Assembly (NCBI GenBank): GCA_016875795.1
Contig: VGOU01000004.1
Location: 1-38,465, forward strand
DNA from: Chloroflexota bacterium
GTDB lineage: Bacteria > Chloroflexota > Limnocylindria > P2-11E
Length of the DNA: 38,465 nt
Reading direction: 5' to 3'
The first letter of the stretch is position 1, and each line of letters opens with the position of its first letter. The translations under genes and the position numbers were made by a program. The notes under the pieces were generated by a model that was given only the letters and a program-made list of their open reading frames with translations, made no database searches and was not told the origin of the DNA. Shown here piece by piece: positions 1 through 38,465 of this stretch.

Positions 1-2
1 TC

Positions 3-356
3 CGCCGCGCGGCCGTGCTCGTCATCGCCGCCGCGCGGGATCCGGAGCGGCCGCTCCGGCTCGGGGCGGCCGACCTGGCGGCGCTACCGCGCAGGGCCGT
101 GCTCGTGAACGTCGCCCGGGGCGGCATGGTCGACGAAGCGGCGCTGTTCGACGCGCTTCGTGACGGCCGTGTCGCGGGCGCCGGCCTCGATGTGTTCGAG
201 CGCGAGCCCTACGACGGGCCGCTCCGCGAGCTGCCGAACGTGATCATGTCGCCGCACGCCGCGACGTCCGCCGTGGAGGCGCGGATCGCCATGGAGATCG
301 AGTCGGTCGAGAACGTGCTGCGATCGATCAGCGCCTATCCTCTGTCGGAGAGATGA
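3..356 (+). CDS. D-isomer-specific 2-hydroxyacid dehydrogenase, C-terminal part (5' truncated by window edge)
   Basis: Translation RRAVLVNVARGGMVDEAALFDALRDGRVAGAGLDVFEREP...NVIMSPHAA matches the C-terminal NAD-binding/catalytic part of SerA-type dehydrogenases; the frame is open to the left edge; stop overlaps the next ATG (ATGA). Confidence 0.75.
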   Translation, partial: RRAAVLVIAAARDPERPLRLGAADLAALPRRAVLVNVARGGMVDEAALFDALRDGRVAGAGLDVFEREPYDGPLRELPNVIMSPHAATSAVEARIAMEIESVENVLRSISAYPLSER

Positions 357-1429
357 CCACTCCCGCCCTCGAATGGGCCGGCCTCAACGTGCTGATCACC
401 GGCGGGACGGGTTCCTTCGGGCGCGCGTTCGTCCGCTACGCGCTGGAGCACCTTCGCCCGGCGCGCCTTGCCGTGTTCAGCCGCGACGAGCTGAAGCAGT
501 TCGAGCTACAGCGCGAGCACCCCGTGGAGCGGTACCCGAACCTGCGCATGTTCATCGGTGACGTCCGCGACCGCGAGCGCCTCTACCGGGCGTTCGACGG
601 CATCGACGTCGTGGTGCACGCGGCCGCCCTGAAGCAGGTGCCGACGGCCGAGTACAACCCGCTCGAGGCGATCAAGACGAACGTCCTGGGGGCGGCGAAC
701 GTCATCGATGCGGCCATCGACCGCAACGTCAAGCGTGTGGTCGCGCTGTCGACCGACAAGGCCGCCAACCCGGTCAACCTCTACGGGGCGAGCAAGCTCT
801 GCGCTGACAAGCTCTTCATCGCCGCGAACGCGTACTCCGGCAAGCACGAGACCCGGTTCAGCGTCGTTCGTTACGGCAACGTGATCGGCAGCAGGGGCAG
901 CGTGATCCCTCACTTCCTCGACCAGCGCCCGACCGGCCGGATCACGATCACCGATCCGCGGATGACGCGCTTCCTTCTGCAGATCGAGCGCGGCGTCGAG
1001 TTCGTCGTGACGAGCCTAGGGCGCATGGTCGGCGGTGAGGTCTTCGTGCCGAAGATCCCCAGCGTCAAGATCGTCGACCTCGCGCGCGTCATCGCGCCCG
1101 AGTGCACGCAAGAGGTCGTGGGGATCAGGCCCGGGGAGAAGCTGCACGAGGTCATGGTCCCCGAGGACGAGGCGCACCTGACCCTCGAGTTCGACGATCA
1201 CTACGTCATACAGCCGAGCCACACGTTCTGGGCCCACGGTGACTACGGGCGAAGCTCGGGTGGCCGCCCTTGCCCGGAGGGCTTCCGTTACGCGAGCGAC
1301 ACGAATCCATGGCGGCTCTCGGATGAGGAGATCGCCGCGGTGGTACGCGGATCCGTCACCAGCGCGCAGCGATCCGGTGACGGCAGCGGGACGGGCCGTG
1401 ACAGGGCCGTCGCCATCGGCCACGGTTAG
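353..1429 (+). CDS. pseB: UDP-N-acetylglucosamine 4,6-dehydratase (inverting), PseB-like
   Basis: VLITGGTGSFGRAFVRYAL, SRDELKQFELQ, HAAALKQVPTAEYNPLEAIKTNVLGA, RYGNVIGSRGSVIPHF: hallmark PseB/FlaA1 SDR motifs; neighbours other Pse genes. Confidence 0.9.
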   Translation: MTTPALEWAGLNVLITGGTGSFGRAFVRYALEHLRPARLAVFSRDELKQFELQREHPVERYPNLRMFIGDVRDRERLYRAFDGIDVVVHAAALKQVPTAEYNPLEAIKTNVLGAANVIDAAIDRNVKRVVALSTDKAANPVNLYGASKLCADKLFIAANAYSGKHETRFSVVRYGNVIGSRGSVIPHFLDQRPTGRITITDPRMTRFLLQIERGVEFVVTSLGRMVGGEVFVPKIPSVKIVDLARVIAPECTQEVVGIRPGEKLHEVMVPEDEAHLTLEFDDHYVIQPSHTFWAHGDYGRSSGGRPCPEGFRYASDTNPWRLSDEEIAAVVRGSVTSAQRSGDGSGTGRDRAVAIGHG

Positions 1430-2000
1430 CGCTCCCGTCCTCGAGGGCCCGCGGCTGCGGCTTCGACCGCTCGGTCCCGACGACGTCGGTAGCGCGTACG
1501 TTCGATGGCTGAACGACCGTGAGGTGACGCGGTACCTCGAGTCGGGGCGCGAGCCCGTGACGGAGGCGGACCTCCACCGGTACCTCGAGCGGTTCGCGGG
1601 CAGCCGGACGGACTTCATCTTCGCCATCGTCGAGCGGGATCGCGGACGTCACATCGGCAACGTCACGCTCAACCACGTCGACGCCGCCGCGCGGACGGCG
1701 GATACAGGGCTGATGATCGGTGAGCGGTCGGCGTGGGGGCGGGGATACGCGACCGAAGCGTGGGCGCTCCTGCTCGACTGGGCCTTCCGAGCGCACGGCC
1801 CCCTCGCGATCCAGGCGGGAGCGTGCGCGGGCAACGTCGCGAGCGTGAAGGCGCTATTGAGGTTGGGATTCAGGCTCGAGAACGTCGTCCCCGATGCGTG
1901 CCGGGTGGACGGCGCGCGGATGGATGCGCTGCGGTTCACCCTTTCAGCAGAGGACTTCGATCGAGCCGGCGCGGTCTTCGTCCGCGGCCATCCGTCGTGA
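1398..2000 (+). CDS. GNAT-family N-acetyltransferase (RimJ/RimL-like)
   Basis: GPRLRLRPLGPDDVGSAYVRWLNDREVTRYLESG...IGERSAWGRGYATEAWALLLDWAF...NVASVKALLRLGF GNAT pattern; in-frame GTG at 1398 preferred over the longer ORF start at 1239. Confidence 0.75.
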   Translation: MTGPSPSATVSAPVLEGPRLRLRPLGPDDVGSAYVRWLNDREVTRYLESGREPVTEADLHRYLERFAGSRTDFIFAIVERDRGRHIGNVTLNHVDAAARTADTGLMIGERSAWGRGYATEAWALLLDWAFRAHGPLAIQAGACAGNVASVKALLRLGFRLENVVPDACRVDGARMDALRFTLSAEDFDRAGAVFVRGHPS

Positions 2001-3214
2001 CCGTGCCCATCGCTCGCCTCGCCATCGAAGGTGGCGTCCCGGTCCGGTCCGTGATGCTGCCGTACGGGCACCAGCTCGTCACCGACGACGACGTCGCCGC
2101 GGTGGCCGGCGCCCTGCGCTCGGACTGGCTGACGACGGGGCCGCTCGTCGCGCGGTTCGAGGGCGACTTCGCGGCCTTCGTGGGTGCTCGCCACGCGGTC
2201 GCTGTGAGCAGCGGGACCGCGGCCCTGCACGCGGCGGCATACGCGGCGGGTATCGGCCCGGGCGACGAAGTGATCGTTCCGGCGCTCACCTTCGTCGCGA
2301 GCGCCAACTGCGTGCGGTACCTCGGCGGGACCGTCGTGTTCGCGGACGTCCGGCCGGACACGCTGACCCTCGACCCGCTGGATGTCGCGCGGCGCATCAC
2401 CGCGCGGACGAAGGCCATCGTGGCGGTCGACTTCGCGGGTCTCCCCTGCGAGCTCGATGACCTGCTCGCGATGGCGAGCGCATCCGGCGCGGTCCTGATC
2501 GAGGACGCCGCTCACGCGGTCGGCGCGACATACCGGGGCCGGCCGGTCGGCTCCATCGCGCCCCTCTCGACCTTCAGCCTTCACCCGGTGAAGCAGATGA
2601 CGACCGGCGAGGGCGGCGTCGTCACGACCGCGTCCGATGCTCATGCCGCCAGCATGCGTCGCTTCCGCAACCACGGCATCGATCTGGACGCGCGGCAGCG
2701 CGGCGACCTCGGCACGTGGACCTACGACGTCTCGGATCTGGGATTCAACTACCGCCTCACGGACGTGCAGTCGGCGCTCGGCTCGTCCCAGCTCCGGCGC
2801 ATCCCGCAGTGGTCGATCCGCCGACAGGAGATCGCCGCGCGCTACCTGGCGGCGTTCGCCGACCTCCCGAGCGTCGAGCTTCCCGCGACCGCCGGCGACC
2901 GGACGTCGGGCTGGCATCTGTTCGTGATCCGCCTCCGCCTTGAGCGCTTCACTGTCGACAGGGCGCAGGTGTTCCGCGCACTCCGCGCGGAGAACATCGG
3001 CGTCAACGTCCATTACGTTCCGGTGCCCTGGCACTCCTACTACCGGCAGCTCGGTCACCGACGCGGCGGCTGGCCGGTGACGGAGGATGCGTATGAGCGG
3101 ATGATCACGCTTCCGCTCTGGGCGGGCATGACCGACCAGGACGTCGCGGATGTCATCAACGCGGTTCGCAAGGTCGTGGTCGCGTATTCCCGTGACGGAG
3201 CGGTCGCGCGCTGA
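1997..3214 (+). CDS. pseC: DegT/DnrJ/EryC1 aminotransferase, PseC-like (UDP-4-amino-4,6-dideoxy-N-acetyl-beta-L-altrosamine transaminase)
   Basis: SDWLTTGPLVARFEGDFAAFVGARHAVAVSSGTAALHAA, FSLHPVKQMTTGEGG (PLP Lys), GFNYRLTDVQSALGSSQL; GTGA overlap with upstream stop. Confidence 0.88.
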   Translation: MTVPIARLAIEGGVPVRSVMLPYGHQLVTDDDVAAVAGALRSDWLTTGPLVARFEGDFAAFVGARHAVAVSSGTAALHAAAYAAGIGPGDEVIVPALTFVASANCVRYLGGTVVFADVRPDTLTLDPLDVARRITARTKAIVAVDFAGLPCELDDLLAMASASGAVLIEDAAHAVGATYRGRPVGSIAPLSTFSLHPVKQMTTGEGGVVTTASDAHAASMRRFRNHGIDLDARQRGDLGTWTYDVSDLGFNYRLTDVQSALGSSQLRRIPQWSIRRQEIAARYLAAFADLPSVELPATAGDRTSGWHLFVIRLRLERFTVDRAQVFRALRAENIGVNVHYVPVPWHSYYRQLGHRRGGWPVTEDAYERMITLPLWAGMTDQDVADVINAVRKVVVAYSRDGAVAR

Positions 3215-4122
3215 GCGCACGCCCCTCGCGGCTCGGCCTTGGGACCGTCCAGTTCGGCATGGACTACGGGTTCAGCGCCAGGAAGGCGCAGGACACGGTC
3301 GACGAGATCCTCGAGACGGCGAAAGGGATCGGCATCACCTTCGTCGACACCGCTCGTGGCTATGGGGACAGCGAGGCGAAGATCGGGGACCACCTGCGGC
3401 GTCGCGGGTACCCGGGCCTCGTCCTCGCGACGAAGCTCGCACCGGACATCCCGGTGAGCGTCGCCGACGGCGCGGAGCTGAAGGCGAGCATCCTCGCCTC
3501 GATCGACGCGTCACGGAGGGCGCTCGGTAGGGACGTGCTCGACATCGTCCTCTTGCACCGCTCCGAGGACTGGATCCTGCGGAGCGACATGTTGTGGACG
3601 ACCGTCAGCGAGATCGGGTCGACCGGCGTGTGGAAGTCGTTCGGCATCTCCGTCTACGACGTGCCCGCGGCCCGTGCGGCCCTCGATGCCGGCGCGGGGA
3701 TCGTCGAGGTGGTCGAGGCCCCATACAACGTCTTCGACCGTCGCTTCGCCGCGCTCGCTCGCCAGTTCGAGCGGCAGGGCGTCCATGTCGTCTCACGGTC
3801 GGCGTTCCTGAAGGGGCTGATCCCACTACCCACGGACGCCCTGCCGCCCTGGGCGGCGGAACTCGCCCCGGCGAAGCGGCGGCTGGAGGATCTCGCGGCC
3901 GAGGGCGGGACGAGCGTCGCCGAACTCGCGCTCCGGGCCTGCCTGCGCGCACCGTTCATCGGCTCGACGATCGTCGGTGTCGACTCTGCCACGGAGCTTG
4001 CGGCGAATGCTCGCTCGCTCGCGCCACGCCCCGACCTCGACCGCGTCCTCGATGAAGTCGAGCGGATCGATGTCGATCCCGCCTCGATCGATCCACGGCG
4101 CTGGCTCGCGCACGGGTTCTGA
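3211..4122 (+). CDS. Aldo/keto reductase family protein
   Basis: RLGLGTVQFGMDYGFSARKAQDTVDEILETAKGIGITFVDTARGYGDSEAKIG...LATKLAP...IVLLHRSEDW: AKR barrel with Tyr/Lys/His. Start uncertain (possible CTG at 3211; the ORF track starts at the internal ATG 3259). Confidence 0.83.
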   Translation: MSARPSRLGLGTVQFGMDYGFSARKAQDTVDEILETAKGIGITFVDTARGYGDSEAKIGDHLRRRGYPGLVLATKLAPDIPVSVADGAELKASILASIDASRRALGRDVLDIVLLHRSEDWILRSDMLWTTVSEIGSTGVWKSFGISVYDVPAARAALDAGAGIVEVVEAPYNVFDRRFAALARQFERQGVHVVSRSAFLKGLIPLPTDALPPWAAELAPAKRRLEDLAAEGGTSVAELALRACLRAPFIGSTIVGVDSATELAANARSLAPRPDLDRVLDEVERIDVDPASIDPRRWLAHGF

Positions 4123-4134
4123 CACCCCGCGCCT

Positions 4135-4163
4135 TTGTCCCGGTCAGGCCGCTCGGCTAGCGT
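4135..4163 (+). promoter_or_regulatory. Possible sigma70-like promoter (TTGTCC-17 nt-TAGCGT) giving a near-leaderless transcript from GTG 4171
   Basis: ttgtcc at 4135-4140, 17-nt spacer, tagcgt (TANNNT) at 4158-4163, 7 nt before GTG; one of the few real gaps in the left operon. Weak motif match. Confidence 0.3.
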
Positions 4164-4170
4164 ATCGGGA

Positions 4171-5511
4171 GTGAAGACCCCCTCCGTCGAGCGTAGCGGC
4201 GCACACGCGCTCGGCGCCGGGCAGGGACTCTGGGAGCGCGCGAAGCGCGTCATCCCGGGCGGCAGCATGTTGTTCTCCAAGCGTCCGGAGCTCTGGCTGC
4301 CCGACCTCTGGCCGGCGTACTTCAGCCGCGCCGAGGGTCACCGTGTGTGGGACCTCGAGGGCCGTGAGCTCATCGACATGCTCTTCGCCGTGGGGCAGAG
4401 CACCCTCGGGTACGGTCACCCGGAGGTCGACGCCGCCGTCCGCGACGTGATCGCGGCCGGCAACATGTCTTCGCTGAACTGCCCCGAGGAAGTGGGGCTC
4501 GCCGAGCGCCTCGTCGAGCTGCACCCATGGGCCGACATGGTGCGCTTCGCCCGCACCGGTGGCGAAGGCAACGCGATCGCCATCCGGATCGCACGAGGCG
4601 CGACCGGCAAGGACGCGATCGCTTTCTGCGGGTACCACGGCTGGCACGACTGGTACCTCGCCGCGAACCTTGGCAGCGACGACAGCCTGAGGGGCTATCT
4701 CCTGCCGGGGCTCGAGCCGAACGGCGTCCCGAGCGCGCTGCGCGGCACCGTGCGGCCCTTCGAATACAACGATATCGCGGGGCTCGAGCGGATCCTCGCG
4801 GCCGGCGATGTAGGCACGATATGCATGGAGGTCTCGCGCAGCTTCGGACCCGCGAACGACTTCCTTCAGCGCGTCCGACGGCTCGCCACCGAGCGCGGCG
4901 TCGTTCTCCTGTTCGACGAGTGCACCTCGGGGTTCCGCCAGACGTTCGGCGGGCTGCACAAGCACTACGGGGTCGACCCCGATATCGCGACATTCAGCAA
5001 GGCGCTCGGCAACGGGTACGCCGTGACGGCGGTGCTCGGCCGCCGCGAGGTGATGGAGGCAGCCCAGTCCAGCTTCATCAGCAGCACCTTCTGGACGGAG
5101 CGCATCGGTGCGGCCGCCGGGCTAAGGACGCTCGAAGTGATGGAGCGCACGCGCTCGTGGGAGCGGATCACCGCGACGGGTCTCTCCATCATGGATCGGT
5201 GGAAGCGCCTCGCGACCGCCCACGGGGTAGCCATCCAGGTGAGCGGGCTTCCGGCGCTGGCCGCGCTCAGCTTCAGCGGCCCGAACGCGCTCGCCTACAA
5301 GACGCTGCTCGCGCAGGAGATGCTCGCGAAAGGGTATCTCGCCAGCACGATGGTCTATGTCTCGACCGCGCACACCCCCGAGGTCGTCGACGGCTACTTC
5401 GAGGCGCTCGACCCGGTCTTCCGGACGATCCGTGAGTGCGAGGACGGGCGGGACGTGGCATCTCTCCTCCAGGGACGGGTCTGCGAGACCGGGTTCAAGC
5501 GGCTCGCATGA
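4171..5511 (+). CDS. Class III aminotransferase (glutamate-1-semialdehyde aminomutase-like)
   Basis: GLWERAKRVIPGGSMLFSKRPE...MLFAVGQSTLGYGHPEVDAAV...LLFDECTSGFRQTFGG...DIATFSKALGNGYAVTAVLG; PLP Lys present. GTG at 4171 chosen as start. Confidence 0.88.
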   Translation: MKTPSVERSGAHALGAGQGLWERAKRVIPGGSMLFSKRPELWLPDLWPAYFSRAEGHRVWDLEGRELIDMLFAVGQSTLGYGHPEVDAAVRDVIAAGNMSSLNCPEEVGLAERLVELHPWADMVRFARTGGEGNAIAIRIARGATGKDAIAFCGYHGWHDWYLAANLGSDDSLRGYLLPGLEPNGVPSALRGTVRPFEYNDIAGLERILAAGDVGTICMEVSRSFGPANDFLQRVRRLATERGVVLLFDECTSGFRQTFGGLHKHYGVDPDIATFSKALGNGYAVTAVLGRREVMEAAQSSFISSTFWTERIGAAAGLRTLEVMERTRSWERITATGLSIMDRWKRLATAHGVAIQVSGLPALAALSFSGPNALAYKTLLAQEMLAKGYLASTMVYVSTAHTPEVVDGYFEALDPVFRTIRECEDGRDVASLLQGRVCETGFKRLA

Positions 5512-6233
5512 CCGTGCGGCGCATCGCCGTCATCCCCGCACGTGGCGGCTCGAGGCGGATCCCGGACAAGAACATCCGTCCGTTCTGTGGCAAGCCGATG
5601 ATCGGCCACATCCTCGAAGCGGCCCGCGCGAGCGGTCTCTTCGACGTCATCCATGTCTCGACCGACAGCCCGCGGATCCGCGAGACCGTGGAGGGCCTCG
5701 GTGCCACCGTGGACTTCATGCGCCCGCGCGAACTCGCCGACGACCTCACTCCCGTCATGCCGGTGCTGCGCTTCGTGGTCGAGCGCTACGTCGAACGCGG
5801 GCGCCGCTTCGACCAGGTATGGCTCCTCAGCGCCTGCGCCCCCTTCGTCGAACACGTCGACCTGCGCGCCGCCGCGAGACGGCTCGACGGCGCTCCGCCC
5901 GGCACCTCGCTGATGACGATCGCGCAGTACCCTGTGCCGATCGAGTGGGCGTACCGGCGCGCGCCCGATGGGATGCTCACGCCTGTCCAGCCGGGCATGT
6001 TCACGGTCCGCTCCCAGGATCTCGAGAAGGCGTACTTCGACACCGGCAGCTTCGCCGTGCTGCCGGCGGCATCCGTGCTCGGGTCCGAGGGGGCAGGAAC
6101 GAACGTCGGGTTCATGGGCCACGTGATCGACCGGACCAGGGCCGTCGACATCGATGACGAGGAAGACTGGGCGCTCGCGGAAGCTCTGTTCCGCCAGCGA
6201 CAGGGGGAGCCCAGCCCCATGAGCGTCAGATGA
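5508..6233 (+). CDS. pseF: Acylneuraminate cytidylyltransferase family, PseF-like (CMP-Pse synthetase)
   Basis: RIAVIPARGGSRRIPDKNIRPFCGKPMIGHILEAA...ELADDLTPVMPVLRFVVERY...DTGSFAVLPA...VIDRTRAVDIDDEEDWALAE; ATGA overlap with upstream stop. Confidence 0.87.
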   Translation: MTVRRIAVIPARGGSRRIPDKNIRPFCGKPMIGHILEAARASGLFDVIHVSTDSPRIRETVEGLGATVDFMRPRELADDLTPVMPVLRFVVERYVERGRRFDQVWLLSACAPFVEHVDLRAAARRLDGAPPGTSLMTIAQYPVPIEWAYRRAPDGMLTPVQPGMFTVRSQDLEKAYFDTGSFAVLPAASVLGSEGAGTNVGFMGHVIDRTRAVDIDDEEDWALAEALFRQRQGEPSPMSVR

Positions 6234-6532
6234 AGCGGGACGAGGCGCTCGAGCTCATGCGCGAGATCCTCGAAGGACTTCGCCGCTCGGGTCTCGCCGA
6301 GGCAGGTGATCCCCTCGGCGCCGAGACGGTGCTCATCGGCGCGGGCGCCGCGCTCGACTCGGTCGGATTCGTCACGTTCATCGCCGAGCTCGAGGATCGG
6401 CTCAGCGCGGGACGGCGGGAGCCCGTCGAGCTCATCCTGACCGATGTCTGGCAGTTCAACCGGGATGATCCGTTCCTGAGCGCCGGCGTGCTCGCGGACT
6501 ACTGCGCGCAGGAGGTGGCCGGGCGCTCGTGA
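6230..6532 (+). CDS. Acyl-carrier-protein-like protein (atypical carrier protein)
   Basis: Small protein (100 aa) with ALDSVGFVTFIAELEDRL, resembling the 4'-phosphopantetheine DS(x) motif and helix II of ACPs; sits in the acyl module with ATGA/GTGA overlaps. Confidence 0.6.
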   Translation: MKRDEALELMREILEGLRRSGLAEAGDPLGAETVLIGAGAALDSVGFVTFIAELEDRLSAGRREPVELILTDVWQFNRDDPFLSAGVLADYCAQEVAGRS

Positions 6533-7236
6533 CCGATCGGGCGGTCATGCTCGTCACCGGGACGAGCCGCGGCATCGGACTCGGGATCGCCGAGTACTTC
6601 GTCGAGCGCGGTTACACGGTGTGCGGTTGCAGTCGCTCGGCCGGCACGCTGGACTCCCCGCACTACCGCCACACCGTCCTCGACGTGGCCGACGAGCCGG
6701 CGGTCCGCGCATGGATCGCCGCCGTGGCGCGCGATCTCGGACGGATCGACGTAGCGGTCTGCAATGCGGGCATCGTCGGGTCGTCGCTCATGCTGTCCGT
6801 CACGCCGACGAAGACGTGGGACGAATTCGCGACGACGCACATGCGCGGCGTCTTCCTCGTGTGTCGCGAAGTCTCGAAGGTGATGGTCCGGCAGCGTGGG
6901 GGGCGGATCGTGAACCTGTCCTCGCCGGCCGTCGCGTGGCACATGCCCGGAGCGGCCGCGTACGCCGCGACGAAGGCCGGGATCGAGGAGATGACGCGAG
7001 TGCTCGCGGCAGAGCTCGCACCGGCGGGCGTGACGTGCAACGTCGTGCGTCCGGGTCTGGTGCTGACCGGCACCGCCCGCGCGCTCGGCGGTGACCGCGC
7101 CGCGTCGATGTTGGATCGGCAGACCATCAGGCGCGAGGTCACCATCGAGGAGATCTGTCACGTGATCGAGTTCTTCGCCGCGCCGGCGAGCACGGCGATC
7201 ACCGGACAGACGCTCAGCATGTGCCTGATCGGCTGA
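6529..7236 (+). CDS. SDR-family oxidoreductase (FabG-like)
   Basis: MLVTGTSRGIGLGIAEYF, NAGIVG, NLSSPAVAWHMPGAAAYAATKAGIEEMTRVLAAELAPAGVTCNVVRPG: TGxxxGxG, catalytic Ser and YxxxK. Confidence 0.9.
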   Translation: MTDRAVMLVTGTSRGIGLGIAEYFVERGYTVCGCSRSAGTLDSPHYRHTVLDVADEPAVRAWIAAVARDLGRIDVAVCNAGIVGSSLMLSVTPTKTWDEFATTHMRGVFLVCREVSKVMVRQRGGRIVNLSSPAVAWHMPGAAAYAATKAGIEEMTRVLAAELAPAGVTCNVVRPGLVLTGTARALGGDRAASMLDRQTIRREVTIEEICHVIEFFAAPASTAITGQTLSMCLIG

Positions 7237-7889
7237 GCGTCGCCGTCCCGGAGACGTATCAGCATGGTGCGTTCTCCGTAGCGGCCATCCCCACGGGTGA
7301 GCGTTGGGGGGCCATCTGCTACGTCGTGCGCGACGCGTCCTCGGGCGAGGCGGTGATCGTCGATCCGGGAGGAGCGTCCTCCGCGATCCGCGCCGCCGTC
7401 GCCGGCTTGGGCGCTTCGGTCCGCGGCGTCCTGTTGACGCACGCGCACCACGATCACGTGGGTGCCGCCGCCGAGGTCGCCGCTCATTTCGGGGTCCGCT
7501 GCCACATCCACTCGGCGGACTTCAAGCTCCTTCGCAAGGCGGCGACCTACTCGGTCGCGTTCGGGGGAAGACCGTTCCCTCCTGTGACCGACCCCGTCGC
7601 GCTCGACGCGGAAGGCTCGACCTTCGCGTTCGGCCCCCTGCGCATCGTGCACACGCCCGGCCATACGCCCGGGAGCTGCTCCTTCTTCTTCCCCGGCTTC
7701 GTCTTCACGGGCGACACCCTCCTTCACCGGGAGGTCGGCAGAACGGACCTACCGGGCTCGGACCGGGCTGCCCTCGTCGCGTCGGTGGACGAGATCATGC
7801 GGCTGGCATCCGACGACGACATCCTCTACGGCGGCCACCCACGCCCCTGGCGCGCGGGTGAGGCGCGCCGCTGGTGGGCCGAGCGGTGA
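7221..7889 (+). CDS. MBL-fold metallo-hydrolase (glyoxalase II-like)
   Basis: LLTHAHHDHVGAAAEVAAHFG (HxHxDH), HTPGHTPGSCSFFFPGFVFTGDTLLHREVGRTDLPGSD, LYGGHPRPW; overlaps the upstream CDS by 16 nt. Confidence 0.88.
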   Translation: MPDRLSVAVPETYQHGAFSVAAIPTGERWGAICYVVRDASSGEAVIVDPGGASSAIRAAVAGLGASVRGVLLTHAHHDHVGAAAEVAAHFGVRCHIHSADFKLLRKAATYSVAFGGRPFPPVTDPVALDAEGSTFAFGPLRIVHTPGHTPGSCSFFFPGFVFTGDTLLHREVGRTDLPGSDRAALVASVDEIMRLASDDDILYGGHPRPWRAGEARRWWAER

Positions 7890-8899
7890 TGTCCCCGTCC
7901 GACCGCGTCCGGCCCGGCGGGGTCGGCGTCATCGGAGTCGGCCGGTACGTTCCGGAGAAGCTCGTGACGAACGAGCAGGTCGCGGCGTGGACCGGGATGA
8001 GCGCGGCGGCGATCGAGGAGAAGACGGGGATCCGCGCGCGCTATGTCGCCGCGGACGGCGAAACGGCCTCCGCGATGGCGGCCACCGCGGCGTCCCAGGC
8101 GCTCGAGACGGCCGGTGTGGATCCAGCGCGGTTGGGGATCATCGTCGCCTGCACGTTCACGGGCGACTACGTCTATCCGGCGATGGCCTGTCGGCTCCAG
8201 CAGCTGATCGGCGCGCGGAGCGCGGGGGCCTTCGACCTCATGGCGAACTGCACCGGCTTCCAGGTGGGTCTCGACATGGTCGCGAGCCGGATGATGGTCG
8301 ACCCGACGATCGACCACGCGCTCGTCGTGGGCGCCGCGCTCCAATCGCGCTTCATCGACTGGTCCGACGCGGACTCCGCGATCTACTTCGGCGATGGCGC
8401 GAGTGCCGCCGTGCTCGGCCGCGTGCCGGAGGGGTACGGGATCATCGCGTCAGACGTCTACACCAATCCCGCGGCGTTCGAGTCCGTGCGGCTGCGCGGG
8501 GGCGGCTCGAGCCATCCGCTGCGCCCCGACAACATCTCGCAGGGCCTGCAGTACTACGAGGTGGACGGCCTCGAGGTGTGGAAGCAAGTCGTCCGCTACC
8601 AGCCGCAGAACATCCGCCGCGCGCTCGAGAAGGCCGGCATGACGACGGACGACGTCGATGTGTTCATCTTCCACCAGGCTAATCTTCGGCTCATCGAGTA
8701 CCTCATGGGGAAGATGAGGAAGCCGATGTCCATGACATACACGAACGTCGCCGCGATCGGGAACACGGCCGACGCCTCCATCGGTCTCGCGCTCTGCGAC
8801 GCGGTCCGGGCGGGCGCGATCCGCCGCGACGACATCGTCGCGGTCTCGGGGGTGGGCGCCGGATTCACCTTCGGGACCTCCGTCCTCCGCTGGTACTGA
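7889..8899 (+). CDS. 3-oxoacyl-ACP synthase III (FabH-like KAS III)
   Basis: Cys (LMANCTGFQVGL), His (FIFHQANLRLIEYL) and Asn (IGNTADASIGLAL) of the KAS III triad in the expected order; TGATG coupling to the upstream gene. Confidence 0.92.
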   Translation: MSPSDRVRPGGVGVIGVGRYVPEKLVTNEQVAAWTGMSAAAIEEKTGIRARYVAADGETASAMAATAASQALETAGVDPARLGIIVACTFTGDYVYPAMACRLQQLIGARSAGAFDLMANCTGFQVGLDMVASRMMVDPTIDHALVVGAALQSRFIDWSDADSAIYFGDGASAAVLGRVPEGYGIIASDVYTNPAAFESVRLRGGGSSHPLRPDNISQGLQYYEVDGLEVWKQVVRYQPQNIRRALEKAGMTTDDVDVFIFHQANLRLIEYLMGKMRKPMSMTYTNVAAIGNTADASIGLALCDAVRAGAIRRDDIVAVSGVGAGFTFGTSVLRWY

Positions 8900-8905
8900 C
8901 GGGGA

Positions 8906-10099
8906 GTGGGAGCGCAGCGCGGATTCGACGAGATCCAGGTCGGCGACCACGCCACGCTCGAACGCGTCATCACCGCCGCGGACGTGTCCGCGTTCGCCGA
9001 CCTCTCGGGGGACCGCAATCCCCTCCACGTCGACCCCGGGTACGCGCGCCTGACCGAATTCGGCCGTCCGGTCGTGCACGGCATGCTCTCGGCCTCGTTC
9101 ATCTCGACCCTGATCGGCATGCATCTGCCGGGTCCCGGTGCGCTCTGGACCAGTCAGACGCTCAACTTCAGGGCGCCGGCGTTCGTCGGAGACGCCGTCA
9201 CCGTGCGTGGGGAGGTCCGCCAGAAGGTCGTCGCCGCGCGACTCCTCCTCATCGACATCACGGTCACCACGGCGGCAGGGACCGTCATCGTGGACGGTCA
9301 GGCAACGGTGAAGGTGATCGATACAGTCAGGCGGACGGACATGGAGCAGGGGACCGGGAAGCGCACGATCGTGGTCACCGGCGGCGCCGGCGGTATCGGC
9401 GGCGCGATCTGCCGCGCCCTCGGCGCACAGGGCCACGATGTCGTGGTCAACTACCGCTCGAACGGCGATGCGGCGGCGAACGTCGCCGCCGAGGTCGCGG
9501 CCGCCGGCGGACGTGCCATCACGGTGGCCGGCGATGTGAGCGACCCGGGCGCCGCGTCGGAGCTGTTCGGGCGGGCGCGCGCCGACTTCGGCCGCGTCGA
9601 CGGGTTCGTCCACGCGGCCGGGCCGGGCAACGCACCGATGACGTTCGAGGCCCTCGCCTGGTCTGACGTTCGCGAGCAGGTCGAGGTCCACATCGGCGGC
9701 GCGTTCAACTGCGCCAAGGCCGCGCTGCCCTTCATGCTCGAAGCGGGCGGAGGCTCGATCGTCGTCATCGGCTCGATCTACGCGGACGGCGTGCCTCCTG
9801 CGCAGCAGCTTCGGTACGCGGTCGCGAAGGCGGGCCTCGCCGCGTTCGCGCGTTCGCTCGCCGTCGAGCTCGGGCCGAAGCGGATCAGGGTGAACGTCGT
9901 CTCCCCAGGAATGACGATGACCAGGATGATCGAAGCACTACCGGAAAAGGCGAAGATGCTTGCGAAAGCGCAGACCCCGCTCCGTCAGCTCGCCGATCCG
10001 CGCGACGTCGCGCAGGCCGTAGCGTTCCTCCTCGGCCCCTCAGCGGGTCACATCACGGGTGAGACGCTTCGCGTCTGCGGCGGCATCGCCATGATCTGA
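8906..10099 (+). CDS. Fusion: N-terminal MaoC-like (R)-hydratase + C-terminal FabG-like SDR
   Basis: N-term FADLSGDRNPLHVDPGYARLTEFGRPVVHGML (hot-dog hydratase motif), then IVVTGGAGGIGGAICRALGAQG...SIYADGVPPAQQLRYAVAKAGLAAFARSLAVELGPKRIRVNVVSPG in one uninterrupted frame. Confidence 0.92.
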   Translation: MGAQRGFDEIQVGDHATLERVITAADVSAFADLSGDRNPLHVDPGYARLTEFGRPVVHGMLSASFISTLIGMHLPGPGALWTSQTLNFRAPAFVGDAVTVRGEVRQKVVAARLLLIDITVTTAAGTVIVDGQATVKVIDTVRRTDMEQGTGKRTIVVTGGAGGIGGAICRALGAQGHDVVVNYRSNGDAAANVAAEVAAAGGRAITVAGDVSDPGAASELFGRARADFGRVDGFVHAAGPGNAPMTFEALAWSDVREQVEVHIGGAFNCAKAALPFMLEAGGGSIVVIGSIYADGVPPAQQLRYAVAKAGLAAFARSLAVELGPKRIRVNVVSPGMTMTRMIEALPEKAKMLAKAQTPLRQLADPRDVAQAVAFLLGPSAGHITGETLRVCGGIAMI

Positions 10100-10110
10100 G
10101 GCGGGCTCGT

Positions 10111-11040
10111 ATGAGCACGGCCGTGAGCGACCATCCGAACGTCGCCAGGATCATCGAGATCATCGGGAGACAGAACCCCCTGCAGAGGAAGCGGATCTCG
10201 GCCTTCGTCTCGACCCAGGGGTCCGAGTACTGGGAGTTCGCGGAATCGCTCAGCCGGACGCTCAACGAACGTCTTCTCCGGTCGGACGAGAGCGCACAGG
10301 AAGCGGCGCGCTCCTACAACAGGATGTGCATGGACTTCGTGAACGAGCAGATCCGCTTCAAGAAGACGGGCCGATACTCGCTCGACGACGCGGCGGTGGC
10401 GCATGACGAGGTGTACAGCCGCCCTGACGTGATGCGCTACTACATGATCGGTCTGCTCCTGTCATACATGTTCTGGCCGAACCACTACGCGATGCTCCGC
10501 TTCCTCGACGAGCACCTTCGTACCCGCGCGATCGCGAAGTACCTGGAGATCGCACCGGGCCACGGACTGTTCACCGCTCGCGCCGTGCGGAGATCGCCGC
10601 GGCTCCGCGGCATGCTCGTGGACATCAGCCCGACCGCTCTCGAGGTGTCGCGGAGCATCCTCGAGGCCTTCGAAGTCGACCTGAGCCGTCTGGACGTCGT
10701 GCGCGGGGACTTCCTCGAGGTCGACCTCGGCGAGACGGAGTTCGACTTCATCTCGATGGGTGAGGTCCTCGAGCACGTGAACGAGGCGGACGTCCTGCTC
10801 GCCCGCGCCGCGCGGCTGCTCACTCCGGATGGCGCGATCTTCATGACGACCTGCGCGAACTGCCCGGCCCTTGACCACGTCTACCACTTCCACAACGTGA
10901 GGGAGATAAGGGAGCTCATCGCGAAGGCTGGCCTCGCGATCGGGGCCGAGATGGCGTTGCCCTCCGAGCCGTTCCCCGAGGAGGTCTGGGAGCGCGAGCT
11001 CGTCACGATCAACTATTGCTGCATCCTCACGCCGGCATGA
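10111..11040 (+). CDS. Class I SAM-dependent methyltransferase
   Basis: AKYLEIAPGHGLFTARAV (motif I), GMLVDISPTALEVSRSIL, FDFISMGEVLEHVNEADVLLARAARLLTPDGAIFMTT. Confidence 0.85.
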   Translation: MSTAVSDHPNVARIIEIIGRQNPLQRKRISAFVSTQGSEYWEFAESLSRTLNERLLRSDESAQEAARSYNRMCMDFVNEQIRFKKTGRYSLDDAAVAHDEVYSRPDVMRYYMIGLLLSYMFWPNHYAMLRFLDEHLRTRAIAKYLEIAPGHGLFTARAVRRSPRLRGMLVDISPTALEVSRSILEAFEVDLSRLDVVRGDFLEVDLGETEFDFISMGEVLEHVNEADVLLARAARLLTPDGAIFMTTCANCPALDHVYHFHNVREIRELIAKAGLAIGAEMALPSEPFPEEVWERELVTINYCCILTPA

Positions 11041-12878
11041 GCCCTTCTGAGCCCGACACGCGCGATGCCGTCCGCGTCGCGCTCGACCGGGTCCGGACCG
11101 ACGGCACCTACACGGCGTACCTTGCCGCGCAGAACGCGCTCGCGGCCGACCCGAGCGGGGAGCCCGTCCGGATCGCCGTGCTGCGCAACTTCACGGTGGA
11201 GCCGATCCTCCCGGTCCTGGAGGTGGAGCTCGCGCTCAGCGGCCTGAAGGCGAGCATGTACGTCGGCGACTTCGACGCCGTCGCCGCCGACGCGCTCGAC
11301 CCGGACGGCGGCCTCGCCCGTTCATCACCTGATGTCGTGATCCTCGCCCTGTGGCTGGAAGGCCTCGCTCCCCGCCTGGTCGGCCGCTTCCCGTCTCTCA
11401 CGGATGACGAGGTGGCGGCAGAGACCCAGCGCGTCGTCGGATACGTGCGCGACATGCTCGTCGGAGTGCGCCGGTCGACGAACGCGCCGATCATCGTGAA
11501 CAACTTCCCGCTGCTCGGTCGGCCGGCCCTGGGGATCCTCGACGCGCAGGGCGAGGCCTCGCAGCATGGTTCGATCCTCGCCATCGGACGCGGCCTGCTC
11601 GGCGTTGCCCGAGACATGCCGGATGTCTTCATCGCCGACCATCTCTCCGTCTTCGCGAACGTCGGCAGCAGCGACGGGTTCGATCGGAAGAAGTGGCTAC
11701 ACCGGCGCAGCCCGGTCGGTACGGTCGCGCTCGCACCGCTCGGGCGGGAGTACGCCCGGATCATCCGGGCGCTGCGCGGACGTGTTCGCAAGTGCGTGGT
11801 CGTCGACTGCGACGACACGCTCTGGGGCGGCGTCGTCGGCGAGGATGGACCCCACGGGCTCGCGCTCGGCGAGGGCCCCGGAGCGGCGTACACCGCGCTG
11901 CAGCGCGAGCTGCTGAATCTGCACGACCGCGGCGTTCTCCTCGCCGTCTGCACGAAGAACAACGAGGCCGACGTCCTCGAAGTCCTCGACGGTCATCCCG
12001 AGATGCTCGTCAGGCGCTCGCACCTTGCGGCGTACCGGATCAACTGGGACGACAAGGCCTCGAACCTGCGTGCCATCGCGTCGGAGCTGAACATCGGTCT
12101 CGACAGCATGGTGTTCGTCGACGACTCCGCGTTCGAGTGTGGGCTCGTGCGCGAGAGCCTGCCCGAGGTAGCGGTCATACATCTCGACCCCGCAAAGGGA
12201 GACCTCGCGACCCAGCTGACCGACCCAGGATGGTTCGATGCGCTCATCACTTCGAGCGAGGACGCGCTGCGGACGGCCCACTTCAGGGCGGAGGCGACGC
12301 GGCGCGACATCCAGAGCGCGGCGTCTTCGCTCGACGAGTACCTGGAGCACCTCGGGATGGTCGCGGAGATCGAGCCGGCATCCGACGCCACGATCCCCCG
12401 GATCGCCCAGCTCACACAGAAGACGAACCAGTTCAACCTCACGACCCGCAGGTACACTGAGGCGGATATCCGACGCTACGCGGAGTCGCCGTCTGCCGAA
12501 GTCCTTTCGATGCGCCTTCGCGACAAGGTCGCGGACCTCGGGATCATCGCGGTCGCGATCGTGCGTTATGCAGGGGAGATGGCCGAGATAGATTCGTTCC
12601 TGATGAGCTGCCGCGCGCTCGGCCGTGGCGCAGAACGTGTCCTGTTCGACGAGGTGTGCCGTCGCGCGCGTGAGCGCGGATGCACGCGGATCGGCGGCGT
12701 GTACCTGCGCACGCCCAAGAACGAGCAGGTGGCCGGGTTCTACCCATCGGTCGGCCTCGGCGCTGAGCCGGCGGACGGACCCGGTGTCCGCTTCGCGGCC
12801 GAGATCGCCGGGGTGCGGGCGGCACCGTCGCACATCAACGTCGTACGCGGGCGGCACGCCGAAGTGGTCTCGTCATGA
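11037..12878 (+). CDS. HAD-IIIC / FkbH-like protein (glyceryl-ACP-forming family) with C-terminal GNAT-like region
   Basis: KCVVVDCDDTLWGGVVGEDG (DxDxT), LAVCTKNNEADVLEVL, MVFVDDSAFECGLVRESLPEV, TQKTNQFNLTTRRYTEADI, then a GNAT-like C-terminus; ATGA overlap with the methyltransferase stop. Confidence 0.92.
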   Translation: MSPSEPDTRDAVRVALDRVRTDGTYTAYLAAQNALAADPSGEPVRIAVLRNFTVEPILPVLEVELALSGLKASMYVGDFDAVAADALDPDGGLARSSPDVVILALWLEGLAPRLVGRFPSLTDDEVAAETQRVVGYVRDMLVGVRRSTNAPIIVNNFPLLGRPALGILDAQGEASQHGSILAIGRGLLGVARDMPDVFIADHLSVFANVGSSDGFDRKKWLHRRSPVGTVALAPLGREYARIIRALRGRVRKCVVVDCDDTLWGGVVGEDGPHGLALGEGPGAAYTALQRELLNLHDRGVLLAVCTKNNEADVLEVLDGHPEMLVRRSHLAAYRINWDDKASNLRAIASELNIGLDSMVFVDDSAFECGLVRESLPEVAVIHLDPAKGDLATQLTDPGWFDALITSSEDALRTAHFRAEATRRDIQSAASSLDEYLEHLGMVAEIEPASDATIPRIAQLTQKTNQFNLTTRRYTEADIRRYAESPSAEVLSMRLRDKVADLGIIAVAIVRYAGEMAEIDSFLMSCRALGRGAERVLFDEVCRRARERGCTRIGGVYLRTPKNEQVAGFYPSVGLGAEPADGPGVRFAAEIAGVRAAPSHINVVRGRHAEVVSS

Positions 12879-13120
12879 GAGCTGCGGAGACGCAGCTGAA
12901 GGAGGTGCTTTCCGACGTGTTCGGGGTCGAGCCGTCGGCGATCGACGACGAGGCCTCTGTTGACACGATCGAGAAGTGGGACTCGCTGAACCACCTCAAG
13001 CTCGTCCTTGCCCTCGAAGAGCGATTCGGGGTCAGCCTGAACGAGGAGCAGATCACCGAGATGCTCAACTACCCCCTGGTGAAGGCGGTGCTCGAGGAGC
13101 ACGGGGTCGAGTTCAGCTAG
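12875..13120 (+). CDS. Acyl carrier protein
   Basis: 81 aa, IEKWDSLNHLKLVLALEERFGVSL: classic phosphopantetheine Ser motif and ACP length; ATGA coupling to FkbH-like gene. Confidence 0.93.
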   Translation: MRAAETQLKEVLSDVFGVEPSAIDDEASVDTIEKWDSLNHLKLVLALEERFGVSLNEEQITEMLNYPLVKAVLEEHGVEFS

Positions 13121-13126
13121 CCGGCG

Positions 13127-14488
13127 ATGACCGCCGTCGGAACGTACCTCGAGCGGTTGCAGGCGGGTGGCCCCGCGCCCGCGGTCCACGAAGCCGGGGT
13201 CGAGCACAGTTACCACCAGCTGATGGAGCGCGCCGACCAGTGGTCCGGCGTGCTCGAGGGCCACGGGATCGGCGGCGGATCGGTCTGCGCGTTCGTCGGG
13301 GATCACTCCCTCGACACGATCGCGCTCCTCCTCGCGCTCATTCGGCGGCGCGCCGTCGCGGTCCCGTTCACGCCGGCGTCCCGCGGCGAGATGGCGAGAT
13401 GCCTCGGCATCGCCGGGGCCCGATCGCTCGTCGAGCCCGACGGGTCCGGTCGTTGGCGCGTCAGGCCCACGGATGTCACCTCGACGAATCCGCTCATCGA
13501 CTCGTTCCGCGCGGCGGACGAGCCCGGTCTCGTCGTGTTCACGTCGGGCTCGACGGGAGAACCGAAGGGCATCCTGCACAGCTTCGAACGGGTCCTCCGG
13601 AAGTTCGTCGCGGCGCGCGAGGCGCATCGCACCGTGCTGTTCCTTCTGCTCGATCATTTCGGCGGCCTGAACACGCTCCTCGGCGTCTTCGCGAGCCTGG
13701 GTGTGGGGATCTGCCTGCGCGATCGTTCGCCGGCCGCGGTGTGCGACGCCATCGAGGTGGGGCGTGCCACGCTGCTGCCCACCACCCCGACGTTCCTCAA
13801 CCTGCTCATCACGTCGGGTGCCTATCGCGGGCGTGATCTCTCCTCGATCCGCCTGATCACGTATGGCACAGAGGTCATGCCTGAGGCGACGCTCGTGCGC
13901 GCGCGGGAGATCTTCCCGGCCGCGGAGCTGAAGCAGACGTACGGGCTGTCCGAGCTCGGCGTGCTCCGGTCGAAGTCGGAGGCGAGCGGTTCGACGTTCG
14001 TCCGGCTCGGCGGGCCCGGATTCGAAGTGAAGGTCGTCGACGGGACGCTCTGGGTCCGTTCCGAGGCGAACATGATCGGCTACCTGAACGCGCCGAGCCC
14101 GTTCGACGGCGAAGGCTGGCTGTGCACCGGCGACAGGGTCGAGCAGAAGGGTGAGCTCGTGCGCATCCTCGGCCGCGAGAGCGACGTCATCAACGTCGGA
14201 GGGCAGAAGGTGTTCCCGGCCGAGATCGAGAACGTCCTTCGCGAGGCCGCCCATGTGAGCGATGCCACGGTCCGCGCGGCGGCCCATCCGCTGCTCGGCT
14301 CGGTCGTACACGCGACGGTGACGCTCGAGCGTCCCGAGGATCCGGTCGCGCTCCGCGAGCGTCTGCGGCGCCACTGCGCGGCCCGGCTCGCGCGATACAA
14401 GGTCCCGGTGCGCATCGATGTCGCGGACGAGCTCCCAGTCAGTGAGCGATACAAGAAGATCCGCGACGCGCTCGCCGACCGGCCGTGA
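13127..14488 (+). CDS. AMP-dependent synthetase/ligase (acyl-ACP or acyl-CoA ligase-like)
   Basis: LVVFTSGSTGEPKGILHS (P-loop-like A3), LKQTYGLSELG, GWLCTGDRVEQKGELVRILGRESDVINVGGQKVFPAEIE; immediately downstream of the ACP. Confidence 0.9.
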   Translation: MTAVGTYLERLQAGGPAPAVHEAGVEHSYHQLMERADQWSGVLEGHGIGGGSVCAFVGDHSLDTIALLLALIRRRAVAVPFTPASRGEMARCLGIAGARSLVEPDGSGRWRVRPTDVTSTNPLIDSFRAADEPGLVVFTSGSTGEPKGILHSFERVLRKFVAAREAHRTVLFLLLDHFGGLNTLLGVFASLGVGICLRDRSPAAVCDAIEVGRATLLPTTPTFLNLLITSGAYRGRDLSSIRLITYGTEVMPEATLVRAREIFPAAELKQTYGLSELGVLRSKSEASGSTFVRLGGPGFEVKVVDGTLWVRSEANMIGYLNAPSPFDGEGWLCTGDRVEQKGELVRILGRESDVINVGGQKVFPAEIENVLREAAHVSDATVRAAAHPLLGSVVHATVTLERPEDPVALRERLRRHCAARLARYKVPVRIDVADELPVSERYKKIRDALADRP

Positions 14489-15036
14489 GCCCGGACGACC
14501 CCGTTCTCCGGTTCGCGCGTCTGCGAGAGGAGGATCTCGAGACCGTCCTGCGCTGGCGCACGCGCCCCGACATCGCGGCCACGATGATCACGGACATCGA
14601 GCCGGACATGGTCGAGCAGCGGCGATGGTTCGCGCGCATCTCACTGGATCCGACCGTTCGCTACTGGCTCATCCGCTGGAGCGGGCGGCCAGTCGGCGTC
14701 GTCAACCTGGCCGCGATCGACGAAGGTCATCGGCGCTGCAGCGCGGGCTACTACGTCGGAGAGCGGGACCTGATCCAGCTCGGGGCGCTCATCCCGCCGT
14801 ACGTGTACAATCACGTCTTCCGGGATCTCAGGATGAACAAGATCTATGGCGAGGTGATGGCCACGAACGCCGCCGCGCTCCGGATGCACGCCCTGCATGG
14901 TTACCGGCAGGTCGGGACGCTCCGCCAGCACGTGATGAAGCGGGGCCAGTTCGTGGACATGATCCTCATCGAGCTCCTCGCGGAGGACTGGCTCGCGCAG
15001 GAGCGATTCGCGCGGTACGTCGCCGTGTTCGAGTGA
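14485..15036 (+). CDS. pseH: GNAT N-acetyltransferase, PseH-like (UDP-4-amino-sugar N-acetyltransferase)
   Basis: LREEDLETVLRWRTRPDIAATMITD...YYVGERD...RMNKIYGEVMATNAAALRMHALHGYRQVGTLRQHVMKRGQFVDMILIELL pattern; adjacent to pseG and pseI. Confidence 0.75.
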   Translation: MSPDDPVLRFARLREEDLETVLRWRTRPDIAATMITDIEPDMVEQRRWFARISLDPTVRYWLIRWSGRPVGVVNLAAIDEGHRRCSAGYYVGERDLIQLGALIPPYVYNHVFRDLRMNKIYGEVMATNAAALRMHALHGYRQVGTLRQHVMKRGQFVDMILIELLAEDWLAQERFARYVAVFE

Positions 15037-15046
15037 TCCACGCACG

Positions 15047-16078
15047 TCAGGCGTCGGCGAAGACGTCGAGGAGCGCCTCCCCGGATCGGCGCGGATCGAC
15101 GACAGCACCGGCGGCCTGAGCGAGCGCAGCGAGGCGGGCGCCGTCCCCGAGGAACGCCTCGATGCGGCTCGCATCGGCCCGGCCGATCCGGTCGCCCGGC
15201 CCGAGATACGCGCAGAGGCCGTCGCGATCGATAGCGGCAAGGAAGGCGGCCTGCGCCTCAGTCAGCGAGATCCCGAGGAAGGGGACCCGCATCCACATGA
15301 GCTCCCAGACGGTCGAGCCGCCGGCCGAGATCGCCGCATCAGCCGCGTCCATTTCCGCGGCCATGTCGTCAACGCTGCGCGCGAGGTCGAAGCGTCCCGG
15401 CTGCTCGCGCCCGAGCGCCCTGATGGCCTCGGGGACCTCGGTCAGGGGTCCGGCGATCACCCGGAAGCGCACCGAGCGAAGTCCGATCGCGTCCAGGACG
15501 GGCGCCAGCCGGGCGAGCGCATCGCGGGCGGCCGTCGCGCCGCCGCCGAGCGACACGAGGACCCGCCGTGGCGCTCCGGCGCGATCCACTCGCGGCGTCG
15601 CCCGGCGGAACTCCCGACGGAGCATGAGATACCGCGTGCCGAGACACCGCACCGTATGCGACGCCGTGGAGTACCGTGTGAGTTCGGCGCGATGATTCTG
15701 ATCGAGCAGTACATCACCGACGAAGTGGTGGACCGGACCGTCAGCCACGGACATCACCTTCGCTCCAGCGGCGCGCGCCGCGGCCTGGTAGTCCGTCGCG
15801 AACGCCGTTCCGTCGAGCACGATCCAGGCGGCACCGATCCGCTCGGCGATCGCGGTGAGGCCGCGCGCATCGTCGATCGAGCCCGTGACCATCGCGCGCG
15901 GGAGCTCGTGGATCTCCAGCTCGCGCACGAACGAGGGCAGCGTGGCCGGATCCGTCTGGGTCGCGAGATGCACCTGACGGCCATGATCCCGAAGAAGCTG
16001 ACCCAGAGCGGTCATGCGGCTTACGTGCCCCGAGCCGATCCGAGGCCCGGCGTCGGCGCGGATCAGGATCGGACGCAT
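15047..16078 (-). CDS. pseG: UDP-2,4-diacetamido-2,4,6-trideoxy-beta-L-altropyranose hydrolase, PseG-like
   Basis: ILIRADAGPRIGSGHVSRMTALGQLL (PseG GxGHxxR), WIVLDGTAFATDYQ, VLVSLGGGATAARDALARL, AISAGGSTVWELMWMRVPFLGISL. Lone minus-strand gene in the Pse block. Confidence 0.87.
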   Translation of the reverse strand: MRPILIRADAGPRIGSGHVSRMTALGQLLRDHGRQVHLATQTDPATLPSFVRELEIHELPRAMVTGSIDDARGLTAIAERIGAAWIVLDGTAFATDYQAAARAAGAKVMSVADGPVHHFVGDVLLDQNHRAELTRYSTASHTVRCLGTRYLMLRREFRRATPRVDRAGAPRRVLVSLGGGATAARDALARLAPVLDAIGLRSVRFRVIAGPLTEVPEAIRALGREQPGRFDLARSVDDMAAEMDAADAAISAGGSTVWELMWMRVPFLGISLTEAQAAFLAAIDRDGLCAYLGPGDRIGRADASRIEAFLGDGARLAALAQAAGAVVDPRRSGEALLDVFADA

Positions 16079-16107
16079 CGGTCCTCCTCCCGGAAGGGGG
16101 TCCGCTC
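16079..16107. promoter_or_regulatory. 29-bp divergent intergenic segment carrying two back-to-back Shine-Dalgarno sequences (pseG on minus, pseI on plus)
   Basis: Minus reading: GGGAGGAGG-ACCG-ATG; plus reading: GGAAGGGGG-TCCGCTC-ATG. Both are strong purine-rich SDs next to start codons. Confidence 0.65.
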
Positions 16108-17202
16108 ATGACACCGCGCCCGATCTTCGTGCATGGTCACACCATCGGAGGGGACGCGGCGCCGTTCGTCATCGCGGAGATGTCGGCCAATCACAACGGA
16201 TCCCTCGAGCGCGCGCTCGCCATCGTCGATGCCGCGGCGGACGCGGGCGCCCATGCGGTGAAGATCCAGACATACACCGCCGACACGATGACGCTCGACA
16301 TCGACGCCGGTGAGTTCGCCATCACGGATCCCGGCAGCCTCTGGCGTGGCCGGACGCTGTACGACCTGTACCGCGAGGCGGCAACGCCGTACGAGTGGCA
16401 CCGGGAGATCTTCGATCGATGCCGCTCGCGGGGGCTCGTCGGCTTCAGCTCGCCGTTCGACCCGACGGCCGTGGACTTCCTCGAGTCGCTCGGCGTCGGC
16501 ATGTACAAGATCGCGTCCGCCGAGGTCGTGGACATCCCTCTCATCCGCCGCGTGGCCTCGACCGGCAAGCCTATGGTGATGTCGACGGGAATGACGGACC
16601 TGGCCGAGCTTTCGGAGGCGATCGACGCCGCACGCGGCCAGGGATGCCAGGACATCCTCGTGCTGAAGTGCACGAGCGCGTATCCGGCGCCCGTCGAGGC
16701 GTCGAACGTATTGACCATCCCCGAGATCCGGCGCAGGTTCGACGTGCACGTCGGGTTCTCCGACCACACGCTGGGGCTCGGCGCCGCGGTCGCGGCCGTG
16801 GCGCTCGGGGCCGTGGCGATCGAGAAGCACTTCACGCTCTCCAGGGAAGATGGTGGTGTCGATGCCGCATTCTCCGCAACGCCGGATGAACTCGCACGGC
16901 TCGTTCGTGAGACGGCCACGGCGCGGCGCGCGCTGGGCGGCGTCCAGCTAGCGCCGAGCGCCGACGAGATCGCCTCGCGCCGCTATCGCCGCTCCCTTTA
17001 CATCGTCGAGGACATGAAGGCGGGCGACGTGTTCACGGCGGCGAATGTGCGTGCCATCCGGCCCGGCCTGGGGCTCGCGCCGAAGCACATCGACGCATTC
17101 ATCGGGAGGGCGATCTCGCGTGACGCGCCGCGGGGGACCGCCCTGACGTGGGAGCATCTGGCGGACGCACGCCCCCGGCTTGCGCCTCGATCGAGCGGAT
17201 GA
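16108..17202 (+). CDS. pseI: Pseudaminic acid synthase, PseI-like (NeuB family with C-terminal SAF domain)
   Basis: FVIAEMSANHNGSLERALAIVDAAADAGAHAVKIQTYTADTMT, GFSSPFDPTAVDFLESLGVGMYKIASAE, GFSDHTLGLGAAVAAVALGAVAIEKHFTLSR, SAF-like SLYIVEDMKAGDVFTAANVRAIRPGLGL. Confidence 0.94.
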   Translation: MTPRPIFVHGHTIGGDAAPFVIAEMSANHNGSLERALAIVDAAADAGAHAVKIQTYTADTMTLDIDAGEFAITDPGSLWRGRTLYDLYREAATPYEWHREIFDRCRSRGLVGFSSPFDPTAVDFLESLGVGMYKIASAEVVDIPLIRRVASTGKPMVMSTGMTDLAELSEAIDAARGQGCQDILVLKCTSAYPAPVEASNVLTIPEIRRRFDVHVGFSDHTLGLGAAVAAVALGAVAIEKHFTLSREDGGVDAAFSATPDELARLVRETATARRALGGVQLAPSADEIASRRYRRSLYIVEDMKAGDVFTAANVRAIRPGLGLAPKHIDAFIGRAISRDAPRGTALTWEHLADARPRLAPRSSG

Positions 17203-19069
17203 TCGGCGCGCGCATCCGATCCACGGCCCCGCCGTCGCGGAACGGGTCCAGATCGGCGAGCGCGCCCGACCAATCTCCCAGGTCCGAGTGTGCTGCTGGA
17301 TCCCTGCGATAGGCATCGACGGCTCCGCGCAGACGGTGCCACCCGTCGAAGACGACGCGCCCGCTGAGCGACCTCAGCGGATGGTCCCGTAGGTCGTCGA
17401 CGTCGACCATCACGCTGCGGACCCCGATGAGGTGACCCTCGAGCGACGCCGTGCCGGCGCTCAGCTTGCCGATACAGAGATCGGCGGCGAGCGCCGCCTC
17501 CGCGACGAACGTCTCACGCGATGAGTCGCTCGCGCCCCGGATCACGCAGCGCCCGCTGGCGACGAGATCGTCGAGCCGCGAAGCGACGCTCCCGATGCGC
17601 TGGCGGAGATCCCACGGCTTCTTGGGCTTCAGGACGAGGCCGAGGGTCGGGTCCTCCTCGACCCATCGGATGAGGAAGGCGTAGTCCTTGGCAGCCTGCG
17701 CGTTGGTGGCGAGGACGTCCCAACGATCCGCCGAGTTCTCGTCGAAGAAGCACATGACGAACGTCGCGCCGCCCGCCTCGAGCGTCGAGCGCGTCGCCCG
17801 GACGCTCGGGGAGCGCCGGAGCTCGGCGGCAGCTTCGACCGCGCCATCGGAGAGCGGCCCCGTGATGACATAGTGCTTCGCGGGTGACTCCAGAGAGCGC
17901 ACCAGCTCCGCGAAGATCCCCGAGTACACGAGTTGGACCGTCTCGCCCGCGGTCACGAGCGTCGTCGGGCCGATGATGTTCGCGATCGAATACTGGTAGT
18001 TCACGCTCGTTCCACCGAGCGCGTCGAGCGCGAGGACCTGGCCGCTCGAGCCGTTCGAGCCCACCACATTGACCCGGATACCCGTCGAGCGAAAGAACGT
18101 GTACCAGGAGGCGTGCTCGAGAGCGAGCGACGCGACCGCCTTCGCCAGACCGAGCGGCAGTCGGCGCTGCCTCGCCGCCGTCTCGAGGACCGCTCGGCCG
18201 ATGCGGATCCAGTGGGGAACGGCGACCCGGAGCGAGGCCGTGGTGACCAGGGGGACCTTCCCCACGACCGTGATGCCACGCTCGCGGAGCTTCGCCTCTT
18301 CGGCAGGGGGACGGCCTTCGTGGTCGTACAAGATCACGCGGAAGGCGTCCGATGGGCGGAGCCAGAAGAGCTCCGAGTGTCTCGTAGGGTCGAGCGACAC
18401 CGCGCGGTGGCCGAACCGAAGACCGACGGCCGGCGGCCTCGATCCCGTCGATGCGGCCGCGGGCCGTCGAGCCCGCCGCGCGCGTACGCGGCCTGGGAGC
18501 TGGGCCGCGAGGCCCGCGCCGCGCAGGACGAGCCGCCCGCCGCTCAGACGTGGGTAACCGATGAGACGCAGCCCCTCCGCGCTCGCGACCTCGCGAACGC
18601 GGCCGATCCACGGCCGGTCCGCGATGAGAATGAGCACGTCGCGGAGGGGGACGCGCTCGCGTTCGGCGACCCGACGGGCGACCGCGATCCGCAGCCGCTC
18701 CTCCCGGACGGCCGTCTCGAGCATCTTGTCGAGGTGGAAGGCGACGGCGCGTGCGGGCCACGCCGGCTCGAGCGCGCGGACCACCGGCTCGCCGTGGATC
18801 CAGTCGGTCCGTATCGCCGAGGAGAGGGCGCGCGACTCCCGGAGGAGGCCGATGAGCGCGCACCCCCCGTCGGCGTTCGTGAGCTCGCCGATGTTCGCAT
18901 CGACCTGGCGGACGGATCCGCGGATGAGTCCGGCGCGCGCCGCGAGCCCGACGATCCTCCCGCTGGCTGGCGTGAGCGGGTCGAAGTGCCAGATGTCAGC
19001 GGTCCGGCCCCGGATCGCGATCGCGGCGAGAGACCACACCGAGATGCGGTCCGCGAAGACGACGGCCAC
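17099..19069 (-). CDS. Large (about 656 aa) glycosyltransferase-like/surface carbohydrate biosynthesis protein; candidate nonulosonic acid transferase
   Basis: Single long frame with protein-like composition (SNGSSGQVLALDALGGTSVNYQYSIANIIGPTTLVTAGETVQLVYSGIFAELVRSLESPAKHYVITGP; LGLVLKPKKPWDLRQRI; LCIGKLSAGTASLEGHLIGVRSVMVDVDDL) suggesting a GT-B-like C-terminal half; next to pseI and an ABC exporter. Function inferred. Confidence 0.62.
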   Translation of the reverse strand: MAVVFADRISVWSLAAIAIRGRTADIWHFDPLTPASGRIVGLAARAGLIRGSVRQVDANIGELTNADGGCALIGLLRESRALSSAIRTDWIHGEPVVRALEPAWPARAVAFHLDKMLETAVREERLRIAVARRVAERERVPLRDVLILIADRPWIGRVREVASAEGLRLIGYPRLSGGRLVLRGAGLAAQLPGRVRARRARRPAAASTGSRPPAVGLRFGHRAVSLDPTRHSELFWLRPSDAFRVILYDHEGRPPAEEAKLRERGITVVGKVPLVTTASLRVAVPHWIRIGRAVLETAARQRRLPLGLAKAVASLALEHASWYTFFRSTGIRVNVVGSNGSSGQVLALDALGGTSVNYQYSIANIIGPTTLVTAGETVQLVYSGIFAELVRSLESPAKHYVITGPLSDGAVEAAAELRRSPSVRATRSTLEAGGATFVMCFFDENSADRWDVLATNAQAAKDYAFLIRWVEEDPTLGLVLKPKKPWDLRQRIGSVASRLDDLVASGRCVIRGASDSSRETFVAEAALAADLCIGKLSAGTASLEGHLIGVRSVMVDVDDLRDHPLRSLSGRVVFDGWHRLRGAVDAYRRDPAAHSDLGDWSGALADLDPFRDGGAVDRMRAPIIRSIEAQAGGVRPPDAPTSGRSPAARHARSPSR

Positions 19070-19130
19070 CGGCGCCGACAGTACAACGGTGACCGCTATC
19101 GTTCAGCCATGCGACGGGCGTTCCGCTGAG

Positions 19131-20918
19131 ATGCGATCGCTCCTGTCCTTCGTCATCGAGTACAGGGTCGCGTATCTCGTCCTGTTCCTCTTCCTGATCG
19201 CCACGGCCGTTCTCGAGGGGCTCGGGCTCGCGGTCCTCTACCCGCTCCTCGCGGCGATCCTCAGCGCTCCCCCGACCTCGGCCGGTCCGCTCCTCGACCT
19301 CCTGCTGCGGACCGCCGACGGTCTCGCGGGCGGCGATCGGCTGATCGGCGCGTTCGCACTATTCATCATCATCGTGCCGCTCAGCTCGCTGGGGAAGCTC
19401 GGCCGCGAGTGGCTGCAGGCCAGAACGAGCGCGGCCACGACGTGGGACGTGAAGCGCAGGGTCTTCGAGCGTCTCCGCACCCGCCCTTACTCGTACTTCA
19501 TCACTCGCCGGGAGGGCGACCTCACGTATCGGCTGACGGTCGCGCCTCAGAACCTCGCCGCTGCCCTCCTGTTCGCGACGATCAGCGTGAGCTACTCGCT
19601 CACCGGTCTCGCGACCTTCCTGCTGCTGGTCACGATCGAGTGGCGAACGACCCTCGCGATGCTTGCGCTCGGCATCGTCTTCTTCGGGGCGAATCGGTTC
19701 GTCGCACGGCGATTCTCCTACAACGCCGGTCGCGAGAAGATGTCCGCACAGTCGGCCGAGCTCGGCGTCGCGCACGAGCTGTTGGGCGGGATCAGGGACA
19801 TCGCCGCCGCGGACGCCTCGCGAGCATGGCTGCAGCGCTTCCTGGTGCAGAGCAAGACCTACCGGCGGTACTTCGTCCGTGACCTCACGTGGTCCGCGGT
19901 CCCCGGGCTCTTCCTCGAGCTCGCGGTGCTCATCCTCGCCGCGGTCAGCGCGGCCGTGATCCATCTCGCGGCGCCCGATCTGCTCGTGTCGCTCCTCCCT
20001 GTCCTCGCGGTGTACGTCTACGCGACGCGGAGCCTGCTCGGCACGGTGGGTCTCGTGAGCAGGCAGCTCCTACGGATCGCCGCCCTTGAGCCGGACGTGG
20101 CCCTGCTGAGGGGAGCCCTCTCTGAGCCTGCGGACCCGCGCGGAGAGCTCCAGCCGTCCCGCCCCGTACCGGCATGGGAGCGGATCGCGATCCGCGACCT
20201 CTCGTTCGTGTACCCGCAGCGGGACGTCGCCGTCCTCGAAGGTCTGTCGCTCACCATCGAGCGAGGACGTACGACGGCGCTCGTCGGCGCGTCTGGATCG
20301 GGGAAAAGCACGATCCTTCTCCTTTTGCTCGGTCTGCTCGGACCCTCGAGCGGCCGGATCATGGTGGGGGACACCGACCTGAGCGACGTCGACCGTGCCC
20401 AGTGGCTGTCGCGGGTCGGCTACGTCGGGCAGGAGCCGTTCGTGTTCAACGGCACGGTCGCGGAGAACATCGCCTTCGGCGAGGATCGGCCCACTCCGAC
20501 GATCGTGGACGCGGCGCGCGCCGCCCAGGCCGATGGATTCATCGACGCGCTCCCTCGCGGGTACGACACAATGGTGGGTGATCGCGGCGTGACGCTCTCT
20601 GCCGGACAGCGGCAGCGTCTCGTCATCGCGCGAGCGCTCGTCCGCCGACCCGATCTGCTCCTCCTCGACGAGGCCACGAGCGCGCTCGACAGCGTGTCCG
20701 AGGAGCTGTTCCAGCGGGCGCTGGCCTCGATCTCGCGAAGGACGACCGTGGTCGTCGTCGCGCACCGTCTCTCCACCGTGCGCCAGGCCGACATGATCGT
20801 CGTGCTCGAGCATGGCCGTGTCGCCGAGTCCGGTCGTCACGAGAGACTGATGGCGGCGGGCGGCGTCTATGCGCGGCTCGTGCGGTCGTTCGAGGAGCCG
20901 GTGCCCGCCGTTGGCTGA
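19131..20918 (+). CDS. ABC transporter, fused permease/ATP-binding (lipid-linked oligosaccharide flippase/exporter type)
   Basis: N-terminal membrane domain, Walker A VGASGSGKSTI, signature VTLSAGQRQRL, Walker B LLLLDEATSALD, H-loop VVAHRLSTV. ATG at 19131 chosen; the ORF track extends spuriously to 18561. Confidence 0.94.
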   Translation: MRSLLSFVIEYRVAYLVLFLFLIATAVLEGLGLAVLYPLLAAILSAPPTSAGPLLDLLLRTADGLAGGDRLIGAFALFIIIVPLSSLGKLGREWLQARTSAATTWDVKRRVFERLRTRPYSYFITRREGDLTYRLTVAPQNLAAALLFATISVSYSLTGLATFLLLVTIEWRTTLAMLALGIVFFGANRFVARRFSYNAGREKMSAQSAELGVAHELLGGIRDIAAADASRAWLQRFLVQSKTYRRYFVRDLTWSAVPGLFLELAVLILAAVSAAVIHLAAPDLLVSLLPVLAVYVYATRSLLGTVGLVSRQLLRIAALEPDVALLRGALSEPADPRGELQPSRPVPAWERIAIRDLSFVYPQRDVAVLEGLSLTIERGRTTALVGASGSGKSTILLLLLGLLGPSSGRIMVGDTDLSDVDRAQWLSRVGYVGQEPFVFNGTVAENIAFGEDRPTPTIVDAARAAQADGFIDALPRGYDTMVGDRGVTLSAGQRQRLVIARALVRRPDLLLLDEATSALDSVSEELFQRALASISRRTTVVVVAHRLSTVRQADMIVVLEHGRVAESGRHERLMAAGGVYARLVRSFEEPVPAVG

Positions 20919-20924
20919 CCGAGA

Positions 20925-21719
20925 GTGGTGAGCGTCAGGGCTCGGCTCGCCGCGGTCACCCTGCGCATCCGCTGGGCGGCCGTCGCCGCCCTCGCTCCAC
21001 GTCGCTCTGTGACCGCGAACGGCCTGCGCCTGACCCTGCGCACCGAGAACTGGATCACGCACTACAGGTGGGCGACGTACGCGATCAAGGAGCCGGACAC
21101 GCTTCGCTGGCTCGACCGGGTCGTGCGGGACGGCGATGTCGTCTTCGACGTCGGCGCGAACATCGGCGTGTACTCGTTGTACGCCGCGCTGCGACATCCT
21201 CGCGCCGTGGTGCTGGCATTCGAGCCCGAGTACGCGAACCTCCACCTCCTGCGGGACAACGTCGTGGCGAACGGGCTGCGCGACCGCGTCACGATCTACG
21301 CGCTCGCGCTGGGCGACCGGGTCGGCCTGACGCATCTTCAGGTCCAGGACCTCACACCGGGCTCCGCTCTGCACACCGAGTCGCCGGTGCCGATCGACCA
21401 CACCAGGACCGGGCGGCGAGTCGTCATGCGGGAGGGCATCGCGCTCATGACGCTTGACGAGTTCTGCGCGCTGCGCTCGCTCGTCCCGAACGCGATCAAG
21501 ATCGACGTTGATGGGACGGAGGCTGAGATCCTGCGTGGCGCTGAACGCACCCTGCGAGACCCGGCCCTGCGCACGGTCCTCATCGAGCTGCCGGTCTCCG
21601 TTGGCGCGGCTTCGGAGTGTCGCGCCCGGCTCGAGGACGCGGGGCTCGGCCCGACCCCGATGGATGTCGGTGAGGGCACCAACGAGGTGTGGACCCGCCG
21701 ATCCCATCGGGGCTGGTAG
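20925..21719 (+). CDS. FkbM-family methyltransferase
   Basis: DGDVVFDVGANIGVYSLYAAL, VLAFEPEYANLHLLRDNVVANGL, LDEFCALRSLVPNAIKIDVDGTEAEILRGAERTL. Confidence 0.9.
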   Translation: MVSVRARLAAVTLRIRWAAVAALAPRRSVTANGLRLTLRTENWITHYRWATYAIKEPDTLRWLDRVVRDGDVVFDVGANIGVYSLYAALRHPRAVVLAFEPEYANLHLLRDNVVANGLRDRVTIYALALGDRVGLTHLQVQDLTPGSALHTESPVPIDHTRTGRRVVMREGIALMTLDEFCALRSLVPNAIKIDVDGTEAEILRGAERTLRDPALRTVLIELPVSVGAASECRARLEDAGLGPTPMDVGEGTNEVWTRRSHRGW

Positions 21720-21734
21720 CCTCTGGGCTGACGA

Positions 21735-21749
21735 CGCCGCCCTGCGGCG
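21735..21749. other. Short GC hairpin (CGCCGC-CCT-GCGGCG) between FkbM and PhyH genes
   Basis: Perfect 6-bp stem, 3-nt loop in the 54-nt gap upstream of the PhyH SD; no T-tract follows. Confidence 0.4.
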
Positions 21750-21773
21750 GAATAGCAACGGAGAGGGAGCACG

Positions 21774-22682
21774 ATGGCTACTCGGACAGTCCCCGCGGCG
21801 CCGTCTCGAGGCGCGGAGATGGGGCAGGCCAAGCTCGGTAAGGCAGCCTTCGACGCGTTCTGGCGCGACGGCTTCTATCTGCAACGGTCGTTCTTCGACC
21901 CGAAGAAGGTGGAGGCCGCGGCGGCGTGGCTCAGGTCCCAGGACCACTCGAAGATGGCGAAGTCCTGGACGGAGCAGGAGCCCGCCGTCGAGCTCGCCGT
22001 CTGGCCCACCGTGCACACGGGCGATCACCCCATCGCGGAGCTGGCGAACGACCGCGACATGCTGGACATGGCGGGCGAGCTCATGGGCGCGCCCGTGTAC
22101 ATCTGGTCCAGCAAGGTGAACATCAAGGCCGCCTGGTGCGGCACGGCCGAGTACCACCACCAGGACCTCGTCTACTGGAAGGACCGCGGCTACCCGCGCG
22201 ACGAGATGCTGTCATGCATGGTGTACCTCGAGCCCCATACGATCCAGAACGCCGCGCTGGTCGTGCTCCCCGGCACGCACAAGTACGGGTACATCGAGCA
22301 CGAACCGTTCATCAACATCAACGGGCTGTCGAAGTACATGGTCCCGCCCGCGACCCTCAGCGACCTGTATCGCAAGCACGGGTACAAGGTCGTCGAGGCG
22401 CAGCCCGGCGACGTCCTGTTCTTCCACACCAGCCTCGTCCACGGCTCGTCGCACAACATCTCGCCGCACAGCCGCACGATCCTGCTGAGCCAGCTGAACA
22501 CCGTGGGCAACGAACCGAAGGACGTCTCCGAGAACGCACGGCTCTTCAACCTCCGCCGGTCGCAGCAGGAGAAGGAAGAGGCGGAGCGCCGGTACAGGTT
22601 CTTCACTGAGAAGTACGAAAAGCAGCTCGGATCGAAGGACGTCACCTTCGGCGCGCCGATCCCTGAGCGCGAGCGGAAGTAG
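21774..22682 (+). CDS. Phytanoyl-CoA dioxygenase (PhyH) family Fe(II)/2-oxoglutarate oxygenase
   Basis: FDAFWRDGFYLQRSFFDPKKV, AEYHHQDLVYW (HxD), LVVLPGTHKYG, GDVLFFHTSLVHGSSHNISPHSRTILLSQLN (distal His/Arg). SD GAGAGGG at 21761-21767. Confidence 0.9.
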   Translation: MATRTVPAAPSRGAEMGQAKLGKAAFDAFWRDGFYLQRSFFDPKKVEAAAAWLRSQDHSKMAKSWTEQEPAVELAVWPTVHTGDHPIAELANDRDMLDMAGELMGAPVYIWSSKVNIKAAWCGTAEYHHQDLVYWKDRGYPRDEMLSCMVYLEPHTIQNAALVVLPGTHKYGYIEHEPFININGLSKYMVPPATLSDLYRKHGYKVVEAQPGDVLFFHTSLVHGSSHNISPHSRTILLSQLNTVGNEPKDVSENARLFNLRRSQQEKEEAERRYRFFTEKYEKQLGSKDVTFGAPIPERERK

Positions 22683-22707
22683 TACGGAGACCGGCGGCCC
22701 GGTCCTC

Positions 22708-23622
22708 GTGACCGGCGCCGCCGGCCTCATCGGCGGTGCCGTCGTCGACCGCCTGCTCGACGACGGCGTGCCGGTGATCGGGATGGACGTCTTGGCCAGA
22801 GCAGGGGCCCGGCCCGGCCTCGCCTGGCTCCAAGCCGACATCGCGCACCCCGAGGCCGTCGGCCTCCTGGATCGCATCGGCGCTCGTGCTGTCGTTCACT
22901 GCGCCGCGCACCCGGGCGGCCGCTCGAACGAGGAGCCCACGGCGGACGTGCGCGCGAACGCCCTGGGGAGCATGCAGGTATTCGAGTGGTGCGCGCGGAA
23001 CGGCGCCGCCGTCGTGTACACGAGCTCGTCCGCGGTATACGGCGACCAGCCGCAGGGGCCGATCCGCGAGGACGCGACCCTGCGTCCCGGTACCGTGTAC
23101 GCCGTGTGCAAGATGGCCTGCGAGCGCTGGCTCGCCATCCTCGGCGAGCGCTTCGGCCTCCGGTGGACCGTGCTCAGGCTGTTCGCCACGTACGGCGCGG
23201 GGCACCGGCCGAGCGCATTCCAGGGCATCGTGAACGTGCTCATGACGCAGATGCTCGAGGGTCGGCGCGTCGTCGTCCGCGGCTCGCTCCTCCGCGAGCG
23301 CGACCTCCTCTACGTCACGGACGCGGCCGACGCCATCGTCCGGGCCCTCCGGGCGGACGCGGCGCGAGGCGCGGTGATGAACGTGGGCACCGGGCGCGCC
23401 GTGACCATCGCGGAGCTCATCGACGCGCTCCGTTCCGTCCTGGGGCGCGGTCGCGAGGACGTCGACGTGGTCGAGGAAGCGGGGACGGTCGGGGATCCGA
23501 TGTACAGCGTCGCGGACATCGCGCTCGCGCGGCGGCTGCTCGGGTTCGCGCCGCGGCGCTCCCTCGCCGACGGCCTCGCGGCGTTCGTCGCGGGTCGCCG
23601 GGCCGCACGGGCGGCGGGCTAG
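22708..23622 (+). CDS. NAD-dependent epimerase/dehydratase (SDR, extended)
   Basis: PVLVTGAAGLIGGAVVDRL...VYTSSSAVYGDQPQGPIREDATLRPGTVYAVCKMACERW (YxxxK). The beta-1 strand PVLVTG begins before the track start at 22708, so the real start lies about 10-50 nt upstream, probably a non-ATG codon. Confidence 0.88.
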   Translation: MTGAAGLIGGAVVDRLLDDGVPVIGMDVLARAGARPGLAWLQADIAHPEAVGLLDRIGARAVVHCAAHPGGRSNEEPTADVRANALGSMQVFEWCARNGAAVVYTSSSAVYGDQPQGPIREDATLRPGTVYAVCKMACERWLAILGERFGLRWTVLRLFATYGAGHRPSAFQGIVNVLMTQMLEGRRVVVRGSLLRERDLLYVTDAADAIVRALRADAARGAVMNVGTGRAVTIAELIDALRSVLGRGREDVDVVEEAGTVGDPMYSVADIALARRLLGFAPRRSLADGLAAFVAGRRAARAAG

Positions 23623-23624
23623 CC

Positions 23625-25424
23625 GTGTGCGGCGTGCTCGTCGTCGTCGCGAAGCGCGGCAGCCTGGACGCCGGTGCCTGCCGGCGCGCCCTTTCGGGGA
23701 TGACCTGGCGCGGTCCGGACCTGTGCGTCTCGGAGGTGTTCGAGGACCGCGTCTTCATCGGCGAGACCATCCTCTCGGTCACGGGTGACCTCGATCCCGC
23801 GGACGATCAGCAGCGATCCCGCTCCGGCCGGCTGAGCATCGCCTTCAACGGCGAGATCTACGGGCACGCGGCGCTGGCCGCCCGACTTCTGCCGGACCGT
23901 CCCGACCTGCGTCGCCCGGACACCGTCGACACGCGCGTGCTCCTCGAGCTGCACGAGGCGCTCGAGCCGGACGCGGTGACGCGCGAGCTCGACGGGATGT
24001 ACGCGTACGCGCTGCTCGACCGGCGGAGCCGCCGCCTGCACGTCGCCCGGGACGTGCAGGGCGAGAAGTCGCTCTACGTGTACGAGGACGAGGACCTCAT
24101 CGTCGTCGCATCGGAGATCCCCGCGATCCGCACCCTGCGGCCCGTCCTCGCCATCGACGCGCAGACGCTCCGCGACTACTTCCACACCCGCCACCTGCTG
24201 CTCGGCGACCGCGCGGTGCAGCGCGGGATCCGGCAGGTCCATCCCGGCAGCGTCGAGTCGCTCGACCTCGACCGGCTGACCTGGAGGAGGATGGCCGCGC
24301 TATCGCCGTCGGACTGGATCGATCCGGGGCGCATGGAGGCGAACGCGTCGCGGTCCCCCGACGACCTCGCGGACGAGCTCGACGCGATCCTCGACCGTTG
24401 CGTCGTCGAGATGCTGCCGCGCGGCCGGCGCTACGCGGCCGTCGTGAGCGGCGGGATCGACTCGTCGCTCGTCGCGTCCTACGTCGTCCGTCGCGGCGAT
24501 CCGCAGCTCCTCATCGCCGTGAACCATCTCGGCAAGGACCGGCTGAGCTCCGAGCTCGGACCGTTCGAGCGGGCGCTCGGCCGCCCGATCCAGGTCCTGA
24601 ACGTGGACCGCGGGACCTACAGCGGCGAGATCGTTCGCTGCCAGCAGTTGTGCGCGAGCCCGCTGCCGTCGCACTCCTTCGTGCCGCAGGCGCTCCAGTC
24701 GGCCGCCGTGCGCGCGGCGGGCTGCCGCGTCCTGTTCGGGGGCGACGGCGGCGACGAGGTCTTCGGCGGCTACGACGCGTACCTCCGCCCGCCACCCGAG
24801 CCCGGGGACACGAGCCCGTCCCCCTACACCGCGTACGCGCCGTCGCAGCTGCCGTTCGACGACGACGATCCGTCGGCGCTCCGGTCGGAGCTCGCGACCG
24901 CGTGGCGCGAGGCGCTCGATGCCTACGCGCACGTGCGGCCCTTCGCGGCCCGGGTCGCCCTGGCGATGATGTACTGCGACCTCGTCCACCAGCTCCCGCT
25001 CGTCGGCATGCGCGGCGCCGACCTCATGTCGATGATGTGGAGCGTCGAGGTCCGCAGCGTCCTCGTCCGCCGTCCCGTGCTGGCGTTCGCGCTGAACCTG
25101 CCCCTCGCCGCGAAGGCCGACCCGTCGGCGCCGGACCCGCTCCGGCGGACGAAAACGCTCCTCAAGAAGGTGTTCGAGCGCCACTACGGCCGCGACCTGA
25201 TCCTCGAGAAGCAGGGCTTCGCCGGCTTCCCGAACGAGTCCGCCGCGTACCTCGGCGACCGGACCGACTTCCTCGCGCACGACGTGCTCGGCGTACCGAG
25301 TGCGGCGCGCTCGCAGGCGCTCGGGCGCGACGTGGCGTGGAAGCTCGCGAACGTCGAGTTCTTCCTCCGGAACACCGCCGACGCCGTCACGCCGCGCGCG
25401 GTCCTCAGCGACACCGTACGGTGA
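23625..25424 (+). CDS. Asparagine synthase (glutamine-hydrolysing)-like amidotransferase
   Basis: GTG start followed by Cys2 (VCGVLVVV), IAFNGEIYGHAALAARLL, PP-loop VVSGGIDSSLVASYV, LFGGDGGDEVFGGYDAYL. The track ORF starting at 22986 is an upstream out-of-frame extension over the epimerase. Confidence 0.9.
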   Translation: MCGVLVVVAKRGSLDAGACRRALSGMTWRGPDLCVSEVFEDRVFIGETILSVTGDLDPADDQQRSRSGRLSIAFNGEIYGHAALAARLLPDRPDLRRPDTVDTRVLLELHEALEPDAVTRELDGMYAYALLDRRSRRLHVARDVQGEKSLYVYEDEDLIVVASEIPAIRTLRPVLAIDAQTLRDYFHTRHLLLGDRAVQRGIRQVHPGSVESLDLDRLTWRRMAALSPSDWIDPGRMEANASRSPDDLADELDAILDRCVVEMLPRGRRYAAVVSGGIDSSLVASYVVRRGDPQLLIAVNHLGKDRLSSELGPFERALGRPIQVLNVDRGTYSGEIVRCQQLCASPLPSHSFVPQALQSAAVRAAGCRVLFGGDGGDEVFGGYDAYLRPPPEPGDTSPSPYTAYAPSQLPFDDDDPSALRSELATAWREALDAYAHVRPFAARVALAMMYCDLVHQLPLVGMRGADLMSMMWSVEVRSVLVRRPVLAFALNLPLAAKADPSAPDPLRRTKTLLKKVFERHYGRDLILEKQGFAGFPNESAAYLGDRTDFLAHDVLGVPSAARSQALGRDVAWKLANVEFFLRNTADAVTPRAVLSDTVR

Positions 25425-25440
25425 CGCCGCTCATGGTCGC

Positions 25441-26622
25441 GTGGTGACGGGCCTCCTCGGCGCGGTGCTCCGCGCCCGCCGCGAGGGCCGCCTCGGGGCC
25501 GCCCTGCGCGCGCGCGCGGCGGTCGCGCTCGCCGCGGCGCGCTACACGGTCCACGATCCCGCGGCGCGTCGCGTGAGGCTCGACGCGCCCTCGTACGTCC
25601 AGCCATCCGATGACCCCGCCGAGCGGCGCATCGTGGAGCGCATCTTCGCGGCGTTCCGTCGCATGAAGGCGGATCAGCGCTCCGCGCCGGCGGTCTACCT
25701 GCCGGCCCCGCAGTGGCAGCGCCAGCTCGACGAGGCGTACGAGCCGTTCGGCCGGGCGCTGGCCCGGGACGACATCGCTCCGTTCCACTTCTTCCTGGCG
25801 AACTTCGGCGCGTGGGAGCGCTACACCGGTGTCGAGTCGACGACGCTCATCCGCGAGGCGGCGCGGTCGCGGGCGCGGCGCCTCCAGGTGACGAACGAGA
25901 CCTTCCTGCAGGCGCTCGAGCTCTGGCGCTGGCTGCGCGGGCCCGACGCCGACGTTCGACGGCTGAGCTACCCGCGCTTCGGCAACCAGGCCGGTGCTCA
26001 CATCGACGGCACGTTCGTGGGCCCGGGCTCCTTCTTCAACGACGTCTACGGCTCGCTCCTGGCGGGGCTGGTGTCCGATCGCGAGCGTCCCGTCGTCGCC
26101 GACCTCGGCGCCGGCTACGGCAAGCTCGCGTACTTCATCCTCCGGGACCTCCGCCGCTGGACCTTCATCGACCTCGATCTGCCCGAGACGCTCTGCCTCG
26201 CCGCGTACTACCTGATGAAGGCCTGGCCGGACCGGGCCGCGGTCCTGTACGGCGAAGCGGGGGACAGCGAGCCGAGCGCGCACGACCTCGTGTTCCTGCC
26301 GGCGTACGCGATCGACCGCATCCCCGACCGCGCGGTGGACCTCTTCGTGAACAAGAACAGCCTGGGCGAGATGACGGCCGACGCCGCGCGGGTCTTCGTC
26401 GGGCACATCGCCCGCACCACGCGCTGGTTCTTCCACCTGAACCACGACGTGCTGCGCAACCGCTACTCGGACGGGTCGAGCGGGCTCCTGGGACGCGAGT
26501 ACCCGGTGCCGGCCGACCGGTTCCGCCTGCTCATGCGATACCCGGACCTCGGTCATCTCGCGCGCGGAGGTCGCATCGACACCGGGAACGACATCTTCAT
26601 GTACCTGTACGAGCGGCGGTGA
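25441..26622 (+). CDS. Putative sugar O-methyltransferase
   Basis: YPRFGNQAGAHIDGTFVGPGSFFNDVYGSLLAGLV...PVVADLGAGYGKLAYFIL...FIDLDLPETLCLAAYYLMKAWP...FVNKNSLGEM...WFFHLNHDVLRNRY resembles the putative sugar O-methyltransferase family of glycan clusters. Confidence 0.72.
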   Translation: MVTGLLGAVLRARREGRLGAALRARAAVALAAARYTVHDPAARRVRLDAPSYVQPSDDPAERRIVERIFAAFRRMKADQRSAPAVYLPAPQWQRQLDEAYEPFGRALARDDIAPFHFFLANFGAWERYTGVESTTLIREAARSRARRLQVTNETFLQALELWRWLRGPDADVRRLSYPRFGNQAGAHIDGTFVGPGSFFNDVYGSLLAGLVSDRERPVVADLGAGYGKLAYFILRDLRRWTFIDLDLPETLCLAAYYLMKAWPDRAAVLYGEAGDSEPSAHDLVFLPAYAIDRIPDRAVDLFVNKNSLGEMTADAARVFVGHIARTTRWFFHLNHDVLRNRYSDGSSGLLGREYPVPADRFRLLMRYPDLGHLARGGRIDTGNDIFMYLYERR

Positions 26623-28355
26623 GCCTTCGCCTCGTCGATCGCCTCCCTCCGGGGGGCGGCAGATTCGCGCGGTACGAGGGTCATGACACGCAGCCCGGCT
26701 GGGAGCCCGTCGACCTCGCACCGATCATCGCCCGCCGCCGCTCGGAGTGGCTCGAGGAGCTGGACGCCTGGCACCACGAGGTCTCGGCTTCCGCGTCGCG
26801 GTCGCCCGCCTGGTGGCTCTCGCCGGGCTCGCGCCTGGCGGCCTGGTATCCGGTGGATCTCAAGCCTCTCTTCTTCGTGCTCGCATCGCTCGAGGCCGCG
26901 GACGCCACTCCGGGGACGCTGCACCTCGTGGGATGTCCTCCCGCAGCTTCGGCGCTCGCGCGCGAGTGGGGTGCCGCCGGGGCGGCACCGGCCCCTCCGC
27001 GCGCCCCGACGGGTGGAGCGCCGCTTCGGGGCGTGATCGCGCAGGCCCGGCGCGGCCTGCGCGGCCGTGCCCGGCGCCCTGAACGCGCCCGGGTCGTCGT
27101 CTTCTCGCTCGCGCTCGACGCGCGGATCCTCGCCACGGAGGACGACCACTACTTCGGCGGCATGCTCGACGCCCTCGGCGACGATGTCGCATGGATCTAT
27201 TACCCCGACCGCATCCACGACCTCGGCCGCCTGCGCGCGCTGCTGCGATCGACGGGCCGCCGCATCCGCTTCTACTTCGAGTGGCTGGGTCCGCGCGAGA
27301 TCCTCCTCCTGCTGCGCGACGCCGCCCGCGCCGAGCGCGCGCTCGCGGCTATCGCGCGCGGACTCCCGGCCCTCCGGATCGCCGGGCGGTCGAGCTCGGG
27401 CTTCGCCGTCGCGTTCGGCCGCGAGGTCGTCACGGCCGCGCTCCCGGTGAGCGAGATCGCCACGCTGCACGCGCTCCGCCGCGCCTTCGCGGAGCTGCGT
27501 CCGGAGAGCGTCCTCTACCCGTACGAGGAGAAGGGCTTCGAGCGCGCGGTCCTGCTCGCGAAGGACGCGGCCGCGCCCTCCGCTCGCGCCGTGGCGTTCG
27601 CGCACGCCGTCTACAACGACGGCCACGTCTATGCCCGGACGCGGCGGCTGCCCCAGCCCCCGCGCGCCGACGTCCTCGCGGTGACCGGGGAGGCGGCGCG
27701 GGAGTGGTTCGTCGGGACCGCGGGCATGTCGCCCGAGCGCGTCGTGGTGATGGGGAGCCCGCGCTTCCGGCCGGCCCGACCGCTTCCGCCCTCACCCCAT
27801 CGCCGCGCGCGACTGCGGGTCCTCTTCGTCGTCGGATACGGCCACGAGCCCGGGGTCCTTGCCTCGTACGCCGCGGCCCGCCCCGCCCTCTTCGACGGCT
27901 GCGAGATCATGGTGCGCCGCTACCCGTATGCCTGGCCGCGCCAGGACGACGGCATCGCGCGTCTCCGTTCCCTCGCGCCGCGGCTGGTCGTCGACGGCGG
28001 CGCGCTCGATGACCAGATCGCGTGGAGCGACGTCGTGCTCTTCGACTCGACGTCCGCCGGTGTCCACGCGATGGTGCGTGGCCGCGCCGCGGTGAGCGTC
28101 GCCCTGCCCGACCCGTTCACCGCGGATCTCGCGCGCGGGAAGGGCGACCTTCCGGGCCTCATCAGGTGCGGCGATGGCCACGCGCTCGCCGCGGCCCTCG
28201 CGCGGCTGCGCGAGATGGACGACGAGTCGTATCTCGAGCTCGAGCGGGCACAGATGCGCTCGGCCGCGCGGATCTACGGCCCGACGGATGCCGCACGGCT
28301 GAGGACGCTCCTGCTCCCCGGCGGCGGGAGCGAGCGATCCTCGCCCGTATCCTGA
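26619..28355 (+). CDS. Second large glycosyltransferase-like/surface carbohydrate biosynthesis protein (GT-B-like)
   Basis: GTGA overlap start at 26619; SVLYPYEEKGFERAVLLA, AVAFAHAVYNDGHVYARTRRLPQPPRADVLAVTGEAAREWFVGTAG..VVVMGSPRF, SDVVLFDSTSAGVHAMVRGRAAVSVALPDPF: nucleotide-sugar-transferase-like C-terminal half. Confidence 0.65.
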   Translation: MSLRLVDRLPPGGGRFARYEGHDTQPGWEPVDLAPIIARRRSEWLEELDAWHHEVSASASRSPAWWLSPGSRLAAWYPVDLKPLFFVLASLEAADATPGTLHLVGCPPAASALAREWGAAGAAPAPPRAPTGGAPLRGVIAQARRGLRGRARRPERARVVVFSLALDARILATEDDHYFGGMLDALGDDVAWIYYPDRIHDLGRLRALLRSTGRRIRFYFEWLGPREILLLLRDAARAERALAAIARGLPALRIAGRSSSGFAVAFGREVVTAALPVSEIATLHALRRAFAELRPESVLYPYEEKGFERAVLLAKDAAAPSARAVAFAHAVYNDGHVYARTRRLPQPPRADVLAVTGEAAREWFVGTAGMSPERVVVMGSPRFRPARPLPPSPHRRARLRVLFVVGYGHEPGVLASYAAARPALFDGCEIMVRRYPYAWPRQDDGIARLRSLAPRLVVDGGALDDQIAWSDVVLFDSTSAGVHAMVRGRAAVSVALPDPFTADLARGKGDLPGLIRCGDGHALAAALARLREMDDESYLELERAQMRSAARIYGPTDAARLRTLLLPGGGSERSSPVS

Positions 28356-28359
28356 GGAC

Positions 28360-29382
28360 GTGGATCCGACCGATCCCCGGAGCGCAGCGCTCGCGTATCT
28401 CTCCGACGTCCGGACGACCCTCGACGGGGTGGACGCCGACGCGATCGAGCGTTTCGTGGGATTCCTCCGCGCGATCGATGCCGCGGGCGGCACGGTGCAC
28501 GCGGTCGGCGACGGCGGGTCGGCGGCGCTCGCCGAGCACCTCGCGTGCGACCTCGCGAAGATCCGCGGCCTCGGCCGCGGCCCCGACGTCCGCTCCCTCG
28601 TCGAGAACCCGGCGCTCCTCACCATGCTCGCGAACGATCACGGCTTCGAGGAGGTCTTCGCGCGGCAGGTGGTCACATCCGTGCGCGCCGGCGACGGCCT
28701 GCTCCTCATCTCGGGGAGCGGCAGGAGCCCGAATCTCCTGCGGGCGGCCGAAGAGGCGCGCGCCCGCGCCATCCGGTCGTTCGCGCTGCTCGGCTTCGGC
28801 GACGGCGGGCCGCTCGCGTCGCTCGTGGACGACGCCCTGGTCGTCCGGAGCGACGACTACCGGGTGATCGAGGACGTCCATCACTCGGTCGGGCACGCCG
28901 CGGCCGCCGCGCTCGCCGTCGCCACCGCCCCCCGCGCGATGGCCGTGGTCATCCCGCGCGAGGTCGTCTTCACTGAGGGCCCGGATGCGGGTGCCGGCGG
29001 CTGGCGGCCGGGAGCGCGAGAAGCGCTCGCGCGGCTGCGCGGGGCGGGCTGGAAGGTCGCCGTGATCGACGACGGCACGTCGGGCGGGGCGGGCCCGGTG
29101 GATGGCGACGGCACGATCGATCTCGTCGTCGAGTGCACGCACGGCACCGGCGCGTCGTGTCGCTGCCGCCGCCCGGCGACCGGCCTCCTCGACCGCGCGG
29201 CCGCCGGCCTGGGACTGCGCCCGCACGACTGCGTCGTGATCGGCGGGGCACCGGCCGACGCGGTCCTCGGCCAGCGGGCGGGAGCGCGCACGATCCTCAT
29301 CGGGCAGGCGCCGAGCGGGGACGAGGGCGGCGGCATCGACCTCGGTGCCGCGGTGGCCGCGCTCCTCCGAACGACCCGCTGA
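28360..29382 (+). CDS. Fusion: SIS domain (GmhA/phosphoheptose isomerase-like) + degenerate HAD (GmhB-like) domain
   Basis: VHAVGDGGSAALAEHLACDLAKI...LTMLANDHGFEEVFARQV...LISGSGRSPNLLRAAEEA (GmhA-like); C-term CTHGTGASCRCRRPATGLLDRAAAGLGLRPHDCVVIGG aligns with GmhB CxCRKPxxGxL, but the DxDGT nucleophile motif is absent. Confidence 0.85.
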   Translation: MDPTDPRSAALAYLSDVRTTLDGVDADAIERFVGFLRAIDAAGGTVHAVGDGGSAALAEHLACDLAKIRGLGRGPDVRSLVENPALLTMLANDHGFEEVFARQVVTSVRAGDGLLLISGSGRSPNLLRAAEEARARAIRSFALLGFGDGGPLASLVDDALVVRSDDYRVIEDVHHSVGHAAAAALAVATAPRAMAVVIPREVVFTEGPDAGAGGWRPGAREALARLRGAGWKVAVIDDGTSGGAGPVDGDGTIDLVVECTHGTGASCRCRRPATGLLDRAAAGLGLRPHDCVVIGGAPADAVLGQRAGARTILIGQAPSGDEGGGIDLGAAVAALLRTTR

Positions 29383-30266
29383 TCCGCGACACGCCCCGCG
29401 TCACCGTCGTCATCCCCGCGTACAACGTCGCGCGCTGGATCGAGGCCGCCGTACGCAGCGTCCTCGCGCAGACGTACCGGGACCTCGAGGTCATCGTCGT
29501 CGATGACGGGTCGACCGACGGGACCGCCGAGGTCCTCGCCGGGCTCGCCGAGGGCGTCACCGTCATCCGCCAGACGAATCGCGGCGTGTCCGCGGCCCGG
29601 AACGCCGGCGCCGCGGCCGGGCGGGGGCCGGTCGTGGCGTTCCTCGACGGCGACGACGAGTGGCTGCCGAGGAAGCTCGAGGTCCAGATGGCAAGGCTCG
29701 AGCGCGCGCCCGACGCCGTCGCCTCCTTCGTCGGGTCGTTCGGGGTCGAGGAGACGACGGGCCGCCGCCGCGAGATCCGCTACCGGATGGAGCGCGACAT
29801 GGTGCGAGGGCTCGCGTTCGGTCCGATCGTCGGGAACGCGTCGTCGGTGGCCGTCCGGCGACCGGTGTTCGAGGCGGCCGGGGGCTTCGACCCGCTCCTC
29901 AGCCAGAGCGCCGACTGGGACATGTGGCTCCGGCTCGCGACGCACGGCCCGCTCGTCTACGACGACACGCCCCTCGTGCGGATCCGCATGCGCCCGAGGA
30001 GCATGAGCTCGGATGTCGCGCTCCTCGAGCGCGACACGCTCCGGGTGCTCGCGAAGTTCTTCGATTCGCCCGCCGGCCGCGAGCGTCGGGACATCCGGGC
30101 GAGGGTGCGCGCCTCCCACTACCTCACGCTCGGCGCGTCCTTCAGCTCCGGCGGCCGCTTCCGCCGCGCAGTGGGCTACGTCCTGCGGGCCCTCTGGACG
30201 TATCCGCCTTCGGTGGCCCGGGTCGCGGCCTATCCGCTGCGGCGCCTCCTCCGCCGCTCAGGCTGA
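29379..30266 (+). CDS. Family 2 glycosyltransferase
   Basis: RVTVVIPAYNVARWIEAAVRSVLAQTYRDLEVIVVDDGSTDGT, NRGVSAARNAGAAAGRGPVVAFLDGDDEWLP (DxD-like). No ATG/GTG near; CTG at 29379 is in frame, start uncertain. Confidence 0.9.
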   Translation: MIRDTPRVTVVIPAYNVARWIEAAVRSVLAQTYRDLEVIVVDDGSTDGTAEVLAGLAEGVTVIRQTNRGVSAARNAGAAAGRGPVVAFLDGDDEWLPRKLEVQMARLERAPDAVASFVGSFGVEETTGRRREIRYRMERDMVRGLAFGPIVGNASSVAVRRPVFEAAGGFDPLLSQSADWDMWLRLATHGPLVYDDTPLVRIRMRPRSMSSDVALLERDTLRVLAKFFDSPAGRERRDIRARVRASHYLTLGASFSSGGRFRRAVGYVLRALWTYPPSVARVAAYPLRRLLRRSG

Positions 30267-31262
30267 GAAGAGCGCGTCGATCTCGCGGGGGCCGACGAGA
30301 TGCTTGCGAACGTCGCGATCCCACTCCCGCGTCCCCTCGAGGTAGTGCAGCCGCAGGACGACCGTAGCGCGCCGCGCGACCTCGATCCGCGCCGCACGAG
30401 CGAGCGCGCCCGGGTCGGACCGGCGGCTCGCGAGGGCGCGGACCTCGGCGGGGCTCATCCGACCCAGCGAGACGCCCTTGCGTCCGAGCTTGTAGAAGGC
30501 GAACCCGATCGCGATCTCGTCGCGGACCGCGCGAATGCCGGCGAGATCGAGGATCGCCGCCGGCCGTCCCGAGCGGAAGAGGACGTTGTGGGGGTGGAGA
30601 TCGAAGTGGTGGAGCGTCGTCGATCGGAGAGCCGCCGGATCGAGCGATCCGACGATCCGCTCGTGCAGAGGCAGGTGCTCCCGGACGAGAGCATCGAAGG
30701 CGTCCGCGGTCCCCTCCGAGATCCGCTGCTCGAGGATGGCCGAGACCTTCAGGAGGACGGCCCGCGGGTCCCAGTCGCGGTAGACCGAGAGCTGCGCCCC
30801 GGTCGGGTTGATGCCGCGCAGCGCCGGGCCGATCCCATAGAGCGCGGGGAGCAGCGCCTCGAGCTGCTCGCGGGTGCCGTCGAAGAACCCGCCGCTCACG
30901 TAGCGCTGGACGTACAGATAGGCGTGTCCGTCGTGGACCTCGCCGAATGGCCTCCCGTCACGGTCAGGGATGGGACGCTCGACGGGGATCCCCGCTGTCG
31001 CCAGCGCGGCCGTGACCTGCGCGATCGAGCGGACGTGATCGTCATCGGGGCCGCGCGGCAGGATCTTCACGAAGTGGTCGCCGACGCGGAAGCTCTGCGA
31101 GCCGATGCCCGGACCGCCCATCCGCTCGACCCGGGCGCCCGCCGCCACGAGGCCGGGATGCGTGGCGGCGACCGCGCTCAGGACCCGCTCGCTCGTCGCC
31201 CCGTCCACCGCGGAGGAGGCGGGCAGGTCGGAGGCGTGATCGTCGGTGAAGAAGAGCTCCAC
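30258..31262 (-). CDS. Aminoglycoside phosphotransferase-fold (APH/ChoK-like) kinase
   Basis: TTLHHFDLHPHNVLFRSGRPAAILDLAGIRAVRDEIAIGFAFYKLG: HxDxHxxN and ILD of APH-type kinases; HFVKILPRG ATP-lysine region. Confidence 0.82.
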   Translation of the reverse strand: MELFFTDDHASDLPASSAVDGATSERVLSAVAATHPGLVAAGARVERMGGPGIGSQSFRVGDHFVKILPRGPDDDHVRSIAQVTAALATAGIPVERPIPDRDGRPFGEVHDGHAYLYVQRYVSGGFFDGTREQLEALLPALYGIGPALRGINPTGAQLSVYRDWDPRAVLLKVSAILEQRISEGTADAFDALVREHLPLHERIVGSLDPAALRSTTLHHFDLHPHNVLFRSGRPAAILDLAGIRAVRDEIAIGFAFYKLGRKGVSLGRMSPAEVRALASRRSDPGALARAARIEVARRATVVLRLHYLEGTREWDRDVRKHLVGPREIDALFSA

Positions 31263-31319
31263 TCGCGGACTCCCGAGGACCGTACTCTCGGCACCGGGCC
31301 GGCCCCCCGACCATGATGG

Positions 31320-31331
31320 CCGAACGTTCGG
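31320..31331. repeat. Perfect 12-bp palindrome CCGAACGTTCGG in a divergent intergenic region
   Basis: Read directly: c at 31320, cgaacgttcg at 31321-31330, g at 31331; lies between the minus-strand kinase start (31262) and plus-strand gene start (31355). Confidence 0.55.
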
Positions 31332-31354
31332 GGCCGGGCGGAGGATGACGCCGG

Positions 31355-32005
31355 GTGGACCTCACCGAGGCCGACCGCGAGCTGGTCCGCGAGGCCGTCC
31401 GGCGGAAGGAGCGGAGCCTCCGGGAGCCCGAGCGCGCGCTCGAGCGCGAGTTCCTGGACGAGGCGCGGCGCGTCCTCGGCGGCCGTGACGCTCTCGCCGG
31501 AAGGGCCGTGCGCTACCTCGCTGAGCGCCTCGCCACCGCGGGGTCGGCCGAAGGCCCGGGGTATCTCAAGCACGCCCTCCGCGTCGCGCTGCTGGCGCTG
31601 CGCTGGGATCCGCGGCCGGCGGCGGAGACCGCGGCGCTCGCCGTGCTGCACAACGTCCACGAGGTGACCGGCGCGGACGAGCCCGCTCTCCGGTCCGCCG
31701 GGTTCCCCGACCGCGTCGTCGCGGGCGTCGCCGCCCTGACGATCGACCGGGCCCGTTCGGAGGACAACGCCTATCTAGGCGGCTTCTACGCGGCCATCGA
31801 GCGTGCCGGTCATGACGCCGCGCTCGTGCGATGCGTCGACAAGCTCGACAACATCCTCGGCTACGACGCCTCCGGCCGCGACGCGGCGCGCGCCCGCTAC
31901 GTCGATCTCACCGAGAGGTTCGTGCTGCCGATCGCGGTCCGGACCTCCGCGCCCCTCGGCCGCGTGCTCGCGGCGGCGATCGCCGAGGCCCGCGCGGCGC
32001 CGTAG
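31355..32005 (+). CDS. HD-domain-like protein (RelA/SpoT-HD-like), metal motif altered
   Basis: YLKHALRVALLALRWDPRPAAETAALAVLHNVHEVTG...VRCVDKLDNILGYDASGRDAARARYVDLTERFVLPIA resembles RSH-type HD hydrolase pattern with HD changed to HN. Confidence 0.6.
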   Translation: MDLTEADRELVREAVRRKERSLREPERALEREFLDEARRVLGGRDALAGRAVRYLAERLATAGSAEGPGYLKHALRVALLALRWDPRPAAETAALAVLHNVHEVTGADEPALRSAGFPDRVVAGVAALTIDRARSEDNAYLGGFYAAIERAGHDAALVRCVDKLDNILGYDASGRDAARARYVDLTERFVLPIAVRTSAPLGRVLAAAIAEARAAP

Positions 32006-32015
32006 CGGCCCCGCC

Positions 32016-33095
32016 TCAGAGCACGTCGATGTCGGAGTCCCCGCCGTTCAGGTACCAGTCGCGGCGACGCAGCACCGGGTCGGCATCGGCGCTCCCCGAG
32101 GCGAGCGCCGCCATGAAGCGCGTCCGGCTCGGCGACGGGACGTATCCCGCGGCGATGAGCGCGCGGGCCGTCGGGCCGTGGCGGACGGTGCATCTCGCGA
32201 GCACCGCGCCCATCGCGCGCATCTCGGCCTCCGCGGCGGCGAGCGCCGCCGAGCGGGCGGCGCGGTCCGAAGGGTGGCCGTGGAGCTCGACGAGCTGGCC
32301 GGCCGGCAGTCCGCGCGCGCTACCGAGGCGGATGACCGCCAGCGCCCGCAGCTCGCCTGCGCGGGACACGGCCAGGAAGCGGTAGCGGCGCGAGGGGTGT
32401 TCGGCGTACCGCCAGTTGAGCAGGGCGCTCGACCTCCGGACGACCAGGGACCCGAGCCTCCTCTCGATCTCCGACCACAGGCGGTCGAATCCGTCGTCGA
32501 GGCGCTCGACGCGCTCCACGTCGAGCGACCCGGGGGAGGATGCGCGCGGGCGCGCGTGGACGAGGCCGATGGCCCGCGCCGCGACCCGGCGCAGCGCGGA
32601 GGGGAGCCCGACCGTCTCGACGATCGCGTCCGGATCGAGGACCTTGACGAACAGCGGGACCCGCCCCCGGTCCCGGTAGCCGAGCCGGCCGTACATGGCC
32701 ACGATCCCCTCGTACTCGCCGAGGATGAGACACCTCCCGGTCGCCGCGATGGTCTCGGACATGAGGCGAGAGCCGACGCCGCGGCCGCGCGCCCGCGGAT
32801 CGACGATGAGGTCTCGGGCCCACGCCATCGGCGTCGCCCGGTCGGCGACACGGACCTCGATGGGGAGCGCGCCGCAGTGCCCGACGATGCCGCCGTCGTC
32901 GACGCAGACCCACGCCGGTGGCTGGCCGGCGACCGCCGAAGGGAAGCGCTCGTAGAGCCAGCTCCATCGGGCGACACCCGCCTCGCCCGCGTACAGCCCG
33001 CGGCCGTACGCGCGGTCGAGGAACGCGAGCAGGCCGGGAACGTGGCGGTCGCCGGCGCGCTCGACGCGCAGCCCGCCGCCGCCCGAGGCGATCAA
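32016..33095 (-). CDS. GNAT-family acetyltransferase
   Basis: DLIVDPRARGRGVGSRLMSETIAATGRCLILGEYEGIVAMYGRLGYRDRGRVPLFVKVL (RxxGxG/A acetyl-CoA motif); TTGA overlap with the upstream deacetylase. Confidence 0.8.
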   Translation of the reverse strand: MIASGGGGLRVERAGDRHVPGLLAFLDRAYGRGLYAGEAGVARWSWLYERFPSAVAGQPPAWVCVDDGGIVGHCGALPIEVRVADRATPMAWARDLIVDPRARGRGVGSRLMSETIAATGRCLILGEYEGIVAMYGRLGYRDRGRVPLFVKVLDPDAIVETVGLPSALRRVAARAIGLVHARPRASSPGSLDVERVERLDDGFDRLWSEIERRLGSLVVRRSSALLNWRYAEHPSRRYRFLAVSRAGELRALAVIRLGSARGLPAGQLVELHGHPSDRAARSAALAAAEAEMRAMGAVLARCTVRHGPTARALIAAGYVPSPSRTRFMAALASGSADADPVLRRRDWYLNGGDSDIDVL

Positions 33096-34090
33096 TGGGC
33101 GGGGAGAGGCGGTGTGCCCCGCGCGCGGATCCCGAGCGCCTCGAGCCGGAGCATGTATGGGTCGCGCGAGCCGACGGCGAGTCGCGGGTACACCGGTCCG
33201 GTCCGCGACGCGTATCGGTCCCCGACGAGGAGGATCGTCCCCACCCCGCGCCGCAGGAGCTCATCGACCTGCTCGCGGCGATGCCGCCCGAACGGGAAGG
33301 CGTAGATGCCGAGCGGAAGCGCGAGACGGTCGCCGAAGGCCCGCTCGCAGCCGACGACGTCGGCCCGGAAGTCCTCGATCGTCTCGACGTCCATGGGGTC
33401 ATGGTCGTACGAGTGCGCGCCGATCTCATGGCCGGCCGCGGCGGCCTCGCGCACGTCGCGCAGGTCCATCATCCGCGTGTCGCGGCGGTCCGCGCGGGCG
33501 AGGGTCCGCTCGACCCGCTCGATGAGCGGCGCGCGGGTCCGCTTCGTCCGCTGCGTGAGGTGCCGGACGAGAGCGATGCCGTATGTCTCGCGCTCCCGCG
33601 GGCTGGGCCCGGGCGGCGCGACATCGAGGCCCGGCAGCCGGATCTCGCGGAGGAGCGCGGGCGGCGCGCCGGCCAGCCCGTCCATGAGCCGCTGGGTCCA
33701 GGGGACCGTCCCGTCGAGGACGGTCGACAGGATCACGTTCTGGTTCGCGCGCAGGCCGTGCCGCTCGAGGACCGGCAGCGCGTATTCGACGAAGTCGTGA
33801 TAGCCGTCATCGAACGAGAGGACCGCCGCCGGTCGCCGGTCGCCCTCCGCCTGCCGGAGCCCGCCGAACGTCGTCACGCGGAAACGCCGCACGAGGAACG
33901 AGACGAGCGCCTCGAAGGCATGCGGGTGGATCGGCGGGTAGAAGTCGTTGCGCTCGGGCGACACGCGGTGCAGGCTGAGCACCACGGTGGCGGCGCGCCG
34001 CTCGATGCCCGCCATGAGCCACGCGTCCGCCCTCGCGACCCGCGCCCCGACGAGGAGCGCGGAGCGAATGAGATCCCGCGCGAACGACAC
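33092..34090 (-). CDS. Polysaccharide deacetylase family protein
   Basis: VVLSLHRVSPERNDFYPPIHPHAFEALVSFLVRRFRVTTF, AVLSFDDGYHDFVEYALPVLERHGLRA, GHEIGAHSYDHDPM: NodB-homology motifs. Confidence 0.88.
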   Translation of the reverse strand: MSFARDLIRSALLVGARVARADAWLMAGIERRAATVVLSLHRVSPERNDFYPPIHPHAFEALVSFLVRRFRVTTFGGLRQAEGDRRPAAVLSFDDGYHDFVEYALPVLERHGLRANQNVILSTVLDGTVPWTQRLMDGLAGAPPALLREIRLPGLDVAPPGPSPRERETYGIALVRHLTQRTKRTRAPLIERVERTLARADRRDTRMMDLRDVREAAAAGHEIGAHSYDHDPMDVETIEDFRADVVGCERAFGDRLALPLGIYAFPFGRHRREQVDELLRRGVGTILLVGDRYASRTGPVYPRLAVGSRDPYMLRLEALGIRARGTPPLPAH

Positions 34091-34095
34091 CGGCG

Positions 34096-34800
34096 TCAGT
34101 CGGAGAGCCGCAGCAGCCTGCGGATCTCACGCCCAAGGCGCTCGAGCGGCATGTGGTCCGTCACGCTCTTCGCCTGCGAGAGGTCGATCCGCGCGACCAG
34201 CTCCGGGTATGCCGGCCCCGCCGGGCCGTTGTCGGCTCCGGCGGCCTCCGCGAGCCGCGGATCCGCCCTGAGGGCGGACGCGCTGGCGAGCCGCCCATCC
34301 GGCGCGCGGAACGCGACGCCGCGAGCGTCGAAGATCCGCCAGTCGCCGTCGATCGTGATGGCCACGAAGGCGTGGTGGCCGCCGGTCCCGTTCGGCGCGA
34401 AGGCGCGAAGCGCCGCAAGGCCCGAGTACGCCGCGAGGCTGGCGAGGACCGTCGCGGCCTGGTCGTCCGTGCCGTACCCGCGGACGACGATGCTGTACGG
34501 GTGGTCGTCGATGACGGGGAGACCCGGCGGCACCGGCCGGATGTTCCTCGCGGTCCACTCGAGGAGCCGCAGGGCTCGCGCTTCGGGGTCGGTCATGCCG
34601 GCGACGATCGAACCCGCGAGCGCCCGCATCTCGATGTCGCGATGCAGGAAGGCGATCACCTTCTGGTACAGCGGCAGCGACCGCTCGTGCACTTCGTAGT
34701 CCACTCCGACCCGCGCGGTCGTCGTCATCGCTGCGACGAGCACGAGCGCGATGCCGGCCGCGCCGACCGCGGCCATGCGCGTAGGACCAGGGGCGCGCAC
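34096..34800 (-). CDS. Transglutaminase-like fold protein with N-terminal signal/membrane segment (catalytic Cys not evident)
   Basis: Hydrophobic N-terminus MAAVGAAGIALVLVAAM; RLLEWTARNIRP...VVRGYGTDDQAATVLASLAAYSGLAALRAF...GHHAFVAITIDGDWRIFDARG resembles transglutaminase-like proteins of glycan loci. Confidence 0.55.
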   Translation of the reverse strand: MRAPGPTRMAAVGAAGIALVLVAAMTTTARVGVDYEVHERSLPLYQKVIAFLHRDIEMRALAGSIVAGMTDPEARALRLLEWTARNIRPVPPGLPVIDDHPYSIVVRGYGTDDQAATVLASLAAYSGLAALRAFAPNGTGGHHAFVAITIDGDWRIFDARGVAFRAPDGRLASASALRADPRLAEAAGADNGPAGPAYPELVARIDLSQAKSVTDHMPLERLGREIRRLLRLSD

Positions 34801-34819
34801 GAGGTGCCAGCATAGGTCC

Positions 34820-36178
34820 GTGACCGCGGTGCAGTGGGCGCTCGCGATCCTCTACTCGCTGGCCATCCTGGCGTGTTCCGTCTACGCCCTGCTGCGACTC
34901 GCTCGCGACGAGGGACCGGCCCCGGGATCGAGGCGCGTGCCTCTCACGCTCTGGCTCTTCGCGCTCGCGGCCGTCGCGCGCCTCGGCTTCGTCGCGGTCA
35001 CCGGTCGTCTCGCGTCGCCGGACTGGTACGAGCAGGAGGAGATGGCCCTCGCCGCGCTCGCGGGCCGCGGGTTCTCGTACGACCTCCTCGGCACCGAATA
35101 CCAGGCGTACGGCCCGCCGCTGTTCACTCTCTTCAGCGCCGCCGTCTACGGCGTCTTCGGCCATCACCAGTGGCTCCTCGTCGTCGCGGACGCGCTCATC
35201 TCCGCCACGTCGGTGCCGATGGTCCATGCGATCGGCGCGAGATGCTTCGGCGCTCGGGCGGGGATCGTCGCCGCCGCGCTCGCGGCGCTCCATCCCGCGC
35301 TCCTCGTGTACGCCGGGAAGCTGCACGAGCTGAGCGTCGAGGTCCCCTTCGCCACCGGCATCGTGCTCTTCGCCGTCCGCTGGATCGACCGCCGGCGATG
35401 GGCGGATGCGCTGGCGCTCGCCGCGTTCACCGCGGTCGGCGCCATGGGCCGGCCGAGCCTCCTGTTCGTCGCGGCGCCGATCGCCGCGTGGTCGCTCTGG
35501 CGCAGCGAGCGTCTCGGGGCCGACGCGCTCCGCGTGGGTGCCGCCGCCCTGCTCGCCGGCGCGATGCTCGCGCCGTGGACCCTGTACATCTCGGGCGTGT
35601 ACGGGCGTCCGATCTTCTTCAACGTGAGCGGCGGCATCGTCTTCTGGTACGGGAACAACCCCGCGGCCACCGGGTCGGGGACCGACCCGTCGGGGCGTCC
35701 GGTGTTCGACGACGTGCCGCCGGACCTGCACGCGCGCATCTCGCGGACCGACGCGCTCAGCGCGGACGCCGCGCTGCGCGAAGCGGCCTGGAGCTACATC
35801 CGGGACGAACCCGCGGCCTTCCTCGCCCGGAGCGCCCAGAAGCTCGTGTGGTTCTGGACGGTCTCCCCCAACGCCGGCGCGCTCTACCCGCCGGCGTGGC
35901 GGGTCGCCTATGTCCTCTATTACGCCCTGATGGTCGGACTCGGCGTCGTGGGCCTCCGATCCGTCCGCGGCCGCTGGAGCGCGGCGGTGATCGTGCCCAT
36001 CGCCTCGCTCTTCCTGGTCGTCTCGCTCATCCAGAGCGTCTTCTACGTCGATGGCCGCCATCGCTGGGTGCTCGAGCCGGTCATGCTGTGCTTCACCGCG
36101 GCGGGGCTCGTGGCGGTCGCGTCTCGCTACGGTCCGTCCCTGTCGGCGATGAGCAGGAGGTGGAGGCCGAGCGGATAG
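34820..36178 (+). CDS. Multi-pass membrane glycosyltransferase (GT39/ArnT-like)
   Basis: Many hydrophobic helices, SPDWYEQEEMALAALAGRGFSYD...YGPPLFTLFSAAVYGVFG (DxE-like first loop), RHRWVLEPVMLCFTAAGLVAVAS. GTG at 34820 chosen. Confidence 0.83.
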   Translation: MTAVQWALAILYSLAILACSVYALLRLARDEGPAPGSRRVPLTLWLFALAAVARLGFVAVTGRLASPDWYEQEEMALAALAGRGFSYDLLGTEYQAYGPPLFTLFSAAVYGVFGHHQWLLVVADALISATSVPMVHAIGARCFGARAGIVAAALAALHPALLVYAGKLHELSVEVPFATGIVLFAVRWIDRRRWADALALAAFTAVGAMGRPSLLFVAAPIAAWSLWRSERLGADALRVGAAALLAGAMLAPWTLYISGVYGRPIFFNVSGGIVFWYGNNPAATGSGTDPSGRPVFDDVPPDLHARISRTDALSADAALREAAWSYIRDEPAAFLARSAQKLVWFWTVSPNAGALYPPAWRVAYVLYYALMVGLGVVGLRSVRGRWSAAVIVPIASLFLVVSLIQSVFYVDGRHRWVLEPVMLCFTAAGLVAVASRYGPSLSAMSRRWRPSG

Positions 36179-36792
36179 CGGACCGGCAGGCGCCGGAAGA
36201 GCGGCAGCGACCAGGCCGGGATCTTGTTCGGCGGGATCCAGCCGATGGGCTCGCAGTGCCGCACGCGCAGGCCGGCGGTGGCGACCTGCCGCCGAAGCCA
36301 TCCCGCCGAGAAGCGGAGCGTCCCGCGCTCCTCGGGGACGACCGCCCCGAAGACGAACATCGCGGGGTTGTCGCGGTTGGGCTCGACGAGCGCGACCACG
36401 CCGCGCGAGACGCGTCGCAGCTCGCGCAGGGCGGCCACCACGTCGCCCACGTGGTGCAGCACGGCTCCGGCGAAGACGAGGTCGAACGTGCGATCGGCGA
36501 AGGGCAGGGCGAAGATCGTCCCTTCGACGCGCCGGCCGAGCGGGTTGTCCGTGATGAGGCTGCGCGAGTAGTCGAGCGCGACGACCCGGTGGCGCTGCGC
36601 CCAGGCGAGACCGTACGCGCCGTTCCCGCTCCCCGCGTCTAGGACGAGCGCGCCGTCCGGGACCCCCGATGCGGCGATGGCGGCGCCGACCGCCTGGCGC
36701 GCCCAGGTCGCGACGACCTGATGGTCCGCGGGGCGGTAGAGGTCGTGCCCGATCCAGAAGCTGCGCGTGGTGTATCGCGGGTGGAGGCGCAC
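36127..36792 (-). CDS. Class I SAM-dependent methyltransferase
   Basis: GALVLDAGSGNGAYGLAWAQRHRVVALDYSRSLI...GTIFALPFADRTFDLVFAGAVLHHVGDVVAALRELRRVSRGVVALVEPN; GTG start at 36792 overlaps the upstream stop. Confidence 0.88.
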   Translation of the reverse strand: MRLHPRYTTRSFWIGHDLYRPADHQVVATWARQAVGAAIAASGVPDGALVLDAGSGNGAYGLAWAQRHRVVALDYSRSLITDNPLGRRVEGTIFALPFADRTFDLVFAGAVLHHVGDVVAALRELRRVSRGVVALVEPNRDNPAMFVFGAVVPEERGTLRFSAGWLRRQVATAGLRVRHCEPIGWIPPNKIPAWSLPLFRRLPVRYPLGLHLLLIADRDGP

Positions 36793-37802
36793 TAACGGGT
36801 CGCGGTCGATCCGTAATGTTCGCGGCACCACGCCAGGGTGCGCTCGAGGCCCTCCTCGAGAGGCACCGTCGCCTCGAATCCGAGCACCTCGCGCGCTCGC
36901 GCGACGTCCGGCAGGCGCCGGCGGGTGTCCTGGAACCCCTTCGGGTAATACGACTCGTAGGGGACGAGCTCGATAGGCGAGGCCGAGCGGAGCCCGTCGC
37001 GGATGCGCTGCGCGAGCTCGCCGATGCTGACCTCGCGGGCGCTGCCGATGTTGAAGACCCCGCCCACCGCTTCGTCGCGCTCCGCGGCAAGGATGGTCCC
37101 GCGCACGGTGTCCGAGACGAACGTGAAGCTGCGCGTCTGCCGGCCATCGCCGTGGACGGTGATCGGCACGCCGGCGAGCGCCTGTCCCGCGAATCGCGCG
37201 ATGACGCTTCCGTAGCCCCGCTCGTCGATCCGCGGGCCGTAGGAGTTGAAGTAGCGGACCACGGACACGCGCAGGCCGCGCTCGGCGTAGGCGAACGCGA
37301 GGTGCTCGTCGATCGCTTTCGCCGTCGAATACGACCAGCGGTGGACCCACGTCGGACCGAGGACCCTGTCGCCTTCCTCTCGGAACGGAACGGCTTCGCT
37401 CCGGCCGTAGATCTCCGAGGTGGACGCGAGCAGGACGCGTGCGCCGGCCCGGTGGGCGGAGGCGAGGACGTTCTCGGTCCCGCGCACGTTGGTGAGCACC
37501 GACTCAAGCGGCCGCTCGACGATGTGACGGACCCCCACCGCGGCGGCGAGATGGAAGACGAGCGGATGCGATGAGACGAGGCGGTCGACGATCTCGGCGT
37601 CGAGCACGTCCCCGCGCACCGTGCGGAGGCGCGCCTCGCCGGCGTGCTGCGACAGGTTGCGTTCGCTCCCCGTGCTGAAGTCGTCGAGGACGGTCACCTC
37701 GTCGCCGCGCTCGACGAGGCGGTCGACGATGTGCGACCCGATGTAGCCCGCTCCGCCGGTGACGAGGACGCGGCGCCCGGACGCCGCCGCCTTCCCGCTC
37801 AC
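36792..37802 (-). CDS. NAD-dependent NDP-sugar epimerase/dehydratase
   Basis: RRVLVTGGAGYIGSHIVDRLVERGDEVTVLDDFSTG, FHLAAAVGVRHIVERPLESVLTNVRGTENVL, LLASTSEIYG, WSYSTAKAIDEHLAF (YxxxK), GDGRQTRSFTFVSD. Confidence 0.92.
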   Translation of the reverse strand: MSGKAAASGRRVLVTGGAGYIGSHIVDRLVERGDEVTVLDDFSTGSERNLSQHAGEARLRTVRGDVLDAEIVDRLVSSHPLVFHLAAAVGVRHIVERPLESVLTNVRGTENVLASAHRAGARVLLASTSEIYGRSEAVPFREEGDRVLGPTWVHRWSYSTAKAIDEHLAFAYAERGLRVSVVRYFNSYGPRIDERGYGSVIARFAGQALAGVPITVHGDGRQTRSFTFVSDTVRGTILAAERDEAVGGVFNIGSAREVSIGELAQRIRDGLRSASPIELVPYESYYPKGFQDTRRRLPDVARAREVLGFEATVPLEEGLERTLAWCREHYGSTATR

Positions 37803-38465
37803 GCGGCGGTCGCCGCGGCGTGCACGTCGACCATCTCGCGGTGCCACAGCTCCAGCATGAGCAGCGACCAGACGCGGTGCGTGTGGTCGGCGGCGCCGGT
37901 GGCGTGCTCGCGGAGGAGCCGCTCGACGCGTTCGCCGCGGAAGTAGCCCCGTTGCCGCGCGGCCGTCGAGAGGATGACGTCGCGCGCGTAGGCTCCGAGG
38001 TCCCCTCGGAACCACGCTCCGATCGGCACGCCGAACCCTTGCTTGGCCCGCCCGAGGTTCTCCGCGGGGATCAGGCCCGCGAGCGCTCTCCGCAGGATGC
38101 GCTTGCCGCGGAGCCCGCGGACCTTGAGCGCCGCGGGCAGCCGGATCCCGAACTCGACGACCGCCGTGTCGAGGAACGGGCTGCGCAGCTCGAGCGAGGT
38201 CGCCATCGAGGCGATGTCGGCCTTCACGAGGAGGTCATCCGGCAGGTACGTCCGGCGATCGAGCTCGGACGCCGCAGAGACCGGGTCCAGCGCGCGGAAC
38301 AGCTCGGCGTTCGCCGCTTCGGCGTCGTCGGCGTGCGCGGTCGACCGCTCGAACGCGGGATCGAGGAGGTCGAGCAGCTGAGCGCGGTCGAAGATGCCGA
38401 CTAGCGTCGTGTACCGCTCGTGCGGCGGCAGGCCGAGCGCGCGCGCGAAGCGGAGCGCGCGCGAC
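37799..38465 (-). CDS. Asparagine synthase-like protein, C-terminal part (truncated by right window edge)
   Basis: Frame open to the edge; LPDDLLVKADIASMATSLELRSPFLDTAVVEFGIRLPAALKVRGLRGKRILRRALAGLIPAENLGRAKQGFGVPIGAWFRGDL is the canonical AsnB C-terminal signature. Confidence 0.9.
   Translation of the reverse strand, partial: SRALRFARALGLPPHERYTTLVGIFDRAQLLDLLDPAFERSTAHADDAEAANAELFRALDPVSAASELDRRTYLPDDLLVKADIASMATSLELRSPFLDTAVVEFGIRLPAALKVRGLRGKRILRRALAGLIPAENLGRAKQGFGVPIGAWFRGDLGAYARDVILSTAARQRGYFRGERVERLLREHATGAADHTHRVWSLLMLELWHREMVDVHAAATAA

Follow-up and report, generated by a model that had tools for sequence, protein, structure and literature searches.

The window, i.e. the whole stretch of 38,465 nucleotides analysed, carries the genes of a pseudaminic acid (Pse) pathway in which a block of nine acyl-synthesis genes (6230-14488) runs on the forward strand from PseF to PseH, in the order ACP1, FabG-like SDR, MBL hydrolase, KAS III, MaoC-SDR fusion, SAM methyltransferase, FkbH, ACP2 and AMP ligase (Table 1). 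Five Pse proteins (PseB, PseC, PseG, PseH and PseI) score above the NCBIfam equivalog cut-offs and PseF lies just under its own, PseF being the best-scoring family and both its position and its overlaps agreeing with this assignment; the Pse genes placed around the acyl block in a preliminary description of this DNA are real, and their coordinates are confirmed. The genes of the extent given there (5508-17202) are likewise real, but the pse locus begins earlier, with PseB at 353, GNAT1, PseC, an aldo/keto reductase and an aminotransferase. The aldo/keto reductase recurs in pse loci of Aeromonas group I (PMC7874193), Roseateles and Pseudosulfitobacter, and the class III aminotransferase partners it also in Aeromonas and Roseateles. 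As PseG lies antisense to its neighbours, the forward-strand gene run is interrupted there. Downstream, the ABC exporter is matched by the MsbA and PglK models with scores under cut-off, and an orphan protein (17099-19069, reverse strand) had no relative in a search of its own phylum. Among 177 genomes of the same class, five are above the FkbH cut-off and five above that of PseI. The pse/acyl half of the contig has a slightly lower GC (0.69-0.70 against 0.72-0.73); the possibility that this contig is a contaminant of the MAG was considered and rejected, its tetranucleotide profile and GC matching those of the genome's other contigs.

Table 1. Genes of the pse locus and its acyl block, with the matches and motifs that identify them.
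Feature	Position	Strand	Evidence
PseB, UDP-GlcNAc 4,6-dehydratase (inverting)	353..1429	+	TIGR03589 496.9 bits, cut-off 407.75
GNAT1, GNAT acyltransferase, second N-acyltransferase	1425..2000, start approximate	+	PF13302 E 8.7e-29; no NCBIfam equivalog
PseC aminotransferase	1988..3214; ORF from 1733, homology from ~2050	+	TIGR03588 431 bits, cut-off 423.5
Aldo/keto reductase	3259..4122, true start probably upstream	+	PF00248
Class III aminotransferase, HemL-like	4135..5511	+	PF00202
PseF, CMP-Pse synthetase	5508..6233	+	TIGR03584 190 bits, cut-off 205.7; ATGA overlap at each end
ACP1, divergent carrier protein	6230..6532	+	DSVG serine motif; no Pfam or NCBIfam match
FabG-like SDR, presumed beta-ketoacyl-ACP reductase	6529..7236	+	domain/profile matches, YxxxK
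Metallo-beta-lactamase-fold (MBL) hydrolase, presumed thioesterase/editing	7221..7889	+	PF00753, HxHxDH (HAHHDH)
KAS III, FabH-like	7889..8899	+	PRK09352 286.8 bits, cut-off 249; Cys-His-Asn intact
MaoC hydratase/dehydratase fused to SDR	8906..10099	+	domain matches; GDRNPLH, YxxxK
SAM methyltransferase, FkbH-associated family	10111..11040	+	domain matches
FkbH-type glyceryl-ACP synthase	11037..12878	+	TIGR01686 289.9 bits, cut-off 146.65; DCDDT; alignment
ACP2, FkbH-partner carrier protein	12875..13120	+	PF00550; DSLN; alignment
AMP-forming acyl ligase	13127..14488	+	PF00501/PF13193; A-domain TSGSTGEPKG
PseH, acyl-gene-linked subfamily	14485..15036	+	TIGR03585 110 bits, cut-off 93.1; clade with other acyl-linked PseH
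PseG, UDP-sugar hydrolase	15047..16078	-	TIGR03590 155 bits, cut-off 153.55
PseI, pseudaminic acid synthase	16108..17202	+	TIGR03586 469.5 bits, cut-off 340.25
ABC exporter, MsbA/PglK-like, candidate glycan export	18561..20918 (ORF; start probably ~19100)	+	PF00005/PF00664

The ATGA/GTGA overlaps described earlier are present at six junctions, namely class III aminotransferase to PseF, PseF to ACP1, ACP1 to SDR, methyltransferase to FkbH, FkbH to ACP2 and, as GTGA, AMP ligase to PseH, while MBL to KAS III reads TGATG provided that KAS III starts at 7889. The nine acyl genes are in this way coupled in translation to PseF at one end and to PseH at the other. Two carrier proteins were found as described, but not the third ACP that had been listed. 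Catalytic motifs were recovered in KAS III (Cys/His/Asn), both SDR proteins, MaoC, FkbH and MBL, together with the ACP serines, and alignment of KAS III with four relatives showed that the condensing triad is kept, the closest solved structures being FabH. FkbH combines the HAD-IIIC DxDxT motif and a score above cut-off with a partner, ACP2, which overlaps it by ATGA. ACP1 has homologues in the equivalent place in locus L044, a Bacteroidia MAG, Roseateles and genomes G1164 and G1121, and gave no match as a query against plasmids; MaoC-SDR had no relative in the own-phylum search (400 genomes), and fused relatives adjoin FkbH in 8 of 80 FkbH loci.

The same block is found in other genomes. In the Burkholderiales genome G1164 the genes pseB, C, F, G and H are followed by ACP1, SDR, MBL, KAS III, MaoC-SDR, FkbH, ACP2 and AMP ligase and then by pseI, all in one direction; eight of the nine acyl genes are thus held in the order of the window, which indicates that the arrangement is not due to chance, and the absence of the methyltransferase shows that it is not an obligatory part of the cassette. 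Roseateles has all nine acyl genes together with pse genes, in a rearranged order and with no separate PseH. Four genomes (G1121, G1135, G1156 and the Bacteroidia MAG) have the whole cassette or most of it with no pse genes alongside; in each of them it adjoins FdtA, an enzyme of the 3-amino-3,6-dideoxyhexose pathway, and in all save G1156 it is flanked by a GNAT; the G1156 contig begins within the SDR and the Bacteroidia cassette has no MaoC-SDR. Where flanks are visible in the further genomes examined, the cassette always lies in amino-sugar loci. The preliminary description had taken the block to be dedicated to Pse, a link that was to fail if its homologues were mostly found apart from pse genes and glycans carried only acetylated Pse, and the outcome counts partly against it: four genomes carry FdtA instead, but most or all of the block is embedded in two further, complete pse loci. 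These two loci, and the adjoining PseH, whose subfamily occurs together with acyl genes, support a functional tie of the block to Pse, whereas its occurrence with FdtA makes a portable amino-sugar acylation cassette the better reading than a Pse-only one. A census by FkbH only is a poor test of this linkage: a NeuB-family synthase lies within ~10 kb in 9 of the 80 nearest FkbH loci, and such a synthase is more frequent where the MaoC-SDR fusion is present (4/6 against 5/57, p 0.003).

The PseH proteins from acyl-gene loci (five sequences, two of which are from Azospirillum, representing four groups; in G979 the acyl linkage consists of SDR and AMP ligase only) form a single clade across several bacterial groups, with support 100/99 and in 100% of bootstraps, and the PseH tree requires one label change where shuffles give 4.6 (0/500). 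The PseI proteins of these loci, with Roseateles added, are scattered (5 changes against 5.4, no clustering). The GxG of the CoA loop is present in 0/5 linked and 17/18 unlinked PseH (Fisher p 1.8e-4). Its loss was rejected as proof of an ACP donor, and the argument is downgraded, because the AcCoA-bound PseH of H. pylori (4RI1) also has no GxG, reading LKNGGETI at this position. The clade pattern is the best mechanistic clue that comparison of sequences has given us, and we infer that the product would be an acyl-ACP, which PseH would move onto the 4-amino group (N7 of Pse).

Several described systems resemble this arrangement. The viosamine island of P. syringae (vioA vioB vioR vioS vioM acp vioT) and orfA-N of P. 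aeruginosa PAK share with the window KAS III, 3-oxoacyl-ACP reductase, ACP and an acyltransferase; in the former, the KAS III, reductase and ACP genes have been assigned to N-(3-hydroxybutyryl)-viosamine from a vioR mutant and MS data (PMC3927599). The corresponding set in the window, a triad-intact KAS III, a KR-type SDR, an ACP and an N-acyltransferase, lies in one operon. The viosamine island acts on dTDP-viosamine, a nucleotide-activated 4-amino-6-deoxy sugar, whereas the window is concerned with Pse, and lists no FkbH, second ACP, MaoC-SDR, MBL or AMP ligase, all of which the window has. Among the Aeromonas polar flagellin islands, group I has, as the window does, an aldo/keto reductase and a class III aminotransferase within the pse genes, and group II has ACP, 3-oxoacyl-ACP reductase and AMP synthetase between pseBC and pseFGHI; that account mentions no KAS III, FkbH or MaoC-SDR, but luxC/luxE instead (PMC7874193). 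The pse locus on plasmid p3 of A. brasilense Sp7 contains two KAS III, several SDR, an ACP, an acyl ligase and a PseH-like GNAT belonging to the acyl-linked clade, but this stretch has no FkbH match or MaoC-SDR and, unlike the window, is adjoined by a flagellin gene. According to Gil-Serrano 1999, as cited in PMC3788101, the K-antigen of S. fredii HH103 is Pse5Ac7(3-hydroxybutyryl), which on that account resembles the product proposed here in carrying a hydroxyacyl on Pse N7; the stretch of strain SMH12 has no acyl-gene match beside its pse genes, and the PseH encoded there is not a member of that clade.

The flagellar glycan locus of C. jejuni (Cj1293-Cj1317), likened here by descriptions, shares pse genes and an fkbH-domain gene, cj1302; it also contains ACP, FabH2 and ligase genes, and a DUF4910/DUF2172 protein is the likely counterpart of Cj1295. 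Cj1303 has been identified as FabH2 (PMC3229698), the 2,3-di-O-methylglyceryl-Pse of this organism needs Cj1295 (PMC3068675), and strain 12664, in which cj1302 is a pseudogene, is reported without the di-O-methylglyceryl-Pse glycan (PMC7099621). The parallel drawn earlier with Campylobacter is fair in kind (PMC3068675, PMC7099621) but does not extend to the site: in C. jejuni a methylated glyceryl is carried at N5, with a Cj1295-type enzyme and flagellin as target, whereas the window has MaoC-SDR and no match to the DUF4910 and AAC(3) genes tied to N5 substitution, so that N7, via PseH, is the more likely position. With these precedents (C. jejuni, P. syringae vioS/vioR/acp, Aeromonas and Azospirillum), the window is a variant on a known theme.

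Taking these results together, we consider it likely that this is a Pse locus with a built-in acyl-ACP cassette, whose PseH would put a hydroxyacyl on N7, the cassette most likely building an unusual hydroxy-acyl group for a Pse nitrogen. Loading of glyceryl from 1,3-bisphosphoglycerate is established FkbH chemistry, and FkbH yields glyceryl-ACP (PMC7489565); here it would load ACP2, the methyltransferase may O-methylate the acyl chain, and KAS III, SDR and MaoC-SDR would lengthen a short ACP1-bound chain, alter it, or both, by condensation, ketoreduction and possibly dehydration. AMP ligase may reload free acid and the MBL hydrolase clear stalled chains. The completed hydroxyacyl would then be moved by PseH from ACP onto the 4-amino group of UDP-4-amino-4,6-dideoxy-AltNAc, and PseG, PseI and PseF would convert the result into a CMP-Pse whose N5 bears acetyl and whose N7 bears the special acyl. 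This acylated Pse would enter a surface glycan, probably other than flagellin: a flagellar target is unlikely, since no flagellin domain (PF00669) was found in the 88% complete MAG, absence from a MAG not being proof. As to the acyl group, we incline, by a narrow preference, to an O-methylated, glycerate-derived C3-C5 hydroxyacyl over a plain 3-hydroxybutyryl. More tentatively, and with the balance somewhat against it, a portable line of about eight genes may, across phyla, make a previously undescribed glycerate-primed, elongated acyl (polyhydroxy, sometimes O-methyl), which a dedicated PseH subfamily would take from ACP rather than CoA, so that the swap of one enzyme plus the cassette would re-code N7 of Pse.

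As GNAT1 is present besides PseH, the acyl might be bound for another site. Two products might be made, the KAS III/SDR/ACP1 arm giving plain 3-hydroxybutyryl for one amine and the FkbH/methyltransferase/ACP2 arm a (methyl)glyceryl for a different position or a different sugar, with PseH and GNAT1 as their own transferases; this we regard as somewhat unlikely, though worth keeping in view, since ACP1 and ACP2 differ in type, two GNATs are at hand, KAS III does not accompany FkbH and methyltransferase in G806 or FkbH, ACP2 and MaoC-SDR in L044 and L059, and the A. brasilense stretch has KAS III, SDR, ACP and ligase but gave no FkbH match. However, G1164 and the FdtA loci of G1121 and G1135 all have the genes of the two arms in one constant order, and in these FdtA loci just one GNAT was detected in the vicinity of the cassette. 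A Campylobacter-type route, in which 2,3-di-O-methylglyceryl replaces the N5-acetyl rather than the N7 group of Pse, has its model in the Cj1295-dependent Pse5(di-O-methylglyceryl)7Ac of C. jejuni and in Roseateles and G1072, where the cassette occurs with DUF4910 and an AAC(3)-type acyltransferase; it is improbable here, as tblastn with the Roseateles proteins matched neither DUF4910 nor AAC(3) in the window and in G1164, and it is PseH whose distribution follows that of the acyl genes.

A similarly low probability is given to a block that modifies another amino sugar, or a hydroxyl of a surface polysaccharide from this locus: all or most of the cassette does accompany FdtA sugars in other genomes and FkbH-ACP is found with MBOAT O-acyltransferases too, but the window has no FdtA match, no MBOAT domain was seen among the window proteins scanned, and the AMP ligase and PseH genes overlap. 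Finally, tetronate cores combine FkbH, ACP and a FabH-like protein, methoxymalonyl units FkbH, ACP and an OMT (PMC7489565), and Methylosinus locus L006 is such a cluster; that a secondary-metabolite cluster of this type merely happens to be located within the pse locus is nevertheless highly improbable, considering that no PKS and no 2-oxoacid dehydrogenase E2-type acyltransferase occur among the window proteins scanned, that the cassette lies in amino-sugar loci of the further genomes with visible flanks, and that KAS III, with its triad intact, is nearest to true FabH.

The N-acyl diversity of sialic-acid-like sugars affects how surfaces are recognized by hosts, antibodies and phages, and a conserved cassette together with a predictive PseH clade provides a handle on the genes behind unusual acyl groups. 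Our results suggest that modules for making the acyl group and for making the sugar are combined in varying pairs, and that the ACP, FabH and FkbH genes in the flagellar locus of C. jejuni are of the same widespread kind as this cassette. Novelty in acylated Pse could be mined in genomes from the PseH type alone, and both the proposed position of the acyl group (N7) and the proposed type of donor (acyl-ACP) are accessible with few purified enzymes.

The window corresponds to one entire contig (C4, 38,465 b, 71% GC) of a MAG of 2.06 Mb that is 88% complete, and its composition agrees with that of the remaining contigs. The pse/acyl region holds, in this order, pseB, a GNAT gene, pseC, an aldo/keto reductase, a class III aminotransferase, pseF, nine acyl genes, pseH, pseG (on the minus strand) and pseI. 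The acyl genes encode ACP1, a FabG-like SDR, a metallo-beta-lactamase (MBL) hydrolase, KAS III, a MaoC-SDR fusion, a methyltransferase, FkbH, ACP2 and an AMP ligase. Indeed, the preliminary description of pse genes surrounding a contiguous acyl block with overlapping starts and stops is upheld by the gene calls, by the curated equivalog cut-offs, which every Pse enzyme except PseF exceeds (five of six, PseF being 15 bits below), by 4-base overlaps at PseF/ACP1, ACP1/SDR, methyltransferase/FkbH, FkbH/ACP2 and AMP ligase/PseH, and by the catalytic motifs, found in every acyl gene product. The Cys-His-Asn triad of KAS III is present and is kept in four relatives. ACP1 has no Pfam or NCBIfam match; it carries a DSxG serine motif and has homologues at the equivalent position in other loci. 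Aeromonas, Roseateles and Pseudosulfitobacter also have the reductase-aminotransferase pair in their pse loci.

Coordinates of features in the window and in compared loci
Feature	Sequence	Position	Remark
pse/acyl region	window	353-17202	
Aldo/keto reductase and class III (HemL-like) aminotransferase	window	3259-5511	
ACP1	window	6230-6532	first acyl gene, after PseF
ACP2	window	12875-13120	between FkbH and AMP ligase
656-aa ORF	window	17099-19069 (-)	convergent with pseI
SIS-HAD fusion	window	28360-29382	GmhA/GmhB-like
Shorter cassette version	L044 (G503:C9)	2083-8394	between NeuB-type synthases
MBOAT, ACP and FkbH	L003 (S. meliloti pSymB)	5482-10517	near rkp-3 K-antigen export genes
Type I secretion set, GT41 and repeat protein	L152/L153 (Roseateles)	1931-7252 and 31492-38563	joined coordinates

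An FkbH alignment was scanned against 84,980 species genomes, and the best 80 loci (tblastn) among the matches listed were mapped with all window proteins: most have just FkbH and ACP2 in common with the window, several further acyl genes being shared by contigs of Acidovorax (5.6 kb) and Halobacteriovoraceae (6 kb) and by two MAGs, one of Bacteroidia and one of Roseateles. With its flanks extended, the Roseateles MAG has all nine acyl genes, in an order unlike that of the window, alongside pseB, pseC, the aldo/keto reductase, pseF, the class III aminotransferase, a pseG-GNAT fusion and pseI. Using the AMP ligase as query against the family to which Roseateles belongs and the class that includes Halobacteriovoraceae, we found a Burkholderiales genome (G1164) in which pseB, pseC, pseF, pseG and pseH precede ACP1, SDR, MBL, KAS III, MaoC-SDR, FkbH, ACP2 and AMP ligase, followed by pseI, all in a single direction. 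This acyl order is that of the window minus the methyltransferase, and G1164 is the clearest case of the arrangement.

The cassette had been tied to Pse, which holds for the pse loci of G1164 and Roseateles in which it is embedded, but the tie is not exclusive. In three Burkholderiales genomes of one bacterial family (G1121, G1135, G1156) and in the Bacteroidia MAG it has no pseI match beside it and adjoins FdtA, which serves as keto-isomerase in the dTDP-3-amino-3,6-dideoxyhexose pathway. These loci contain a DegT aminotransferase (G1121, G1135, G1156) and a GNAT (G1121, G1135, Bacteroidia MAG). The eight-gene order is kept in G1121 and G1135; no ACP1 was seen in G1156, whose available stretch opens inside the SDR, and in the Bacteroidia cassette MaoC-SDR is missing, a methyltransferase and a VOC protein being found in its stead. 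In loci that show the acceptor genes, the cassette is repeatedly partnered by amino-sugar genes, usually plus an N-acyltransferase, and the acceptor pathway is exchangeable.

A genome of the window's own family (G503) has MaoC, SDR, FkbH, ACP2, a lipoyl-bearing 2-oxoacid dehydrogenase E2, a membrane O-acyltransferase (MBOAT) and an ACP1-like gene, an odd glyceryl/acyl set. FkbH-ACP-MBOAT sets were seen in S. meliloti, Rhodobacteraceae SC52 and Tistrella, possibly moving glyceryl onto capsule.

We have labelled the PseH of 20 pse loci, ahead of any tree, as linked when the locus has KAS III, an AMP ligase or both, of cassette type. The linked sequences are few, five from four groups (window, G1164, G979 from the class of Halobacteriovoraceae, and two Azospirillum near-copies counted twice), and form one clade (support 100/99, 100% of bootstrap trees), the label changing once vs 4.6 times in shuffles (0/500 as low). 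A wider PseH/GNAT tree is likewise divided by label, with moderate support (86/82). A distinct result was obtained for PseI from the same loci plus Roseateles, which has no separate PseH: 5 changes vs 5.4 in shuffles, and grouping in 0% of bootstraps. Because linked PseH form one clade while PseI from those loci do not group, PseH travels with the acyl genes, separately from the other pathway enzymes, most simply explained if this subfamily uses their product. Since PseH targets the 4-amino group, the later N7 of Pse, the predicted window sugar is Pse5Ac7(acyl).

The GxG loop, which contacts the CoA pyrophosphate in many GNATs, occurs in 0/5 linked vs 17/18 unlinked PseH; its loss was dropped as a sign of an ACP donor, since AcCoA-bound H. 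pylori PseH also lacks it and the loop is thus not diagnostic. We expect acyl-ACP as donor, mainly from the two adjacent ACPs.

Regarding position, DUF4910 and AAC(3)-type genes are present in pse loci of Roseateles, G1072, Tritonibacter and Agrobacterium but absent from the window. This pair, which probably corresponds to the N5 route of C. jejuni, is a possible signature of N5 acyl exchange, so that its absence argues for N7 in the window. The two genes occur together in the Tritonibacter and Agrobacterium loci (L210, L211), as in Roseateles and G1072.

As to the acyl group, the Pse of C. jejuni bears a di-O-methylglyceryl group (PMC3068675), reported absent in strain 12664, whose fkbH gene, cj1302, is a pseudogene, a one-strain correlation (PMC7099621); in P. 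syringae, N-3-hydroxybutyryl is assigned to KAS III, reductase and ACP genes, with vioR mutant evidence (PMC3927599). The window unites both sets, which would be accommodated either by a single chain, in which a (methyl)glyceryl primer would undergo one extension round, or by two acyl groups produced in parallel. A third idea for the product is that MaoC-SDR would convert glyceryl-ACP into lactyl-ACP.

A surface glycan is a more likely target than flagella, since the 88% complete source genome gave no match to a flagellin domain and the downstream genes include an ABC exporter and a series of sugar genes. The SIS-HAD fusion suggests a heptose precursor pathway within the same polysaccharide cluster. 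The 656-aa ORF has coding-like composition and matches no Pfam/NCBIfam family, nor any relative among 400 phylum genomes or the plasmid collection; it is a candidate glycosyltransferase or orphan. In Roseateles, the neighbours of the Pse/acyl genes include a set for type I secretion (OEP, HlyD, ABC), a TPR-GT41 glycosyltransferase and an ALTTAQ-repeat protein of 1773 aa, suggesting a secreted repeat protein glycosylated in the cytoplasm; G1072, G1121 and G1135 likewise have GT41 genes close to the cassette.

Acyl genes within pse loci are already known from C. jejuni, Aeromonas and Azospirillum, and one open-access literature collection yielded no paper tying FkbH-type genes to pseudaminic acid besides a C. 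jejuni mention. What is new is the conserved eight-gene order, the cassette's occurrence across distant bacterial groups, its swapping between Pse and 3-amino-sugar pathways, and a PseH clade that tracks the acyl genes.
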